DNA of 64,000 nucleotides. Source: an uncultured Clostridia bacterium. GTDB taxonomy: Bacteria; Bacillota; Clostridia; Oscillospirales; Ruminococcaceae. Within the stretch, counting starts at the first letter, position 1, and every line of letters begins with the position of its first letter. Shown piece by piece: positions 1 to 64,000 of this stretch. The position numbers were made by a program, and so were the translations under genes. Where the stretch lies: the NCBI GenBank assembly GCA_947168885.1, contig CAMVNQ010000001.1, forward strand, positions 62,001-126,000, read 5' to 3'. A model generated the notes under the pieces. That model saw only the letters and a program-made list of their open reading frames with translations, ran no database searches and was not told the origin of the DNA.

Positions 1-193
1 CGTCAGCGAGTGTGTTTGCTCTGTCGTAGTCATCGGTTATCACGATGCAGGCGCTGTCATTTGGAAAATCAGTGATATTTCCGCCGTCAGAGAAGGTGAG
101 ATAGACGTTATGAGGCGGTACTGCGCTACTGACAGCGTCCTTGAGCAGTTTGTCATTAAGCTCTATATAAACGGTAATGTTCAGCGTCGTCAT
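1..193 (-). CDS. unknown protein, 5' portion only (runs off left edge)
   Basis: Reading the minus strand from 193 gives an open frame starting MTTLNITVYIELNDKLL and staying open to the window edge (about 64 residues visible). The start is well supported: a GGAGGGG Shine-Dalgarno lies about 5 nt upstream of the ATG. The visible part mixes beta-strand-like stretches (LNITVYIEL, NVYLTFSDGG, ACIVITDDYDRA), which could suit a small alpha/beta or receiver-like fold, but no family is recognised. The rest of the gene lies outside the window. Confidence 0.6.
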   Translation of the reverse strand, partial: MTTLNITVYIELNDKLLKDAVSSAVPPHNVYLTFSDGGNITDFPNDSACIVITDDYDRANTLAD

Positions 194-311
194 TTTTCCC
201 CTCCGTCTCTGAAAGCCATTGTTTGCAGTGTCGCATACACATTAATTATAGCACCTTGCTCCGGTTTCGTCAATCTTTTTAAGATTTTTGATAAATATTT
301 TTTCAAAACTA

Positions 312-340
312 TTGACAAATGCGTCCGGATATGATAAAAT
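312..340 (+). promoter_or_regulatory. sigma-A promoter for tRNA-Ser
   Basis: TTGACA at 312-317 and TAAAAT at 335-340 with a 17-bp spacer, 21 bp upstream of the tRNA-Ser gene. The -35 lies in ATTGACAAATGCG, also found at the rimP promoter. Confidence 0.65.
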
Positions 341-361
341 ATCGTATTGTAAACCCGTTAT

Positions 362-453
362 GGAGAAGTCGCGTAGCTGGTCGAGCGCGCGCGATTGGAA
401 ATCGCGTAACCGTCAAAAGCGGTTCGAGGGTTCGAATCCCTCCTTCTCCGCCA
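362..453 (+). tRNA. tRNA-Ser (anticodon GGA)
   Basis: The 7-bp acceptor stem GGAGAAG pairs with CTTCTCC. The anticodon stem-loop GCGAT-TGGAAAT-CGC displays GGA. A long type-II variable arm (AACCG TCAAAAG CGGTT) marks a serine tRNA. The T-arm is GAGGG TTCGAAT CCCTC, and the CCA end is encoded at 451-453. Confidence 0.95.
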
Positions 454-573
454 CGGCATACGCCGTTTCGCCGTATGTTACTCTGGTAGCATACGGTATT
501 ATTCTGCCCCGCTGTCCAAAGCTCAGATATACTTTCTGTAACGCAATCTCATCCGCGAATGCACGGCGGTGAT

Positions 574-608
574 TCCGTGGGGCAGTTTACTGCTCCACGG
601 TATTTTTC
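574..608 (+). terminator. intrinsic terminator after tRNA-Ser
   Basis: An 11-bp inverted repeat CCGTGGGGCAG / CTGCTCCACGG with loop TTTA (one mismatch) is followed by TATTTTT. It lies about 120 nt downstream of the tRNA; nothing else is seen between. Confidence 0.75.
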
Positions 609-673
609 TTCCTCGCTGCTGTTATTATCATCTTCCTGACAGCCGTTCCGGTTAGCTTTTATGTATATTTCAT

Positions 674-749
674 GGGGTATTAGCGCAGTTGGGAGCGCAC
701 AACACTGGCAGTGTTGGGGTCAGGGGTTCGAATCCCCTATACTCCACCA
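674..749 (+). tRNA. tRNA-Ala (anticodon GGC)
   Basis: A full cloverleaf is visible: acceptor GGGGTAT/ATACTCC, D-arm GCGC-AGTTGGGA-GCGC, anticodon arm CAACA-CTGGCAG-TGTTG with anticodon GGC, T-arm AGGGG-TTCGAAT-CCCCT, and encoded CCA. Position 3:70 is the G:U wobble pair that is the major alanine identity element. A weak promoter candidate (CTGACA at 636-641 and TATGTA near 660) lies just upstream. Confidence 0.95.
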
Positions 750-769
750 GCCGCGTACGCGCGGCGGCG

Positions 770-806
770 ATCCCGTCTCAGGTGTACCTGAGGCGGGATA
801 TTTTTC
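770..806 (+). terminator. intrinsic terminator after tRNA-Ala
   Basis: ATCCCGTCTCAGG / CCTGAGGCGGGAT with loop TGTA, followed by ATTTTTCT. Confidence 0.85.
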
Positions 807-929
807 TGCCTCGCTGTTGTCAGAGCCTTCTGTTTACAACAGTTCACATTACGGACTTTGTACAGACTAAGGTCAGAGAGCGTGAAGCGATATGCTGCCC
901 GCGCTTCTGATACTTTCATAACCGATCCG

Positions 930-965
930 GCACGTTACTTTGCGGTAACGTGCTGTTGTTTTTAT
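930..965 (+). terminator. hairpin with T-rich tail, terminator-like
   Basis: GCACGTTAC / GGTAACGTGC around loop TTTGC, followed by TGTTGTTTTTATT. No gene is recognisable between the tRNA-Ala terminator and this hairpin (807-929), so it may be a relic or may end a short untranslated transcript. From 966 to about 1060 nothing further is seen. Confidence 0.5.
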
Positions 966-1067
966 TCAGTTCGGGGAAAGTCTCCGCTTTTTTGAAACAA
1001 TGTGCTGTCAAACTGCACAAAAACGATGTTGATTTTGCATTAAAACAATGAAAATCAGCAAAAATAC

Positions 1068-1096
1068 TTGAATGTTTGTTACAATTCATATATAAT
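1068..1096 (+). promoter_or_regulatory. promoter for the DUF5662 gene
   Basis: TTGAAT at 1068-1073, a 17-bp spacer and TATAAT at 1091-1096, about 70 bp ahead of the start codon in AT-rich DNA. Confidence 0.6.
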
Positions 1097-1167
1097 ATAA
1101 AGTGAGCTTTTATAAAATACAGAAAGTTTATCGAGACTTTACTACAACAATACGGGAGGTGTGCGGC

Positions 1168-1737
1168 ATGAACAGTAATGATCAGTATATGCAGTTGTCC
1201 GATTACGCGCATAACGCATACCGACACTTTAAAACCATAACCCGCCACAAGAGCCTTGTAATGCATTATTGCTTCAAGGCGGGACTCATAAAGCAGGGAC
1301 TGCTGCATGACCTGTCGAAATATTCGCCTGCCGAGTTCATGGTCGGCGTTAAGTATTTCAACGGAAAGCGAAGCCCGAACACCGTCGAGCGTGAGATCCT
1401 CGGCTACAGTGCTGCATGGCTTCACCACAAAGGCAGAAACAAGCATCATTTCGAATACTGGATAGACAACAAGCCTGACGGCGACAGGAACATGGCAGGT
1501 GTGAAGATGCCGGTGAAGTACGTTGTCGAGATGTTCTGCGACCGTATCGCCGCGTGCAGGGTCTATCTCGGAGAAGATTATACCGACGCGTCGCCCTATG
1601 AATACTATGCGCGCTCACATTCGCACTATATGATACATCCCGAAACGGACAGGCTTCTGCGCCGTCTGCTGATAATACTGCGCGACTATGGCGAGGAAAA
1701 GGTTTTTGCATACATACGCCGCCGCGTACTTAAATAA
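1168..1737 (+). CDS. DUF5662 family protein
   Basis: This 189-residue soluble protein carries features I associate with the uncharacterised DUF5662 family: an H-D-L-S-K-Y motif (from LLHDLSKYSP, about residue 48), a WLHHKGRNKHHFEYW stretch about 40 residues later, and a basic C-terminus. The clustered His and Asp residues resemble a metal site as in HD-type phosphohydrolases, but no activity is established. The ATG at 1168 was preferred over a possible extension to 1102 because GGGAGG lies just upstream. The next gene starts 2 bp after its stop, so the two are probably co-transcribed. Confidence 0.75.
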   Translation: MNSNDQYMQLSDYAHNAYRHFKTITRHKSLVMHYCFKAGLIKQGLLHDLSKYSPAEFMVGVKYFNGKRSPNTVEREILGYSAAWLHHKGRNKHHFEYWIDNKPDGDRNMAGVKMPVKYVVEMFCDRIAACRVYLGEDYTDASPYEYYARSHSHYMIHPETDRLLRRLLIILRDYGEEKVFAYIRRRVLK

Positions 1738-1739
1738 CT

Positions 1740-2183
1740 ATGGAATTTATTCTCGGCCTTTCGATCATCATAATCCTGCTTCTTATACTCGGGTTCGGGT
1801 TAGATGTGATAATAATGGGCATTATCGGGCTTATCGGTCTTGCGGCTGCCGCGACCGAGCTCATGTTTCTGTTCTTCTCGGTAAGACTCCTGCTCTCGAA
1901 GCGCGCGGAGGCGGTTTTTTCACGTATCGGGCGCACCGAAAAGGGCAGATACGATGTCGCGTTCTATAATACGGATCTTGGCGAGCTCCCGAACGTGTTT
2001 CCCGCGGAAATGGTGATGAAGAAGCAGCTGTACAAAAGCGACAAAAAGCTTAAACTTCGTATAGATGTGAAGAAGAAATTCGTTTATGACCGCAACGCGC
2101 GGCTCACTATACTGCTCGGCGTACCGCTTTGTACGCTGCTTTGCGGATTTATCGCGTTCTTTATGATAATTCTTATAAGATGA
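1740..2183 (+). CDS. small membrane protein of unknown function
   Basis: A 147-residue protein starting 2 bp after the DUF5662 stop. The N-terminal half has two long hydrophobic segments (about residues 3-25 and 27-52), a central basic/polar region of about 65 residues follows, and a last hydrophobic segment lies near residues 124-146. It is probably a three-helix membrane protein with a cytosolic loop. No family is recognised, and no separate promoter is visible. Confidence 0.7.
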   Translation: MEFILGLSIIIILLLILGFGLDVIIMGIIGLIGLAAAATELMFLFFSVRLLLSKRAEAVFSRIGRTEKGRYDVAFYNTDLGELPNVFPAEMVMKKQLYKSDKKLKLRIDVKKKFVYDRNARLTILLGVPLCTLLCGFIAFFMIILIR

Positions 2184-2207
2184 TAACTGCCTTCGGTGGA
2201 GGAAATA

Positions 2208-3749
2208 ATGTTTGCTAAAATATCAAGTATAGGGCTGTTCGGGCTCAACGCTTTTCCGGTAACAGCCGAGATAAGCGCGTCCCAGGGTGTCCCTGCGGTC
2301 GATATAGTCGGGCTTGCCGACCAGTCGGTACAGGAGAGCCGTATGCGTATAAAATCCGCGATAGAGAACAGCGGTATGAAAATGGGCTCGATAAAGTGCG
2401 TTATAAATCTGTCGCCCGCCGGAGTAAAGAAAAGCGGGTCGGGCTATGATCTCGCGATACTCACGGCCCTGCTTACGGCAGCGGGCTATATACCGAAGGA
2501 ACTTGACGGAAAGGCGTTCATAGGCGAAGTTTCGCTCGGAGGCGAGATATGTCCGGTAAACGGAGCTCTCGCTATGGCGGTGGAAGCGGCGGAAAGCGGC
2601 ATCACCGAGCTTTATCTTCCCGCCGACAATGCTGCGGAAGCGTCTGTTGTCAAGAATATCCGTATCTACGGAGTTAAGACGGTCCGCGAGCTTGCCGCCC
2701 ACCTCTGCGGCAGGAGTCTCATAAAGCCCGCCGAACCGCTTGAAATAACCGAGGAGTTTTATCGTACAGCTCTCGATTTTGCGGATGTCAAGGGTCAGGA
2801 AGCCGTTAAAAGCGCTATCGAAGTTGCCGCGGCAGGCTTCCACAATATGCTTATGATAGGTCCTCCCGGAACCGGCAAAAGTATGATAGCCAAGCGCATA
2901 CCGACAGTTCTGCCGCGTATGAGCTTTGAAGAAAGCATAGAAACTACGAAGATACATTCGGTGGCAGGGATACTTTCTCCCGCTTCGCCGCTCGTTACAC
3001 GCAGACCGTTCCGCGACGTGAGCCACACGGCTTCGTCAGTAGGTCTTATCGGCGGCGGAAGCGTCCCGAAGCCCGGTGAAATTTCGCTCGCGCACAACGG
3101 GGTGCTGTTCCTCGATGAGTTCCCCGAATTTGACCGGCGGGTACTCGAAACGCTCCGCCAGCCGCTTGAGAACGGCGAGATAACGATCTCCCGTGCCGCG
3201 GGAGCTGTCACCTATCCTTGCAATATAATGCTCGTAGCGGCAATGAACCCGTGCCCCTGCGGAAACTATGGCTCGCCGCTCAAAAAATGCACCTGCACGC
3301 AGCAGCAGGTGGCGCGGTATCTCGGAAAGATAAGCCAGCCTATCCTCGACAGGATAGATATTCAGACCGAGGTGTCGTCGGTAAGATATGAAGACCTTGC
3401 GGGCAACGTTAAGAGCGAGTGCTCGGCGGCAATGGCAGAACGTATCGCAAAAGCCCGCGAAATTCAGGCAAAGCGCTTCAAAGGCACGGCAATAAAGTCG
3501 AATTCCGGTATAACGCCTGATCTGCTTCATCAGATATGTGTGCTCGACGAGAAGGCGGGAGATTATCTGAAGCTTGCGTTTGAAAAGACCGGGTTATCCG
3601 CACGTGCTTATGACAGGGTGCTGAAGGTGGCGAGAACGTGTGCCGATCTTGACGGCGCTGAGATCATCGGTAAGCCGCATATCGCCCGCGCGATAAGCTA
3701 CCGGAGTCTTGACAGGAAATACTGGGGCGGCGGAATGTCGCTTTCGTGA
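2208..3749 (+). CDS. YifB/ComM-family Mg-chelatase-like AAA+ ATPase
   Basis: A 513-residue protein with typical ComM/YifB layout. The N-terminal ChlI-like domain is about residues 1-170. The AAA+ core has Walker A GPPGTGKS near residue 218 and Walker B LFLDEFPEF near 300. A zinc-ribbon-like CPCGNYGS..C.C insert follows (CPCG then KKCTCT), then a C-terminal Mg_chelatase_C domain (SARAYDRVLKVARTCADL). In naturally competent bacteria ComM is a branch-migration helicase during recombination; most Firmicutes carry it without proven competence. The start is the ATG at 2208 with GGTGGAGG upstream; a GTG at 2196 lies inside that Shine-Dalgarno. Confidence 0.92.
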   Translation: MFAKISSIGLFGLNAFPVTAEISASQGVPAVDIVGLADQSVQESRMRIKSAIENSGMKMGSIKCVINLSPAGVKKSGSGYDLAILTALLTAAGYIPKELDGKAFIGEVSLGGEICPVNGALAMAVEAAESGITELYLPADNAAEASVVKNIRIYGVKTVRELAAHLCGRSLIKPAEPLEITEEFYRTALDFADVKGQEAVKSAIEVAAAGFHNMLMIGPPGTGKSMIAKRIPTVLPRMSFEESIETTKIHSVAGILSPASPLVTRRPFRDVSHTASSVGLIGGGSVPKPGEISLAHNGVLFLDEFPEFDRRVLETLRQPLENGEITISRAAGAVTYPCNIMLVAAMNPCPCGNYGSPLKKCTCTQQQVARYLGKISQPILDRIDIQTEVSSVRYEDLAGNVKSECSAAMAERIAKAREIQAKRFKGTAIKSNSGITPDLLHQICVLDEKAGDYLKLAFEKTGLSARAYDRVLKVARTCADLDGAEIIGKPHIARAISYRSLDRKYWGGGMSLS

Positions 3750-3780
3750 GATAAAACAGACTGATAACAGGAGTTGAACT

Positions 3781-4986
3781 ATGGAAAAGCTGAAAATAAA
3801 TATGCTCGGCGACTTTTCAATGTCATACGGCGACAATGTTATAACCGAACAGAGCAAGCGTTCGAGAAAGATGTGGACACTTCTGCAGTTCATGATCGCG
3901 AACCATAACCGTGAAATATCGCAGAATGAGCTTATAGCGCTCCTCTGGGGCGAAAAGGACAGCGACAACCCCGTGGGTGCGCTGAAAACATCTCTTCACA
4001 GACTGCGTGCCTGTCTTGACGGACTCGGTATGCCGGAAGGTGTCGAGATCATCATAAACTCTATGGGCACATATTCGCTCAACAGCAGGCTCGACTGTGA
4101 AATAGACTTTGACGAGTTCGACTCGCTGTACAAGAAGAGTATGCTCGCACAGTCGGAAAAGGAAAAGACGAACCTTTATCTTACAGCCATAGACCTCTAT
4201 AAAGGCGATTTTCTTAACCGTTCGCGCTCCGAGAGCTGGGTAACACCGATAAACAACTACTACCACTCGCTTTATCTGCGTATAGTGCACGACACGGTGG
4301 AGATACTTTACAGGCATAAATATTACACCGAGCTTATGAGCGTCTGCCGCCGCGCCTTCGAGATAGAAAAACTCGACGACAGAATACACCTGTTTTACGT
4401 CAAAGCCCTGCTCGACACCGGAGAGACCGCCGCGGCGAAGCAGCACTATACCTATGTTATGGATCTTTTCTATAACAAGAACGGTATCAATCCGTCACCC
4501 GAGTTCGTTGCGCTCTATGAAAAGACTGTCAAGGACGACAACGCTTATAATGCGGATTTCGGTGTCCTCAAAGGTCAGCTTGACAGCATAGACGACGGCA
4601 TAGGCGCGTACTACTGCGAATTTGCGTTCTTCAAGCACGTTTACCAGCTTGAGATACGCGATGCGGTAAGAACCGGCAGACCCACTAACCTTTGTCTTAT
4701 GACCGCAGTGTCAAAGACGCAGGAAGAACTTGAAACAAAACAGCTCAACCGCATCATGACCAAGCTTTCCGACTGTATCAGCAGTTCCCTGCGTTCGCGC
4801 GACGTTTTCTCGCGTTACAGCGCGTCGCAGTTCGTAATGCTCCTCACCAACACCACAAAGGAGCAGGCGGGAATGGTACTTGACCGTATCCTGAAGCGTT
4901 TCAAGCGTGATAATCCGAAGCTCGGCTGTACGCTTCTCTATAAGTTTGACCGTGCGGGAAAGCCCGATCAGAGGGAGCTTAAATGA
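3781..4986 (+). CDS. SARP-like (BTAD) regulator with degenerate GGDEF-like tail
   Basis: A 401-residue protein. Residues 1-100 look like an OmpR/SARP-type winged helix (MEKLKINMLGDFSMSYG, then ISQNELIALLWG). Residues about 105-245 form a helical bacterial transcriptional activation (BTAD) domain (IDFDEFDSLYKK). The last 130 residues resemble the second half of a GGDEF domain (RDVFSRYSASQFVMLL), but the GGDEF signature is replaced by SASQF, so cyclase activity is unlikely. It is probably a cytosolic transcription factor whose tail senses or dimerises. The start has an AGGAG about 8 nt upstream. It overlaps the next gene by 4 bp (ATGA), implying translational coupling. Confidence 0.75.
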   Translation: MEKLKINMLGDFSMSYGDNVITEQSKRSRKMWTLLQFMIANHNREISQNELIALLWGEKDSDNPVGALKTSLHRLRACLDGLGMPEGVEIIINSMGTYSLNSRLDCEIDFDEFDSLYKKSMLAQSEKEKTNLYLTAIDLYKGDFLNRSRSESWVTPINNYYHSLYLRIVHDTVEILYRHKYYTELMSVCRRAFEIEKLDDRIHLFYVKALLDTGETAAAKQHYTYVMDLFYNKNGINPSPEFVALYEKTVKDDNAYNADFGVLKGQLDSIDDGIGAYYCEFAFFKHVYQLEIRDAVRTGRPTNLCLMTAVSKTQEELETKQLNRIMTKLSDCISSSLRSRDVFSRYSASQFVMLLTNTTKEQAGMVLDRILKRFKRDNPKLGCTLLYKFDRAGKPDQRELK

Positions 4987-5618
4987 ATTACAAGACCATA
5001 GAAGGCAGCGCCGAAGCTCGCTTTATCGAGAAGAAAAGCGAGTTCATAGGTTATATCCGCCACACCGCCACCGAAAAGGAAGCCCTCGATTTTATCGCGG
5101 AGATACGCGCTATGCATCGCAAGGCAACGCATAACTGCTATGCCTATATCCTTCGTGAAAACAATCTCTCACGGCACAGCGACGACGGTGAGCCGGGCGG
5201 AACGGCGGGCGTGCCGATATACGAAGTTCTCCGCAAGGAGGGACTTACCGACATCACCTGCGTTGTCACGCGATATTTCGGCGGTGTCCTGCTCGGAGCC
5301 GGCGGTCTTGTCCGTGCATACACCAAAGGTGCGAAAATAGCCTGTGACGCGGCGGTCACGCTCGATATGCGCACCGCGGCGCAGCTTGAACTCAGGCTCG
5401 ACTACACTTGGTACGGCAAGATAGGCAAGACCCTCGGAAGCTATGACGTGCGTGTGCAGAACGAGGATTTCGGTGCAGACGTGACCATAACGCTGTTTAT
5501 CCCGGCTGAAAACGAGGATGTGTTCAGAACCGAGCTGACCGACATTTGCGGCGGAAGCATAAGCGTGCAAAAACTCGGTGAAACAGAGTATAATTTTAGT
5601 AAAAACGACGAAATTTAA
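4983..5618 (+). CDS. YigZ family protein (UPF0029/IMPACT)
   Basis: A 211-residue member of the IMPACT/YigZ family. The conserved block SDDGEPGGTAGVPIYEVL near residue 60 and the TRYFGGVLLGAGGLVRAY block near residue 97 are both present, followed by the shorter C-terminal ferredoxin-like domain. Bacterial members are widely distributed; their biochemical role is not settled (a link to translation stress is inferred from eukaryotic IMPACT). It starts on the ATGA shared with the SARP-like gene and ends at a terminator. Confidence 0.9.
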   Translation: MNYKTIEGSAEARFIEKKSEFIGYIRHTATEKEALDFIAEIRAMHRKATHNCYAYILRENNLSRHSDDGEPGGTAGVPIYEVLRKEGLTDITCVVTRYFGGVLLGAGGLVRAYTKGAKIACDAAVTLDMRTAAQLELRLDYTWYGKIGKTLGSYDVRVQNEDFGADVTITLFIPAENEDVFRTELTDICGGSISVQKLGETEYNFSKNDEI

Positions 5619-5659
5619 AAATCCCTTCCCGAAAAAAAGGTAAAACGGGAAGGGATTTT
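5617..5659 (+). terminator. intrinsic terminator after yigZ-like gene
   Basis: AAAATCCCTTCCCG / CGGGAAGGGATTTT around an A-rich loop, starting at the stop codon. The A/T tails let it work in either direction. Confidence 0.8.
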
Positions 5660-5721
5660 GTATATATCTATGGTGGGTTTTTGCACCCCAACGCTATATA
5701 TTGTAAATCCGTAATCCATAA

Positions 5722-5878
5722 GGGAACCTCTAAAAACCCATTTGAGAGAAAAAGAGCTACTTGCACCGATAGCTGCGTCAAGCCTCCTCACCGTGCGCCA
5801 GCACGCTTTCGGAGCCTCTCCTTGCTCTCGGCACAATTATCTCATTTTCTCTTTTCAAAGCGGTTTTTAGAGGTGCCC
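5722..5878. mobile_element. 157-bp MITE-like element, copy 1
   Basis: The first of three copies that read as identical (others at 9069-9225 and 56932-57088). The ends form terminal inverted repeats: GGGAACCTCTAAAAACC at the left and the reverse complement of GGGCACCTCTAAAAACC at the right (one mismatch). The inverted complementarity continues imperfectly inward. It is flanked by a perfect 4-bp direct repeat ATAA (5718-5721 and 5879-5882), the mark of transposition. There is no transposase inside; short frames through it are incidental. The source family is not identified. A 4-bp duplication would fit some DDE elements (for example parts of the IS5 group), but that is a guess. Confidence 0.88.
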
Positions 5879-5887
5879 ATAATTCTG

Positions 5888-5938
5888 ATACCGCATAAAC
5901 AGTTGCACGCTGTTTATGCGGTATAGCCCATATTTTTT
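5888..5938 (+). terminator. strong hairpin upstream of dgt, possibly terminator
   Basis: A 15-bp perfect stem ATACCGCATAAACAG / CTGTTTATGCGGTAT (5888-5902, 5910-5924) with loop TTGCACG. The T-run (TATTTTTT) starts 6 nt after the stem, so termination may be weak. Confidence 0.5.
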
Positions 5939-5980
5939 CCGGCTGAAAGCCTCGAAAAAAGACAGTAAAAGGATATATTA

Positions 5981-6979
5981 ATGTTACCGAGAGAGATCAC
6001 ACAGGAAAACGAGAAGAAAATACTGTCCGAAAACGCTTGTTTAAGCGAAAACAGCAAGGGCAGAGACATATACGAGAAGCCGTGCGATATACGAACGGAT
6101 TTTCAGCGCGACCGTGACAGGATAATCCACAGCAACGCTTTTCGCAGGCTAAAGCATAAAACACAGGTGTTTCTTATCCCGAAATCCGACCATTACCGTA
6201 CGCGCCTTACACACACCCTTGAGGTGTCTCAGATAGCACGTACCATTTCGCGCGCACTTCGTCTTAACGAAGACCTTACCGAAGCGATAGCGCTCGGTCA
6301 TGATCTCGGGCACACCCCGTTCGGCCACGACGGCGAGAGAATGCTTCAGAAGCTTTATCCGGCGGGCGATTTCCGCCATTACAAGCAGAGCGTCCGGGTC
6401 GCCGAGAAGATAGAGCGCGACGGGAAAGGGCTGAACCTTACCGCCGAGGTAAAGAACGGCATACTCTGCCATACCAATATGACTGCGGACACGCTTGAGG
6501 GCGTTGTAGTCAAATTCGCGGACAAGATAGCTTATCTCAACCACGACATAGAAGACGCGATACGCGGCGGTGTGCTCAACGCGGGTAATATCCCGCAGCA
6601 TGTCATAGATGTGCTCGGCGATTCAAAGAGCAAGCGCATAACCACCCTCGTTACTGATATAATAGCGAACAGCGGCACCGAGATAACTTATTCCGAGCCG
6701 ATACGCGAGGCGCACGATGAGCTTCGCCGCTTCATGTTCGACACGGTGTATTACGCGGCAGTCACCAATCGCGAAAAGGACAAGGCGTGTCATATTGTCG
6801 AATACCTTTTCGATCACTATATGCATAACAAGGACGCTCTTCCGGAGCTTTATATACGGCTTGCGGAGGAGGACGGGCTTGAGATGGCGGTATGTGACTT
6901 CATAAGCTGTATGACCGACGAATATGCCATTGATCTCTTCAAGGAACTCTGCATTCCCAAACAATGGATCCGTATCTGA
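5981..6979 (+). CDS. dgt: deoxyguanosinetriphosphate triphosphohydrolase (dGTPase), HD superfamily
   Basis: A 332-residue HD-domain protein that matches the shorter dGTPase type: FRRLKHKTQVF, then RLTHTLEVSQIARTI (first HD histidine), GHDLGHTPFGHDGE (the HD pair plus the dGTPase-specific GHTPFGH), and KIAYLNHDIEDA (last metal-binding Asp). It hydrolyses dGTP or dNTPs to deoxynucleoside and triphosphate, controlling pool balance. An AAAGGA ribosome site precedes the ATG. It lies upstream of dnaG but is separated from it by about 285 bp of repeat-rich DNA, so co-transcription is uncertain. Confidence 0.92.
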   Translation: MLPREITQENEKKILSENACLSENSKGRDIYEKPCDIRTDFQRDRDRIIHSNAFRRLKHKTQVFLIPKSDHYRTRLTHTLEVSQIARTISRALRLNEDLTEAIALGHDLGHTPFGHDGERMLQKLYPAGDFRHYKQSVRVAEKIERDGKGLNLTAEVKNGILCHTNMTADTLEGVVVKFADKIAYLNHDIEDAIRGGVLNAGNIPQHVIDVLGDSKSKRITTLVTDIIANSGTEITYSEPIREAHDELRRFMFDTVYYAAVTNREKDKACHIVEYLFDHYMHNKDALPELYIRLAEEDGLEMAVCDFISCMTDEYAIDLFKELCIPKQWIRI

Positions 6980-7135
6980 ATTGTGACTTATCGTAAAGGC
7001 TTCGCACAGACTCTGAGGTCTTACTTCCGTGTCTGTACCAAGGCTTTGGAGCCACTGACACTTTAAAAGCAGGAGTGCTTGCGGGGAGGGCAGCCGCCGT
7101 TGCAGAGACTTTGAGTCTGTACTTACTCCGGGCGG

Positions 7136-7230
7136 CTACCGGGTCCAGCGTCACGCTGGCGCCGGTGCAGGGCGGCGTAAGCCCTGCCGGGGACGGGGGC
7201 AGAGCCCCTGGATCTCTCTTAAGTCTCTTA
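7136..7230. repeat. GC-rich intergenic hairpin modules, copy 1
   Basis: Between dgt and dnaG. GGGTCCAGCGTCACGCTGG is a palindromic module, followed by GCAGGGCGGCGTAAGCCCTGCC-like and GGGGCAGAGCCCC hairpins. The first two modules recur inverted at 32521-32565, and the first recurs at 59817-59835. Upstream (7000-7135) more short hairpins are seen (for example AGACT TTG AGTCT) but no gene. Confidence 0.7.
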
Positions 7231-7263
7231 AAAATCTTTAAAAACCCAAAAGAGGTGAAACAG

Positions 7264-9030
7264 GTGGGAAAACTGCCGGAGAGCTTTCTTGACGCCCTCA
7301 GGGCGAGCAACGACATAGTGAACGTGATGTCCTCTTATGTCGAAATCAAGCGCGCGGGCAGAGATTATGTCTGCTCCTGCCCGTTTCATTCCGAGCGGAC
7401 ACCGTCCTGCCACATCTACACCGAGACACAGAGCTTTTACTGCTTCGGATGCGGGGCGGGCGGCGATGTCATCAACTTTATCCGTCTGATCGAGCACTTC
7501 GACTACATTGACAGCGTCAAATATCTCGCGCAGCGCGCAGGGCTGTCCATGCCGGATGACACCGATGACGGCGGTGCGAACAAACGCACAAGACTTCTCG
7601 CTATGAACCGCGAAGCCGCGCGGTATTTCCGTGACGTGCTGCTCTCACCCGAAGGCAGAGAAGGGCTTGACTACCTCGCACAGCGTCAGCTGACCCCCGC
7701 CACCATAAAGAAGTACGGGCTCGGGTTCGCGCCAGACGGTTGGCACAATCTACAGTATTACCTCCGCCAGAAAGGCTATACAGACGACGAAATGGAGGAC
7801 GGCGCGCTCCTTGCGAGGCGCAATAACTCCGTTTACGATAAATTCAGACGGCGCGTGATGTTCCCGATAATCGACATTCGCGGAAACGTTATCGCGTTCG
7901 GCGGGAGAACACTTGAAAAAGATGCTCCCGCAAAGTACCTGAACAGCGACGAGACGCTTGTTTTCCATAAGCGCGAGAACCTGTTCTCACTCAATTTCGC
8001 TAAAAACACCAAAGAAAAATTCCTTATCCTCTGCGAGGGATATATGGACGTTATCTCGCTCAACCAAGCGGGTTTTGACTGCGCGATAGCCACTCTCGGC
8101 ACCGCGATAACTCCCCAGCAGGCGAACAAGATGAAGCACTACGCCGAGGAGATCGTTATTTCCTACGATGCCGACGGGGCAGGGCAGAAAGCCACCATGA
8201 AGGCGATAAACCTGCTCGCCGAGGCAGGGATACGTGCCCGTGTGCTAAATATCCCGGATGCGAAGGACCCGGACGAGTACATAAAGCGGTTCGGTGCAGA
8301 GAGCTTCAGACAGCTCCTTATGGGCACTTCGACCGCGCTCGACCACGAGTTCGGACTGCTCAGAGCGGGTATAGACACCGAAACGGCCGCCGGAAAAGCG
8401 GAGTTCCTCAAAAAAGCGGTGGCGTTCCTCGCGAAGATACGAAGCGACACCGACCGTACAGTTTACATATCCGAAGCCGCCAGGATCAGCGCTCAGCCTG
8501 TGAACGCGGTCACGGAGCTCGTCAAGGACAGAATAAAATACGATATACGAAGTGAACAGCGCAATACGGAGCGTGAACTTATCCGCGGCACCGTAAAGCG
8601 CGACCCGATAAATCCCGATTCTCTCACTTTCCCGCGGGAAGAAAAAGCGGAGCGGGGCATAATCGCTTATATGATGCATTCTCCCGATTATCTTCCGCGG
8701 GTCGAGAAAAGTCTTACGGCGGAGGATTTCCCGACAGAGTTCAACCGTCGGGTGTTCAGCTTTATCGCCCAGCATATAAAGAGCGGCGACACGGTCGATC
8801 TTTCGCTCATAAGCAGCGAGTTCGGCGCGGAGGAGACCGGGCGCATAACCGGTATCTGCCGTCAGGCGGATGCTCTTCCGTACAGTATGCCGCGGCTCGA
8901 TGAATACATAAGCGTGCTTGTCGAGCACAGAAGCAAGGCTTCAGAAAAGCCCGTTACCGAGCTCACCGCCGAGGAGATGCTGAAAAAAATGGAGGAAATG
9001 CGTAACAGGAAGAAGCATTCCACCGTATAA
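7264..9030 (+). CDS. dnaG: DNA primase
   Basis: A 588-residue DnaG, normal length for Firmicutes. The N-terminal CHC2 zinc finger shows CPFH (C39, H42) and CFGCG (C60, C63). The Toprim core has LCEGYMD (about residue 256) and SYDADGAG (about 300). A C-terminal helicase-interaction region follows. It makes RNA primers at the replication fork together with DnaB. The start is GTG at 7264 (VGKLPESFLDAL) with AGAGGTG upstream; a longer frame to 7075 runs through the GC-rich repeat and is not credible. The dnaG-rpoD pairing is conserved, but here a MITE separates them. Confidence 0.95.
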   Translation: MGKLPESFLDALRASNDIVNVMSSYVEIKRAGRDYVCSCPFHSERTPSCHIYTETQSFYCFGCGAGGDVINFIRLIEHFDYIDSVKYLAQRAGLSMPDDTDDGGANKRTRLLAMNREAARYFRDVLLSPEGREGLDYLAQRQLTPATIKKYGLGFAPDGWHNLQYYLRQKGYTDDEMEDGALLARRNNSVYDKFRRRVMFPIIDIRGNVIAFGGRTLEKDAPAKYLNSDETLVFHKRENLFSLNFAKNTKEKFLILCEGYMDVISLNQAGFDCAIATLGTAITPQQANKMKHYAEEIVISYDADGAGQKATMKAINLLAEAGIRARVLNIPDAKDPDEYIKRFGAESFRQLLMGTSTALDHEFGLLRAGIDTETAAGKAEFLKKAVAFLAKIRSDTDRTVYISEAARISAQPVNAVTELVKDRIKYDIRSEQRNTERELIRGTVKRDPINPDSLTFPREEKAERGIIAYMMHSPDYLPRVEKSLTAEDFPTEFNRRVFSFIAQHIKSGDTVDLSLISSEFGAEETGRITGICRQADALPYSMPRLDEYISVLVEHRSKASEKPVTELTAEEMLKKMEEMRNRKKHSTV

Positions 9031-9068
9031 AACCGTAATTATTCGGCGACAGCCGTTCAATTTATCAA

Positions 9069-9225
9069 GGGAACCTCTAAAAACCCATTTGAGAGAAAAA
9101 GAGCTACTTGCACCGATAGCTGCGTCAAGCCTCCTCACCGTGCGCCAGCACGCTTTCGGAGCCTCTCCTTGCTCTCGGCACAATTATCTCATTTTCTCTT
9201 TTCAAAGCGGTTTTTAGAGGTGCCC
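9069..9225. mobile_element. 157-bp MITE-like element, copy 2
   Basis: Reads identical to the copies at 5722 and 56932, with the same terminal inverted repeats. The flanks carry a perfect TCAA duplication (9065-9068, 9226-9229). It lies in the 278-bp gap between dnaG and rpoD and could alter read-through in that classical operon. Confidence 0.88.
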
Positions 9226-9308
9226 TCAAGTAAATAATATCCTGTCCGTGACTTGGCAAGCCGGGACGGGAAATGGGCATAGTCCCATAAAAGAAAGGAC
9301 GTTTATAT

Positions 9309-10391
9309 ATGTCGGAAGCAAAATCGCCGATCACCGAACTGATCGAGCACGGAAAACAGAGCGGAAAGCTCACAAGCCAGGAGATAAACGATGTTCTCGA
9401 AAGCTGTGACTTCGATGCGGAGCAGATAGACAAGCTCTATAACGACGTTGAGGAGAACAATATCGCGATCATTGACGACTTCACCATTGATGAAGACCTC
9501 GACGCGGCGCTTTATCTCGCAGCAGATGATGACCTCGATATGGGTCTTTCGACCGATCAGATCTCGATCGATGACCCGGTAAAGATCTATCTTAAAGAAA
9601 TAGGAAGAGTTCCGCTTCTTACGCCGGAGGAAGAGATCGACCTCGCGCAGCGTATGACACAGGGCGACCCCTATGCAAAGAAGAGACTTTCCGAAGCGAA
9701 TCTCCGTCTTGTCGTAAGTATCGCGAAAAAGTATGTGGGACGCGGTATGCAGTTCCTCGACCTCATACAGGAGGGCAACTTAGGTCTTATCAAGGCTGTC
9801 GAGAAGTTCGACTATACGAAGGGCTACAAGTTCTCAACATACGCGACATGGTGGATAAGACAGGCTATAACCCGTGCGATCGCGGATCAGGCGAGAACTA
9901 TCCGCATACCCGTGCACATGGTCGAGACGATAACCAAGGTAAAGAAGGTAAGCAGCACGCTTCTTCACAAGAACGGACGTGAAGCTACCGCAGAGGAGAT
10001 CGCGGAAGAACTGAAGCTCCCGCTCGACAGAGTGCGTGAGATAATCCGCATCTCTCAGGACCCCGTTTCGCTCGAAACCCCGATAGGCGAGGAAGAGGAC
10101 AGCCACCTCGGCGATTTTATACCCGACGAGGAAGCTCCCGCGCCGGCAGAAGCGGCTTCACAGATGCTTCTTAAGGAGCAGCTCGACGAAGTGCTCGGCA
10201 CGCTTACCGAGAGAGAGGGCAAGGTGCTGCGTCTGCGCTTCGGTCTTGACGACGGCAGACAGCGCACTCTTGAAGAAGTCGGCAAGGAGTTCAATGTTAC
10301 CCGTGAGCGTATAAGACAGATCGAGGCGAAGGCACTCAGAAAGCTTCGTCATCCGTCGAGAAGCAAGAAACTCAAGGATTTCCTTGAATGA
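9309..10391 (+). CDS. rpoD: RNA polymerase primary sigma factor (sigma-70/sigma-A)
   Basis: A 360-residue group 1 sigma factor. An N-terminal acidic segment (region 1.1-like) is followed by [17 protein letters not shown] (region 1.2). Region 2 includes [20 protein letters not shown] and the -10-binding [14 protein letters not shown]. Region 3 starts at HMVETI, and region 4 contains [10 protein letters not shown] and the -35-binding helix [17 protein letters not shown]. It directs housekeeping transcription. The ATG follows AAAGGAC. Its TTGACA/TATAAT targets are visible at several promoters in this window. Confidence 0.97.
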
Positions 10392-10444
10392 TATAATTTT
10401 TATATTTTACAGGACAGATCAGCGTAAATGAAAGGAATTTGTCA

Positions 10445-12604
10445 ATGAGTACGAAAAATGCAGCACCCGAACTTAAAGAACAGGGAGACCTTGTGTTCGC
10501 CCTTGACATCGGCACAAGAACAGTCGTAGGTGTTATCGGCGAGTACATAGACGATAAGTTCTATCTTCAGGACTATATCAGCGTTCCTCACACCAAGCGC
10601 GCAATGGTTGACGGTCAGGTAGAGGATATAAAGCAGGTCGCAAAGATCGTTTCACAGGTAAAATCCAAACTTGAGGAAAAGAACGGTGTTCATCTCACCA
10701 AAGTCTCTATCGCAGCCGCGGGACGCGCGCTTAAAACCAGGCAGGTATCTATGGAATTCGATATCTCCGACCGCGAGGCGCTTACCGAGGATATGGTAAA
10801 GTCGATGGAGATCGAGACCATTCAGAAGGCACAGGCGGAGCTTGATGCGACCAACACGGGAAGAACGATATTCTACTGCGTCGGTCATTCGATAATAAGC
10901 TACCTCCTTGACGATTACAAGATAATAAGCCTTGAGGGGCACAAGGGCGAAAAAGCAACGATAGAGCTTGTTGCTGCATTCCTGCCGAATATTGTCGTGG
11001 AAGGTCTTTATTCGGTAATGGATCTTAACGAACTCGAAGTCACCAGCCTTACGCTTGAGCCTATCGCGGCGATGAACGTTATAGTTCCGCCGGAGATACG
11101 CCTTATAAACATTGCCCTCATAGATATAGGCGCCGGTACGTCCGATATTGCTATTGCGAAGAACGGCTCGGTTGTAGCTTATGCTATGGCTACAACGGCG
11201 GGTGACGAGATAACCGAAGAGATAATCAGACAGTATCTTGTTGATTTCAACACCGCCGAGATGATAAAGCAGAGCTGCTCGAACGGCGAAAAGGAAGTAG
11301 AGTACCGCGATATACTCGGAAACTCGCATAAAGTGCTCGCAGAGGATATTCAGGAAATGCTCACTCCCGCAGTCGAGACACTCGCGGAGACTATCTGTGA
11401 CGCGATAATCGAAGCAAACGGCTCGTCACCCTCTGCTGTGTTCCTCGTAGGCGGCGGAAGCCTTATCGAAGGTCTTACCCCGATCGTAGCCGAAAAGCTC
11501 GGAATAGACGAGACGCGTGTGGCTATCGGCGGCGGCGACTTCCTTAAGAACGTTGACGAGTGTGGCGCGAAGCTCGGCGCAGAGTACGTTACTCCGCTCG
11601 GTATAGCGGTAACGTCTATGCTCAATCAGGGTTATGACTTCTCCGTGATAACCGTCAACGACAGCAAGGTGCGTGTATTCGACACCAAGCAGCTCAGTGT
11701 TTACGAAGCTCTCACCATAGCAGGCTACAAGTCCCATGAGATCATGGGCAGGAGCGGACGCAGCCTTACATACACGCTCAACGGAGTGAGAAAGACAGTA
11801 AAGGGCGGCGCCATGACTCCCGCAGAGCTCTTCGTCAACGAGCGCCCGGCTTCCATTATGACAAAGGTGACGCAGGGCGACAGGATCCGTATTGTTCCTG
11901 CAACAAGCGGTTTCAACGCATCCGCGAAACTCTCCGATGTGCTCGGATATGAGCGTTTCAACAGCGGTATTGTTAAATTCGGCGGTGACACGTTCGCAAT
12001 CGGTCTTAAAGCGACCGTCAACGGCGAAACGAAAGAACCCGATTACCAGATACAGCCGCTCGACAGCATAGAAACTTCCGGCATAGTTACATTCGGCGAC
12101 CTGCTCCGCGTTATTGATGCGGGCTCGGAGGGCGTTGAATACCGTGTCGGCGACAACATCATAGACGAAAACTACGTTCTCGGCGCCGGTGATGAGATAT
12201 ACGCTTATGACAGCTACGGCAATATCATCGGCACCGATATCGAAGAGCCGATAGCTGTAACCGCACCTTCTGCTTCCGCTCAGGAATCAGAGCCTGTACA
12301 GACGCCCGTCTCTGTCAGTGAAACACCGACCGAACCGGAATCCAATTCAGCAGCTCCTTCGGCGAACGCTATACCCTTTAACGGCAGAGGAATAAACGTT
12401 GAGATAAACGGCGAGCCTGTTACACTCGCTCCGAGAAACGGAGACTATATCCTTCTCGACCTTCTCAACAGCATCAACATCGACCCCGCCGTACCGAACA
12501 GCGAGATCGTGCTTGAGATAAACGGTGCTCCGGCCAATTTCAGCAGTTACATCTCTGACGGAGACAGAGCGGTCATAAAAGTTCAGGAAAGAACCGGCAG
12601 TTAA
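10445..12604 (+). CDS. FtsA/PilM-like actin-fold ATPase with long C-terminal extension
   Basis: A 719-residue protein, far longer than canonical FtsA (about 420). Residues about 18-400 form the actin-like core: FALDIGTRTVVGV (phosphate 1), an SHS2-like subdomain (KVSIAAAGRALKT), IALIDIGAGTSDIAIA (phosphate 2) and FLVGGGSLIEGL (adenosine loop). Beyond residue 420 lies an extension not found in E. coli FtsA. It contains LNGVRKTVKGG..QGDRIRIVPA and, at the end, INGEPVTLAPRNGDYILL..SDGDRAVIKV, both patterned like small beta-grasp (ubiquitin-like) units, joined by a Ser/Pro/Glu-rich linker. It probably acts at the membrane in division or envelope assembly. The ATG at 10445 was chosen over TTG 10439 for its spacing from AAAGGA. 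The stop overlaps the next start (TAATG). Confidence 0.75.
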   Translation: MSTKNAAPELKEQGDLVFALDIGTRTVVGVIGEYIDDKFYLQDYISVPHTKRAMVDGQVEDIKQVAKIVSQVKSKLEEKNGVHLTKVSIAAAGRALKTRQVSMEFDISDREALTEDMVKSMEIETIQKAQAELDATNTGRTIFYCVGHSIISYLLDDYKIISLEGHKGEKATIELVAAFLPNIVVEGLYSVMDLNELEVTSLTLEPIAAMNVIVPPEIRLINIALIDIGAGTSDIAIAKNGSVVAYAMATTAGDEITEEIIRQYLVDFNTAEMIKQSCSNGEKEVEYRDILGNSHKVLAEDIQEMLTPAVETLAETICDAIIEANGSSPSAVFLVGGGSLIEGLTPIVAEKLGIDETRVAIGGGDFLKNVDECGAKLGAEYVTPLGIAVTSMLNQGYDFSVITVNDSKVRVFDTKQLSVYEALTIAGYKSHEIMGRSGRSLTYTLNGVRKTVKGGAMTPAELFVNERPASIMTKVTQGDRIRIVPATSGFNASAKLSDVLGYERFNSGIVKFGGDTFAIGLKATVNGETKEPDYQIQPLDSIETSGIVTFGDLLRVIDAGSEGVEYRVGDNIIDENYVLGAGDEIYAYDSYGNIIGTDIEEPIAVTAPSASAQESEPVQTPVSVSETPTEPESNSAAPSANAIPFNGRGINVEINGEPVTLAPRNGDYILLDLLNSINIDPAVPNSEIVLEINGAPANFSSYISDGDRAVIKVQERTGS

Positions 12605-14256
12605 TGAAGAAACGTTTGGTTGCAGCTCTTCTCGCTGCGGTCATGCTGCTTGGCGGCTGCGGCAAGGAGATAGATTATTCTTCGATAACTCTTCCTCCCG
12701 AATATACCGAGAAGCTTCCCGATCCCGATGCGGATAAGGATATAATGCAGGAGACTGTCATCATACCCGAGAATTTCGCGAAGGATACATACGCTCCCTC
12801 TACGCCGGTCGTCGCGCCGGAGGATTATGAGGAGACGTTCCAGCTTGAGTTCAATTCCGATTCGCAGACCTATACGAGCGGGCTCACGGGTTTCAACGGC
12901 AACGGGTTTATATGTCTCGGCGATCACGAGTACGCCACGGTAGGCGTTACCGTCCCGTCGGCACAGTATTACGATGTGACCGTGCGGCTTTGCAGCAACG
13001 GCGCAAAGGTCGCAATAATCGTCGGCGGAGAAAACGAGATCCAGAGCCCCGACGGCGATTATAAGACGCTTGACGGAACAGTCGTCGGCGCGGTGTATTC
13101 CGGTGAGGGAAACGAGTTCGAGCCATATACCCTTAAAGGTGTTTATCTCGGCAAGGGCGAGAACAAGATAACGCTTCAGGTCATAGCCGGAACAGCGTAC
13201 ATCGACGAGATGACGCTGAAGAACGGCGGTACCGTGCAGAAGCTTGCGTATGAGGTGTCGAATGCGCCCATAGATCCTAACGCTTCGCTGAATACCAAGA
13301 CGGTAAAGCGCTACCTTGCGGATCTCTACGGAAACCGTGTGCTTACCGGACAGTTCTGTTCGGCAGGAACGAACACCGAGATCAACGCGATATATATGTC
13401 CGTCGGACGATACAGTGCCCTGCGCTGCGCCGATATAGGCATCTTCTCGGAGCACTATCAGGGGCATGACAAGAACGACGAAAATGAGATCGGCACCGCT
13501 ATAGACTGGTGGAAGGGCGGCGGTCTCGTAAGCTATACATGGTACTGGCAGTCTCCCGTTGAGGAAAACCCTTCCTGCTTTGCACAGCTTACCGATTTCG
13601 ATCTGAAAAAGGCTGTCACGGAAGCGGACGTTGCGGATCTCAGCCCCGTGTCGCTTGAAGCCTATGTCCAGACCGGGCGCATAAGCAAGGAATGCCTTGC
13701 TCTGATAACCGACATTGACGCGATAGCGCAGAAGCTGAAGCTTCTTGAGATGTCGGATGTGCCGGTATTGTTCAGGCCCATGCCCGAAGCGGGCAACGGC
13801 TGGTACTGGTGGGGATGTGACAAGGACAGTTATCTGTGGCTGTATAAATTCCTTTTCAAGCGTATCACCGAGTATTACAAGCTTTCAAACATAATCTGGG
13901 TGTGGGACGGCGAAAGCTATGACTACTACCCGGGCGATGAGTACGTTGACATCGTGGGTATGGACTTATACACGAACTACGACATCTCCGGCAACAGTCG
14001 CATGATGGACGCGGTCAGCTATACGATAAAGAGCAAGGGAACGGCGCTTACGGAATGCGGCAGGATACCGAACCCCGATCTTCTGGTCCGTGACGGTGCG
14101 TACTGGCTGTGGTTCGCGCTGTGGAAGGGTGATTACATCATCAACAGCAACGGCAGCATACAGTATTCCCATGTAAGCCCGACAGAGCTCGATTACGCTT
14201 ATAACAACGAGCTGTACATCACGCTCGATGAGCTTCCGGATTTCTCGCGTTATTAA
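12604..14256 (+). CDS. GH26-family glycoside hydrolase lipoprotein with N-terminal CBM-like domain
   Basis: 550 residues. An N-terminal lipoprotein signal ends in lipobox LGGC (C19), so it is surface-anchored. Residues about 75-210 look like a CBM6/35-type beta-sandwich. Residues about 230-550 match GH26 (beta-mannanase type): YGNRVLTGQFCSAGT, a WWKGGGLVSYTWYWQSP strand, VLFRPMPEAGNGWYWWG (acid/base Glu) and ALTECGRI (candidate nucleophile Glu). The usual RPxHE motif reads RPMPE here. Its likely role is hydrolysis of beta-mannan or a related glucan outside the cell; substrate is inferred. It shares a base with the upstream FtsA-like stop codon, an unexpected pairing. It ends at a strong terminator. 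Confidence 0.82.
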   Translation: MKKRLVAALLAAVMLLGGCGKEIDYSSITLPPEYTEKLPDPDADKDIMQETVIIPENFAKDTYAPSTPVVAPEDYEETFQLEFNSDSQTYTSGLTGFNGNGFICLGDHEYATVGVTVPSAQYYDVTVRLCSNGAKVAIIVGGENEIQSPDGDYKTLDGTVVGAVYSGEGNEFEPYTLKGVYLGKGENKITLQVIAGTAYIDEMTLKNGGTVQKLAYEVSNAPIDPNASLNTKTVKRYLADLYGNRVLTGQFCSAGTNTEINAIYMSVGRYSALRCADIGIFSEHYQGHDKNDENEIGTAIDWWKGGGLVSYTWYWQSPVEENPSCFAQLTDFDLKKAVTEADVADLSPVSLEAYVQTGRISKECLALITDIDAIAQKLKLLEMSDVPVLFRPMPEAGNGWYWWGCDKDSYLWLYKFLFKRITEYYKLSNIIWVWDGESYDYYPGDEYVDIVGMDLYTNYDISGNSRMMDAVSYTIKSKGTALTECGRIPNPDLLVRDGAYWLWFALWKGDYIINSNGSIQYSHVSPTELDYAYNNELYITLDELPDFSRY

Positions 14257-14297
14257 AGGCACAAGCTGAAATAAATGTATAGTGCGCAGAACAAGAA

Positions 14298-14340
14298 AAC
14301 AGCAGACCCGTAAATCAACAGGTCTGCTGTTTTTGTTTTC
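14298..14340. terminator. bidirectional terminator between convergent GH26 and cysteine desulfurase genes
   Basis: AACAGCAGACC / GGTCTGCTGTT with a 12-nt loop. A TTTTTGTTTT tail follows on the plus strand and an A-rich stretch lies before the stem for the minus strand. Confidence 0.85.
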
Positions 14341-14343
14341 CGG

Positions 14344-15477
14344 TCAGTTTATAAGCGTTCTGATCGCTTTAATGAATTCGTCTATGTCTTCGCTTGTCGT
14401 GTATTCCGACATAGATACGCGAATCGAGCTTCGTGCTTCATCGTGGGTCAGTCCCATTGCGGTGAGTACGTGTGACGGGTCGAGCGAGCCTGACGCACAC
14501 GCCGAGCCGCTTGAAACTGCGATACCACGCAGGTCGAGCTGAAGAACAAGGTTCTCGCCTTCGTGTCCCGCGAATGAGAAATTCGCGTTACAGGCGAGCC
14601 TCCGCTCGCGGTCGCCGTTTATGCGGACTCCGGCGAGACGACCTATCTCATTGAAAAGCCGTTCACGAAGCGGAAGAAGCCGCGCGTTCTTTGTGTCAAC
14701 GTTCTCTGCGGCGTATCTCATAGCTTCCGCAAGTCCGACAATACCCGCGATGTTCTCGGTCCCGGCACGTTTGCCGCCTTGCTGGGCACCGCCGGAAAGA
14801 AGCGGGTAAAACGGCAGCCCGTCCCGCACATAAAGCAGCCCCACGCCTTTCTGTGCGTGTATCTTGTGCCCCGACAGCGACAGCATATCCACGTTCTGCT
14901 CACGCACGTTTATCCGCAGGTTTCCGAACGCCTGCACCGCGTCGGTATGGAACACGACGTTCCGGCTGCGGCAGATGCCGGCGAGTTCCTCAAACGGCTG
15001 CACAGTGCCGACTTCGTTATTTGCCGTCATTACGGTGACGAGCGCTGTTTCGTCTGTGAGAGCGGCTTCGAGGTCATCCGGACGCACGATCCCGTTCTCG
15101 TGAACGGGGAGCCGTGTTATCCGGAATCCTTCTTTTTCGAGCTGTTCGAGCGGTTTCAGTATAGCGTGGTGTTCTGCCGCGGAAGTGATGATATGTCGCT
15201 TACCTGCTGACAAACCGGCCTTCGCCGCAGAGAACACAGCGGTGTTGTCGCTCTCTGTCCCGCCGCTTGTGAAGAATATCTCGCGCGATTCACAGCCAAG
15301 CACATCTGCACATAGCGAGCGCGCCTTATTGAGCGCTATCGCGCTTTTCCGTCCGAGGGAATACAGCGAAGACGCATTTCCGTAGCCCTCTTTAAGCCAC
15401 GGGAGCATAGCTTCAAACACATTGTCGCTTATCCTCGTTGTCGCCGCGTTGTCAAGATAGATCCTTGTTTCGCTCAT
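14344..15477 (-). CDS. cysteine desulfurase (NifS/IscS family)
   Basis: A 377-residue class-V PLP enzyme. YLDNAATTRIS opens the protein, TSGGTESDN and AAEHHAIL bind PLP, HTDAVQAFG carries the conserved Asp, SGHKIHAQKGVG holds the Schiff-base lysine, and the catalytic-cysteine loop reads SSGSACASG. It transfers sulfur from cysteine to Fe-S cluster or tRNA thiolation acceptors. Neither IscU nor a thiolase (ThiI/MnmA) is adjacent, so the acceptor is unknown. The start has GGAGGACAAT before the ATG. It converges with the GH26 gene. Confidence 0.93.
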   Translation of the reverse strand: MSETRIYLDNAATTRISDNVFEAMLPWLKEGYGNASSLYSLGRKSAIALNKARSLCADVLGCESREIFFTSGGTESDNTAVFSAAKAGLSAGKRHIITSAAEHHAILKPLEQLEKEGFRITRLPVHENGIVRPDDLEAALTDETALVTVMTANNEVGTVQPFEELAGICRSRNVVFHTDAVQAFGNLRINVREQNVDMLSLSGHKIHAQKGVGLLYVRDGLPFYPLLSGGAQQGGKRAGTENIAGIVGLAEAMRYAAENVDTKNARLLPLRERLFNEIGRLAGVRINGDRERRLACNANFSFAGHEGENLVLQLDLRGIAVSSGSACASGSLDPSHVLTAMGLTHDEARSSIRVSMSEYTTSEDIDEFIKAIRTLIN

Positions 15478-15508
15478 ATTGTCCTCCGTGATGTTCGCGT
15501 AATTCCTT

Positions 15509-15541
15509 CAAAAAAGCCCTCCCGTAAGGAAGGGCTTTTGC
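15509..15541. terminator. hairpin between the SurA/PrsA-like lipoprotein and cysteine desulfurase genes
   Basis: AAAAGCCCT / AGGGCTTTT with an 11-nt partly paired middle (CCCGTAAGGA). On the minus strand it lies downstream of the lipoprotein gene ending at 15557 and upstream of the desulfurase start. Confidence 0.8.
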
Positions 15542-15556
15542 CTGTTCAGTTTTCTA

Positions 15557-16729
15557 TTACTTTTCCATAAGCTTTTCGGGCTTGTAGAGGTTTATCGAAC
15601 TGTCGGTCGTGAGGCTGTAGCCTGCGCCGGTCTGCTTTAACATATCGTTGTACTCGTCCTGCTTGAGTTCCGATCTTATCGTTGTGACAGTGCTCTCGGT
15701 CTTATCGGGGTATGCGAGAATGTCGAGACGCTGAACCACATAAGTGCGGGTGTCAGCTTCAGCTTCGACTGTGATAACCTTAACGTCGCCTGCGTTCATT
15801 GCAGAAGCCTGATCTATGAACGATTCGGACGGCGAGCCGCTCGATTTCTTGATTATCTGGATAAGCGAGTCTTTCTCCGCTTCCTCAACGGTCGTTGCAG
15901 CTGTGTTGTCCGTGTTTTCGGTGCTCTCCGCAGCAGCATCTTCCGCGTCGGTGTCCTCTGCATCGGCAGCTTCTTCTGCCGCAGCCGCAGCGCTTTCAGC
16001 CGCCTCTTTGTCCGCAAGTGCCTGTGCGTAGTCTCTGTAAACCGCTTCATAGCTTTCGCCGGCAGCTATTCTGTCTGCATAGGGCTTTGCGTCAGCATCC
16101 TTAAGCTCAAACGGGAAGTAGTTGAGCGCGAGGTAGTCGTTCTGGAGAGAAGCCTTGATCTCGTCCTCGGTAGCAGCCTTTTCGCCGCCCTCGCCGTAGA
16201 GATGTTCAAATAGCTTGTCGCGCTTTAAGCCCTCGATCTGGAGTTCCTTATAGGACTGTTCGCCGATGCCGTACTTTTCGTAGTACTCGCCGACGATGTC
16301 AACGCCATAGAAATACTGTGCGTAGCTGTTTTCCTGGGTCCAGAGCTGGTTTACGTTGGCGTTGATGTTCTTGAGCTCGTCTGCTGTCACTTCAAGACCG
16401 TACTGGTCGAAGAGACGGTTTACAGCGATATACTCGCGGCAGTTCTCAAGTGCCCTCGCGTTTACCCAGTCTCCGAACTTCTGCCCCTCAACGGTCTGTG
16501 CGAAATAGTCAAAATTCTCTGCGGACGTATCGAGGTCAGGCTGTTCTTCCGTGAGCTTGCTTACAGCTTCGCTTACGGCTGCCTGCTGTTCAAGGATATA
16601 AAGTCCCGCGCGGAACTTCTCGCCGTCAACGGTAACGGGGTAGGTCTGGCTTGTTGAGCAGGCGCAGGCACCCGCGGCTATTGCTCCGCAAAGTATAGTA
16701 AGAATGCTGTTTCTTACCGATCTTTTCAT
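15557..16729 (-). CDS. SurA/PrsA-like secreted foldase lipoprotein (divergent)
   Basis: 390 residues. A signal peptide ends in a lipobox GACACS with the lipidated Cys near residue 22-24. Residues 30-200 are helical and resemble the SurA_N chaperone domain. Residues 200-360 contain KAATEDEIKASLQ and a weak parvulin-like segment (LIQIIKKS..GDVKVITVEAEADTRTYVVQRLDI), split by a run of about 50 Ala/Glu/Asp-rich residues (DKEAAESAAAAAEEAADAE). A peptidyl-prolyl isomerase role on the outer face of the membrane is plausible, but the active-site residues are not clearly conserved. GGAAG lies about 10 nt before the ATG. Confidence 0.65.
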   Translation of the reverse strand: MKRSVRNSILTILCGAIAAGACACSTSQTYPVTVDGEKFRAGLYILEQQAAVSEAVSKLTEEQPDLDTSAENFDYFAQTVEGQKFGDWVNARALENCREYIAVNRLFDQYGLEVTADELKNINANVNQLWTQENSYAQYFYGVDIVGEYYEKYGIGEQSYKELQIEGLKRDKLFEHLYGEGGEKAATEDEIKASLQNDYLALNYFPFELKDADAKPYADRIAAGESYEAVYRDYAQALADKEAAESAAAAAEEAADAEDTDAEDAAAESTENTDNTAATTVEEAEKDSLIQIIKKSSGSPSESFIDQASAMNAGDVKVITVEAEADTRTYVVQRLDILAYPDKTESTVTTIRSELKQDEYNDMLKQTGAGYSLTTDSSINLYKPEKLMEK

Positions 16730-16812
16730 AACTTGGTCTTCCTTTCTTTTCCTGTATTACAACCATTCTTTATCAGCTTCTCCCGTCGTTTGCGGGAATA
16801 GCTCGGTTCTTC

Positions 16813-19215
16813 TTATCTGAGAGTAATATTCTTTTCGCCGAGAGCTTTAAGTATCTTCTCGACGGACTTGTCGGCTTCTTCCGCTTCCATGGTTTTATCC
16901 TCGCGGCGCATAACAAGGCTGTACGAAAGGCTCTTCTTGCCTTCCGGAACGCCTGTGCCCTTGTACATATCGAAGAGAGTTACCTGCTCAAGGTGCTTAC
17001 CTGCGCTTGTGATTATATCGATTATCTCGCCTGATGTCACATCGTCGTCGCATACAAGGCTTAAGTCACGCGTTATAGCGGGGAACTTCGGGAGCTGTCT
17101 GTACTTAACGTCGCTGTTCGCGAGAGCGCACATTTCCGCTATATCAAGCTCGGCGATGTAGATGCGTTCCTTAACGCCGTAGTTCTCGGAAACGAGCGGG
17201 TGAAGCTCACCTATCGTGCCTATCGTCTTGCCGTCGGCAACGATCTTCGCGCATCTTCCGGAGTGGAAGGTGTCGATGGCGGCTTTTTCAAATCTTGCCT
17301 TTATGCCGTACTCATCAAATATTGCTTCGGTGATGCCCTTTATCGTGAAGAAATCTTCGTCTGCACCGTAAGCGCCGACGCAGAGAATATCACGTTCTTC
17401 GGGGAGTTCCTCGGCCGTTTCCTTCGGGAGATAGATGCGTCCTATTTCAAAGAAACGTCCCGCGGGAGTGCGGTTGTTGATGTTGCGGACGATAAGCTCC
17501 GTCATGGACGGTATCATCGTCGTGCGCATAACGCTTGTATCCTCACCGAGCGGGCGGAGGAGAGTAACGCTCTTTCTCTGCGCCTCGGGAAGTCTTATCT
17601 TTTCGTAGCTCTTCGGGCTTATGAAGCTGAATGTCATCGTTTCAAGGCAGCCCTGCGCGATCATTATATCGACGAGCTTGTCCGAGAAGCGCTGCTCGGG
17701 AGTGATGCGGCTTCTGCTCGAAAGTTTCGGTATTGTGGATGCTATCTTGTTGTAGCCGTAAATTCGTGCTATTTCCTCGCCTATGTCGCAGGGGAGAAGC
17801 ATATCTATACGAACGCTCGGGACGGTTATCTCATGCGTGCCGCGGTCATAAACGAAACCGAGCTTTTCGAGTATCGTTATCTGCTCTTCCTCGGGAATAT
17901 CTGCGCCGAGGAACTCATTGACCCACTTGTAGTCATGTTTGAGCTTGTGTGGTGTCTTGTTCGAGTTGTCGATGTCTATTACATTCTTTACAACCTCGCC
18001 GCAGCCCAGCATCTCTACGAGCTGTAAAGCGCGGTATAACGCATTTTTCGCATTGATAGGGTCAAGGCCCTTCTCAAAGCGGGCGCTTGACTCGGTGCGT
18101 TCACCGATCTTTCTTGCGGTGCGGCGGATAGAAACTCCGTCAAAGCACGCAGCCTCAAAGATGACCTCGGTGGTGTCGTCCCAGATACCGCTGTATTCGC
18201 CGCCCATAACACCCGCGACAGCCATAGGCTTTTCCGCGTCCGCTATAACGAGCATTTCAGGAGACAGCTTTACAGGTTCCTTAGCTTCATCGAGGAGCTT
18301 TAATGTCTCTCCGTCCTTAGCGTTGCGGACAACGATCTTGTTTCCTGCAACGTAGCGGGCATCGAAAGCGTGCATCGGGTGACCGTATTCGAGCATTACG
18401 AAGTTGGTTATATCAACGAGGTTGTTTATCGAGCGAACGCCGCTTGCGCGGAGTCTCTCGACCATCCAGCGGGGCGAGGGAGCTATCTTTACGTTCTTCA
18501 CCTTTGCCGCCATGTAGCGCGAGCAGAGCTTGGTATTCTCTACTGTTACGGACACTTCCTTGTTTATGTCCGCGTCGATTCCGGTGAAAGCAGGTTCCTT
18601 TATGTTGAGAGGAAGGTCGAATGTTGCACTCGTTTCTCTTGCAAGACCGAGGACGGATAAGCAGTCCGGTCTGTTGTTGGTTATCTCGAATTCAACGCTT
18701 ATATCGTCAAGTCCGACAGCTTTCAGAACGTCATCTCCGGGCTTCATTTTATCAAAATCCGGGTCGTCGTTGAGAATGAGGACTCCGTCGGGCGACGAGT
18801 AGGGGAAGTCGCTGTTGTCCATTCCGAGCTCGTTGAACGAGCAGAACATACCAAAGCTTTCCGCGCCGCGGAGCTTACCCTTCTTTATCTTTACTGTTGT
18901 GTTATGTTCCTTGTCTATAACGGTGCCGCCGTCGAGGACTACCGGAACGCAGGCATCCTTGACTACATTGGTAGCTGCGGTCACTATCTGCACCGGCTCT
19001 GACTGTCCGATATCCACCTGGCATATCCAGAGCTTTTCGCTGTCCTCGTGCTTCTTTATATCGAGCACCTTACCTATGACTACCTTATCTACCTCGCCGC
19101 GCATCTCGTGGTAAGTCTCGACCTTAGAGCCGCTCATGGTGAGTCCGGCCACAAGGTCTTTTATCGGCATATCGGCTTTAACGTAGTCGTTCAGCCATTT
19201 TACTGAAAGATTCAT
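16813..19215 (-). CDS. pheT: phenylalanine--tRNA ligase beta subunit
   Basis: An 800-residue PheT of normal length. Domains in order: N-terminal EMAP-like tRNA-binding domain (VVIGKVLDIKKHEDSEKLWI), B1/B5 core with PSPRWMVERLRASGVRSINN, the B3/B4 editing domain (GVMGGEYSGI), the B5 DNA-binding-like fold, the B6/B7 catalytic-like module (RFFEIGRIYLP) and a C-terminal FDX-ACB anticodon domain (FPAITRDLSLVCDDDV). With PheS it forms the alpha2beta2 synthetase. GGAGG lies before the ATG. It is 46 bp downstream of pheS in the same operon. Confidence 0.96.
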   Translation of the reverse strand: MNLSVKWLNDYVKADMPIKDLVAGLTMSGSKVETYHEMRGEVDKVVIGKVLDIKKHEDSEKLWICQVDIGQSEPVQIVTAATNVVKDACVPVVLDGGTVIDKEHNTTVKIKKGKLRGAESFGMFCSFNELGMDNSDFPYSSPDGVLILNDDPDFDKMKPGDDVLKAVGLDDISVEFEITNNRPDCLSVLGLARETSATFDLPLNIKEPAFTGIDADINKEVSVTVENTKLCSRYMAAKVKNVKIAPSPRWMVERLRASGVRSINNLVDITNFVMLEYGHPMHAFDARYVAGNKIVVRNAKDGETLKLLDEAKEPVKLSPEMLVIADAEKPMAVAGVMGGEYSGIWDDTTEVIFEAACFDGVSIRRTARKIGERTESSARFEKGLDPINAKNALYRALQLVEMLGCGEVVKNVIDIDNSNKTPHKLKHDYKWVNEFLGADIPEEEQITILEKLGFVYDRGTHEITVPSVRIDMLLPCDIGEEIARIYGYNKIASTIPKLSSRSRITPEQRFSDKLVDIMIAQGCLETMTFSFISPKSYEKIRLPEAQRKSVTLLRPLGEDTSVMRTTMIPSMTELIVRNINNRTPAGRFFEIGRIYLPKETAEELPEERDILCVGAYGADEDFFTIKGITEAIFDEYGIKARFEKAAIDTFHSGRCAKIVADGKTIGTIGELHPLVSENYGVKERIYIAELDIAEMCALANSDVKYRQLPKFPAITRDLSLVCDDDVTSGEIIDIITSAGKHLEQVTLFDMYKGTGVPEGKKSLSYSLVMRREDKTMEAEEADKSVEKILKALGEKNITLR

Positions 19216-19261
19216 CTATATTGCCTCCGTTGTTCTGTGCGATCGTAATTATGTTATAAGA

Positions 19262-20284
19262 TCAGAATTGTGATAAGAAACGCGCGTCGTTCTCATAGAG
19301 CAGTCTCATATCGTCTATATTGTATCTCATCATCGCTATTCTTTCAAGTCCGATACCGAATGCGAAACCGCTGTATTCGTCGGGGTCGATGCCGCAGTTG
19401 CGGAGCACCTCGGGCCGTACAACACCGGATCCGAGCATCTCTATCCAGCCCTCATACTTACAGAGCGGGCAGCCCTTGCCGCCGCACTTGAAACAGGAGA
19501 GATCGACTTCCGCCGACGGTTCGGTGTACGGGAAGTGGTGGGGTCTGAAGCGCAGCCGGACATCATTTCCGTAAAGGCTTTTAGCGAAGTTTTCAAGCGT
19601 ACCCTTGAGGTCGCCGAAAGTTATCTTCTTATCGACCACAAGTCCCTCACACTGGTGGAATATCGGGGAATGCGTTCCGTCAACGGCATCGGGGCGGTAA
19701 ACGCGTCCGGGGCTTATTATTGCTATCGGGGGCTTCTCCTTAAGCATAGTGCGTATCTGTACAGACGATGTCTGTGTGCGGAGAAGTGTTTTTTCTGTGA
19801 TGTAGAACGTGTCGCTCGGTTCGCGGGCAGGGTGGCCTTCGTCCGTATTGAGCATATCGAATACGTACTTCGTTTCTTCAACTTCGGGTCCGTCAACGAC
19901 GGTGTAGCCCATGCCGCGGAATATCGACTTGAGGTCGTCGAGCACTATGTTGAGCGGATGACGGGTGCCGACGCTTCTTTTTGTGCCGGGCATAGTCACA
20001 TCAACTGCTTCTGCTTTGAGCCTCTGCTCTATAACAGCGGCCTTCAGCGATGCAGCTTTCTCTGTTATTGCGTTTTCGAGCGCGCTTCTCACGTCGTTCG
20101 CGAGCTGTCCCATAACGGGGCGCTCTTCGGCAGAAAGCGAGCCCATCTGCTTCAGTATCGCAGTAAGCTCGCCCTTTTTACCGAGGAATTTTATTCTGAG
20201 GTCTTCGAGGGTCTTAGTATCGCTCAAAGCGGCTATCTCTGCGGAAGCCTGTTCCTTTATCTTCTGAAGCTGTTCTTTCATCAT
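19262..20284 (-). CDS. pheS: phenylalanine--tRNA ligase alpha subunit
   Basis: A 340-residue PheS. It has the N-terminal coiled coil, class-II motif 1 (HPLNIVLDDLKSIFRGMGY), motif 2 (GRVYRPDAVDGTHSPIFHQ), a C-x2-C..C-x2-C knuckle (CFKCGGKGCPLCKYEG), and motif 3 (GFAFGIGLERIAMMRY). The start is one of two tandem ATGs at 20284/20281, overlapping the TGA of the upstream AI-2E-type gene, so translation is probably coupled. No T-box leader precedes pheST, unlike many Firmicutes. Confidence 0.96.
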   Translation of the reverse strand: MMKEQLQKIKEQASAEIAALSDTKTLEDLRIKFLGKKGELTAILKQMGSLSAEERPVMGQLANDVRSALENAITEKAASLKAAVIEQRLKAEAVDVTMPGTKRSVGTRHPLNIVLDDLKSIFRGMGYTVVDGPEVEETKYVFDMLNTDEGHPAREPSDTFYITEKTLLRTQTSSVQIRTMLKEKPPIAIISPGRVYRPDAVDGTHSPIFHQCEGLVVDKKITFGDLKGTLENFAKSLYGNDVRLRFRPHHFPYTEPSAEVDLSCFKCGGKGCPLCKYEGWIEMLGSGVVRPEVLRNCGIDPDEYSGFAFGIGLERIAMMRYNIDDMRLLYENDARFLSQF

Positions 20285-21651
20285 GATGTTTTGTCTTGCT
20301 CCTTTTTCTTTTCTTTTTCTGTTTCTATGATCTCTGCGACCTTATGTGCCGCATCGGAAATAGGTTTCTTTTTCTTCGGCTTAAGAGACTCGATGTATTC
20401 TGCGTCCGCCTTCTGTTCTTCCTCTGTATATACGTAATCGGACGTGTATTTGTCCGTGTCGTCGCGTTGATATACGGCGCTGTCTGCGGGAAGCGCCTTT
20501 TTGCGCAGTCTGCCTTCAAGGAACTCCTTGAACAGCATATAGATGATTGCGAATACCGGTACGGCGAGGAGCATACCGATAAATCCGAACAGACCGCCGC
20601 CTATGATAATACCGATAAGCACCCAGACTGACGGAACGCCGATACGGTCACCCTGTATGAGCGGGACCATAATGTTGCCGTCAAACTGCTGCATAGCTAC
20701 CATGAAAATTCCGATCCAAAGCGCCTTGAGCGGGTCGGCGAGCAGGGTAATGAAGCACACCGGGATACCGCCTATGAACGGTCCGAAGAACGGAATAACG
20801 TTCGTGCAGGCGATGATGACAGCCATAAGTATAGGGTAGGGCGTTCCGATTATCGTTGCTCCGATGAAGGTCATGCAGCCTACGAAGAATGCGTCTATGA
20901 TTATACCGATGATATAGTGGCTGAAAATATCGTTGATACGTTTTGATACGCTGAGTATCGACTGTACACGGTCATTTTTCAAGAGCGCAAAGAGCAGCTT
21001 TTTAGCCTGCGCTTTGAGCATTTCCTTCGAGGAAACGAGATAGACTGCTATGATAAAGCCTATGATGAAGTCCTTGAAGCCCATTACGAAGCTTATGAGA
21101 CCGCCGCCGATCTTTGAACCGAACTCGAACACCGAACCGGAGATGTCCTTCCAGCTTGATGCGAGGAAGCTTTCTATCTGGCTTATCGGGTTTTCGATAA
21201 CTTCAACGATCTGGGGATAATCCGCGAATGTGTTTGAAGCCCATTTGAGGAAGTTGTCCGCGTAGCTGTTGAAGTTGGTTGCGAGGCTGGAAAGGCTCTG
21301 TATAAACTGGGGCACGATAAGAAGCACGAGTCCGGTCAGAAGTCCGAGCGAGAGGACAACGACAATAAATATCGACAGATTTTTTATCAGCTTATATGTT
21401 TTCTTGGAATCTTTCTTACTTTTTTCCCACTTGCCGAAGACCTTGTGGCGGAAGAACTCGACTGCCGGGTTCATGAGATAAGCTATTACGATACCCCAGA
21501 GGATAGGTGCTGACGCTTCGCCGAGCATATCGAACATCTGGCGGAGATTCGGTATGGCCTGTGCGCTCATTAGCAGGAAGCCGCTTATCACGATAACGAT
21601 AACGGCGAGGACAGCTATCTGCTTATATTTTCTGTTTATTTTTATTTTCAT
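20281..21651 (-). CDS. AI-2E family transporter-like membrane protein
   Basis: 456 residues with about eight hydrophobic segments and the family hallmark GTPYPILMAVIIACTNVIPFFGP, then IPVCFITLLADPLKALWIGI. An N-terminal pair of helices, a central amphipathic region and a C-terminal charged tail (KPKKKKPISDAAHK) are seen. Members range from quorum-signal exporters to Na+/H+ antiporters and other unknown roles; the substrate cannot be read from sequence. GAGGACAATGAA precedes the ATG. Its stop overlaps the pheS start by one tandem codon, tying it to pheST. Confidence 0.85.
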   Translation of the reverse strand: MKIKINRKYKQIAVLAVIVIVISGFLLMSAQAIPNLRQMFDMLGEASAPILWGIVIAYLMNPAVEFFRHKVFGKWEKSKKDSKKTYKLIKNLSIFIVVVLSLGLLTGLVLLIVPQFIQSLSSLATNFNSYADNFLKWASNTFADYPQIVEVIENPISQIESFLASSWKDISGSVFEFGSKIGGGLISFVMGFKDFIIGFIIAVYLVSSKEMLKAQAKKLLFALLKNDRVQSILSVSKRINDIFSHYIIGIIIDAFFVGCMTFIGATIIGTPYPILMAVIIACTNVIPFFGPFIGGIPVCFITLLADPLKALWIGIFMVAMQQFDGNIMVPLIQGDRIGVPSVWVLIGIIIGGGLFGFIGMLLAVPVFAIIYMLFKEFLEGRLRKKALPADSAVYQRDDTDKYTSDYVYTEEEQKADAEYIESLKPKKKKPISDAAHKVAEIIETEKEKKKEQDKTS

Positions 21652-21742
21652 TTCATTGTCCTCGTTGGTGAGTCGGTGTTGTTTACGTGCAGCGTGTTAC
21701 GGCTGCGGCAGAAAGCTACGTATGTAGAAACGGCGGCTGCCG

Positions 21743-21817
21743 TGGCACCCCCTACCGGAATCGAACCGATAACTAACCCTTAGGAGGGGTTTGTTATATC
21801 CATTTAACTAAGGAGGC
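21743..21817 (-). tRNA. tRNA-Arg (anticodon CCT)
   Basis: The minus-strand cloverleaf has acceptor GCCTCCT/AGGGGGT, D-arm TAGTTAAATGGATA, anticodon arm AACCC-CTCCTAA-GGGTT with CCT (reads AGG), T-arm ATCGG-TTCGATT-CCGGT, and encoded CCA at 21745-21743. The first acceptor pair is G-U. It sits 91 bp upstream of the AI-2E-type gene. Confidence 0.93.
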
Positions 21818-21951
21818 ATAAAATATGTTGATTTAAAATCGATGAGGACCGCTCATCGGGAACAGGTAACGAATATGAAGGGCTGCATGGCTGCGAGACG
21901 GTGAGCCGATATAGCACAAAGTATATACGGAACGCCGCGGGCGCTTGCCTG

Positions 21952-21994
21952 CCCTTAGGAGGGGTTGTTATATCCATTTAACTAAGGAGGCATA
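21952..21994 (-). repeat. truncated tRNA-Arg copy (5' half only)
   Basis: 43 nt matching 21777-21820 of the tRNA-Arg gene except for one missing T: acceptor 5' strand, D-arm and anticodon arm, including CTCCTAA. It breaks off inside the anticodon stem; no variable or T-arm follows. It lies 135 bp upstream of the functional tRNA in the same orientation. Confidence 0.9.
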
Positions 21995-21996
21995 TC

Positions 21997-22027
21997 AGAG
22001 GTTTTTATATCCATTTTACTAAGGGAG
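21997..22027 (-). repeat. degenerate tRNA-Arg D-arm copy
   Basis: Directly abutting the previous fragment. On the minus strand CTCCCTTAGTAAAATGGATATAA-type sequence resembles the tRNA 5' end and D-arm with several changes, and stops before the anticodon. Confidence 0.7.
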
Positions 22028-22039
22028 TACAAAAAACGT

Positions 22040-22057
22040 GTACTATTTATATAGTAC
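22040..22057. promoter_or_regulatory. palindrome near the tRNA-Arg promoter
   Basis: GTACTAT-TTAT-ATAGTAC, two perfect 7-bp arms, just downstream of the predicted minus-strand -10. It could be an operator or a leader hairpin. Confidence 0.4.
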
Positions 22058-22076
22058 AAAATAAACAGCTTTATCT

Positions 22077-22105
22077 ATTATACTACTTTTTTTCAAAAAA
22101 AACAA
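22077..22105 (-). promoter_or_regulatory. candidate promoter for tRNA-Arg
   Basis: On the minus strand TTGTTT (22105-22100), 17 bp, TATAAT (22082-22077). Transcription from about 22070 would pass through both truncated tRNA copies before the mature tRNA. Confidence 0.5.
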
Positions 22106-22263
22106 GATGTAAATCAACTTTTTTTGAAAAATATTGCGTATATGGCATAGTGACTCAGAAAAAGTATGATGGTCTGCGGCTGTGAGTACGTGAAAGACCG
22201 GCGCAGATCATGTGCATATCACGGATAAACGGCGGATCTGGCGAGAAATTTTGTGTGAAACTA

Positions 22264-22292
22264 TTGACAAATGCGGAAAAACGGTGTATAAT
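22264..22292 (+). promoter_or_regulatory. consensus sigma-A promoter of the rimP-nusA-infB operon
   Basis: A perfect TTGACA (22264-22269), 17-bp spacer and perfect TATAAT (22287-22292); predicted transcript start near 22299. Confidence 0.85.
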
Positions 22293-22304
22293 GTTGACAG
22301 TAAG

Positions 22305-22336
22305 AGACCGGATTGACAAGTCCGGTCTTAACTTTT
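22305..22336 (+). terminator. leader attenuator-like hairpin ahead of rimP
   Basis: AGACCGGA / TCCGGTCT with loop TTGACAAG, then TAACTTTTT. It starts only about 6 nt after the predicted transcription start and before the first gene. A NusA-dependent leader terminator autoregulating the equivalent B. subtilis operon is known; a similar role here is inferred. Confidence 0.6.
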
Positions 22337-22353
22337 TGCATATCGGAGCGGAG

Positions 22354-22830
22354 GTGGAGATTACGGCTGAAAAAAGTTCAAAGATCGAAGACCTTGCAAA
22401 AGCGGCGGTAATGCCGATAATAGAGCAGTACAAACTTACGCTCTGGGACGTTTGCTTTGAAAAAGAGGGCGCTATGTGGTATCTGCGCATCCTTATAGAT
22501 AAGGACGGCGGACTCGACAGCGATGAGTGCGAGGAAGTTTCGAAACCGATAAATGAAATACTCGATAAGCAGGAATTAATAAAAAGCGTCGATATTCTTG
22601 AAGTCGGGTCGCCCGGGCTTACGAAAAAGCTCCGCCGCCCCGAGCACTTCAAAGCCTGCATCGGCGAAAAGATACGCGTCACACGGCGTAACGAAAAAGG
22701 CAAAGAGTTCAGTGTTTACGGAACGCTTACCGCTTATGACGAGGAAAACGGCACCTTTGATATGGACTGCGACGGAACAGCGGAAACGTTCAGAGTCGCG
22801 GAGTGCGTAAAAGTTAATTCGGATCTGTAA
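22354..22830 (+). CDS. rimP: ribosome maturation factor RimP
   Basis: About 158 residues, the family length. The N-terminal alpha/beta domain holds LWDVCFEKEGAMWYLRILID and DECEEVSKPINEILD, followed by LEVGSPGLTKKLRRPEHF (the conserved SPGLdrpL-type motif) and a C-terminal SH3-like barrel. It helps 30S subunit assembly. No ATG is suitably placed. GTG at 22354, 5 nt after a GGAG, gives the right length; the frame is open further upstream, but that part overlaps the promoter and leader hairpin. It is the first gene of the operon. Confidence 0.9.
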   Translation: MEITAEKSSKIEDLAKAAVMPIIEQYKLTLWDVCFEKEGAMWYLRILIDKDGGLDSDECEEVSKPINEILDKQELIKSVDILEVGSPGLTKKLRRPEHFKACIGEKIRVTRRNEKGKEFSVYGTLTAYDEENGTFDMDCDGTAETFRVAECVKVNSDL

Positions 22831-22930
22831 CAGCAGAGAATAACGGCTGCGAGGCAGAATAATGACGGGCGCAGGGAGCGACATACGGAATCGCCGCCGC
22901 GCGTCCGCGGCACAGGAGGAATAATGGAAA

Positions 22931-23998
22931 ATGGCTAAATCCAACACAACAGAGTTTATGGAGGCTCTCACCCTTCTTGCAAAAGAAAAGGGTATAAGTC
23001 CCGAGGTACTCATAGAAAAGATAGAAACCGCGCTTACGATAGCGATAAAGAAAGACTATCCGAGAAGCGAAAATATAAATTATGATATAGACGTGACCAA
23101 GAACAAGTTCGATGTAGCGATAATGAAAACAGTCGTTGAAGAAGTCGAAGATCCCGCTAATGAGATCTCGCTCGCCGACGCGCGTGAGATCAGCAAGCGT
23201 CTCAACGTCGGTGATATGTGTCCGCTCAAGCTTGACACCAAGCACTTCGGACGTATCGCCGCGCAGACTGCAAAGCAGGTCATAAAGCAGGGCATCAAAG
23301 AGGTCGAACGTGAGCAGCTCGTTGAGCAGTGGGGCGGTCTCCAGAACGAAGCCGTTTCCGCCGAGGTCAAGAAGGTCGAGACCGATTCGCTCAACGCGCT
23401 CGTAAGTGTCAACGGAACCGAGGTAATGCTCTTCAGAGGTGACCAGATACCCGGAGAGACACTTCGTGAGGGCGATGTTGTGAAGGTGTTCGTTTCCGGA
23501 GTTTCCTCCGCAGACAGAAGACCGACGCTTCGTGTATCGAGAACACACCGCGACCTTATAAAGAGACTGTTCGAGCTTGAAGTTCCCGAGATAGGCGACG
23601 GAACGGTGGAAATAAAGTCCGTAAGCCGTGAGGCCGGTTCGAGAAGCAAGATCGCTGTAATGAGCAACAACGAGAACGTTGACGCACTCGGCGCCTGCAT
23701 AGGACCGCAGAGAAGCCGTATCACAAAGGTCTGCGACGAGCTTTGCGGAGAGAAGATAGACGTTGTCAAGTATGACGACGACCCGAAGGAGTTCATAAAG
23801 CAGTCACTCAAACCGGCGAACGTGATAAGCGTCGATATACCGGACGAGGAAGTCAAGGCGTGCTCGGTGGTAGTACCGGACAATCAGCTTTCGCTCGCTA
23901 TCGGAAACAAGGGTCAGAACGCGAAACTTGCTGCGAGACTCACCGGATACAAGATAGATATAAAGCCGGAGAGCGGATTCTTTGAGGGCTCGAAGTAA
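22931..23998 (+). CDS. nusA: transcription termination/antitermination factor NusA
   Basis: 355 residues, the Gram-positive length without C-terminal acidic repeats. An N-terminal RNAP-binding domain (FMEALTLLAKEKGISPEVLI) is followed by an S1 domain (residues about 130-200, VNGTEVMLFRGDQIPGE), KH1 (SRTHRDLIKRLFELEVPEI) and KH2 (NQLSLAIGNKGQNAKLAARL). It promotes pausing and intrinsic termination. AGGAGG lies 11 nt before the chosen ATG; another ATG at 22924 opens a 4-codon frame (MENG-stop) overlapping the start. Confidence 0.96.
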   Translation: MAKSNTTEFMEALTLLAKEKGISPEVLIEKIETALTIAIKKDYPRSENINYDIDVTKNKFDVAIMKTVVEEVEDPANEISLADAREISKRLNVGDMCPLKLDTKHFGRIAAQTAKQVIKQGIKEVEREQLVEQWGGLQNEAVSAEVKKVETDSLNALVSVNGTEVMLFRGDQIPGETLREGDVVKVFVSGVSSADRRPTLRVSRTHRDLIKRLFELEVPEIGDGTVEIKSVSREAGSRSKIAVMSNNENVDALGACIGPQRSRITKVCDELCGEKIDVVKYDDDPKEFIKQSLKPANVISVDIPDEEVKACSVVVPDNQLSLAIGNKGQNAKLAARLTGYKIDIKPESGFFEGSK

Positions 23999-24017
23999 CA
24001 GCGGAACGGAGAGACCT

Positions 24018-24281
24018 ATGGGAAAGAACGTACCGCTCAGGAAATGCCTCGGGTGTGACGAGATGATCGGAAAAAAAGGTCTCCTTCGCGTTGTAAGGAC
24101 AAAGGACGGCGACATCTCGGCAGACCTCACCGGCAAAAAATCCGGAAGAGGCGCATATATTTGCAATGATAAGGAATGCTTTGAAAAAGCGGTGAAGAAG
24201 AAAAGCTTCGAGCGCGCCTTCAAGTGCGCGATACCGCCGGAGGTATATGAGAACCTCAGGGAGCAGATAAACCATGAATAA
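24018..24281 (+). CDS. rnpM: YlxR/RnpM family RNA-binding protein
   Basis: 87 residues. PLRKCLGCDEMIGKKGLLRVV and GRGAYICNDKECFEKAVKKK are the signature halves of the YlxR fold. In B. subtilis this protein (RnpM) binds and modulates RNase P RNA. The start at 24018 follows GGAGAG; an upstream in-frame extension overlaps nusA and was rejected. It overlaps the next gene by 8 bp. Confidence 0.92.
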   Translation: MGKNVPLRKCLGCDEMIGKKGLLRVVRTKDGDISADLTGKKSGRGAYICNDKECFEKAVKKKSFERAFKCAIPPEVYENLREQINHE

Positions 24282-24579
24282 CAGACTTTCAACACTTGGT
24301 CTGTGCATACGCGCGGGGAAGCTTGTAACAGGCTTCGACGCAGTCGTAGAAGAGATAAAGTCTCCGAAGAAAAAGGTGTGCGGGGTGCTGATAGCGTCCG
24401 ACCTTTCGGAGAAGACCAAAAAAGAAGTAAGATTTGAATGCGGCAGGGCGGAAGTCACGGTCACGGAAATACCGGAAACGCTTGATGAGCTTAAAGAGAT
24501 CACAGGAAAGAGAACAGGGGTCATCGCTGTTCTCGACGCGGGACTGTACGGTTCCGTGGTAAAATCAATCACTCATTGA
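24274..24579 (+). CDS. YlxQ-type L7Ae/L30e ribosomal-like protein
   Basis: 101 residues of the L7Ae/L30e/S12e RNA-binding fold: [24 protein letters not shown], then [20 protein letters not shown] and the closing [15 protein letters not shown]. Such proteins bind kink-turn RNA; the in vivo partner is not settled. The overlaps with ylxR and the tight spacing to infB match the conserved operon order. Confidence 0.9.
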
Positions 24580-24593
24580 CCGGGGGAAAACGA

Positions 24594-27236
24594 ATGGCAA
24601 CAAAAGAGCAGAAATGCAAAATAAAGGACGCGGCTAAAGATCTCGGCTTAACGCCGAACGACATCATTGCGATAGTTAAAGAGCGCACGGGTGCGGAAAA
24701 GAAACCCGCCGCCTCGATAACCACCGCCGAGATGAATATCGTGCTTGAACATATCTCACAGGGGAATCAGGTAGCAAGCTTCGATGCTTATTTTGCGACT
24801 GCGTCCCAGAAGAAAGAGGAACCGAAAAAGGCTGAGCCCGCAAAGGAGACAAAACCTGCCGCAAAGCCCGAAGCAAAGGCGGAGGAAAAGCCCGAGAGCA
24901 AGGCAAAGCCTGCTGCTCCTAAGGATAAACCGGCGAAAGCTGCGGATAATAAAACAGAGCCCGTAAAGGCTCCCGAGAAGGCACCGGAAAAAGCACCTGA
25001 AAAGGCGCCCGCGAAGGCACCCGAAAAGGCTCCGGAAAGGGTACCGGAAAAGCCCGCTCCGAAAGCACCAGTAAAGGAAGCTCCGAGAACGGCCGCGCCG
25101 CAGAAGCCTGCCGAAAAGCCGGAGAAGCGCAAGGAGAACAAGCCGGTTCCGCGTCCTATGGAAGCAAAGGTAGATCTCAGCACCGTAAAGACCAATGAGC
25201 CGCCCAAGTCGAAAGTCAAGGGCGAAGCGGTTCAGCGCGGCGAGGTAGTCACAAAGCGCGTTGATACGAGAGGAAGCTATGTCGATCTCGACAAGTACAA
25301 CGAGCGCTATGAGACAATGGCTTCGCAGAAGAACGGCGGAAACGGCAGAAGAGACGATAACTTCTCGAAGAAGCAGAAGATAAATCAGAAATCACAGCAG
25401 AACAAGAACGCGAAGTTCGGCGGGAAGAACCGCGAGACCGAAGCGCAGAAGCTCAGACGTCTCGAACTCGAACGCGCGAGAAAGCAGCAGCTCAAGGTAC
25501 AGATCCCGGACGAGATCGTCGTTTCCGAGCTTGCTCAGCGCCTTAAGGTAACCGCTACCGAGGTCATCAAGAAGCTCATGCAGCTCGGCGAAATGTGCAC
25601 GATAAATCAGGTCATAGACTTCGATACGGCTTCGCTTGTAGCGGAAGAACTCGGTGCAAAGGTCGAGAAAGAGGTCGTTGTAACGATCGAAGAGCGTCTC
25701 TTTGAGGACGAAGAGGACAAGAGCGAGGACTTAAAGCCCCGTCCGCCTGTCGTTGTCGTTATGGGACACGTTGACCACGGTAAAACATCGCTCCTCGACA
25801 AGATACGCCACGCGTCCGTCGCAAGCGGAGAAGCCGGCGGCATTACGCAGCACATCGGTGCTTACCGTGTAAATGCAGGAGGAAAGGACATAACGTTCCT
25901 CGATACGCCCGGACATGAAGCATTCACCGCTATGCGTGCCCGCGGAGCAAATATGACCGATATAGCCATACTTGTTGTTGCTGCGGACGACGGTATCATG
26001 CCGCAGACGGTAGAGGCTATCAACCACGCAAAAGCGGCGGGTGTCAGCATCATCGTCGCGATAAACAAGATGGATAAAGAGGGTGCGAACCCCGAAAAGA
26101 TAAAGCAGGCTCTTACCGAGCATGATCTCGTTATCGAGGAATGGGGCGGCGACGTTATCTGCGTTCCCGTTTCGGCAAAGACCGGCGAGGGCATAGACCA
26201 GCTTCTTGAAATGGTCAACCTTACTGCGGAAGTCCTCGATCTCAAGGCAAACCCCGACAGACTCGCAAAGGGTGCTGTTGTGGAAGCGCGTCTTGACAAG
26301 GGCAGAGGTCCTATCGCGACACTTCTCGTACAGAACGGTACACTTCACACCGGAGATGTCATCATCGCAGGTACGTCCGTGGGTCATGTCCGCGTTATGC
26401 GCGACGACAGAGGCAAGGTCGTAAAGGACGCCGGACCTTCGACTCCTGTTGAGATAATGGGTCTTTCCGAAGTTCCGAGTGCCGGCGACAGCTTCGCGGT
26501 CGTTGAAGATGAAAAACTTGCACGCGAACTCGTTGAAAAGCGTAAGTTCGACGCGAAGGAAGAGCAGTTCAAGCTCTATAAGAAGGTTACTCTCGACAAT
26601 CTCTTCTCTCAGATAGAAGAGGGCGAGATGAAGACGCTCCCGATCATCGTAAAGGCGGACGTTCAGGGCTCTGTCGAGGCCGTAAAGCAGTCGCTTGAAA
26701 AGCTCTCGAACAACGAAGTGCGCGTTCAGGTCATCCACGGAGCTGTCGGCGCGGTAAGCGAGAGCGACGTTATGCTCGCGAACGCTTCAAATGCTATAAT
26801 CGTAGGCTTTAATGTACGCCCGCATCCCGATGCTGCGGAAAGTGCCAAGCGCGACGGCGTTGATATACGCCTTTACCGCATAATCTACGATGCTATCGAA
26901 GAGATCGAAGCGTCTATAAAGGGAATGCTCGCGCCGAAGTTCAGAGATGTTGACTGCGCTCGTATAGAAGTGCGTCAGGTATATAAGATCACCGGTGTCG
27001 GCGTTGTTGCGGGCTGCTATGTACTTTCCGGCAAAGTCGAGAGAAAGTGCAGCATCAGAGTCGTTCGTGACGGAATAGTTGTTGCGGAGGACAAGATTGG
27101 CGGTCTCAGACGTTTCAAGGACGATGTCAAGGAAGTCGCAGAGGGCTATGAGTGCGGTATAAGTCTTGAAAAGTTCAGCGACATCAAGGAAGGCGACATC
27201 TTTGAGGCATATATCACCGAAGAATACCGCGACTGA
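24594..27236 (+). CDS. infB: translation initiation factor IF-2
   Basis: 880 residues. A short N-terminal helical domain ([15 protein letters not shown]) precedes a long Lys/Ala/Pro/Glu-rich linker (residues about 65-200, repeats of EKAPEKAP). The G domain starts near residue 388 with [14 protein letters not shown] (G1), DTPGHEAF (G3) and [12 protein letters not shown] (G4), then come domains II-IV ending in [19 protein letters not shown]. It brings initiator tRNA to the 30S subunit. The start ATG at 24594 follows GGGGGAAAAC; TTG 24576 is an artefactual extension. Confidence 0.97.
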
Positions 27237-27276
27237 CCGGCAAAACGGTAAGTCAGATCAATAAAGGCGGTGTGCT

Positions 27277-27738
27277 ATGGCAAACCATAATTTAAGCAGA
27301 CTGACAGAGGACGTGAAAAGAGAAATATCTGCGGCGCTGCCGGAGATAAAGGACAAACACGTCAGCGGAGAGATAGTTTCGATCTCCCGCGTTGAGATAA
27401 CAAGCGACCTGTCGTACTGCAAGATATACGTTTCCGTTCTCGGAAGCGAGGCAAAAACGGATGCGGCAGTAAAAGCTCTCGAAAAATCTGCGGGCTTTAT
27501 CGTCAGACGCATAAACGCGCGTATAAAGATGAGGAAGATGCCGAGACTGATATTTCTGCCGGATAATTCGCAGGAATATTATGAAAGAATAACCGGCATA
27601 CTCGATACGCTGAATGTGCGCGGCGGGGAACACGAAAGCTCCGGCGACCCCGACAGCGGGTATGACGACGAGCGCGACGATGAGATCGTCGATGAGGACG
27701 AATCTGAGGAAGAGTACGAAGACGGAGAAGAAGTCTGA
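27277..27738 (+). CDS. rbfA: ribosome-binding factor A
   Basis: 153 residues. The KH-like core (LTEDVKREISAALPEIKD, then SRVEITSDLSYCKIYVSVLG and RINARIKMRKMPRLIFLPD) is complete by residue 115. It is followed by a strongly acidic tail of about 35 residues (DDEIVDEDESEEEYEDGEE), longer than usual. RbfA binds free 30S subunits for late maturation and cold adaptation. GGCGGTG precedes the ATG. Confidence 0.94.
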   Translation: MANHNLSRLTEDVKREISAALPEIKDKHVSGEIVSISRVEITSDLSYCKIYVSVLGSEAKTDAAVKALEKSAGFIVRRINARIKMRKMPRLIFLPDNSQEYYERITGILDTLNVRGGEHESSGDPDSGYDDERDDEIVDEDESEEEYEDGEEV

Positions 27739-27763
27739 GAACACATGACGGAAGGGTGAGACA

Positions 27764-28720
27764 ATGAAGTCTGAGAAAATATCGGTAAGTGAAGCCTGCG
27801 AGTATTTTAAGGCTCACGACAACTTTATCATTATATCCCACGCCAACCCGGACGGTGATACTCTCGGCTGCGCGTTCTCACTGTGCAGGGCGCTTCAGAA
27901 GCTCGGCAAAAAGGCAAAGAACGTCTGCGCGGACGAGATCTCCAGGCGTTATGATTTTATGAAGGCTGCGGTGGAGATACAGGACTTCGAGCCGCAGACG
28001 TACATTACCGTTGATGTGGCGGACAGGAGACTTCTCGGCGACTTCGACAAACTCTACGGTGACAGGATAGATCTTGCGGTAGATCACCACGTTTCGCACG
28101 TTGATTTTGCGGAAAGACTTATTTTAGAGCCGCACGCTGCCGCGGCGGCACAGACTGTATATAAGATCATACTCGAACTCGGCGGCGGGGAACTTATCGA
28201 TTCACAGATAGCGGCGTGCCTTTATACGGGCATTTCCACGGATTCCGGCTGTTTCAAGTATTCCTGCGCAACTTCGGAGACTCACCGTATAGCTGCGGAG
28301 CTGCTTGAGTACGACTTCGACCACTCGAAGATAGATTATGTTTTCTTTGATCTCAAGTCAAAGGCGAGAATAGCTCTCGAAGAGAAGCTTTACCGGGATA
28401 TTGAGTATTATTTCGACGGCAAGTGTGCTATGGTATCGCTCACGAAAGAACAGCTCTCTACGGTGGATTCGGAGGACGGCAACGGACTTTCGGCTATACC
28501 GCGCATGATAGAGGGCGTGGAAGTCGGCGTTGTGTTCAAGCAGAGGGGCAACGGGACGTGGAAAGCGTCGCTTCGCTCAAACTCACTCGTCAACGTGCAG
28601 AAGATATGCTCGGTGTTCGGCGGCGGCGGTCACGAAAAAGCGGCGGGCTGTTCGTTCGGACAGGATCTTGACGAAGCAAAGCTAAAGCTCGTTGAAGAAA
28701 TAGGAAAGGTACTTGCATGA
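27764..28720 (+). CDS. nrnA: bifunctional oligoribonuclease/pAp phosphatase (NrnA-type DHH phosphoesterase)
   Basis: 318 residues. DHH motifs: IISHANPDGDTLGCA (motif I), ITVDVADRRLLGD (II), DLAVDHHVSHVDFAE (DHH), TGISTDSGCFKYS (IV), and the DHHA1 C-terminal loop SVFGGGGHEKAAGCSF. It degrades nanoRNA and recycles 3'-phosphoadenosine 5'-phosphate. It lies between rbfA and truB, the classic Firmicute position, and overlaps truB by 4 bp (ATGA). Confidence 0.94.
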   Translation: MKSEKISVSEACEYFKAHDNFIIISHANPDGDTLGCAFSLCRALQKLGKKAKNVCADEISRRYDFMKAAVEIQDFEPQTYITVDVADRRLLGDFDKLYGDRIDLAVDHHVSHVDFAERLILEPHAAAAAQTVYKIILELGGGELIDSQIAACLYTGISTDSGCFKYSCATSETHRIAAELLEYDFDHSKIDYVFFDLKSKARIALEEKLYRDIEYYFDGKCAMVSLTKEQLSTVDSEDGNGLSAIPRMIEGVEVGVVFKQRGNGTWKASLRSNSLVNVQKICSVFGGGGHEKAAGCSFGQDLDEAKLKLVEEIGKVLA

Positions 28721-29715
28721 ACGGTGTCATCTGCATTTACAAAGAAAAAGGTTATACGTCATTCGACGTTGTCGCGATAATGCGGCGGTTCTGCGGAACA
28801 AAGAAAATAGGTCACGGTGGGACCCTCGATCCGATGGCGGAGGGGGTTCTTCCGATTTTTGTGGGGAATGCGACGAAAGCAGTTGACTACTGCCCCGACA
28901 ATACAAAAGAGTACCGTGCGGGAATACGCTTTGGCGTAACGACCGATACGCAGGATTTCACCGGAAAGGTGATAGCGACCTGTGACACACCGGTCAACCG
29001 CAACGCGCAGTACACATTGAAAACGAAGTTCACGGGCGAGCTCATGCAGACTCCGCCCATGTATAGTGCCGTTCAGGTGGACGGTCAGAGACTCTATGAA
29101 CTTGCTCGGAAGGGAATAGAAGTTGACCGCGAACCCCGTGCAATAACGATATCGTCCCTCGAATTCGAGGAATTCACCGAAACAACGGCGACTATGACCG
29201 TTTCCTGCTCAAAAGGAACGTACATCAGAACACTTATACATGATATGGGTGTCGAACTCGGCACGGGCGCGATAATGACAAGTCTTGTTAGAACACGCTC
29301 GGGAAATTTCACGCTCCGTGACTGCTATAAACTCTCGGAAGTACGCGAGGCGAGCGAGAAAGGCGGCAAGGATGCAGTTGAGAAGCTTCTTATGCCCATC
29401 GACATAATCTTCAACGCACTTCCCGCTGCAAGACTTTCCGAGCAGCAGACGAGAATGTTTCTGAACGGCGTGGTGCTTGACATAGAGCGCGTCAACCTCG
29501 ACAGACCGGAGGGACCCTTCCGCGTTCTTTCGGCAGGCGGGCGTGTTATAGGTATAGCAAACCGCGGCGAGAATTCCGACCTTGCGGTGATGCAGCGATT
29601 TTTCGGCTCTCCCGAGAAAAAGCCGGAAAAGAACGTTGATCTGTCCTCGGCAGAAGGAGAGGTCACAGGACATCTGAAGGACATTTCCGAACTCAAAGGA
29701 ATGAAAATAACGTGA
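28717..29715 (+). CDS. truB: tRNA pseudouridine(55) synthase
   Basis: 332 residues. The catalytic motif GHGGTLDPMAEGVLPIFVG (Asp at about residue 38), PPMYSAVQVDGQRLYELARKG and CSKGTYIRTLIHDMG are all present. A C-terminal PUA-like region follows, then a charged tail of about 30 residues. It makes pseudouridine-55 in the T-loop of tRNAs. The start is coupled to nrnA (ATGA) and the stop to ribF (GTGA). Confidence 0.95.
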   Translation: MNGVICIYKEKGYTSFDVVAIMRRFCGTKKIGHGGTLDPMAEGVLPIFVGNATKAVDYCPDNTKEYRAGIRFGVTTDTQDFTGKVIATCDTPVNRNAQYTLKTKFTGELMQTPPMYSAVQVDGQRLYELARKGIEVDREPRAITISSLEFEEFTETTATMTVSCSKGTYIRTLIHDMGVELGTGAIMTSLVRTRSGNFTLRDCYKLSEVREASEKGGKDAVEKLLMPIDIIFNALPAARLSEQQTRMFLNGVVLDIERVNLDRPEGPFRVLSAGGRVIGIANRGENSDLAVMQRFFGSPEKKPEKNVDLSSAEGEVTGHLKDISELKGMKIT

Positions 29716-30605
29716 CAGAAAAAGAAAAAACAGCCGTTGCCCTCGGCTTTTTTGACGGTATGCATATAGGGCATAAGGCGGTCATCAGCGCCGCGCGGGA
29801 AGCCGCAGAAAAGACCGGATGTGTTCCGGCGGTATTTATGATCCGCGAAAGACCGAGACTTCCGAAGTTCGGCGGACGCGCTGATGTGTTTATCACCCCT
29901 TACGATACGAAAATATCGATCTGCGAGAAGGATCTCGGTATCCGTGAGATCTACGCCCCGTTTTTTGAAGCAATAAAGGATTTTTCGCCGGAAGAGTTTT
30001 TTACGCGGGATCTGGTTGGAGTCCTCAACGCTGCTTATGTCGTTTGCGGCGAGGATTTCCGTTTCGGAAAAGACAGAGCGGGTGATCCTTCGACTCTCGC
30101 GGTTCTCTGCAAGAATGCGGGCATAGGCTTTGAAACAGTCCCGCCGGTCTGTGTGAACGGCGAGGAGGTAAGCTCGACGATGCTCCGTGAGCTTATCCGT
30201 TCCGGCAGCGTCAGTGAAGCGAACAAGCTTATGATGCGCCCTCTGACATACACTCTGCCCGTTATACACGGAAAAGAGCTCGGAAGATCGATAGGCTTTC
30301 CGACGATAAATCAGGACATACGTCCGTTCATGGTACGTCCGAAGCGCGGTGTTTACGCATCCGAAGTGACAATACAGGGCATTCATTATCCGGCTATAAC
30401 GAATATCGGTACGAAACCGACGGTAAAATCGGACGACACGGAAAACATGGAAACGCACATAATCGGTTTTGACGACAACCTTTACGGTCAGGAGATAAGC
30501 GTTACACTTCTGTTCTATATCCGAAGCGAGCGCAGATTTGACAGTCTCGATGCCCTCAAAGCGCAGCTTGAAGCCGACAAAAACATCGTTCTCACGCAGA
30601 AATAA
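29712..30605 (+). CDS. ribF: bifunctional riboflavin kinase/FAD synthetase
   Basis: 297 residues. The N-terminal FMN adenylyltransferase domain has ALGFFDGMHIGHKAVI and VVCGEDFRFGKDRAGD. The C-terminal riboflavin kinase domain has GRSIGFPTIN (the PTxN Mg/ATP site), KRGVYASEV and IGTKPT. It converts riboflavin to FMN and FAD. The GTG start overlaps the truB stop. It is the last gene of the operon; no clear terminator is seen before the next unit. Confidence 0.94.
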   Translation: MTEKEKTAVALGFFDGMHIGHKAVISAAREAAEKTGCVPAVFMIRERPRLPKFGGRADVFITPYDTKISICEKDLGIREIYAPFFEAIKDFSPEEFFTRDLVGVLNAAYVVCGEDFRFGKDRAGDPSTLAVLCKNAGIGFETVPPVCVNGEEVSSTMLRELIRSGSVSEANKLMMRPLTYTLPVIHGKELGRSIGFPTINQDIRPFMVRPKRGVYASEVTIQGIHYPAITNIGTKPTVKSDDTENMETHIIGFDDNLYGQEISVTLLFYIRSERRFDSLDALKAQLEADKNIVLTQK

Positions 30606-30719
30606 TCTCAATTTCATAGTAATTTCACAAACACTTCACGTTTACGCTGTACTATTGTAAAGATGAAGAAAATGTTTTATTAATTCGCGAAGCCTTAAAG
30701 TTTTTTTGGAGGGGGTTCG

Positions 30720-30751
30720 GGGGAACCTTTTTGTTCACAAAAAGGTTCCCC
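30720..30751. promoter_or_regulatory. perfect 14-bp hairpin in the ABC operon leader
   Basis: GGGGAACCTTTTTG-TTCA-CAAAAAGGTTCCCC, followed by a second small hairpin GCCGC-AAG-GCGGC at 30761-30773 right before the AAGGAGG ribosome site. There is no T-tail after it, so it may shield or space the ribosome site rather than terminate. From 30606 to 30719 only AT-rich sequence and a T-run are seen. Confidence 0.6.
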
Positions 30752-30787
30752 GATCTCCCGCCGCAAGGCGGCAAGGAGGAAAAAATC

Positions 30788-31786
30788 ATGATAGAAGTCA
30801 GGCATCTGACGAAGAGTTACGGTCCCAAGAAGGCTGTGAACGACATCTCGTTCAAGGCGGAAGAGGGACAGGTGCTCGGATTTCTCGGACCGAACGGTGC
30901 GGGAAAATCCACGACAATGAATATACTTACGGGCTACATCTCATCTACCGAGGGACAGGCTTTTATAAACGGTGTGGATATACTTGAAGACCCGATAAAG
31001 GCGAAGAGCTTTATCGGCTATCTTCCCGAGCAGCCCCCGCTGTACTATGATATGACCGTTGACGAGTATCTGAGCTTCGTTTACAGTTTAAAGAAATGCA
31101 AGCTCCCGAAAAAGTCTCATCTCAACGAGATCTGTGAGATAGTAAAACTTACCGATGTAAGAAAGCGCCTTATCAAGAACCTTTCAAAAGGATATAAGCA
31201 GCGTGTCGGCTTTGCGCAGGCTCTCGTCGGCAACCCGAAAGTGCTGATACTTGACGAGCCGACGGTCGGACTCGATCCTAAGCAGATAATCGAGATAAGA
31301 ACGCTCATCAAGCGTCTCGGCAAGAACCATACCGTAATTCTCTCGTCACACATTCTCCCGGAGGTACAGGCTGTCTGCGACCGTATCGTTGTCATCAACA
31401 AGGGTCGTATCGTTGCGAACGACAACGCAGATACCCTTGCGCGGAATCTCTCGGCAGATCACAAGCTCATACTGCACATTGAGGGCGGAAGCGACGAAAT
31501 TAAGAAGATAATTTTGTCGATCCCCGATGTCGAGCGCGTTTTCGTCGGAAGACAGGTCGATGAGCGCGTTTATGAGTACCATGTTGAGGCAAAAGAAGGT
31601 GCCGATGTCCGCCGTGATATCTTCAAAAAGCTTGCGGCGCGAAATTACCCGATACTTATGATGCGCTCGAACGAGCTTTCTCTTGAGGAAGTGTTCCTGA
31701 AACTCACCACCGGCGACGAGTACGGAGGCGCGGAGAAGTTAGAGACAAAACTTGACAGTATGGCGAAAGGAGCTGATGAAAAGTGA
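30788..31786 (+). CDS. ABC transporter ATP-binding protein (GldA-type/ABC-2 export)
   Basis: 332 residues. The ATPase has Walker A GPNGAGKSTT, Q-loop LPEQPPLYYD, signature NLSKGYKQRVG, Walker B VLILDEPTVGLDP and the H-loop LSSHIL. A C-terminal regulatory segment of about 110 residues follows. It energises the membrane subunit encoded next (4-bp overlap). The four-gene layout with a GldG-like and a DUF4340 protein matches GldA/GldFG-type systems, which in non-gliding bacteria are of unknown function. The start ATG is placed by AAGGAGG; an upstream frame to 30731 is rejected. Confidence 0.9.
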   Translation: MIEVRHLTKSYGPKKAVNDISFKAEEGQVLGFLGPNGAGKSTTMNILTGYISSTEGQAFINGVDILEDPIKAKSFIGYLPEQPPLYYDMTVDEYLSFVYSLKKCKLPKKSHLNEICEIVKLTDVRKRLIKNLSKGYKQRVGFAQALVGNPKVLILDEPTVGLDPKQIIEIRTLIKRLGKNHTVILSSHILPEVQAVCDRIVVINKGRIVANDNADTLARNLSADHKLILHIEGGSDEIKKIILSIPDVERVFVGRQVDERVYEYHVEAKEGADVRRDIFKKLAARNYPILMMRSNELSLEEVFLKLTTGDEYGGAEKLETKLDSMAKGADEK

Positions 31787-32487
31787 CTGCGGTATTAAAG
31801 CGCGAATTTTCGGCTTATTTCAAATCCCCGATAGGATATGTTTTCATCGCTGTTTCGTTCCTGTTTTCGGGATTTTTCTTCTGGTTCTTTACGCTAAGTG
31901 TAGGAAGCACCGACGTTTCGACGGTTTTCCTCGGTATGTTCTATGTTTATATGATATTCGTCCCCGTGCTCACGATGCGCCTTATGGCAGACGAGAACAA
32001 GCAGCGCACCGACCAGCTCCTGCTCACTGCGCCGGTGGGACTTATGCGGCTTGTAACCGGAAAATTCCTCGCGGCTTACTGTGTATTCATGCTCGGTGAC
32101 ATAGTAATGCTTATATACGGCGTTGTAATGAGCTTCTTTGCGACGGTCAACTGGGCGATAATACTCGGCAACTTTGTTGCGCTTGCTCTTATCGGCGCGA
32201 TATTCGTTTCCGCAGGACTTTTTGTATCCACCCTCACCGAGAGCCAGATGGTGGCAGCGATAGGCTCGATAGCCGTTAATGTGGCACTTGCGCTTATCAA
32301 CGTAGTTTCGTCGGTTATACCCGTTCAGTTCATTTCCGACGCTCTTCGCGGAATTTCGGTGTTCGACAGGTACTATGAGTTCACGACCGGTATCTTCAGC
32401 TTAAGCGGAGTGATCTTCTTCGTAAGTGTAGTCGTTGTTTTCCTGTTTATAACCGTAAGGGTTCTCGAACGCCGCCGCTGGGCGTAA
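31783..32487 (+). CDS. ABC-2 type permease (GldF-like)
   Basis: 234 residues with six hydrophobic segments. It begins VTAVLKREFSAYFKSPIGYVF, typical of ABC-2 permeases of this class, and has the MTMR-like MRLMADENKQRTDQLLLTAPV loop after the second helix. The GTG start overlaps the ATPase stop. It is the membrane channel of the exporter. Confidence 0.88.
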   Translation: MTAVLKREFSAYFKSPIGYVFIAVSFLFSGFFFWFFTLSVGSTDVSTVFLGMFYVYMIFVPVLTMRLMADENKQRTDQLLLTAPVGLMRLVTGKFLAAYCVFMLGDIVMLIYGVVMSFFATVNWAIILGNFVALALIGAIFVSAGLFVSTLTESQMVAAIGSIAVNVALALINVVSSVIPVQFISDALRGISVFDRYYEFTTGIFSLSGVIFFVSVVVVFLFITVRVLERRRWA

Positions 32488-32520
32488 CCGGCGCTTACGC
32501 GCTTGTCCTGCGCGGACGGC

Positions 32521-32565
32521 GGCAGGGCTGCGCGCCCTGCACCGCGCCAGCGTGACGCTGGACCC
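32521..32565. repeat. GC-rich hairpin modules, inverted copy
   Basis: The reverse complement of the modules at 7140-7190 (GGGTCCAGCGTCACGCTGG then GGTGCAGGGC..CCCTGCC). It lies in the 132-bp gap between the permease and the GldG-like gene, with GC-rich sequence from 32490 onward. Confidence 0.7.
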
Positions 32566-32619
32566 AAAAGTTTATGATTTTTAGTCTGCGAAAAGCCCGA
32601 TAAAAGGAGCAAAATATAA

Positions 32620-34302
32620 ATGTCAGAAAATGAAGAAATAAAGAAGGATACCGCCGGAACTGAACAGGAAGCTGTTCAGGAAGCGGCGGAGGATATAAAG
32701 GAAGCAGAGCAGGAGTCCGGCGAAAAGAAGCCGGATAAACAGGCATCTGCGCCGGAAAAAACAAAGAAAAAGAGCAGAAATCCGTTCAGGAGCAAGAAAT
32801 TCAAGCGCGGAACGCTCTCGATAGTGTTCACCGCGTTATTCATCGCGGGTGTAGTTCTTGTGAACGTGATACTCGGACTTGTGCTCGAACGCTTCAACGT
32901 CGAAGCCGATCTTACGACCGGTTCGATATTCACGCTCGGAAGCGAGACTGAGGAATATATAAAGGGCGTTGATGACGATGTGACCTTCTATGTTACCGCC
33001 GAGCGCGAAACCCTCAACAACGCCGGCAACAACTACAAGCAGACTGTGGAGTATCTCGACAAGATGACCGTGCTCAACAGCCGCTTTAAGGTGCAGTACG
33101 TCAATCTGCTTACCGATCCGGATTTCTCTAACAACTATGAGGAAGATCTTCATAACTATGAGGTCATTGTTCAGAGCGGAAAGACCGGAAGATACCGTAT
33201 TCTCGCTATAAACGACTTCATGAGATACACTCTCAGTGACGGCAAGACATACAGTTATGACGAAGCAAGTATGTATGTGCAGTACTATGGCTACACAGTT
33301 TCGGATTATTCGAGTATCGCCGAGGAGCAGATCGTTTCCGCGATACAGTCCGTTTCTCTTGCTGACCCGACTGTCGTTACGTTCCTTACCGGATACGGCG
33401 AGTCCGACAGCAAACCGCTTGAGGATATACTCACCGCCAACGCCTATATGACGCAGAACGCGGACATTGACCGTATCGAGGCTGTACCCGAGAACACAGA
33501 CATTCTCGTTATCCACGGCGCAACAAAGGATTACAGCAAGGAGTCGATAACAAAGGTCGATGAATGGCTCTCAAACGGCGGTAAATACGGCAGAGACCTC
33601 GTTTATATCGCGTCTGCGGACGCTGCGGAGACCCCGAATCTCGATGAATACCTGAAAGAATGGGGAATTGAGATAGGAAAGGGCTATGTGCTCCAGACAG
33701 ATACAGACCACGCGTACTATACCGGCTCGGCGTTCCCGCTCATGCAGGATCTTGAGATAAAGACAGACACCGAGTATTATGAGAATATGAAGATCGCTTC
33801 GGCGGCAAAGCTCGTAGCTTTCCCGCTCCGCCCGGTTATCCCGCTCTGGGAAGAGGAAAGCAATATGGCGAACAAGGTCATAGCTTCCGCTTACGGCGAA
33901 AAGTGCATACTCTACCCGTTCACTGCCGACGAAAGCTGGTCTCCGACATCGGACGACTACTCCGGGTTCAATGCCGTAGTCGAAGCGTCGAAGGTTCAGT
34001 TTGAGGGCGGCAATGAGCCTGTGTACAGCAAGATCATCGTTGTGGGAAGCGATCAGCTCTTCGCATCCTACTACACGACAGCGTCGAACTACAGCAACGG
34101 CGAGCTCGCGCTTACGATATTTGACACTAATTCCGGCAACAACGGCGAAAAGATCAAGATAGTCGAAAAATCCTTCACCGCGGAGACATATCAGATCGAC
34201 CGCAGCACCCAGCTTGTGATAGGTATAACATTTGTTGCGGTGATACCGGTGATAATAATTGTTATCGGTATAGTTGTCTGGGCAAGGAGAAGAAGACTTT
34301 AA
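32620..34302 (+). CDS. GldG-like ABC-exporter auxiliary membrane protein
   Basis: 560 residues. A charged Glu/Lys-rich cytosolic N-terminus (about 65 residues) precedes a transmembrane helix (TALFIAGVVLVNVILGLVLE). A large extracellular alpha/beta domain follows (DDVTFYVTAERETLNN, VVTFLTGYGESDSKPLEDIL), and a second helix ends the protein (FVAVIPVIIIVIGIVVWARR). This is the Gldg/ABC_transp_aux type. GGAGC lies 9 nt before the ATG. It overlaps the DUF4340 gene by one base (TAATG). Confidence 0.85.
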   Translation: MSENEEIKKDTAGTEQEAVQEAAEDIKEAEQESGEKKPDKQASAPEKTKKKSRNPFRSKKFKRGTLSIVFTALFIAGVVLVNVILGLVLERFNVEADLTTGSIFTLGSETEEYIKGVDDDVTFYVTAERETLNNAGNNYKQTVEYLDKMTVLNSRFKVQYVNLLTDPDFSNNYEEDLHNYEVIVQSGKTGRYRILAINDFMRYTLSDGKTYSYDEASMYVQYYGYTVSDYSSIAEEQIVSAIQSVSLADPTVVTFLTGYGESDSKPLEDILTANAYMTQNADIDRIEAVPENTDILVIHGATKDYSKESITKVDEWLSNGGKYGRDLVYIASADAAETPNLDEYLKEWGIEIGKGYVLQTDTDHAYYTGSAFPLMQDLEIKTDTEYYENMKIASAAKLVAFPLRPVIPLWEEESNMANKVIASAYGEKCILYPFTADESWSPTSDDYSGFNAVVEASKVQFEGGNEPVYSKIIVVGSDQLFASYYTTASNYSNGELALTIFDTNSGNNGEKIKIVEKSFTAETYQIDRSTQLVIGITFVAVIPVIIIVIGIVVWARRRRL

Positions 34303-35858
34303 TGGGAAAGAACGCAAAGATAATCATATTTTCGCTTATCGGACTGGCTGTTCTCGGCGGAGTGGCGGCGCTGCTGATTTTCACCGCGCCGCAGAAAGAG
34401 CCGCCCGCGGCAAACAACGATTTTACCAAGCCGGTCTCCGCATCGGACAAAGCCGACCTTAAACTTTGCGGCAGAAGCGAAAAGGATATAGAGAGCATCA
34501 CCATCACCAACGGGCTTGACAAATTTTCGATAACTCCGAGCGGCAATACCGACGCCGAAGGCGGTATAATCTGGACGATAGCCGATATCGCGTCAGCACC
34601 GCTCAACGCCAGCTCTCTTGCGACAGCGGTAAAGTATGCCTGCTCATTTGACGCGAAGGAGTTCGCGGAGAAGGTGACCGACAGTTCCGAACTCGCGAAA
34701 TACGGGCTTGACAAGCCGGTAACGATGTTCAGGACAAAGTTCAGCGACGGCGGCGAGTTCATGATAAGCGTCGGAAGTGACGTGCCGAACACCGCGAGCG
34801 TTGTATATGTCACGCCGGACGGCGAGAACGTTTATACCGCGTACCGGAGCAGAATAAGCTCATACACCGGCAACCGCTACAGCTTTATCGACCTTGCAGC
34901 CATGCCGGGTTATGACCAGAGCGGCAATGAAGAGGTTTTGAAGTTCACGGTCGAGCGTGTAGGACTTGATGAACCGCTCGTGCTTGAGAATGTTATCGTC
35001 GGCGACGAAGGCGAGGATGAAAACGCGATAAAAGTCTATTCCTACCGTATGACGAGCCCCTATGAGGCTTATGTCGATCTTACCGACGGACCCGCTTTCG
35101 CATACAGCATCTTTGGTCTTACTGCGTCGAGCGTCAGCAGTATAAAGGGCGAGGCAGATCCGAACTACGCATCGTTCGGGCTTGACGATCCGGTCTGCAC
35201 GGTAACGGCAGAAACAAATGTCCGCACATATACCATAAAGATCGGTGCTCCGGTTTATACCACCGAAAAGGACGACGAGGGCAATGACAAGCAGGTGCTC
35301 AGCGGATATTACGGTACGTCGAGTGAGCATCCCGGCATTGTGTATCTGTTTGACAAATCGAGCGTATCCGGCTTTGTCGTCGATCCTGCAAAGCTCATAT
35401 CAAAGCTGTTCCTGATGCCGTATATCTTCGATCTTGAGTCCGTGGATTACAGTGACAGCGAGGGGCATAAGCTTGATCTCGGTATAAGGCTCATACAGAA
35501 AGCAATTCCCGAAGAAAGCAAGGCAGAAATAAGCGAGTTTACTGTCAACGGCGAGAAATGGGACGAGAGCAGGTTCAAGAACCTGTACCAGTATCTCATC
35601 TCCGCAGCGGGCGAGGAGCTTTATCTTGACACGGACAAGGGCGAGCTCATTGCCGAAGTGGTGTATAACTACATCGACAAGTCAAAGGGCTTCGGCGGTA
35701 AGGACACAGTCCGCTTCTACACTTCAAACACCGACAGAAAGGTCATTATCGAGCTCAACGGAGAGAATGTGTTCAAGACCCGTCAGCTTTACGCGACCCA
35801 GCTCCTTTCAAATATAGAGAGCTTCCTTAACGGCGGCGAGATAATACTGACTTACTGA
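34302..35858 (+). CDS. DUF4340 domain-containing membrane-anchored protein
   Basis: 518 residues. An N-terminal anchor helix (IIIFSLIGLAVLGGVAALLIF) is followed by an outside region containing two DUF4340-like repeats: SITITNGLDKFSI..LAKYGLDKPVTMF and SIKGEADPNYASFGLDDPVCTVTA. This family regularly follows GldG-like proteins in ABC clusters. Its role is unknown. It ends the operon at a strong terminator. Confidence 0.85.
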   Translation: MGKNAKIIIFSLIGLAVLGGVAALLIFTAPQKEPPAANNDFTKPVSASDKADLKLCGRSEKDIESITITNGLDKFSITPSGNTDAEGGIIWTIADIASAPLNASSLATAVKYACSFDAKEFAEKVTDSSELAKYGLDKPVTMFRTKFSDGGEFMISVGSDVPNTASVVYVTPDGENVYTAYRSRISSYTGNRYSFIDLAAMPGYDQSGNEEVLKFTVERVGLDEPLVLENVIVGDEGEDENAIKVYSYRMTSPYEAYVDLTDGPAFAYSIFGLTASSVSSIKGEADPNYASFGLDDPVCTVTAETNVRTYTIKIGAPVYTTEKDDEGNDKQVLSGYYGTSSEHPGIVYLFDKSSVSGFVVDPAKLISKLFLMPYIFDLESVDYSDSEGHKLDLGIRLIQKAIPEESKAEISEFTVNGEKWDESRFKNLYQYLISAAGEELYLDTDKGELIAEVVYNYIDKSKGFGGKDTVRFYTSNTDRKVIIELNGENVFKTRQLYATQLLSNIESFLNGGEIILTY

Positions 35859-35870
35859 TAACTGAAAAAG

Positions 35871-35905
35871 ACAAAGCCTCTGCGTTCGGCAGAGGCTTTG
35901 TGTTT
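35871..35905 (+). terminator. intrinsic terminator of the ABC operon
   Basis: ACAAAGCCTCTGC / GCAGAGGCTTTGT-type stem with a TTC-containing loop, followed by GTTT. Confidence 0.85.
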
Positions 35906-35978
35906 CAGTGTAAACAACGCTGGTTTAAAGCGATACTGCTTTTAAATGAAAATTTATTGAATTTTTTTGAAAAAACCA

Positions 35979-36007
35979 TTGACAAATCAAAAATAATATG
36001 ATAATAT
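35979..36007 (+). promoter_or_regulatory. trp operon promoter
   Basis: TTGACA at 35979-35984, 17 bp, then TAATAT at 36002-36007 (an alternative TATAAT at 36005-36010 has a 20-bp spacer). Confidence 0.7.
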
Positions 36008-36011
36008 AATT

Positions 36012-36290
36012 ACAAATCGACACCGTTGATGCGGAGATAAAGATGATGTATGACTCAACAGAGAGTCCGGAAAGGTGAGAGCCGGACGTGACACAGCTCA
36101 TCAAATGGCCCGCAGAGGGCGCAGTCGGATAAAAGGCGGAAGCCTCCGGATAAACTGCGACGTGGTGGCATACGTAAGTTGCCGGGGGTATGCTTGTATC
36201 CCGCAAAGCGCACAGTTATACTGTGAATCAAGGTGGCACCGCGAGTTTTCTCGTCCTTGACTTTGTACGAAGTCAAGGGCGATTTTTGTT
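36012..36290 (+). promoter_or_regulatory. T-box riboswitch, tryptophan-specific
   Basis: The leader holds the T-box sequence AAGGTGGCACCGCG at 36230-36243. Downstream is a terminator stem CGTCCTTGACTT / AAGTCAAGGGCG (36252-36281) with TTTTT after it. The 5' part folds into a stem I with GGTGAGAGCC-type internal elements. The likely specifier is TGG (36106-36108, in CAAATGGCC), matching tRNA-Trp. Uncharged tRNA-Trp would stabilise the antiterminator and turn on trpEGDCFBA. Confidence 0.92.
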
Positions 36291-36356
36291 TTAACCCGTT
36301 CTTGACACAAGCAAAACATCGATCTGTTCAGACAGGAAGAAAGGAAGGCAATAAAA

Positions 36357-37835
36357 ATGTGCAGTGTAACACCCGATCTTGAAACGGTAAAGAAATACGC
36401 CGCCGAAAGGAAATACGACGTTTTCCCTGTTAGCGCGGAGATACTTTCCGACCTTTTTACCCCGCTCAGAGTTCTGAGCATTCTCAAAAACGTATCAACA
36501 CACGTTTATATGCTCGAATCCGTATCAAAGCAGGCAACGTGGGGACGCTACACGTTCCTCGGCTGTGACCCGAAAATGTCGCTGACCTGTGTTGACGGTG
36601 AGCTTAAAGCCGGTGATATAAGCGTAAAGACCGATGACCCCTCGGAATTCATACGCGGCCTGCTGAAACAGTACAGGAGCCCGAAGCTCGATTATCTCCC
36701 CGCGTTTACCGGCGGACTTGTGGGTTACTTCTCGTTCGATTTCCTTAATTACAGCGAACCCACCATAAAGACCGATACCGAAGATACGGAGAACTTCAAG
36801 GATGTCGATCTGATGCTGTTCGACAAGGTAATAGCTTTCGACAACACGATGCAGAAGATAATTCTCATAGCGAATATGAAGCTCGATGACCCCGAAAACA
36901 TTGAGACCGAGTATAACAGGGCGAAGCGAGAGATAGCGAATATGATCGACCTTATCAACAACGGCGAACGGAAGCGCGAGCCCGCAGGCAGGATAACCGG
37001 CGGGATAACGCCTTTATTCGATAAAGAACGGTTCTGCGAAATGGTTGAGAAGGCGAAGAACTACATCAGGGAAGGCGACATCTTCCAGATCGTGCTTTCC
37101 AACCGCCTTTCCGCTCCGTTCGAGGGAAGCCTGCTGAACGCGTACAGGATGCTTCGCACGATAAACCCGTCGCCGTATATGTTCTACTTCTCCGGAACGG
37201 ATGTCGAAGTCGCGGGTGCATCTCCGGAAACGCTCGTGAAGCTCGAAAACGGAGTTCTGCACACATTCCCGCTTGCCGGGACAAGGCCCCGCGGAAAAAC
37301 TCCCGAGGAGGACAAGGCTCTTGAGGAAGAGCTGCTTAAGGACGAGAAAGAACTTGCAGAGCACAATATGCTGGTCGATCTCGGACGTAACGATCTCGGC
37401 AGAATAAGCAGGTTCGGTACCGTGGAGGTAGAAGCGCTGCATCAGATAGAGCGTTTCTCCCATGTAATGCATATCGGCTCGACAGTAAGGGGCGTTATCC
37501 GCGAGGACAAGGACGCGATAGACGCGATAAACTCCGTTCTTCCAGCCGGAACCCTCTCGGGAGCCCCGAAGATAAGAGCGTGCAGGCTCATAAACGAGCT
37601 TGAGAACAACAAGCGCGGCATTTACGGCGGTGCGATAGGATATGTCGCTTTCAACGGTGATATGGATACCTGCATAGCGATAAGAACAGCCTATAAGAAG
37701 AACGGTAAGGTCTTTGTACGAAGCGGTGCAGGCATAGTAGCGGACTCGGTTCCGGAGAACGAGTACATAGAAAGCATAAACAAGGCGAAAGCGGTGCTGA
37801 ACGCACTTGAAAAGGCGGGTGAAATAGACACATGA
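36357..37835 (+). CDS. trpE: anthranilate synthase component I
   Basis: 492 residues. The N-terminal regulatory half has the feedback-site region LESVSKQATWGRYTFLG. The chorismate-binding half has EGDIFQIVLSNRL, NPSPYMFYF, GASPETLVKLENG, FPLAGTRPRGKTPEED, LGRNDLGR, and PAGTLSGAPKIRAC. It makes anthranilate from chorismate with TrpG. It is the first gene after the T-box and overlaps trpG (ATGA). Confidence 0.96.
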   Translation: MCSVTPDLETVKKYAAERKYDVFPVSAEILSDLFTPLRVLSILKNVSTHVYMLESVSKQATWGRYTFLGCDPKMSLTCVDGELKAGDISVKTDDPSEFIRGLLKQYRSPKLDYLPAFTGGLVGYFSFDFLNYSEPTIKTDTEDTENFKDVDLMLFDKVIAFDNTMQKIILIANMKLDDPENIETEYNRAKREIANMIDLINNGERKREPAGRITGGITPLFDKERFCEMVEKAKNYIREGDIFQIVLSNRLSAPFEGSLLNAYRMLRTINPSPYMFYFSGTDVEVAGASPETLVKLENGVLHTFPLAGTRPRGKTPEEDKALEEELLKDEKELAEHNMLVDLGRNDLGRISRFGTVEVEALHQIERFSHVMHIGSTVRGVIREDKDAIDAINSVLPAGTLSGAPKIRACRLINELENNKRGIYGGAIGYVAFNGDMDTCIAIRTAYKKNGKVFVRSGAGIVADSVPENEYIESINKAKAVLNALEKAGEIDT

Positions 37836-38422
37836 TACTGCTGATAGATAATTATGACAGCTTCTCGTACAACCTGTTCCAGTATGTCGGCGAGATAGAA
37901 CCGGATATAAAGGTAGTGCGCAACGACGAGCTTTCGGTAAGCGAGATAATAAAACTCGCGCCTGACCGGATAATTATTTCTCCGGGTCCCGGCCGACCGG
38001 AGGATGCGGGAAACATCATAGATGTAGCGCGTGAAGCCGGAAAAACGATCCCGACGCTTGGCGTGTGCCTCGGACATCAGGCTATATGTGCCGCATTCGG
38101 CGCGAAGATAACCTACGCTAAGAGGCTAATGCACGGCAAGCAGTCCGAGGTAACGGTCGATGCGAAGTGTCCGCTTTTCGCGGGGCTTCCGGAAAAGGTA
38201 CCGGTTGCGAGATACCATTCCCTCGCCGCAGACGAGAGTACCCTGCCGGATTGTTTAAAAACAGCGGCAAGAACAGACGACGGCGAGATAATGGCGGTAC
38301 AGCACAGCGAATACCCGATTTTCGGTGTCCAGTTCCACCCCGAGTCGATAATGACACCGGACGGGAAGCAGATGCTCAGGAATTTCATGGGGCTCCGCCC
38401 CAATCCCCGCAGAACAACGTGA
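37832..38422 (+). CDS. trpG: anthranilate synthase component II (glutamine amidotransferase)
   Basis: 196 residues of class-I glutamine amidotransferase: LIDNYDSFSYNLFQY, oxyanion loop SPGPGRPEDAG, nucleophile elbow GVCLGHQAI (Cys at about 79), and the His/Glu dyad FGVQFHPESI. It supplies ammonia to TrpE. The final residues (about MGLRPNPRRTT) are encoded by a GC-rich hairpin repeat (GGGGCTCCGCCCC), suggesting that repeat insertion replaced the native C-terminus. Confidence 0.94.
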   Translation: MILLIDNYDSFSYNLFQYVGEIEPDIKVVRNDELSVSEIIKLAPDRIIISPGPGRPEDAGNIIDVAREAGKTIPTLGVCLGHQAICAAFGAKITYAKRLMHGKQSEVTVDAKCPLFAGLPEKVPVARYHSLAADESTLPDCLKTAARTDDGEIMAVQHSEYPIFGVQFHPESIMTPDGKQMLRNFMGLRPNPRRTT

Positions 38423-38474
38423 TGATAGGGGCTGCGCCCCTATGACCCTGCCCAAGGGCTTACGCCGCCCTTGG
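38389..38474. repeat. GC-rich hairpin repeats at the trpG end and trpG-trpD gap
   Basis: Three hairpins in a row: GGGGC-TCC-GCCCC (38389-38401), ATAGGGGC-TGC-GCCCCTAT (38425-38443) and CCAAGGGC..GCCCTTGG (38452-38474). The rest of the 193-bp gap before trpD has no gene. Similar in style to the modules at 7136 and 32521. Confidence 0.7.
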
Positions 38475-38615
38475 AACCTGCGGTCGCGAGCGCGACACGC
38501 AATGCCGTAACACGGAGATAAGAAAGTCTCTGAACAGCGAGGCAGGAAGCAGCAATCAGAAGAAAGCAACAGACGGAGAAACGGCGTCTGCCGCGGAAAA
38601 CAGGAGGACAAGAAA

Positions 38616-39635
38616 ATGATAAAGGAAGCAATAGTTAAGATAGTACAGAAGCAGGATCTTACCTATGATGAAGCATATACGGTAATGAATGAGATAATGA
38701 GCGGCGAGACATCGCCCACACAGAATGCGGCATTTCTGGCGGCTCTCTCAACCAAGAGCGCAAAGGCAGAAACGATTGACGAGATATCGGGCTGCGCGGC
38801 GGCGATGAGAGACCACGCGACAAAGGTAGAACACGACTTCGATGTGCTCGAAATAGTCGGTACCGGCGGTGACAATGCCGGAAGCTTTAATATCTCCACT
38901 ACATCGGCAATGGTGATAGCTGCCGCCGGTGTTAAGGTAGCAAAACACGGCAACCGCGCCGCATCATCTCTTTGCGGAGCAGCGGACTGTCTCGAAGCAC
39001 TCGGCGTGAACATCGACCTTTCGCCCGACAAGTGCCGCGAGCTTCTTGACAAGGCGAATATATGCTTCTTCTTTGCGCAGAAATACCATACCTCGATGAA
39101 ATATGTCGGTGCGATAAGAAAAGAGCTCGGATTCCGCACGGTGTTCAATATCCTCGGACCGCTTACCAACCCGGCAAGCCCGCAGTACATAGTTCTCGGC
39201 GTTTATGACGAATATCTCGTTGAGCCGATAGCACAGGTACTTACCACCCTCGGAATGAAGCGCGGAATGGTCGTTTACGGTCAGGATAAGCTCGACGAGA
39301 TCTCAATGAGCTCGTCCACAAGGATCTGCGAGTTCAACGACGGCTGGTATAAGACATATACGATAAAGCCCGAAGATTTCGGTTTCACCCGCTGTGACAA
39401 GTCGGAACTCGTCGGCGGCTCCCCAACAGAGAACGCGGCTATAACAAGGGCTATCCTCGAAGGCAAGGATAATGGCAGTAAGAGAAGCGCCGTACTCATG
39501 AACGCGGGTGCAGCGATATATATCGGCGGCGCTGCTGCGAGCTTCGCAGAGGGCGTAAAAAAAGCAGCAGAGATGATAGACAGCGGAAAAGCACTTGAAA
39601 CACTGAACAAGTTCGTTGAGCTGTCAAATAAGTGA
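38616..39635 (+). CDS. trpD: anthranilate phosphoribosyltransferase
   Basis: 339 residues. Hallmarks: [21 protein letters not shown] (the GTGGD phosphate loop), [43 protein letters not shown], and [12 protein letters not shown]. It joins anthranilate and PRPP. A GGAGGACAAG ribosome site precedes the ATG. It continues the operon after the repeat-filled gap. Confidence 0.96.
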
Positions 39636-39643
39636 GATAAGCA

Positions 39644-40438
39644 ATGGAAAATATACTTGAAAAAATAGCGGAGAGCTCGCGCAGACGCGTTGAGACCGCA
39701 AAACAAAATGTTTCGGCGGAAGAAATGAAGAAAGCGGCACTCAAAATGCCGAAGCTTACGTTTTCGTTTGAGAACGCGCTAAAAAAACAGGATATTGCGT
39801 TTATATGCGAATGCAAGAAAGCATCTCCGTCAAAGGGCATCATAGCCGAAGACTTTCCGTATTTACAAATAGCGCGGGATTATGAAGCTGCGGGTGCGGA
39901 CTGCATCAGCGTCCTTACCGAGCCGGAATTCTTTCTCGGAAGCACAGAATATCTCCGTGAGATAGCCGCAGAGGTGAAAACGCCCTGCATCCGTAAGGAT
40001 TTCGTAGTTGATGAGTACATGATCTATGAAGCGAGAACCCTCGGCGCGTCGGCGGTACTTCTGATATGCTCTATCCTCGGCGAAGAAAAGCTGCGTGAAT
40101 ACATCGGGATATGCGATACGCTTGGGCTTTCGGCGCTTGTCGAAGCCCACGATGAAGCCGAGGTCAGAATGGCGATAAACGCGGGTGCGCGGGTAATAGG
40201 CGTGAACAACCGTGATCTGAAGAATTTCTCTGTGAGCACCGACAACGCCGTTAAGCTCCGTAAGCTTGTTCCGGAAAACATCGTGTTCGTTGCAGAAAGC
40301 GGCATAAAGACTGCCGAGGACATAGCGGTGCTGCGGAAAGCAGGAGTGGACGCAGTGCTTGTCGGCGAAACGCTGATGAGAGCGGAGGACAAGACCGCGA
40401 AGATTCGGGAGCTGAAAGGGGATGCCAATGATGTGTAA
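39644..40438 (+). CDS. trpC: indole-3-glycerol phosphate synthase
   Basis: 264 residues, a complete TIM barrel: FICECKKASPSKGIIAEDF (catalytic Glu/Lys region), VLTEPEFFLGS, PCIRKDFVVDEYMIYEARTLGA, IGVNNRDLKNFSV, and VAESGIKTAEDI. It forms the indole ring precursor. It starts 8 bp after the trpD stop and overlaps trpF. Confidence 0.96.
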   Translation: MENILEKIAESSRRRVETAKQNVSAEEMKKAALKMPKLTFSFENALKKQDIAFICECKKASPSKGIIAEDFPYLQIARDYEAAGADCISVLTEPEFFLGSTEYLREIAAEVKTPCIRKDFVVDEYMIYEARTLGASAVLLICSILGEEKLREYIGICDTLGLSALVEAHDEAEVRMAINAGARVIGVNNRDLKNFSVSTDNAVKLRKLVPENIVFVAESGIKTAEDIAVLRKAGVDAVLVGETLMRAEDKTAKIRELKGDANDV

Positions 40439-41027
40439 GATAAAGATCTGCGGGATAATGAGAGATCAGGACTGTGACGTTCTCAACGAGGTGCTCCCCG
40501 ACCTTGCGGGATTTATATTCTGGAACAAGAGCCGCCGCTGCATAACGCTCGATACAGCGCTCAGGTTCCGCGAAAAGCTTGACAGGCGGATAAAGACAGT
40601 CGGCGTTTTCGTTGACGAAACACCGGAGAGGATAGCTGAGACCGCCGCGACGGGAGCAATTGATGTTATCCAGCTGCACGGGCACGAAACTGACGGGACG
40701 ATAGAGCTTGTAAAGAAGCTTACAGGAAAGCCGGTTGTGAAAGCGTTCGTAATAAAGGGCGCAGCCGATATAGATCCCGCAATGAAGTCGAAAGCGGATA
40801 TGCTTCTGCTCGACAACGGGCGCGGTACAGGAGAGAGCTTCGACTGGGACAACCTTGAGGATGTTGACCGGCTGTATTACCTCGCCGGCGGGCTCGACCC
40901 GGACAACGTGTACGCAGCAATAGACCGCTACGCGCCATACGGAGTTGATGTCAGCAGCGGCGTTGAGACCAACGGCCAGAAAGACCCGGACAAGATAAGA
41001 CGGTTTGTAAAAGCAGTAAGAAGCTGA
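40428..41027 (+). CDS. trpF: phosphoribosylanthranilate isomerase
   Basis: About 199 residues: [10 protein letters not shown] (catalytic Cys), [31 protein letters not shown], and [10 protein letters not shown] with a C-terminal [19 protein letters not shown]. Start choice: ATG at 40428 or the adjacent 40431; an AAAGGGGAT site fits both, and the first possible ATG is at 40422. It overlaps the end of trpC. Confidence 0.94.
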
Positions 41028-41053
41028 AATACAGCATGGAAAGGAAGAAAGAT

Positions 41054-42238
41054 ATGAGTAACGGAAGATTTGGTCAGCACGGCGGACAGTATATCCCCGA
41101 AACGCTGATGAACGCAGTCATAGAGCTTGAAGAAGCCTATAACAGATACAAGGACGATCCGCAGTTCAATGCGGAGCTTACAACGCTTTTCAATGAGTAC
41201 GCGGGAAGACCGTCGCGTCTGTACTACGCAGAAAAGCTCACAAAGACTCTCGGAGGTGCGAAGATATACCTCAAACGTGAGGATCTCAACCATACCGGTG
41301 CACACAAGATCAACAACGTTCTCGGTCAGGCGCTTCTTGCAAAGAAAATGGGGAAGACAAGGCTCATCGCCGAGACCGGAGCAGGTCAGCACGGAGTCGC
41401 TACCGCGACTGCTGCGGCTCTCATGGGAATGGAATGTGTAGTGTTCATGGGTGAGGAGGACACAAAGCGTCAGGCGCTTAACGTATATCGTATGAAGCTC
41501 CTCGGCTCAGAGGTCATACCCGTGACTACAGGCACCGCAACCCTTAAAGACGCTGTTTCGGAGGCTATGCGCGAATGGACGAGCAGGATAGCCGATACAC
41601 ACTATTGTCTCGGTTCGGTAATGGGTCCGCATCCGTTCCCGACGATAGTCCGCGACTTTCAGGCGGTTATCTCGAAGGAGATAAAACAGCAGATACTTGA
41701 AAAAGAGGGCAGGCTTCCCGACGCGGTTATGGCATGTGTTGGCGGCGGCTCAAACGCGATAGGCACTTTTTACCACTTTATCGAGGATAAGGGCGTTCGC
41801 CTTATCGGATGTGAAGCAGCGGGGCGCGGTATTGATACTTTCGAGACCGCAGCGACGATAGCGACCGGAAAGCTCGGTATCTTCCACGGTATGAAATCCT
41901 ACTTCTGTCAGGATGAATATGGTCAGATCGCGCCGGTGTACAGCATTTCAGCAGGCCTTGACTACCCCGGTATAGGACCGGAGCATGCGTATCTGCACGA
42001 TACCGGAAGAGCGGAGTATGTACCCGTAACTGACGAGGAAGCTGTCAATGCGTTCGAGTTCCTGGCAAAGACAGAGGGAATTATTCCGGCTATCGAGTCG
42101 GCTCACGCAGTTGCGCACGCCATGAAGATAGCGCCGGAAATGGGAAAGGACAAGATCATCGTAATTACGATCTCCGGACGCGGCGATAAGGACTGTGCCG
42201 CGATAGCAAGATACAGGGGGGAAAACATCTATGAGTAA
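41054..42238 (+). CDS. trpB: tryptophan synthase beta chain
   Basis: 394 residues: [29 protein letters not shown] (PLP lysine), [48 protein letters not shown], and [18 protein letters not shown]. It joins indole and serine. ATG at 41054 follows AAAGGAAG with good spacing; the upstream ATG at 41036 lacks a ribosome site. It overlaps trpA by 8 bp. Confidence 0.96.
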
Positions 42239-43001
42239 TATAAGAGAAGCTTTTGTCAAAGGTAAGGCGTTTATTCCGTTTGTGACCTGCGGAGATCCGG
42301 ACCTTGAAACGACGGCAAAGATAGTACGTGAAATGGAAAAGAACGGTGCGGATATTATAGAGCTTGGAATACCGTTCTCTGACCCTACGGCTGAAGGTCC
42401 CGTGATACAGGGTGCCAATATCCGCGCACTTAGCGCGGGGACAACTACCGACAAGATTTTTGAGTTTGTCAGAGAGTTGAGAAAAGACGTGAAAATACCA
42501 CTCGTATTTATGACTTATGCAAACGTTGTTTTCTCATACGGCATAGAACGTTTTGCAAAGACCTGTTCAGATGTCGGTATTGACGGAATAATCCTGCCCG
42601 ATGTTCCGTTCGAGGAAAAGGAGGAATTTGCTCCGGCCTGCCGCCAGTATGGCATAGATTTTATCTCGCTTATAGCTCCGACATCGGAAAACCGTATTGA
42701 GATGATAGCAAGTCACGCAGAAGGGTTCCTATACATAGTATCGAGCCTTGGAGTTACCGGTGTGCGCAGTGAGATCAAGACCGACATAGGGGCTATGACC
42801 CGGATTGTCCGTAAGTACAGTAAGGTACCCTGCGCAGTCGGGTTCGGTATCTCGAAGCCGGAGCAGGCAAAGAATATGGCTTCGCTTTCAGACGGGTGCA
42901 TCGTAGGTTCGGCAATAGTGAAGATAATAGCTGAGCACGGACGTGAATCTGCTCCGTTTGTCGGAGAATATGTAAAGCAGATGAAGGAAGCGATAAAATA
43001 A
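42231..43001 (+). CDS. trpA: tryptophan synthase alpha chain
   Basis: 256 residues: [36 protein letters not shown] (catalytic Glu and Asp region), [21 protein letters not shown], and [14 protein letters not shown], ending in [11 protein letters not shown]. It releases indole to TrpB. It completes trpEGDCFBA. Confidence 0.96.
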
Positions 43002-43056
43002 AGTCATCTGATTAATTTTTCAGACGTTCTAAGGACCTGCTATTTTGACGTTAACC

Positions 43057-43078
43057 AAAAATCAGATAATCTGATTTT
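43057..43078. repeat. AAAATCAGAT palindrome downstream of trpA
   Basis: AAAATCAGAT-A-ATCTGATTTT, almost perfectly palindromic. A related CATCTGATTAATTTTT stands at 43005-43019. The motif belongs to the set clustered at 49.7-50.9 kb. Confidence 0.6.
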
Positions 43079-43099
43079 CTTCAAAAGATTTTTATAAAA

Positions 43100-43146
43100 C
43101 AGCACCCTTGCTCCATGTTTATATCGGAGCAAGGGTGCTGTTTTTG
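43100..43146 (+). terminator. trp operon terminator
   Basis: A 15-bp perfect stem CAGCACCCTTGCTCC / GGAGCAAGGGTGCTG with loop ATGTTTATATC, then TTTTTG. Confidence 0.92.
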
Positions 43147-43214
43147 CCTTCCGCAGGCGGAATCAATTGATGACTGAGACTGATAAACGCGACAACCATG
43201 GGCTTTTCCGGCTA

Positions 43215-43243
43215 TTGACAAATAATCGGTTTTGTGCTATAAT
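43215..43243 (+). promoter_or_regulatory. consensus promoter of the TetR-type gene
   Basis: TTGACA 43215-43220, 17 bp, TATAAT 43238-43243; both perfect. The first operator overlaps the -10. Confidence 0.85.
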
Positions 43244-43342
43244 AACAAATGTTATATAGATGTATAACAACAGTTATAATCAATATAACGAGCGTTATAT
43301 AAAATCGTGGTTATAATTTTATGCGTTATAACAAGTGTTATA
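43241..43342. promoter_or_regulatory. four tandem TATAAC-N4-GTTATA operators
   Basis: Palindromes at 43241-43256 (AATAAC-AAAT-GTTATA, one change), 43263-43278 (AACA spacer), 43284-43299 (GAGC) and 43327-43342 (AAGT). The spacer bases vary while the six-base arms are constant, as expected for protein-recognised half-sites. Centre-to-centre distances are about 22, 21 and 43 bp, so all face the same side of the helix. They lie between the -10 and the TetR-type start codon; autoregulation is the obvious inference. Confidence 0.85.
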
Positions 43343-43397
43343 ATGTTCTTGCTCCGGCTCAAAAAAGCTCATTTTTTCAGAAGGACGGTGCTTTGTA

Positions 43398-44003
43398 TTG
43401 AAACAGAAAATCACAAGGGAAATGATAGTCGAAGCCGGTTTCTCGGTAATACGCGAGTCCGGTGAAAGTGCACTCAATGTCAGAAACATCGCTGCGCGTC
43501 TCGGTTGCTCGACCCAGCCGGTCATGTACTGGTACAAAAGCATGAACGAGCTTAAAGCAGATATTATAGCACGCGCGAATGAGTTCCACACGGCTTTTCT
43601 TACAAAGGGCGGCTATGAGGACGTTCTTATCGGGATTGGAATGAACTATATTCTCTTCGCATCACAGGAAAAGAACCTGTTCCGGTTCCTCGTTATGTCA
43701 GACAACACGGACAACGGAGGAATCGCCGACTTGCTGGCTCCGGATGCTGCCGGCGAGCTGCTGTCGCCGCTGGAGTGGAAATACGGGCTGTCATCCGATC
43801 AGGCGCGGGATGTATTTGAGGCGCTTTTTTCATGTTTTCACGGGTATGCGGCACTGCTCGCGTATAACGCAGCGAAATACGATCCACTGCACTTCAAAAA
43901 GCAGCTTCTGCACATTTACAGGGGCGTTATAGACGATATAACGAGCGCAAATACAAAGAGGTCGATGATAAACGGCAGCGAGACATTAAAGCTTACATTG
44001 TAA
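43398..44003 (+). CDS. TetR/AcrR family transcriptional regulator
   Basis: 201 residues. The N-terminal HTH (MIVEAGFSVIRESGESALNV then IAARLGCSTQPVMYWYKSMNEL) is a TetR-type DNA-binding domain; the C-terminal half (about residues 75-190) is a helical ligand domain with the WHG-like segment WKYGLSSDQARDVFEALFSCFHGYAAL. The start is a TTG with AGAAGGAC about 12 nt upstream; an ATG eight codons in would cut into helix 1. It probably represses itself at the four operators. No divergent target gene is adjacent, so other targets are unknown. Confidence 0.88.
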   Translation: MKQKITREMIVEAGFSVIRESGESALNVRNIAARLGCSTQPVMYWYKSMNELKADIIARANEFHTAFLTKGGYEDVLIGIGMNYILFASQEKNLFRFLVMSDNTDNGGIADLLAPDAAGELLSPLEWKYGLSSDQARDVFEALFSCFHGYAALLAYNAAKYDPLHFKKQLLHIYRGVIDDITSANTKRSMINGSETLKLTL

Positions 44004-44005
44004 AA

Positions 44006-44038
44006 TAAAAGCCCCACACATTGGTGCGGGGCTTTTTT
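44006..44038. terminator. terminator between convergent TetR-type gene and leuS
   Basis: AAAAGCCCCACAC / GTGCGGGGCTTTT with loop ATTG, then TTTTTT. Confidence 0.88.
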
Positions 44039-44098
44039 GCAGCAATATTCTGTTGTATTTTCCGTTAGAATACAACGGAAAGCGGTATCTTTGTTACC

Positions 44099-46501
44099 TT
44101 ATTTAACAACGATATTAACGAGTTTTTTCGGGACCGCGATCTTTTTGACGATCGTTTTTCCGTCAACAAGAGGTTTTATGGTTTCGTTTTCGAGCGCCGC
44201 GGCAATCATAGTATCGCTGTCGGCGTCGGAAGCAACGTTCATCTTGGCTCTTACCTTGCCGTTGATCTGTACTACGATCTCGACTTCGTCCTCAACGCAG
44301 AGCGCTTCATCGTAGGTCACCCAGCTCTGTTCCGAGAGAATACCGCCGAAGATGTTGTGATACATCTCTTCGGTTATATGCGGAGCAAACGGGTTGAGCA
44401 TTATCATGAGCGACTTCATTTCACCCTTTGTTATGCTGCCTTTGTCCGCTATCTGGTTGAGAAGCGTCATCATTGCTGCAACGGCAGTGTTGAACTTTAA
44501 CTGTTCAATATCCTCGCTGACTTTTTTGATCGTGCGGTGGAACGGCGCAGAAAGCTCTTTGCTGTAACCTTCGTCATCGGTCAGATTGTCCTGCAGCGCC
44601 CAGATGCGTTCGAGGAAGCGCTTGCAGCCCTTAAGACTGCTCTCGCTCCACGGTGCAGCCTGCTCATAGTCGCCCATGAACAGCACATAAACGCGCAGTA
44701 CATCAGCGCCGTATTCGTCAACGACATCATTCGGGTCAACAACATTTCCGCGGGATTTACTCATCTTCACGCCGTCCGGTCCGAGGATAAGTCCCTGAGC
44801 GGTGCGCTTTGCGTAGGGCTCTTTCACTGGCACGACACCGAGATCATACAGGAAGCGGTGCCAGAAGCGGGAATATATGAGGTGGCGGGTAACGTGCTCC
44901 ATACCGCCGTTGTACCAGTCAACCGGCATCCAGTATTTTAATGCCTCTTCCGAAGCAAACGCCTTGTCGTTGTTCGGATCGCAGTAGCGCAGGAAGTACC
45001 ATGACGATCCTGCCCACTGAGGCATAGTATCGGTCTCGCGTCTTGCTGCGCCGCCGCACTTCGGACACTTGCAGTTCACGAAGCTCTCGATCTTCGCGAG
45101 AGGGCTTTCGCCGTCCTGTCCGGGCTGGAAATTTTCTACCGGCGGAAGTCTGAGCGGAAGCTCGTCATAAGGAACTGCGACCATTCCGCAGGTCGGGCAG
45201 TGAACTATCGGTATCGGCTCACCCCAGTAGCGCTGACGGTTGAACGCCCAGTCCTTCATCTTGTACTGAACGCCTGCTTCGCCGACACCCTTTGCTTCAA
45301 GGACTTTGAGGACCTTTGCGATAGCATCCTTCTTGTTGGAGATACCGTTGAGCTCACCTGAGTTCACCATAATTCCGTCGCCGGTGTAGGCTTCCTTCGA
45401 GATGTCGCCGCCCTTGATTACTTCGATGATCGGGATACCGAACTTGTTCGCGAATTCATAGTCACGTGTATCGTGAGCCGGAACAGCCATGATAGCGCCG
45501 GTTCCGTAGCCCATCATAACGTAGTCGGATATATATATCGGTATCTCTGTATCGTTGATCGGGTTTATCGCGGTAAGACCGTCGATACGCACACCGGTCT
45601 TGTCTTTTACGAGCTGTGTGCGCTCAAATTCACTCTTCTTTGCGCACTCTTCCTTGTAAGCGTCAAGTTCGGCGATGTTCTTTATGCTGTCGCGGTACTT
45701 TTCGATCATGGGGTGCTCGGGTGCCATTACCATGAATGTTACGCCGTAGAGTGTATCGGGGCGGGTCGTGTAGATCTTTAATTCCTCGCCGTTTTCCTTG
45801 ATACGGAATTTCACGAATGCACCGGTGGACTTACCGATCCAGTTTTCCTGCTGAAGCTTGATGTTCGGGAGGAAATCGACTTCGTCAAGACCTTCGAGGA
45901 GCTTGTCCGCATACTCGGTGATGCGAAGATACCAGACTTCCTTTTCCTTCTGAATTATATCGCTGTGGCAGACATCGCATTTTCCGCCCTGCGAATCCTC
46001 GTTTGAGAGAACGACCTTACAGCTCGGGCAGTAGTTTACGAGTGTCCTGTCGCGGAATACAAGACCTTTCTCGAACATCTTCAGGAAGATCCACTGTGTC
46101 CACTTGTAGTAGCCTTCGTCGGTGGTATCGACAACGCGCGACCAGTCGAACGAGAAGCCTACCTTGCGGAGCTGGCTTGTGAACTTCCTGATGTTGTTGT
46201 CTGTGACTGTACGGGGATGAACACCGGTCTTTATAGCGGTGTTCTCGGTCGGAAGACCGTAAGCATCGAATCCTATGGGGAAGAGCACGTTATAGCCTTC
46301 AAGTCTGCGTTTTCTGCTTACTACTTCAAGGCCGGAATATGCTTTGATATGTCCGACGTGCATTCCGGCACCGGAAGGGTACGGGAACTCGACAAGGGCA
46401 TAGAACTTGGGTTTGCTGTCACCGGTCTTTGCTTTGAAGCTTTCGTGTTCGTCCCAGTATTTCTGCCATTTGGGTTCGATTTCTTTAAAATCGTACTTCA
46501 T
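44099..46501 (-). CDS. leuS: leucine--tRNA ligase
   Basis: 800 residues, class-I synthetase of bacterial LeuRS type. The HIGH motif is HVGH (in PSGAGMHVGHIKAYSG, near residue 47). A zinc-like CPSC..CDVC site and the editing CP1 domain (TTRPDTLYGVTFMV) follow. The KMSKS loop is in GVKMSKSRGNVVDP near residue 577, and an anticodon domain closes the protein. Start: ATG at 46501 with AAAGGAAC; a frame running to 46585 would overlap the upstream lipoprotein gene. No T-box leader is present in the 16-bp gap, so control must lie further upstream or be absent. Confidence 0.96.
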   Translation of the reverse strand: MKYDFKEIEPKWQKYWDEHESFKAKTGDSKPKFYALVEFPYPSGAGMHVGHIKAYSGLEVVSRKRRLEGYNVLFPIGFDAYGLPTENTAIKTGVHPRTVTDNNIRKFTSQLRKVGFSFDWSRVVDTTDEGYYKWTQWIFLKMFEKGLVFRDRTLVNYCPSCKVVLSNEDSQGGKCDVCHSDIIQKEKEVWYLRITEYADKLLEGLDEVDFLPNIKLQQENWIGKSTGAFVKFRIKENGEELKIYTTRPDTLYGVTFMVMAPEHPMIEKYRDSIKNIAELDAYKEECAKKSEFERTQLVKDKTGVRIDGLTAINPINDTEIPIYISDYVMMGYGTGAIMAVPAHDTRDYEFANKFGIPIIEVIKGGDISKEAYTGDGIMVNSGELNGISNKKDAIAKVLKVLEAKGVGEAGVQYKMKDWAFNRQRYWGEPIPIVHCPTCGMVAVPYDELPLRLPPVENFQPGQDGESPLAKIESFVNCKCPKCGGAARRETDTMPQWAGSSWYFLRYCDPNNDKAFASEEALKYWMPVDWYNGGMEHVTRHLIYSRFWHRFLYDLGVVPVKEPYAKRTAQGLILGPDGVKMSKSRGNVVDPNDVVDEYGADVLRVYVLFMGDYEQAAPWSESSLKGCKRFLERIWALQDNLTDDEGYSKELSAPFHRTIKKVSEDIEQLKFNTAVAAMMTLLNQIADKGSITKGEMKSLMIMLNPFAPHITEEMYHNIFGGILSEQSWVTYDEALCVEDEVEIVVQINGKVRAKMNVASDADSDTMIAAALENETIKPLVDGKTIVKKIAVPKKLVNIVVK

Positions 46502-46517
46502 TATTCTTTTGTTCCTT

Positions 46518-46910
46518 TCATTTTTTATCATATATAGTGTATTTCTTTGCAAAAATATAGATACTCTGCACCAGATGGTTGTCAAAGGCGTCCACTGTCA
46601 CAACGACAGTGGATCCCTTTTTGAGTCCGAGGACTTCCTCTCGGTTATTGTCATCGGTTATAATGGTTACATACAGGTTTGCGCCTACTGACGTATCCGG
46701 GGCGAAGTATATAGCACCTGCCGCACTGTCTTCCGGCATAGTCACAGCGATAGTCTTTCCGGTTATATCCATACCGTTTTTAATTGCTAAAGCAGCATCT
46801 CGTACAGTTGCGTAATCTGCGTCCGGAGCTTCGGGCTCGGGTGAGCCGCAGGAGGCCATAGTTATCAGCAGAAAAACCGTAAAAAATATTGCGGTGACCT
46901 TTTTTATCAT
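46518..46910 (-). CDS. small lipoprotein, possible OB-fold (tRNA_anti-like)
   Basis: 130 residues. The lipoprotein signal ends in lipobox TMASC (Cys near 21). The mature part shows the pattern of an OB-fold (ITGKTIAVTMPED..NLYVTIITDDNNREEVLGLKKGSTVVVTVDAF), as in the tRNA_anti-like family of secreted lipoproteins. Function unknown; a ligand- or polymer-binding role on the cell surface is a guess. It sits between galM and leuS with 16-17 bp gaps. Confidence 0.65.
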   Translation of the reverse strand: MIKKVTAIFFTVFLLITMASCGSPEPEAPDADYATVRDAALAIKNGMDITGKTIAVTMPEDSAAGAIYFAPDTSVGANLYVTIITDDNNREEVLGLKKGSTVVVTVDAFDNHLVQSIYIFAKKYTIYDKK

Positions 46911-46927
46911 CGGAACATGACCTTTCC

Positions 46928-47953
46928 TTATTTTCTTACGCCGAATTTGTAGATCGTTGTGTAGTTGTACTCTTCACCGGCTTTGAGAACGCAGTCCGGG
47001 AAGTTCGGCTGGTTAGGAGAGTCCGGAGCATACTGGCTCTCAAGGCAGAGCGCGGTCTGTATCTTCATCATAAGTCCGCCCTTGCCGATCTCGCCCTGTA
47101 AGCCGATAGCGGTGTAGAACTGGATAGCGGGCTTATCTGTGGAAACGCGCATCTCACGACCGGTCTCGGGATCATAAACGACTGCCGCCTCACGCATAAC
47201 GTGGGGTTCGCCGAGCATGAAGTTGTGGTCATAACCGATAAGGTCGCTTTTATCGAGGTCGCGGCAGATAGCTTTGGGCTCTCTGAAATCAAACACCGTA
47301 CCTTCTACGGGAGCTATCTCGCCTGTCGGGATAAGCTTCTCGTCAACGGGCGTGTAGCTTTCAGCATTGATCTGAACGATCTGACCGAGCACAGAGCCCG
47401 AGTGAATGCCGCCGATATTGTAGTAAGCGTGGTTGGTCATGTTGAGAATAGTATCTGCGTCTGACTTGCCCTTATATTCGAGTTTGAGCTCGTTGTCCTC
47501 GGTGAGAGTGTATTTGCAGGTAACTTTGAGGTTTCCCGGGAAATTCTCCTCACCGTCGGGGCTGAAATAACCGAAAGTAACGCTGTCGTCGCTTGTTTCG
47601 TCAACAGTCCATACTCTCTTGTTGTAGCCGACGATGCCGCCGTGCAGGCAGTTTGTGCTCTCGTTCGCGCGGAGCTGGATCTCTTCGCCGTTGAGAATAA
47701 ACTTTGCGTTCGCGATACGGTTTGCGTAACGTCCGACAAGCGCGCCCTGTGAGGATGTGCCGTTAACATATCCCTCAAGGTCGTCATAGCCGAGCACAAC
47801 ATCGTCCATATTGCCGTTCTTGTCGGGAACGATGATGCTTACTATCGCGCCGCTGTAGTTTGTGAGCTTTACAGTCATTCCCTTGCTGTTCTTCAGCGTG
47901 AAGAGGAACACTTTGTAGCCGTCCGTCATTCCGAAAACTTCTTTTTCGATCAT
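46928..47953 (-). CDS. galM: galactose mutarotase (aldose 1-epimerase)
   Basis: 341 residues. TNYSGAIVSIIVPDKNGNMDDVVLGYDDL opens the beta-sandwich; catalytic motifs are ANRIANAKF, NCLHGGIVGYNKRVW (first His), LNMTNHAYYNIGG (second His), and LCLESQYAPDSPNQPNFPD (catalytic Glu region). It interconverts alpha and beta anomers of galactose or glucose. AAAGGAT lies just before the ATG. Confidence 0.94.
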   Translation of the reverse strand: MIEKEVFGMTDGYKVFLFTLKNSKGMTVKLTNYSGAIVSIIVPDKNGNMDDVVLGYDDLEGYVNGTSSQGALVGRYANRIANAKFILNGEEIQLRANESTNCLHGGIVGYNKRVWTVDETSDDSVTFGYFSPDGEENFPGNLKVTCKYTLTEDNELKLEYKGKSDADTILNMTNHAYYNIGGIHSGSVLGQIVQINAESYTPVDEKLIPTGEIAPVEGTVFDFREPKAICRDLDKSDLIGYDHNFMLGEPHVMREAAVVYDPETGREMRVSTDKPAIQFYTAIGLQGEIGKGGLMMKIQTALCLESQYAPDSPNQPNFPDCVLKAGEEYNYTTIYKFGVRK

Positions 47954-48026
47954 ATCCTTTTACCTTGCCTTTCTTATTTTCACCCGCGAAGCTGTGCGCG
48001 GGATATATTCCTTTGTGTTGCAGTCA

Positions 48027-49442
48027 TCAGAACTGCCAGTAGAGAAACGGGTTGTTGGTGCTGTTTACGAGCAGTATCGAACTTGCTGCGAGGATGACCG
48101 CGTTGCAGACGATAGTTGAGATACCGATAGCGTTCTGACCCGCGTTAGTGTCCTGAAGCTTTGTTCTGAGCCATGGGACAAGCGGTGTGCTGAACAGAAG
48201 CGCTGCACAGATCACGAAGATGTTGTTCATTAACGATGTCTGTGTGCCGAGGTCAATGAGTGCGTTTCCGTTTGCTCCGACAAGGTTCCCGAAGAACGTG
48301 CCGAGCGCCGGAAGTCCGCCGGAAGCGTCATTGAAGTAGAAGATGCCGAAGCCGACAACTATTACGATCTTTGCGTAAATGTGCATTATCGGTGCGGGCA
48401 CTTTTTTGAGCCGCTTGTTTCCGATAAGGCGCTCTATGAAGATGAAAATGCCGAAGTATAAGCCCCAGATGATGTAGTTCCAGCTCGCGCCGTGCCAGAA
48501 TCCGGTGCAGAACCACACAAGGAACAGGCTCGCGTACTGTCTGCGCTTGCCGAAAAGCGGGATATAAAGCAGATAGTCGCGGAAGAACGTTCCGAGTGAG
48601 ATGTGCCAGCGCTGCCAGAATTCGGTGATATTCTTTGAAACGAACGGATAGCGGAAGTTCTCGTCGAAGTGGAAACCGAAGATGCGGCCGAGACCGATAG
48701 CCATATCGGAATAGCCGGAGAAATCGTAGTAAACGTAAAGTGCGTAAAGTATCACGCCGTACCACGTTCCGGCAACAGAAAGGGTAGAAAGGTCAGTTCC
48801 GAAGTATTTTTCGACGATAGCGTAAAGGCTGTTTGCGAGGATAACTTTTTTGCCGAAGCCGAAGATGAAGCGGGTTATGCCGGAGCTTATGTCGTTCGCA
48901 TCAGGGCGGCGGTTAGTGATCTCGTTCTCAATTACGCTGTACCGGACGATAGGACCGGCGACGAGCTGAGGGAACAGCGAGATATAGAGCATAAGCTTGC
49001 CGGCATTTTTCTGTACGGCGACTTTTCCCCAGTAAACATCCATTATATACGAGATTATCTGGAAAGTATAGAAGCTTATGCCTATCGGAAGCGCGATGTG
49101 AGGAAGCGGAATCTCCGTTCCGAAAGCAGCGTTGATATTCGTTACGAAGAAATCGGTGTACTTGAATGCAACGAGCATCCCGAGACTCAGTATAAGCGAA
49201 AAGGCAACGAACATTTTGGCTTTTGCCGTACCGCGGAATTTGTCTATCATCAGACCAAAGAAGTAGTTTGCAAAAATGCTTATAAGAAGCGGAATGAGCC
49301 ACAGCGGGTTGCTCCACGCGTAGAAGATGAGAGAGAATGCTATCAGAACAACATTTCTGTAAACGGTGTTTCTGCCAATAAAGTATATTGGTATCAGTGC
49401 CGCCATAAATATATACACAAAAAACAGGTCGGTAAATTTCAT
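48027..49442 (-). CDS. MBOAT family membrane O-acyltransferase (AlgI/DltB-like)
   Basis: 471 residues with about ten hydrophobic segments. Signature sequences: LPIGISFYTFQIISYIMDVYWG, YYDFSGYSDMAIGLGRIFGFHF, NITEFWQRWHISLGTFFRDYLLYIPL and the catalytic-His region GFWHGASWNYIIWGLYFG near residue 315. These enzymes O-acylate exported polysaccharide or teichoic acid. The usual partner (AlgX/DltD-type) is not adjacent. Start: ATG 49442 with GTGGAG; a 13-codon extension to 49481 is unlikely. Confidence 0.92.
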   Translation of the reverse strand: MKFTDLFFVYIFMAALIPIYFIGRNTVYRNVVLIAFSLIFYAWSNPLWLIPLLISIFANYFFGLMIDKFRGTAKAKMFVAFSLILSLGMLVAFKYTDFFVTNINAAFGTEIPLPHIALPIGISFYTFQIISYIMDVYWGKVAVQKNAGKLMLYISLFPQLVAGPIVRYSVIENEITNRRPDANDISSGITRFIFGFGKKVILANSLYAIVEKYFGTDLSTLSVAGTWYGVILYALYVYYDFSGYSDMAIGLGRIFGFHFDENFRYPFVSKNITEFWQRWHISLGTFFRDYLLYIPLFGKRRQYASLFLVWFCTGFWHGASWNYIIWGLYFGIFIFIERLIGNKRLKKVPAPIMHIYAKIVIVVGFGIFYFNDASGGLPALGTFFGNLVGANGNALIDLGTQTSLMNNIFVICAALLFSTPLVPWLRTKLQDTNAGQNAIGISTIVCNAVILAASSILLVNSTNNPFLYWQF

Positions 49443-49472
49443 ACTTATCTCCACAAAACAATAGATATAAAT

Positions 49473-49501
49473 ATTATACATTAATAATACAGAATTTTCA
49501 A
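49473..49501 (-). promoter_or_regulatory. promoter for the MBOAT-galM-leuS minus-strand unit
   Basis: On the minus strand TTGAAA (49501-49496), 17 bp, TATAAT (49478-49473), about 30 bp before the start codon. Confidence 0.7.
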
Positions 49502-50205
49502 CCTGTTTTGAAAATTTTTTTGCAGAATAAGCGAAGAGTTGCTTACGAGAGAACGAATATCGGAGCTAATCTGATATTTTTATCATTTTGGGTGATATTT
49601 TTATTGTTTCAGACGATATTTTGAGTTAAATCAGGTATATTTTGATGTTTTTTCGGGATATTTTTGTTTGTGCGCAGAAATTTTCAGCCGAAGCAAAACA
49701 GGTTATGTGAAAAATCAGAAGACCTTATTTATTTTTCGGGATGTTCCTTTCAAAAAATAAGATCATCTGATTTATGCCTGCAAACCGGCGCTATGAGCGG
49801 GTTTGCGGTAACAGAAGGTCATCGGTCGGATTTATTTGAGTCGTTCTCCGTAAATCTCAACGCATTTTCCCGATTCGACGGGTGAAGCTATATTTATTTC
49901 TCGCTGAAGGACGAATTTGGGTTCGGAACTCTGAGCCGGTTTTCGGAAAAACTTTCGACCGAACGATCGTCCCGGAATTTTTTGGAACAGGATATACGGA
50001 AATGCTCTGAACCGTTTCCGTAATAAAGTGTGAAGCCGGAATGAAAAAATTTATACTGGTATGAGGGTAAGATGATGTCGGTTTCCGGAAATATTACGAC
50101 GTACGGATCAAATTCATGAGACATCTGTACCCGGTCGGTTTTTGTGCATATTGCTGTTAAACCGACCCGTCCTACGATACGATTCTACGGGGAAGGCAGA
50201 AACGT

Positions 50206-50240
50206 ATTGTGAAAAATCAGCAGAGTCAATTTTTCACAAT
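50206..50240. repeat. 12-bp inverted repeat in the gene desert
   Basis: ATTGTGAAAAAT / ATTTTTCACAAT, perfect arms with an 11-nt loop that itself holds the CAG-GTC-like centre of the local motif. Confidence 0.65.
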
Positions 50241-50285
50241 ATGGCAATAATTTCAGAATAAATACGCATTGTAAAAGGAAATGTG

Positions 50286-50316
50286 TGTGAAAATTCAACT
50301 GGGATGAATTTTCACA
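50286..50316. repeat. second 12-bp inverted repeat in the gene desert
   Basis: TGTGAAAATTCA / TGAATTTTCACA with a 7-nt loop; the arms resemble those of the repeat at 50206. Confidence 0.65.
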
Positions 50317-50474
50317 TAAATATCGGATTATTTGTTCTGTCTGCTTCGGGAGAACATTTGCGTGCTTTCGGATGGATAATTTGGCATCGAAAACACAGAT
50401 TTTTTGAGTCAAAAATCAGATGACCCGATTTTTTAGCGGCCGTCTGCGGCTGTACATGAACACTGTTTGTTCAT

Positions 50475-50494
50475 ATTCACTAATGTTAGTGAAT
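50475..50494. promoter_or_regulatory. orphan operator-like palindrome
   Basis: ATTCACTAATGTTAGTGAAT: two perfect 9-bp arms around TG, similar in style to MarR-family operators. No regulator gene is next to it. Confidence 0.45.
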
Positions 50495-51192
50495 AAAACG
50501 ATATTATTCCTGTCCGGAAGCGCGTGCATACAAAAGATAAGGTCTAAAAGAATATGACCTGATTTATTGTTTAATCAGTTTAAAGCAATATTTTAATGTG
50601 ACTTGAAAGCATACTGATGAAACTTTATTTATGTCGATGAAACGGATTTTGTGGCGGCAAAAAGATGATGAAACCGCGTAACGATAAGGTTTTTACGCTT
50701 TTTTCGACAATTGCTTCCGAGAGTCCGCATTACTCTGACCCGATTTTTCGACAAAGAATTAATCAGATGACCTTATTTTTGTATAAAACGACATAAAAAA
50801 GACAAATTGTAATACAAAAAGCGGATAAAATCCAAAAAATTGTCGGTTTTTGATGCCCAAAAGGAGAATTTTGCGTTCTTAAAAAGTTGCGGCGAAGCAG
50901 CCGGAAAATCAAATGATCCTATTTTTGCGAGGTGTGAACAAAGGCTGGTTCTTCGTTAATATGCATAAAAACATGACATCGGTAAACGTCTGGGGAAAGT
51001 GATCGGAATGAATAGATCCCGCCATGTTCGTACCTCCGTTTCAGGCATCAGGAAATTTCTCTGACATATAAATGACCAAGAAAAATCACTGGAATCGCCC
51101 TGTTCGAAGATACTACGAATTGTAATAATTGAATGCTGATAGCCAGAATGTAAATATGAGGCAAAAAAATTAATGTTGGCAATAAAAATCAC

Positions 51193-51221
51193 TTGACAAT
51201 TCTAAATAATTAAGGTATTAT
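51193..51221 (+). promoter_or_regulatory. promoter of the polysaccharide deacetylase gene
   Basis: TTGACA 51193-51198, 17 bp, TATTAT 51216-51221. Confidence 0.7.
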
Positions 51222-51255
51222 AAAATATATATGTGATAGGACCGGGTGAATTGAT

Positions 51256-52362
51256 TTGTACTTCGGAAGTGTAAAATTCTTCAAACACGTTATAGTGATC
51301 GTAACTATACTATTAATAATAACACCATGTGTTTTCTGCTTCACATTGTCTTCGAAGGTGAATGACCTTACAAAAGAAAATGAAAAGCTTAAAGACGAGA
51401 TAGGAGAATACCAGCTCGCAGGTCACCAGACAAGATATGAGGCGGACGAGCTCTTTGGCCTTTACAAAGAGAACCTTGATGATAAGAACAGTTTCCTCAA
51501 ACTCGCGTATGAGTACGACGAGAGTTTGTACAAATCTGCTGCCGGCATAGACGACAGCGCCGTACCCGCATATACCGAAGCAGCCATAACCGCAGCTCCC
51601 GTGACGACCGAAGAGTTCACTCACTCCGGTACCGTGGACATAGATGACCCCGAGGACGATGAACCGGTGAATCTTACGGCATCCTACGAGATGCTTTATC
51701 CCGACCTTTATGCCGATGTTCCCGAGAATATCGTTTATAACGACGATAAGGATTATGTCTATCTCACGTTCGATGATGGTCCATCGAAATATACCAAGGA
51801 TATTCTGAATTATCTCGATGCTTACGATATAAAAGCAACGTTCTTCGTTGTTCCCGACGGTTCGGAGCAGAGCAACGCCCGTCTGAAGGCTATAGCCGAC
51901 GCGGGACATACGATAGGTATCCACACAGCGACCCACGAATATGACAAGATCTATGCGAGCGTCGATGCCTATCTTGAGGATTTCAAGATCGCGTATGACC
52001 GGGTTTATGCAGCAACGGGCATCAAGTGCAAGTTATTCCGTTTCCCGGGCGGAAGCATCAACGATTATAATGCCGAGATACGCGACGACCTTATCAAGGA
52101 AATGACGAGACGAGGATTTATCTACTTCGACTGGAACGTTGACACGAGTGACGCTCTCGGCGCTTCGTGGACGGAGATGTACAACAATGTCCGCACGCAG
52201 GCTATGGATGTGAACCGCGCAGTTATCCTGATGCATGACTATAACGGCGGCTGGAACACTATACTTGTTCTTGAGGATATAATAAAGTGGATCATAGGCA
52301 ACGGCAAGCGTACCTTCCATGTCGGACAGCTCAGCGAGTTCGTAAAGCCTGTTCAGTTCTGA
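51256..52362 (+). CDS. membrane-anchored NodB-type polysaccharide deacetylase
   Basis: 368 residues. One transmembrane segment (about 10-32) precedes a coiled coil (KVNDLTKENEKLKDEIGEY) and a Thr/Glu/Asp-rich linker. The NodB domain spans about 165-360: LTFDDGPSKYT (motif 1, catalytic Asp), GIHTATHEYD (metal-binding His pair), LFRFPGGSIN (motif 3), FDWNVDTSD (motif 4), VILMHDYN (motif 5 His). It likely de-N-acetylates peptidoglycan or another cell-surface glycan. The start appears to be TTG at 51256, 6 nt after GGGTGA. Confidence 0.9.
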   Translation: MYFGSVKFFKHVIVIVTILLIITPCVFCFTLSSKVNDLTKENEKLKDEIGEYQLAGHQTRYEADELFGLYKENLDDKNSFLKLAYEYDESLYKSAAGIDDSAVPAYTEAAITAAPVTTEEFTHSGTVDIDDPEDDEPVNLTASYEMLYPDLYADVPENIVYNDDKDYVYLTFDDGPSKYTKDILNYLDAYDIKATFFVVPDGSEQSNARLKAIADAGHTIGIHTATHEYDKIYASVDAYLEDFKIAYDRVYAATGIKCKLFRFPGGSINDYNAEIRDDLIKEMTRRGFIYFDWNVDTSDALGASWTEMYNNVRTQAMDVNRAVILMHDYNGGWNTILVLEDIIKWIIGNGKRTFHVGQLSEFVKPVQF

Positions 52363-52428
52363 CAAAACAAAGATATAAAACGCCGCAAAGGCGATAAACT
52401 ACACATTGAAAGGAGTACGGACCGAAAG

Positions 52429-52473
52429 ATGTCTGATGCATCTGACGGCTCCGGTCATCAGAAATGGGTATAA
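52429..52473 (+). CDS. 14-residue leader ORF overlapping the bactofilin start
   Basis: ATG TCT GAT .. TAA encodes MSDASDGSGHQKWV. It follows an AAAGGAG about 13 nt upstream, the best ribosome site here, and overlaps the first codons of the bactofilin gene in another frame. It could be a translational-coupling leader or chance. Confidence 0.3.
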   Translation: MSDASDGSGHQKWV

Positions 52474-53498
52474 AGGATAATTTTCAGCAGGCGCTCCGTG
52501 AACTTACCGGCACCGAAAAGGAAGACAAGCGCGAAAAGCAGATCGACGCTATGAAAAGTGCGATCGCTGCAGGCGATACGTCGGAATTTGATGCGATAAG
52601 ACCGGATATGAATGACAGTTCGTCGTTCGAGGAAATAGAGCGCAGAGCTGCCGCGGCTGCCGACGAATACAGCAGACAGCAGAGCGCTTACACCGGACCG
52701 CAGCACATAGACGGGAGCAATATCGGCGACGTTCCGCCTATGCCGGAGGATATACAGCAGAACTACTCCTCCGTACAGCAGCCCTCGCAGAATATGGGCG
52801 GTTACCAGCAGTCTCAGCAGAATAGCGGCTATCAGTATCAGTCCCAGCAGAATATGGGTTATCAGCAGCAGGCGGCGCCCAATATGGGATATCAGCACCA
52901 GTCACAGCAGAATGTCGGTTATCAGCAGGCTTTCCAGAATACAGGATATAACGGACCAACGGCGGGCGATCCCGCAGCAGCACAGCAGGTGATCTTCAGT
53001 GCCGCACGCTATCAGCACACCCAGAATGATGATGATGAGATAACGGTAATCTCGAAGAACACTGTAATAGACGGAAACGTGCGTTCGTTTGCCAATATGA
53101 GTGTTGACGGAAATATAAAGGGCAACATAGAGACCACAAAGGACATCGACCTTAACGGTAAGGTGGTCGGAAACATTGCCTGCAACAACGCGCAGATGCG
53201 TACTTCTCAGATACAGGGCAATATGCAGATGAAGGGCAATGCGTATATGGAGCGAGACACACTTCTGATAGGCGACCTTACATCTACATATGCGAATGTG
53301 AACGGTAAGATAAAGGGTAACCTCGATATAACCGGAAAGGCAGAGCTGAAGAGCGACGCGGTCGTGTTCGGCGATATAAGTGCTTCGACTATAACGGTCA
53401 ACGACGGTGCAATTATCCAGGGTTATGTAAGCACGACCTTCCTCAATAAGGAAGAAAGTAAGAACATCTTCCCCGATACGATCACTATCGGAGACTGA
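52464..53498 (+). CDS. bactofilin-domain protein
   Basis: 344 residues. The first 75 are charged and helical. Residues about 90-170 are low-complexity, with repeats such as QQNMGYQ and QSQQN. Residues about 190-340 form a bactofilin (DUF583) beta-helix: NTVIDGNVRSFANMSVDG, GNIKGNIETTKDIDLNGKVVGN, GDISASTITVNDGAIIQG. Bactofilins self-assemble into cytoskeletal filaments that position cell-wall enzymes; the Q/Y/G tail probably tunes assembly. The ATG has only a weak ribosome site of its own. It lies between cell-wall deacetylase and DNA-repair genes. Confidence 0.88.
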   Translation: MGIKDNFQQALRELTGTEKEDKREKQIDAMKSAIAAGDTSEFDAIRPDMNDSSSFEEIERRAAAAADEYSRQQSAYTGPQHIDGSNIGDVPPMPEDIQQNYSSVQQPSQNMGGYQQSQQNSGYQYQSQQNMGYQQQAAPNMGYQHQSQQNVGYQQAFQNTGYNGPTAGDPAAAQQVIFSAARYQHTQNDDDEITVISKNTVIDGNVRSFANMSVDGNIKGNIETTKDIDLNGKVVGNIACNNAQMRTSQIQGNMQMKGNAYMERDTLLIGDLTSTYANVNGKIKGNLDITGKAELKSDAVVFGDISASTITVNDGAIIQGYVSTTFLNKEESKNIFPDTITIGD

Positions 53499-53509
53499 GA
53501 AAAGAAAGT

Positions 53510-53549
53510 CCCCTGCAGTCCGGAAGCTGTCCGCTGCAGGGGCTCTTTT
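53510..53549 (+). terminator. terminator after bactofilin
   Basis: CCCCTGCAG / CTGCAGGGG with a 15-nt loop, followed by CTCTTTTA. Confidence 0.8.
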
Positions 53550-53561
53550 ACGGAGACAGAT

Positions 53562-54374
53562 ATGGAATACCATTATAAAACCCGCTGTCTCGATCTTAAG
53601 CAGACGCTTGAGAGCGGACAGTGCTTTCGCTGGCGGAAGCAGGACGACGGTTCTTATGTCGGGATAGCCGGAAGCCATGTCCTTAAAATCTCGCAGGTCA
53701 GGGACGGAGCATTGCTTACTGTGAGTAATAAGGAAGATGCAGATTACTGGCTGAAATATTTCGACAGCGAAACGGATTATGAAGCTGTAATAAAGCAGTT
53801 CTCCGCAGACAAGACTCTCGGTGAGGCGGCAAGAGAAAACAGCGGGATAAGAATACTCCGCCAGGAGCCGTTCGAGACGCTGATAAGCTTTATAATATCG
53901 CAGAACAATAATATCCCGCGTATAACCGGTATAATCTCGCGGCTCTGTGAGAACTTCGGGGAAAGGATAAGCGACGAATACGGAGGTATGTGGACTTTTC
54001 CGGACGCGGGAAGGCTTGCCGCGCTTTCGCCCGAGGATCTCGCGCCGCTTCGTGCGGGGTTCCGTGTGCGTTACATACTTGATGCGTCGGTTAAAGTCGC
54101 GGACGGGACTATCGACCTTGACAGCATATATGATATGAGCTACGACGACGGAAAAGCGTATCTTAAAACGATAACCGGTGTCGGAGACAAGGTCGCGGAC
54201 TGTGTGCTTCTATTTGCTTATCATAAAACTTCGGCTTTTCCGACTGACGTTTGGATAAAGCGCATTGTCGCCGAGTATTACAGCGACGGATTGCCGGAAT
54301 GTATGGGTGAGTACAAGGGCATAGCTCAGCAATATCTTTTTGAATATTTCAGGAAGCATTCATCCGCAACCTGA
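53562..54374 (+). CDS. ogg: 8-oxoguanine DNA glycosylase/AP lyase (Ogg1 type)
   Basis: 270 residues. The N-terminal domain (LDLKQTLESGQCFRW) is that of OGG1/AlkA proteins. The HhH-GPD core spans about 100-250: EPFETLISFIISQNNNIPRI, then the hairpin ITGVGDKVADC, whose Lys (near 209) is the Schiff-base lysine of bifunctional OGG1, and FPTDVWIKR with the catalytic Asp (near 228). It excises 8-oxoguanine from DNA. It starts after the bactofilin terminator; its own promoter is not obvious. Confidence 0.9.
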   Translation: MEYHYKTRCLDLKQTLESGQCFRWRKQDDGSYVGIAGSHVLKISQVRDGALLTVSNKEDADYWLKYFDSETDYEAVIKQFSADKTLGEAARENSGIRILRQEPFETLISFIISQNNNIPRITGIISRLCENFGERISDEYGGMWTFPDAGRLAALSPEDLAPLRAGFRVRYILDASVKVADGTIDLDSIYDMSYDDGKAYLKTITGVGDKVADCVLLFAYHKTSAFPTDVWIKRIVAEYYSDGLPECMGEYKGIAQQYLFEYFRKHSSAT

Positions 54375-54432
54375 AGTAAATATCTGGTTGCAATATACAA
54401 AAAGTATATCATAAATGGAAGGATATGAGATA

Positions 54433-55026
54433 ATGATTTGCAGAAATTGCGGAAATACAACGGACGACGGCATATTGTTCTGTCCGTACTGCGGAAAGAA
54501 AATAGAGGAAATAATCGACCTTGAAAAGAAGTCAGCAGCGGTAAACGATGTGTTTGCAGCGCAGCAGACGTCAGGTTCGGATGCCGAGCTGACCGGTGCT
54601 GCTGTCTCGGCGTTCACGGATAAGTCGGGTGTGAACGCAGCACCTGTAAATCCGGTGCCCGCCTCAACCACTGTGCCGCCGTCTCAGCCGGTATCTCCGG
54701 TCACACCCGTTCCGGCATTCGACAGAGCTCCGGGACAGAACCCGTTTCCGGTACCGCCCGTTACACCGGTGCCTGCGTTCAGCGGCACACCGGCATCGGA
54801 GCTCCGACCGACACATAATGCTGCCGTACCGCCCGTACAGCCGCTTAAGCCTGCCGCCCCGGTCCAGCCGTTAACGCAGACACAGCAGACGAAGTCCGCT
54901 TCGGGAAAGAAAAAAGAGTTCTTCGGCGCAGGAGCGTTTGCGCTCTGTCTTGTTATAATCGGTCTTCTTTCGGCTTCGACAGGTATATTCGCTTATCTGT
55001 ATTTCTCTCTTGCTGGTGTTTTATGA
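54433..55026 (+). CDS. zinc-ribbon membrane protein, proline-rich
   Basis: 197 residues. The N-terminal zinc ribbon is ICRNCGNTT..FCPYCGKKI (two Cys pairs). A Pro/Ala/Val/Thr-rich linker of about 120 residues follows (VPPSQPVSPVTPVPAF) and a C-terminal hydrophobic helix (FALCLVIIGLLSASTGIFAYLYF). ATG 54433 has GGAAGGA upstream; a frame to 54415 would start before that site. It overlaps the next gene by 4 bp, so it is probably co-expressed with the membrane metalloprotease-like protein. Function unknown. Confidence 0.75.
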   Translation: MICRNCGNTTDDGILFCPYCGKKIEEIIDLEKKSAAVNDVFAAQQTSGSDAELTGAAVSAFTDKSGVNAAPVNPVPASTTVPPSQPVSPVTPVPAFDRAPGQNPFPVPPVTPVPAFSGTPASELRPTHNAAVPPVQPLKPAAPVQPLTQTQQTKSASGKKKEFFGAGAFALCLVIIGLLSASTGIFAYLYFSLAGVL

Positions 55027-55646
55027 GTGATTCATTCAAGAAGATCATCGGTATCGGTGCTATCATATTAGTTTCTGCGCTGGTCGGAATACTGCTCGGG
55101 CAGCTTTTCTGCAACTATGAGATGCGATATATGTTTGCGCGGGAATACTGCGGCGATGTCAACGGTATTGAGATTTACGCCGCCGGTGAGATAGACCGTG
55201 ATAATTTCGTGAAACATCTCCAAATGCTCGTGGATGCACCCGAAAAGCTTACGGAATGCTGTGACAAGATATATTTTACCGGAAGCAGTCTCGGTGTTCC
55301 GGCATCTGACTCGGGACTCGGCAACGCACTCGGGCTGACGCAGAACCGCACGATCTATATATCCACAGAGAGTTTCAGCTCTTACGTCGTTTATCACGAG
55401 CTTTTCCATGCATTCGACAACGCGAATGAGCGTTTGTCGGAGACTACGGAGTTTGTAAAGCTCTATGCGGAGAATGACAGGATAATGCCCGTTTTCGCGG
55501 CTCACAGTGATGAATACGCCGCAGAGTTCTTCGCACAGGTCGGTGCCATGTATTTGCTGATGCCGTTTGAACTGTCGGTCTCCGCACCGGATCTTTATGA
55601 CTATTATGACAGTACCCTTGGATTTGGTAAAGCTGACAAAAGATAA
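55023..55646 (+). CDS. membrane-anchored HExxH zinc metalloprotease-like protein
   Basis: 207 residues. An N-terminal membrane anchor (about 8-28) is followed by an extracytosolic domain with VVYHELFHAFD: H125, E126 and H129 form a zinc HExxH motif, and EYAAEFFAQ about 45 residues later could supply the third ligand Glu, as in gluzincins such as the anthrax lethal factor-like group. A single-domain secreted protease or a decayed one are both possible. Overlap with the zinc-ribbon gene (ATGA) implies a pair. Confidence 0.7.
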   Translation: MSDSFKKIIGIGAIILVSALVGILLGQLFCNYEMRYMFAREYCGDVNGIEIYAAGEIDRDNFVKHLQMLVDAPEKLTECCDKIYFTGSSLGVPASDSGLGNALGLTQNRTIYISTESFSSYVVYHELFHAFDNANERLSETTEFVKLYAENDRIMPVFAAHSDEYAAEFFAQVGAMYLLMPFELSVSAPDLYDYYDSTLGFGKADKR

Positions 55647-55666
55647 TATATGATTTTGTTATAAAT

Positions 55667-55776
55667 AATGTGTCCTCAATAACTGCCTTTCGGCAGTTAT
55701 TGTTCCAAAGTCCTCAAAGAGGACTTTGGAAAGCCTTAAAAATACGCTTTCAGCGCCTTTTTAAGGCGGACACATT
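55667..55776. ncRNA. cloverleaf-like four-way junction, candidate structured RNA or DNA element
   Basis: The outer stem AATGTGTCC / GGACACATT (55667-55675, 55768-55776) encloses three back-to-back hairpins with almost no unpaired junction bases. These are CAATAACTGCC-TTTC-GGCAGTTATTG (55677-55702), TTCCAAAGTCCTC-AAA-GAGGACTTTGGAA (55703-55731) and GCCTTAAAAA..TTTTTAAGGC with an inner CGCT-TTC-AGCG (55733-55767). All four stems are perfect over 9-13 bp. It lies between convergent genes. Transcription is not shown; a small repeat or terminator array is an alternative. Confidence 0.6.
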
Positions 55777-55789
55777 CCTTGCACTTTTG

Positions 55790-55837
55790 CAACCGTGAAA
55801 AGTCTTCAAGCTGCGCTATGAAGCTTTTTCACGGTTG
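55790..55837. repeat. long hairpin next to the cloverleaf
   Basis: CAACCGTGAAAA / TTTTCACGGTTG arms (12 bp) with an inner CTTCA / TGAAG stem and an apical AGC/GCT. The right arm is preceded by an extra T-rich tract. Confidence 0.75.
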
Positions 55838-55851
55838 ATGAGCAGACATTA

Positions 55852-55888
55852 AAAAATGAGTGTCCCCCGCCTTTGGCAGGGGACACTC
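55852..55888 (-). terminator. terminator of the zinc-ribbon (Ala-Pro) gene
   Basis: GAGTGTCCCC..GGGGACACTC with inner GCC-TTT-GGC. The A-run on its left reads as TTTTTT on the minus strand after the stem. Confidence 0.85.
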
Positions 55889-55905
55889 GCTATTTTGCGA
55901 TTTTA

Positions 55906-56832
55906 TTATCCTAAGAACTTAAAGAAGCGTAAGATAACGGGTTCCTTCGATTTGTTGGTGAATACTCCAATAAGGGAGATAACGCAGATAACGAGGAGAC
56001 CCCACGCGATAAGGTAATGCGCAGCAAAGCCGACAAGAGGTAAGAACTGCGTTACAAAGCAGGCGAGGAAGACCGCGGAGATCTTGAGGTTCTGCTTTGC
56101 GTGGAATACGATGTACGGGCTCTTGACTGCTGTGAAAGCAAGGATAGCGCACAGTACCGCAGGTATTATCGCAACAAGAAGCTCAGACGGCGAGAGAACT
56201 ACTGTGGTTCCGAGAAGCATTCCAATAATGTTGCCGAAGAAATTCCTGAAAACGGTAATAACGTTGTTGTTCGCGATGAATGTGTAGAGCATCGCGGCGT
56301 TGAGCAGATAAAGCGCACTTGCGATTATCTTGTGAGAGGAAACGTCCTTCGCGTCAAACTCGTCGGTGTGATCGTATTTTCCGGAGGTGTCTATTCTCGT
56401 AGCCTGCTGCTGTGCCTGCTGAGGCTGGGGTGCGGGTGCAGGCTGTGGCTGAGGCTGAGGTGCAGGAGCCGGAGCAGGTGCAGGAGCCGGAGCGGGTGCA
56501 GGAGCCGGAGCAGGTGCAGGAGCCGGAGCAGGTGCAGGAGCGGGTGCGGGAGTCGGAGCAGGTGCAGGAGCCGGAGCAGGTGCAGGAGCCGGAGCGGGTG
56601 CGGGAGCCGGAGCGGGTGCCGGTGCAGGTGCAGGTGCAGGTGCAGGAGCCGGAGTGGGTGCGGGTGTGGGAGCCGGTGCAGGAGCGGGTGCAGGTGCAGG
56701 TGCCGGTGTGGGAGCCGGAGCGGGTGCGGGTGTGGGAGCCGGTGCAGGAGCGGCAGCTACAGGAGCTCCGCAGGAAGTGCAGAACGCAGAGCCGTCCGGG
56801 AGCTGTGCGCCGCATTTAGTACAGAATGCCAT
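55906..56832 (-). CDS. zinc-ribbon membrane protein with long Ala-Pro repeat
   Basis: 308 residues. The N-terminal zinc ribbon is FCTKCGAQLPDG..CTSCGAPV (about residues 3-23). It is followed by about 120 residues of almost pure Ala-Pro (with Thr and a short Gln-Pro run), encoded by a repetitive GGAGCC/GGTGCA tract. The C-terminal half has four or five hydrophobic helices with FHAKQNLKIS, resembling DUF4870-type membrane domains. The Ala-Pro region should be an extended rigid spacer between the cytosolic zinc finger and the membrane part. Function unknown. GGAGAG precedes the ATG. Confidence 0.78.
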   Translation of the reverse strand: MAFCTKCGAQLPDGSAFCTSCGAPVAAAPAPAPTPAPAPAPTPAPAPAPAPAPAPTPAPTPAPAPAPAPAPAPAPAPAPAPAPAPAPAPAPAPTPAPAPAPAPAPAPAPAPAPAPAPAPAPAPAPQPQPQPAPAPQPQQAQQQATRIDTSGKYDHTDEFDAKDVSSHKIIASALYLLNAAMLYTFIANNNVITVFRNFFGNIIGMLLGTTVVLSPSELLVAIIPAVLCAILAFTAVKSPYIVFHAKQNLKISAVFLACFVTQFLPLVGFAAHYLIAWGLLVICVISLIGVFTNKSKEPVILRFFKFLG

Positions 56833-56878
56833 AGGTCATCTCTCCTTTACATTGGCAATATCGATAAATTATATATTT

Positions 56879-56907
56879 ATTATATCATTACAGCAAGACT
56901 TTGTCAA
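56879..56907 (-). promoter_or_regulatory. promoter of the Ala-Pro zinc-ribbon gene
   Basis: On the minus strand a perfect TTGACA (56907-56902), 17 bp and perfect TATAAT (56884-56879). MITE copy 3 begins 25 bp upstream of the -35. Confidence 0.8.
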
Positions 56908-56931
56908 TGAAAATGTGGTTTATATGCTTAT

Positions 56932-57088
56932 GGGAACCTCTAAAAACCCATTTGAGAGAAAAAGAGCTACTTGCACCGATAGCTGCGTCAAGCCTCCTCA
57001 CCGTGCGCCAGCACGCTTTCGGAGCCTCTCCTTGCTCTCGGCACAATTATCTCATTTTCTCTTTTCAAAGCGGTTTTTAGAGGTGCCC
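56932..57088. mobile_element. 157-bp MITE-like element, copy 3
   Basis: Reads identical to the two copies near 5.7 and 9.1 kb, same orientation, with flanking TTAT duplication (56928-56931, 57089-57092). It sits between a promoter and the terminator of the GH25 gene. Confidence 0.88.
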
Positions 57089-57093
57089 TTATG

Positions 57094-57125
57094 AAAAAAC
57101 TGTCCCTGCCTTTCGGCAGGGACAG
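57094..57125 (-). terminator. terminator of the GH25 gene
   Basis: CTGTCCCTGCC-TTTC-GGCAGGGACAG (11-bp stem). Minus strand continues GTTTTTTCAT. Confidence 0.88.
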
Positions 57126-57135
57126 CGCAGATAGC

Positions 57136-58554
57136 TTAGCCCATATTGTTTAGATGATACTTCCTGAATATAGCCGGCCAGTCTTTATAGCTGTAATCGA
57201 GGTCGATACCGCCTTCGATACCGTTTACTCTGCCGGTGAATGAGTACTGCCAGATATAGTAGCCGCCGTCGTAGGTGACTTCATCGCCGACCTGTGCGAG
57301 CCATACCGCGTACTTGTCCAGCGTGCTCATGTCGAGATACTGCTCTATCCAGCTCTTGTACGAATAGAACATCGGGAAGTAGCCATTTTCCATAAGCACT
57401 TCGAAGAATGCGTCGATCATGTTCGTTAGCTTCTTCTTGCCTATGTCGCCCTGATACTGCTCTTCCATATCGAGGATAACGGGGTACTGTATCTGATAAT
57501 CCTTTATGGTTTTTACGAAGAATTCGGCTTCCGCACGTGCTTCCGCGACAGTGGAGGCGTAGCTGTAGAAGTAAACGCCGACGTCGATGCCGTATTTCTG
57601 TGCTTCGGCGATATTGCGGCGGAAGCATACATCTTCTGCCATGGGCTTTTCTTCGGATATGTAGCCGCGAGCGGCTCTTATGATCGCGAAATCAACGCCG
57701 GAAGCGGCTACCTTTGCCCAATCGACGGAGTCGCCCTGTGCCCACGAAACATCGATGCCCTTTCGGAACACATCCGGCTCGTCAAGCAGTATATCGACGG
57801 TCATGTTCTCGAACTCATATACAGGTCGGTTGTCGTTGAATCTACCGCTCTTGGTCAGAGTTATGGTCTTGAATCTTGTATATGTAGCGGTCTCGGACAG
57901 CGACAGTGAGCCGCTGCACCGGACGTTGGACGCTGTACCGACGGTAAGGTGTCCGCTTACGTCGATCACACCGCTGAGTGACACGGACATTATTCCGCGC
58001 AGTTCAAGGGTACTGTTTTCGATAGTACGAATGACGCTGCTCAGCTTTACGTCGCTGCTCTTATAGAAGCTGAGCAGTCCCTTGACATATATCTCTGAGC
58101 CCTTGAATATCTTTACGCCCGACGAGACTTCTACAGCGCCGCGGTTGTAAATAGTCATATTTCCGGAAATGCTTATCGTTGCACTTACTGATGACTGCAT
58201 AAGACCGTAGATGTTGAGCTTGCCGCCCTTTTTGATGTTAAGCGCGCCGTAGTTCATGATCGTGCCGCCTATTGCTGCGGAAAGCTCGCCGTAAACGGTG
58301 AAGCTTGCGGTCTTGGTTATTTTCAGGGTCGCGCCCTCGCGAACGCTTATCTTCGTTCCGACAGGAACGGTAACAGCCTGCTTGATTTTTATAGTATCGA
58401 GTACATAATATGTATGTCCGGCTTTGAGTTCCGACTTACCGTCCCACACTATAGCGGAAGCCGCGTCTGCGGGCACCGCAAACAGCGACAGCATAACGGA
58501 AAGACATATCAGGAGTGCTGCTGCGGCTCTTGTGAGCTTTCTGGTATTTGCCAT
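57136..58554 (-). CDS. secreted GH25 muramidase with N-terminal beta-solenoid-like domain
   Basis: 472 residues. A signal peptide (MANTRKLTRAAAALLICLSV.. cleaved near AVPADA) is followed by about 200 residues of short beta-strand repeats (KKGGKLNIYGLM, ISGNMTIYNRGAVEVSSG, GIMSVSLSGVIDVSGHL), a right-handed beta-helix-like pattern. The C-terminal GH25 lysozyme domain starts near 265: RKGIDVSWAQ (catalytic Asp), FAIIRAARGY, VGVYFYSYA, YPVILDMEEQ (catalytic DxE), YYIWQYSFTG, and GIDLDYSYKDW. It cleaves peptidoglycan outside the cell. ATG 58554 follows AAAGGAT; a 10-codon upstream frame is unlikely. Confidence 0.9.
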   Translation of the reverse strand: MANTRKLTRAAAALLICLSVMLSLFAVPADAASAIVWDGKSELKAGHTYYVLDTIKIKQAVTVPVGTKISVREGATLKITKTASFTVYGELSAAIGGTIMNYGALNIKKGGKLNIYGLMQSSVSATISISGNMTIYNRGAVEVSSGVKIFKGSEIYVKGLLSFYKSSDVKLSSVIRTIENSTLELRGIMSVSLSGVIDVSGHLTVGTASNVRCSGSLSLSETATYTRFKTITLTKSGRFNDNRPVYEFENMTVDILLDEPDVFRKGIDVSWAQGDSVDWAKVAASGVDFAIIRAARGYISEEKPMAEDVCFRRNIAEAQKYGIDVGVYFYSYASTVAEARAEAEFFVKTIKDYQIQYPVILDMEEQYQGDIGKKKLTNMIDAFFEVLMENGYFPMFYSYKSWIEQYLDMSTLDKYAVWLAQVGDEVTYDGGYYIWQYSFTGRVNGIEGGIDLDYSYKDWPAIFRKYHLNNMG

Positions 58555-58593
58555 AAAAACTATCCTTTCGGAATAATATATCATTATATATCT

Positions 58594-58622
58594 ATTTTCG
58601 CATATTTACGCCAAAATGTCAA
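58594..58622 (-). promoter_or_regulatory. candidate promoter of the GH25 gene
   Basis: On the minus strand TTGACA (58622-58617), 17 bp, GAAAAT (58599-58594). From 58623 to 58886 no gene is visible; the DNA is AT-rich. Confidence 0.5.
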
Positions 58623-58886
58623 ACATTTTTTTGCATTTTCCATAAATTCGTCAAAAATAATGGGCATAAGCTACGTTTTGGTATCAGCAAAGGTGCGAAA
58701 AGCCCTCAAATTATTCCGCGGGGTTTTCCACTTTTCAACGTTAAAAAGCTGTTTAAAACTGAGTACTCGTATGTTTTTGCACAGGTTTTAAGCATTTTCC
58801 ACAGCAAAAGCTTTGCCCGTATTCATTTTTATTCTGTAAAAAATCACTATTTTTTTGCGGCGGCGGGAAATAGAGTGCAAAAACGC

Positions 58887-58915
58887 TTGACGATAGGACG
58901 GTTTTAGGTTAAAAT
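58887..58915 (+). promoter_or_regulatory. rpe promoter
   Basis: TTGACG 58887-58892, 17 bp, TAAAAT 58910-58915. Confidence 0.6.
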
Positions 58916-58982
58916 TATCATTGCGGCAATAGGGATATTTATGCCATTTTGCCAAAAATGTGATTTCTGAAAGGGATTGAAA

Positions 58983-59621
58983 ATGCCCGAAACTATTATA
59001 TCGGCATCGATACTTAACTCTGATCTTGCCGATCTCAAAGGAACAGCCGGACGTGTTGACGCGAGCGGAGCCGAATGGCTGCACTTCGACGTTATGGACG
59101 GCGGATTCGTCGAAAACATCACGTTCGGAAGCTCGGTTCTCGCGGCTGTCAGACCGCATTCCCACGCTTTTATGGATGTTCATCTTATGGTAACTCATCC
59201 GCAGACACAGGTTAAGCTTTTTGCGAACGCCGGTGCGCAGATGATAACGTTCCATATCGAAAGCGACTGCGACCCTAAAGCGGTCATAGACGAGATACAC
59301 GCTCTCGGCATAAAGGCGGGAATTGCCGTTAAACCGAAAACGCCGGTCGCGGAGATAAAGCCGTTTATCGACGCTGTTGATATGGTGCTTGTTATGACGG
59401 TCGAGCCGGGTTACGGAGGTCAGGGATTCATACACGATACCCTCGGCAAGATACGCGAAGTCCGCGATCTTTCGCCGGATAAGTACATCGAGGTTGACGG
59501 CGGGATAAACCGTGAAACATCGAAGCTTGTCCGTGAAGCCGGCGCGAATGTGCTTGTCGCAGGAACGTTCCTGTTCCGTGCGGAAAATATGGAAAAAGCT
59601 GTCGGAATGCTGAAAGAGTGA
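58983..59621 (+). CDS. rpe: ribulose-phosphate 3-epimerase
   Basis: 212 residues, a complete TIM barrel: IISASILNSDLADLKG, LHFDVMDGGFVENITFG (metal-binding His/Asp), FMDVHLMVTHPQ, ITFHIES, VLVMTVEPGYGGQGF, and YIEVDGGINRETSKL. It links ribulose-5-phosphate and xylulose-5-phosphate. An allulose-6-phosphate epimerase relative cannot be fully excluded by eye. ATG 58983 follows AAGGGAT; TTG 58977 lies too close to it. Confidence 0.9.
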   Translation: MPETIISASILNSDLADLKGTAGRVDASGAEWLHFDVMDGGFVENITFGSSVLAAVRPHSHAFMDVHLMVTHPQTQVKLFANAGAQMITFHIESDCDPKAVIDEIHALGIKAGIAVKPKTPVAEIKPFIDAVDMVLVMTVEPGYGGQGFIHDTLGKIREVRDLSPDKYIEVDGGINRETSKLVREAGANVLVAGTFLFRAENMEKAVGMLKE

Positions 59622-59629
59622 CCTTTCTC

Positions 59630-59773
59630 TCTTCGGAATTGCCATTATATCGCGATAGTCTGCGTCTGTCAAGGGTATCCAAAAATTTTTTGCTGTAAAA
59701 ATCGGGCAAAAATTTTTCGGAGCCTGCCCCTTGACAGACTTGCCAATCGCGATTTGGGGCAATTAGCCGAAGA
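59630..59773. repeat. 144-bp long inverted repeat after rpe
   Basis: The arms are imperfect but long: outer TCTTCGG / CCGAAGA, then TTGCC / GGCAA, ATCGCGAT on both sides, and GTCTGTCAAGGG / CCCTTGACAGAC, enclosing a loop with two CAAAAATTTTT runs. It could fold into a large hairpin or be a decayed mobile element; no transposase is seen. Confidence 0.65.
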
Positions 59774-59816
59774 AAGGACAGGAGCAGTGCCCGGTAATTT
59801 TTGCGCGGCAGCGTCT

Positions 59817-59858
59817 GGGTCCAGCGTCACGCTGGCGCGGTCCAGCCGCGTAGGCTGG
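59817..59858. repeat. GC-rich hairpin module, third copy
   Basis: GGGTCCAGCGTCACGCTGG, matching 7140 and the inverted copy near 32550, followed by CCAGCC-GCGTA-GGCTGG. It lies between the long inverted repeat and the MecA-like stop. Confidence 0.7.
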
Positions 59859-59889
59859 TCCCGTCCGGAAGGACACGCGCGCAGGCGCT

Positions 59890-60450
59890 TCAGCAGAGTG
59901 CGGAGAGCTTGCTGACGGCGGATGTGGGGCAGATAACGGAGCCGTGTTCTTTGACGAAGGCTATGTCCGTCGGGTCATCGGAAAGGCTGCCGTATTCACC
60001 GATAATGCGGGAGACAAGAGCCGCATTCGCTGTCTGTACCTTTATAATAAGCCAGTAATCGCTTCCGAGCCTGTATAATGCCGATGTGCGTACCTTGCCG
60101 GTGAGACTCCGGCAGAGACGGGCAGTGTCGCCGAGTGCGGCGGTGCAGCACATGAGCGGCGTTGTCCTGCGTTCGGGCTCCGGCGGCGGAAGTATATCCG
60201 AGCCGAGAGTCGATACATATAATATGCAGCCGCCGTCGTCGGACGGAAAGGCTTCGAGGAACAAGCGCTCTGCCTTATGGTCGGGGAAAAGAGAGCTTTC
60301 GGACTGGAATTTTTTCAGAAAGCTTGTAAGGCTGCGCTTTGACTCGGCGGTACGGGAACGAAGGCTTTCGCTTTTCAGAGAATAGTCCTTCATATCCTTT
60401 CCGGTAAGCGTTATCTTTACGGTGTTTCTGCTGAGTGCGTCATAGTACAT
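59890..60450 (-). CDS. mecA: MecA-like adaptor protein
   Basis: 186 residues. The N-terminal part (TVKITLTGKDMKDYSLKSESL) and the central block (SKRSLTSFLKKFQSESSLF, AERLFLEAFPSDDGGCILYVST) match the MecA pattern of a small N-domain, a low-complexity linker (PPPEPERRTTPL) and a C-terminal domain (WLIIKVQTANAALVSRIIGEYGS). MecA hands substrates to ClpC; in Bacillus it controls ComK. The resemblance is moderate and the ClpC contacts cannot be checked here. ATG 60450 follows GGGGGC. It is divergent from the RnfD-like gene (37 bp gap). Confidence 0.7.
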   Translation of the reverse strand: MYYDALSRNTVKITLTGKDMKDYSLKSESLRSRTAESKRSLTSFLKKFQSESSLFPDHKAERLFLEAFPSDDGGCILYVSTLGSDILPPPEPERRTTPLMCCTAALGDTARLCRSLTGKVRTSALYRLGSDYWLIIKVQTANAALVSRIIGEYGSLSDDPTDIAFVKEHGSVICPTSAVSKLSALC

Positions 60451-60487
60451 GGAAATGCCCCCAATATAAAATTTACAAAGGATCAAA

Positions 60488-61891
60488 ATGTCTGATAACA
60501 CAAACGAACTGCTGAACAAATTTGACAGCGATGTAAAGACCTATGAGACTTCCGCGGTGAAAAAGCAGCGTAAGTCCAAGTCCATATACGGAGACCAGCT
60601 GATCTGCCTTCTTGCCCTTGTGGGTATGAGCATCTGGCAGAGCGGCTACAGAGCGCTTGTGATATGCCTCAGTTCCGTTCTTGTCTGCATCCTGTCCGAT
60701 ATGATATTCTGCCGCATGACGCGCAAGACCTATAATCCGCGTGATCTGTCGACTATCGCGTCGGGTCTTTGCATCGCACTTATGATGCCCGCGTCCGTAA
60801 ATTACGGTATTGTTGTGGGCGGAGCGCTTCTCGCGATCGCGGTAAAGCACATATTCGGCGGAAAGGATAACTATATCTTCAATCCGACCTGTGTCGCGAT
60901 AGCCTTTCTTATCATCTGCTTCCCGGGAGATATGCTGTTTTATCCCGCTGTCGGGTCACAGCCGGAACTCTGGGGCGACCCTAACGTTCCGCTTGTTTCA
61001 GGAGTTGAGTTCTATCTGCTGAAGCTTGGTACCGCGCCCGCGGTATCGCTCGAAAACATAATGCTCGGTATAACCGCCGGACCCATGGGAACGACTCAGC
61101 TGCTTATCATCGCGGTGTGCGGGATATGCCTGATGCTGCGCCGGTCGCTCTCGCCGCTCGTAACGCTGTTCGGACTTGGCTCATACTGTGCGCTGACAGT
61201 GCTGTTCCCCGTTTTCTCGAATATCGGTGACACTATGCTCATGGAGCTTTCGGGCGGATACCTCCTGTTCGGGTTCGTTTTTCTCGCGGCTGACCCGCAG
61301 ACCATGCCAAAGACCGCGTTCGGAAAGATAATACTTGGATTTGTCATAGGTATAGTCGGATGCCTTTTCCGACATTTCGGAAAGGTCGAGGGCTCGTTCA
61401 TTTTCGTCATACTCATAGCCAACGCCCTTTCGCTCAAGCTTGATGATGTGTGCGCGGCGATAGTTCACGGTGTGAAGCATGCCGCCGGATATATGAAGAG
61501 CAATATGGGACGCTATGAAAAGCTTCGCAGCGAAGCGGAGAACGAGGGCAGACCGAAGCTCACCGATACTATGGAAATTATTGTTCCACCGACGAACTAT
61601 AATATGCCGCCGATAGACAATAAGGTCACGAAAATCAACCGCAAAAAGACAAATATTATTACAAGATATACCGAAAATCTCCGTATAAAGCGCCGAAAGG
61701 ACGAGCTCGTCCGCAAAAAGCAGATCCGTGACAGCGAAAACAGCTACATGAATGCTATGCGCAGTATGATAAGCAAGAGAAAAGAAAGAGAGACCGCCCA
61801 GAAGACCGAGGAGCCAAAGACGGTCACAGGACATATCATCAAGCAGCCCCGGAAGCGTTCACAGCAGAAAAACAACAAACAGGGACAGTAA
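60488..61891 (+). CDS. RnfD/NqrB-family membrane protein with basic C-terminal tail
   Basis: 467 residues with about nine or ten hydrophobic segments. The family signature is clear: RDLSTIASGLCIALMMPASV and AVKHIFGGKDNYIFNPTCVAIAF (canonical FGGxGxNxFNPA). LLFGFVFLAADPQTMPKTAFGKI matches the FMATDPVTxP-like loop. The covalent-FMN motif (S/T-G-A-T) of RnfD/NqrB is not found at the expected site, where LGTAPAVSL is seen. Residues about 345-467 form a cytosolic, strongly Lys/Arg-rich tail (KINRKKTNIITRY..RKDELVRKKQIRD) absent from normal RnfD. ATG 60488 follows AAAGGATCAAA. Confidence 0.8.
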   Translation: MSDNTNELLNKFDSDVKTYETSAVKKQRKSKSIYGDQLICLLALVGMSIWQSGYRALVICLSSVLVCILSDMIFCRMTRKTYNPRDLSTIASGLCIALMMPASVNYGIVVGGALLAIAVKHIFGGKDNYIFNPTCVAIAFLIICFPGDMLFYPAVGSQPELWGDPNVPLVSGVEFYLLKLGTAPAVSLENIMLGITAGPMGTTQLLIIAVCGICLMLRRSLSPLVTLFGLGSYCALTVLFPVFSNIGDTMLMELSGGYLLFGFVFLAADPQTMPKTAFGKIILGFVIGIVGCLFRHFGKVEGSFIFVILIANALSLKLDDVCAAIVHGVKHAAGYMKSNMGRYEKLRSEAENEGRPKLTDTMEIIVPPTNYNMPPIDNKVTKINRKKTNIITRYTENLRIKRRKDELVRKKQIRDSENSYMNAMRSMISKRKERETAQKTEEPKTVTGHIIKQPRKRSQQKNNKQGQ

Positions 61892-61931
61892 TATCCGGAG
61901 AACAAAAGAATATAACTAAGATCGGAAAATT

Positions 61932-62855
61932 ATGGAAAACAGGTTAAATCTTAAAGACGGACTTATAAAACAGAATATGATCTTTATGAGCGGTATGCTT
62001 ATCGCGCCTGTTATTGCGTGCGCAACAACGCTTATGAAGAGCCTTGCCGTGTGCTTCGTATTTTCGTTCGTTTCGCTCGTGACGATACTTGTGTGCAGAT
62101 TTATCCCGCGCACGATCGTCTATACCATAAGAGTCACGCTTTACACGATAGCGGCGGCGGTAGTCTATATCCCTGCGGCCCTGCTCGCCAACCTTATCTT
62201 CGGCGACGCTATAATAAAGGCGGCGGGTGTGTATCTGCCTATACTCATAACGAACTCACTTATCCTCTCAAAGACCGAGACGCGCTTTTATCTTGAGCCG
62301 AAAGGCAATATGGCAAAGGACATCATCGGATTTATCATCGGATTTGACATAGCCTGCACGATAACGGGTGCTCTGCGTGAGTTTCTCGCGTCGGGGAAGA
62401 TCGCAGGCGCGGAGATACCCATATTCTTCACAATACCGGCGCTTGAAACGACATTTGGCGGGTTCCTTTTCGTAGGGATCGGAGCCGGACTTTTCCGTGC
62501 GGTGTATAACTACCGTAAGGCTCATGCGGCGGACGAAGAGGACGAGGATTCTCTCGCGGAATATGCCGAGGATGTCGGCGAGTTTCTTGTCGGTCGTCAT
62601 ACACACGGCGACAAGGAGAAGATAAGGATATACAAGGCTGCCGTAAAGAGGGCACAGAGCGAGAACGACCTGCTTGAGATGGAGTTCCTGAGCAACCGGG
62701 ACGTGCTTGCGGCTTTTGAAGCTATCGTATCCGAGGGTCAGGAGCTCACTTCGGAAAGCAAAGCCGAAGACGCGGACGATGAGGGCGATGAAACGGAAAC
62801 CACCGGTAAAACCGGTGAAACGGAGGGCGGAACGGAAAATGCAGATATTTCTTAA
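61932..62855 (+). CDS. RnfE/NqrD-like membrane protein with acidic C-terminal tail
   Basis: 307 residues. Residues 1-200 hold six hydrophobic helices in the RnfE/RnfA arrangement. At the first cluster-ligand position (GLCP in RnfE) the sequence reads GMLIAPVIAC (Ala25 in place of Cys), and at the second (T-N-C) it reads LITNSLIL (Ser109). A Cys occurs at position 30 instead. The last 105 residues are cytosolic and very acidic (DEEDEDSLAEYAEDVGEF, EDADDEGDETET). No Shine-Dalgarno stands out; the start ATG is 40 bp after the RnfD-like stop. Confidence 0.75.
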   Translation: MENRLNLKDGLIKQNMIFMSGMLIAPVIACATTLMKSLAVCFVFSFVSLVTILVCRFIPRTIVYTIRVTLYTIAAAVVYIPAALLANLIFGDAIIKAAGVYLPILITNSLILSKTETRFYLEPKGNMAKDIIGFIIGFDIACTITGALREFLASGKIAGAEIPIFFTIPALETTFGGFLFVGIGAGLFRAVYNYRKAHAADEEDEDSLAEYAEDVGEFLVGRHTHGDKEKIRIYKAAVKRAQSENDLLEMEFLSNRDVLAAFEAIVSEGQELTSESKAEDADDEGDETETTGKTGETEGGTENADIS

Positions 62856-63435
62856 TATAGTTTCCGCAGCTCTTGCGGCGATATTTATCCAGAACATTAT
62901 CCTTGAGCGTGCGCTCGGCGCGAATGTGCTTTTATATGCGTCGCGCAAAAAAGAGCACGTTATCGGGTTTGCAGCGGCGATAACCTATACGACGACTGTT
63001 GCATCGCCGGTAATATGGATATTTGACACTCTTCTCGGAAAGAATGAATATTACGGCTTCATAATGCCGCTGCTGTATGTTTTCACTATTGCGCTTATTT
63101 ATATCGGCACACTTGTCGTGATCTGGCGGTTTTTCCCGTCGTTTTTCAAGACTCTTCGGAAATATGTGCATCTTTCCGTGTTCAACTGCTCGGTCATCGG
63201 CGCGCTTTTCCTTTGCTCACAGCAGGGAAACGATATTTTTGCGTACATCGGCTACGGCTTCGGCACAGGCATTGGTTTCCTCGTAGCAGCGTATCTTCTT
63301 TACGCGGCGTCGGAGCGGCTTAACTCAAAGCTTGTTCCCGCAGCATTCAGAGGTTACCCTATTATGATAGTATATGTCGGTATCCTGTCTCTTGCGCTTT
63401 ACGCATTCACAGGTTACTCTACATCGGCAGTTTGA
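62839..63435 (+). CDS. RnfA/NqrE-like membrane protein
   Basis: 198 residues with six hydrophobic helices: SAALAAIFIQNIILERALGA, then AAITYTTTVASPVIWIF, FTIALIYIGTLVVIW and SVFNCSVIGALFL. Canonical RnfA has GLCPF in the first half; here it is LGANVLLYA with no Cys, while the second motif N-C-x-V-x-G survives (C117 in FNCSVIG). It overlaps the RnfE-like gene by 17 bp; ATG 62839 lies 11 nt after GGAGGG, inside that gene's end. Confidence 0.75.
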   Translation: MQIFLNIVSAALAAIFIQNIILERALGANVLLYASRKKEHVIGFAAAITYTTTVASPVIWIFDTLLGKNEYYGFIMPLLYVFTIALIYIGTLVVIWRFFPSFFKTLRKYVHLSVFNCSVIGALFLCSQQGNDIFAYIGYGFGTGIGFLVAAYLLYAASERLNSKLVPAAFRGYPIMIVYVGILSLALYAFTGYSTSAV

Positions 63436-63598
63436 TATCAATTGCATAATTATTTTATCCGGTTCGCGGATATATCCCGATCATGACAAGTGTGTTTGCG
63501 GTTCAAAAGAAGAAATGTGCAGTATTGATTATGTCACAATTCAGATAAGCCGCGAAGCAGCACGACAATTATGAATTATAAAGTAAGGAGAATGTGCT

Positions 63599-64000
63599 TT
63601 GGACAGGCGCAGACGTTACGGAAGAAAAATAAAAAAGACCAGGAACCTGTATCGCAGAAAAAAGAGCGCAGGACAAAAGGTCTTTGGTACTGTTATGCTG
63701 GTTATCGCGGCAGCCGCGATAGCCTTTCTCGGGTTCTGCATCGGAAAGCCGCTTCTTGACTACATCGGCAGTATAGGCAAGAACGAGCCTGCGGAATGGA
63801 CCCCAGAGGCTTCATACAGTGCGCGGAGCGAAACCGCATCCGCAGAACCGCCCGCCGATACCGCCGAGCCCGTTCAGGTCACGGAGAGCACGACTCTTCT
63901 CACAGATTCAGAGGTTTCGGGAATTTTCGAAACGGCAGACACAAAGCAGTCTGTCGGCACCAATCAGCCGCACTCGACCTCTGCTCCGGAGAATGACAGC
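63599..64000 (+). CDS. signal-anchored membrane protein, N-terminal part only
   Basis: 134 residues visible, open to the edge. A basic N-terminus (DRRRRYGRKIKKTRNLYRRK) is followed by one hydrophobic helix (VFGTVMLVIAAAAIAFLGFC) and a Ser/Thr/Glu/Pro-rich outer region. The TTG start is preceded by AAGGAG with 8-nt spacing; an ATG at 63592 in another frame gives only a short frame. The family cannot be told without the missing C-terminus. From 63436 to 63598 no gene is seen. Confidence 0.65.
   Translation, partial: MDRRRRYGRKIKKTRNLYRRKKSAGQKVFGTVMLVIAAAAIAFLGFCIGKPLLDYIGSIGKNEPAEWTPEASYSARSETASAEPPADTAEPVQVTESTTLLTDSEVSGIFETADTKQSVGTNQPHSTSAPENDS

Follow-up and report, generated by a model that had tools for sequence, protein, structure and literature searches.

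Three adjacent genes for RnfD-, RnfE- and RnfA-like proteins constitute an RNF-derived trio without the parts for transmembrane electron transport, which is preserved by selection in gut bacteria of the Oscillospiraceae kind. Most likely the trio forms a membrane module that works without redox chemistry and may be an ion carrier; this functional assignment is deduced from sequence.

The genes lie on the forward strand of the window, the whole stretch of 64,000 nucleotides analysed here, and the order D, E, A corresponds to the relative order in canonical RNF. The initial annotation had recognized three RNF-like open reading frames, and Pfam profiles confirm the homology, all with scores above cut-off. 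D (60488..61891) is an RnfD/NqrB-like membrane protein of 467 aa (PF03116, 9e-55), E (61932..62855) an RnfE/NqrD-like membrane protein of 307 aa with a long acidic tail (PF02508, 4e-17) and A (62839..63435) an RnfA/NqrE-like membrane protein of 198 aa (PF02508, 2e-27). The best matches in the PDB are 7zc6_D for D (1.5e-25), 7zc6_E for E (1.8e-14) and 9eri_A for A (3e-20). All three proteins score below the NCBIfam cut-offs, with 112 of 207 bits for rnfD, 44 of 213 for rnfE and 90 of 229 for rnfA. The motifs FGG...FNP and ADP.T.P are retained in D. For A, the ATG at 62839, which overlaps the stop codon of E, was preferred over an in-frame TTG at 62707. Only 40 bases separate D and E, so there is no room for rnfG between them. 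A frame or assembly artefact was considered and rejected, as D-E-A recurs in other genomes.

The cofactor sites of the window proteins were identified by alignment to canonical proteins and solved chains. Residue counts refer to alignment rows, up to 25 for the trio, 13 for a four-gene quartet form described below and 24 of canonical type; 65 named trio loci served as a second set. E carries Ala25 (62004..62006) and Ser109 (62256..62258) at the first and second cluster-cysteine positions, and A carries Asn29 (62923..62925) at the first, which leaves Cys117 (63187..63189) as the sole remaining cluster cysteine. Three of the four cluster cysteines are absent from the window trio, as had been read from the sequence initially, and the same holds for the attachment threonine of the covalent FMN in D. 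Across the family, the positions of RnfE C25 and C108 (25 trio and 13 quartet rows) and of RnfA C25 (24 and 12 rows) are never occupied by cysteine. The fourth site varies, with cysteine at the Cys117 equivalent in 14 of 24 trio rows and 43 of 62 named loci, and the four-cysteine [2Fe-2S] ligand set of A/E is not present in any trio row. The FMN threonine of RnfD is missing from all 65 named loci and occurs in three of 25 trio rows (L080, L082 and L099) and one of 13 quartet rows; since rows L080, L099 and L095 show Thr-Pro at the FMN position, the loss is uncertain there. Arg130 is found in none of the 25 trio and 13 quartet rows, and the outer RnfD site as a whole (Thr153, Arg130 and E184 in L006 numbering) is lost or rare in both forms. 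The cysteines RnfE C25 and C108 and RnfA C25, the FMN threonine and Arg130 are each kept by 22-24 of 23-24 canonical-type rows.

The remaining RNF subunits are absent from the vicinity, as the initial annotation had noted. No rnfB, rnfC or rnfG was recognized in the 10 kb beyond the trio, and searches that used the source genome's own canonical RnfB, RnfC and RnfG as queries found nothing in 16 kb around it; the idea that these genes are hidden just past the edge of the 64-kb window was rejected on this basis. Likewise, none of the three was recognized in the 65 named trio loci, several of which are cut by contig ends. A separate full rnfCDGEAB operon, for which a search had been recommended, is located on another contig of the source genome (G000:C2, ~93.2-98.2 kb), and both FMN_bind matches of this genome also lie on other contigs than the trio. 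The trio is preceded by two locus markers, rpe for ribulose-phosphate 3-epimerase (58977..59621, forward strand; PF00834, 8e-67; 61 of 65 named loci) and a divergent MecA-like gene outside the complex (59890..60519, reverse strand; PF05389, 3e-13; 57 of 65). Downstream follows a DUF4015 gene for a putative membrane-anchored glycosyl hydrolase (63599..64000, forward strand, continuing to ~64903; PF13200, 4e-15). The order rpe, mecA, D-E-A, DUF4015 is conserved across trio loci. Besides DUF4015, yajC and a polysaccharide deacetylase gene were identified after the trio.

The search of relatives for the same three-gene cluster returned D-E-A in the 65 named loci. The trio is conserved across one genus and related genera, and intermediates exist in other families. 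A match to the trio D was found in 34 of 35 same-genus genomes, and the 35th carries trio-like E and A. Three operon forms occur in relatives, the canonical CDGEAB, a cofactor-poor C*DEA quartet and the DEA trio, and all of them are found in rpe/mecA/DUF4015 surroundings. In the quartet, C* keeps all eight Fe-S cysteines of two 4Fe-4S motifs in 13 of 13 rows; glycines 140 and 142 of its glycine loop are kept in one of 13 each. Locus L170 consists of C*-D* only, and its D still reads FNP. A derived-E profile, built without the type of family f7, gave at least 148 bits in 6 of 243 class genomes, all of the window's order, and 128 bits for the next best; this search leaves room for f7-like forms outside the order. 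Selection on the trio is purifying, with dN/dS of 0.02-0.16 in five trio pairs.

An independent second origin is suggested for family f7 (loci L045, L090 and L091). For C and D of these loci, the best outside rows are canonical f7 operons, first L092 from the same genus; for E they are L042 and then L092, and for A L040, L096 and L041. The three loci fell inside the canonical clade in the first D+E+A tree and were joined with canonical f7 in the C+D tree (support 95.8). After removal of the long row L171, the D+E+A tree grouped them with the derived clade (support 99), and a single derived clade was not rejected by AU tests (p 0.346 for D; p 0.443 for C+D).

In some genomes only derived RNF genes are present. 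In each of four genomes of one genus (G041, G064, G081 and G122), RnfD has a single match and E/A a single derived pair; the flavinylation genes for ApbE and FMN_bind were not found there, nor was RnfB above cut-off. G033, which is 96% complete, contains the trio and no canonical RnfD, no canonical RnfA/E match and no RnfB above cut-off. As the rnfB model also matches many ferredoxin-like genes, RnfB was counted only above cut-off. Among seven genomes that carry a canonical operon, six passed this threshold; in the exception, G109, the contig of the canonical operon ends inside A.

Several residues with described roles are retained in the trio. Their functions in RNF (riboflavin pocket, ion gate and ion path) are taken from PMC9588780 and PMC11889175. 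Asn132 of D (60881..60883), aligned to 7zc6_D, is the equivalent of the riboflavin-pocket residue Asn124. Asn stands at this position in 23 of 25 rows for the trio, 12 of 13 for the quartet and 24 of 24 of canonical type, and in 65 of 65 named loci. Asp269 (61292..61294) corresponds to Asp248 of the riboflavin/ion pocket, with Asp in 23 of 25 trio rows (two Glu), 12 of 13 quartet rows (one Glu), all 24 canonical-type rows and 64 of 65 named loci (a gap in the other). By alignment, the window D possesses both pocket residues. In E, the ion-gate residue Arg67 (62130..62132) is found in all 25 trio rows, 10 of 13 quartet rows and 64 of 64 named loci; its partner Glu116 (62277..62279), equivalent to RnfE Glu115, is kept in 25 of 25, 4 of 13 and 64 of 64, respectively. 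The Asn preceding the second cluster cysteine is present in all trio rows of E (25/25) and A (24/24). The ion path of RnfA is changed in the trio (E88 to Leu, P107 to His, T110 to Val and T111 to Phe). His111 of the window A (63169..63171) stands at the Pro107 position, where His occurs in 24 of 24 trio rows, 0 of 12 quartet rows and, apart from one gap, all named loci (61 of 62).

The explanation that we put first, and still hold tentatively, is that the trio descends in place from rnfCDGEAB and might now act as a redox-free, alternating-access Na+/H+ carrier or leak. From the ancestral operon, RnfG, RnfB and lastly RnfC would have been lost, leaving a conserved D-E-A membrane set; alongside, RnfA/E would have lost their [2Fe-2S] ligand set and RnfD its site for covalent FMN. 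The C*DEA form, whose C* has the two 4Fe-4S motifs and no glycine loop, persists in relatives. Descent in place is indicated by the occurrence of canonical and C*DEA forms in the same surroundings. D, E and A may form one complex, with riboflavin bound in a cytosolic pocket of D, and the movement of Na+ or H+ could be gated by whether flavin is bound, by the membrane potential or by the conserved tail of D. The retained Asn beside the second ligands, the Arg67-Glu115 gate of RnfE and the flavin pocket of RnfD together point to a carrier or leak. Of the initial proposal, there is strong support for an RNF derivative that has lost the usual electron path, and it extends beyond the source genome; the transporter-like or structural role is something we infer, leaning towards the transporter. 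Several observations count against this explanation: the trio no longer has the ion-path residues on the RnfA side, the gate Glu is present in only 4 of 13 quartet rows, neither pocket residue is found in the sister rows L081 and L082, and PMC11889175 argues that RnfD plays no part in Na+ movement. The trio probably has a new redox-free job.

A structural scaffold is an unlikely but serious alternative, in which D-E-A would move nothing and would offer a membrane platform, for instance to DUF4015 or to some other protein that docks on the D tail. It would fit the DUF4015 gene seen at 59 of the 65 named trio loci and its being the sole one found in the source genome. The three genomes of genus g26, each with one RnfD match, all lack DUF4015, which also agrees with such a partnership. 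However, DUF4015 adjoins canonical RNF too, so the association is older than the loss of cofactors and might reflect synteny alone, and four f24 quartet loci (L058 and L093-L095) have no DUF4015 neighbour. A scaffold would also have no need for the Arg-Glu pair of RnfE or for the pocket of RnfD. The D tail speaks for docking, as a motif of DTxE and a YNMP-like stretch is shared by 76-77 of the 90 D proteins from trio loci (DTxE...NYNMPPIDNK in the window, within 60488..61891, forward strand); what is conserved in this tail is a motif and not charge alone. The initial annotation had pointed out that the D tail is basic and the E tail acidic and proposed that they might bind each other. The charges are correct for the source genome (+19 and -21), but over 86 trio loci the E tail is at most -5 in 25 and at least +3 in 46. 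Charges of the two tails correlate negatively (Spearman -0.45) over these loci, which are related and partly from the same genomes twice; given also the many basic E tails, tail binding is not regarded as a general feature.

Rather improbable is a role in flavin handling, in which D, with its riboflavin pocket and without the outer FMN site, would move or sense riboflavin. The near-invariant equivalents of N124 and D248 in trio and quartet, next to the loss or rarity of Thr153, Arg130 and E184, would suit this role, but it leaves the retention of E and A unexplained. Moreover, no FMN riboswitch was detected in 52000-64000, where a sub-threshold ctRNA was the sole Rfam match at E <=1, and no flavin gene was found among those neighbours that could be identified. 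We give still less credit to an accessory or hybrid complex, in which the trio would dock with canonical RNF subunits encoded elsewhere and alter their activity. A canonical-type RnfD match in 33 of 35 same-genus genomes would provide partners, yet G033 and the four derived-only genomes have the derived genes alone, and electron carriage is unlikely for a trio without the cysteines or FMN. Finally, a relic left after a second RNF took over is very improbable: stepwise loss is visible from CDGEAB over C*DEA to DEA, with C*-D* only in L170, and the second-copy operons retrieved group apart in the tree, but the dN/dS values, the 65 named loci and the four genomes without a second RNF already disfavour it.

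If the redox-free carrier is accepted, a redox-driven ion pump would have turned into such a carrier, perhaps repeatedly, by giving up its electron path and retaining its gate, and the trio would be the first RNF/NQR branch without a through-membrane electron path, which we regard as possible if somewhat doubtful. In the literature searched, as far as the sources were accessible, no recognized description of RnfDEA or RnfCDEA without an electron path was found. A natural RNF free of the electron path and kept by selection shows which of its parts are of use without redox. How electron flow and ion movement are coupled in RNF and NQR is disputed, with RnfA/E alternating access (PMC11889175) set against an RnfD channel (PMC9588780), and the trio is a ready-made test of whether RnfA/E alternates without its iron-sulfur cluster. 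For annotation, RnfD, RnfE and RnfA matches alone do not imply an energy-conserving RNF.

Compared to RNF (ferredoxin:NAD+ oxidoreductase, RnfABCDEG), the trio shares homologous D, E and A, the riboflavin pocket and R67/E115, and several canonical operons of the window's order have the same rpe/mecA/DUF4015 surroundings, but it lacks B, G, C, the full [2Fe-2S] ligand set in A/E and the covalent-FMN threonine in D. With Na+-NQR it shares a homologous membrane core (NqrB/D/E). NQR is proposed to originate from a duplicated rnf operon once rnfB had been lost (PMC4014512) and is reported to have four Cys and FMNs (PMC12174285, PMC4014512). NQR recruited NqrF, whereas the Pfam scan of the trio neighbours revealed neither NqrF nor NqrA. 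The two-subunit Nqr/Rnf-like flavinylated complexes are also reduced and have an RnfD-like part without the flavinylation site, according to PMC8238504 and PMC11334425. They possess an FMN-binding RnfG-like subunit, and their RnfD-like part carries a fused NAD-binding domain; the trio has neither the RnfG-like subunit nor a fused PF00175, D matching PF03116 alone in Pfam, and instead keeps E and A.

The three RNF-like reading frames proposed in the initial annotation were confirmed near the 3' end of the window. The RnfD-like gene (60488-61891) matches NQR2_RnfD_RnfE at 9e-55 and has 7zc6_D as its best solved relative. The RnfE-like gene (61932-62855) matches Rnf-Nqr at 4e-17 (7zc6_E), and the RnfA-like gene, which runs from the better start, ATG 62839, to 63435, matches it at 2e-27 (9eri_A). 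In a profile search, all three fall far below the respective NCBIfam rnfD, rnfE and rnfA cut-offs. Genes for DUF4015, YajC (PF02699, 2e-27) and a polysaccharide deacetylase are located 3' of the trio. A separate, full rnfCDGEAB operon was found on contig 2 of the same genome (G000:C2, ~93.2-98.2 kb). Its RnfB, RnfC and RnfG, used as queries, match nothing around the trio, and the absence of these subunits claimed earlier thus holds. Elsewhere in the window, the product of a minus-strand gene (55906-56832) carries a CxxC pair motif at its N-terminus and also a long Ala-Pro repeat; at the edge of this gene there is a ctRNA match below threshold (55846-55928).

The trio recurs in relatives. In 34 of 35 genomes of the same genus, a match to trio RnfD with an E-value of 1.5e-69 or better was detected (split in two pieces in G003 and G024); in the remaining one (G011), RnfE and RnfA are trio-like. 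Twenty of these loci were fetched. In 33/35, all but G003 and G033, a second RnfD match, of canonical type, was detected. A scan of named genomes, many of them also in the main set, revealed 65 trio loci, titled mostly Ruminiclostridium sp., Oscillospiraceae or uncultured Clostridia and in a few cases Eubacterium, Ruminococcus, Roseburia or Bacteroides. RnfD was recognised in 65, RnfE in 64 and RnfA in 62 of them, together with the flanking genes rpe (61), DUF4015 (59) and mecA (57). YajC is encoded downstream of the trio in 41; on the opposite strand, it lies upstream in 10 and downstream in one. RnfC, RnfG and RnfB were not recognised in these 65 loci with single-sequence queries, several loci ending at contig ends. 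The dN/dS ratios of five trio pairs are 0.07-0.16 for RnfD, 0.07-0.13 for RnfE and 0.02-0.13 for RnfA, values which are rough because some dS are near or above 1.

In other families of the order, comparable surroundings hold either a canonical CDGEAB operon or a quartet of RnfD, RnfE and RnfA with a derived RnfC (C*). The quartet class comprises 13 loci, one of which (L051) stops at the contig end after rnfE. The rnfD-rnfE gap is ≤20 bases in 13/13, so there is no room for rnfG. C* retains the eight 4Fe-4S cysteines in 13/13 quartets, glycines 140 and 142 of a loop that presumably serves FMN/NADH are each retained in 1/13, and weak FMN-domain model matches persist. In L043, L058, L083-L086 and L093-L095, C* has the eight cysteines and, in most cases, an acidic stretch in place of the glycine loop; it is possibly a cytosolic Fe-S to riboflavin relay cut at both ends. 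With the same caution about dS, dN/dS is 0.06-0.09 across all four genes of a quartet pair from family f24; in two comparisons within family f7 it is 0.08-0.15 for C*, RnfD and RnfA and 0.37-0.44 for RnfE.

Residue roles were taken from two published studies. In Clostridium tetanomorphum RnfD, Thr153 carries FMN, and riboflavin is flanked by Asn124 and Asp248 (PMC9588780). In Acetobacterium woodii, RnfE has the ion pair Arg67-Glu115, and the ion-path residues of RnfA are E88, P107, T110 and T111 (PMC11889175). The comparison covered 24 canonical-type loci, among them the second operon L006 and the odd L052, 13 quartet loci and 25 trio loci; the corresponding row numbers were 23, 13 and 25 for RnfE and 23, 12 and 24 for RnfA. 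In this order, the FMN threonine is present in 24/24, 1/13 and 3/25, Arg130 of RnfD in 24/24, 0/13 and 0/25, and Asn124 and Asp248 each in 24/24, 12/13 and 23/25, with Glu in the Asp248 exceptions. The named loci show Asn124 in 65 and Asp248 in 64 plus one gap. Of the cluster cysteines, C25 (23/23) and C108 (22/23) of canonical RnfE are absent from all quartet (0/13) and trio (0/25) rows; RnfA C25 is found in 22/23, 0/12 and 0/24 and RnfA C113 in 23/23, 5/12 and 14/24. Asn precedes the second cluster Cys position in all trio rows (RnfE 25/25, RnfA 24/24) and in 8/13 (RnfE) and 12/12 (RnfA) quartet rows. RnfE R67 is kept in 23/23, 10/13 and 25/25, E115 in 23/23, 4/13 and 25/25, and each in 64/64 named loci. 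On the RnfA side, E88, T110 and T111 are absent from all trio rows, and P107 is His in 24/24. Four derived rows (L080, L082, L099, L095) have Thr at the FMN position; in L080, L099 and L095 this Thr is followed by Pro, as it is in canonical RnfD, so the site may survive. Two sister rows, L081 and L082, have both riboflavin-pocket residues altered.

The trio rows group in a single clade (25 rows at 96; on RnfD alone, 24 rows at 97), and the f7 quartets (L045, L090, L091) may represent a second, independent loss. Ten genomes combine DUF4015 with an RnfD match that is not a known derived one; DUF4015 lies within ~5 kb of rnfD in five of them (G037, G038, G045, G059, G096) and not in G040, G046, G050 and G052 (RNF loci of G050 and G052 not fetched); in G036 the contig of only 4.8 kb allows no judgement. 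This contig (L040, G036:C68:1-4787) carries a D-E-A stretch with cysteines; rnfG and rnfB were not recognised on it. Another 20 RNF stretches were retrieved as second copies. The complete canonical set of six genes is present in 15, rnfG was not recognised in L168 and L169, L170 has derived RnfC and RnfD alone, L181 is cut and L171 is a further trio. In the tree, second copies cluster with L054 and L057, separate from the remaining canonical operons. The L171 trio (G057:C22:13000-24000, 3793-6001), from yet another family, is very divergent and adjoins rpe and DUF4015; its RnfE frame has just 134 aa. L170 (G054:C18:20000-30489, 3931-6173) holds a pair of derived RnfC and RnfD, the latter without the FGG motif, beside which RnfE, RnfA, RnfG and RnfB were not recognised; this may be a form, from another family, in which reduction has gone further. 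L052 (G051:C16:17000-30000, 5622-8423) has an RnfC-D-B set with a canonical-looking RnfD and no recognised RnfG, RnfE or RnfA alongside.

Genomes without canonical RNF serve as natural controls. G041, G064, G081 and G122, of one genus and 90-98% complete, each have one RnfD match and one derived RnfE/RnfA pair; the quartet was observed in three (L045, L090, L091), and G122 was assigned by scores. Neither ApbE nor an FMN_bind domain was found in these four, nor RnfB over the cut-off (best 48-49 bits versus 68.7). Four canonical genomes of their family (G109, G134, G146 and the congeneric G096) have ApbE and one FMN_bind match each, and RnfB over the cut-off in 3/4. G033, 96% complete, encodes the trio as well as ApbE and shows one weak FMN_bind match; searches of it for canonical RnfD and RnfA/E gave no match, and no RnfB exceeds the cut-off. 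In genus g26 of the window's family (G065, G123, G167), each genome gave a single RnfD match and DUF4015 was not found, so a joint loss of DUF4015 and a derived locus may have occurred.

From the residues retained, we tentatively propose, at somewhat less than even odds, that RnfA and RnfE of the trio would let Na+ or H+ pass without redox, as an alternating-access carrier or a leak, and that RnfD would bind flavin and be the regulatory or structural half. Several points speak against this carrier: the trio has lost the RnfA-side ion residues, quartets retain Glu115 weakly, L081 and L082 deviate at the riboflavin pocket, and PMC11889175 holds that RnfD moves no ions.

By the tested features, the trio is neither an RNF complex nor the two-subunit Nqr/Rnf-like complex described in PMC8238504 and PMC11334425. 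PMC4014512 proposes that NQR arose from an rnf operon through duplication and loss of rnfB; the trio resembles this stage, but its fate differs.
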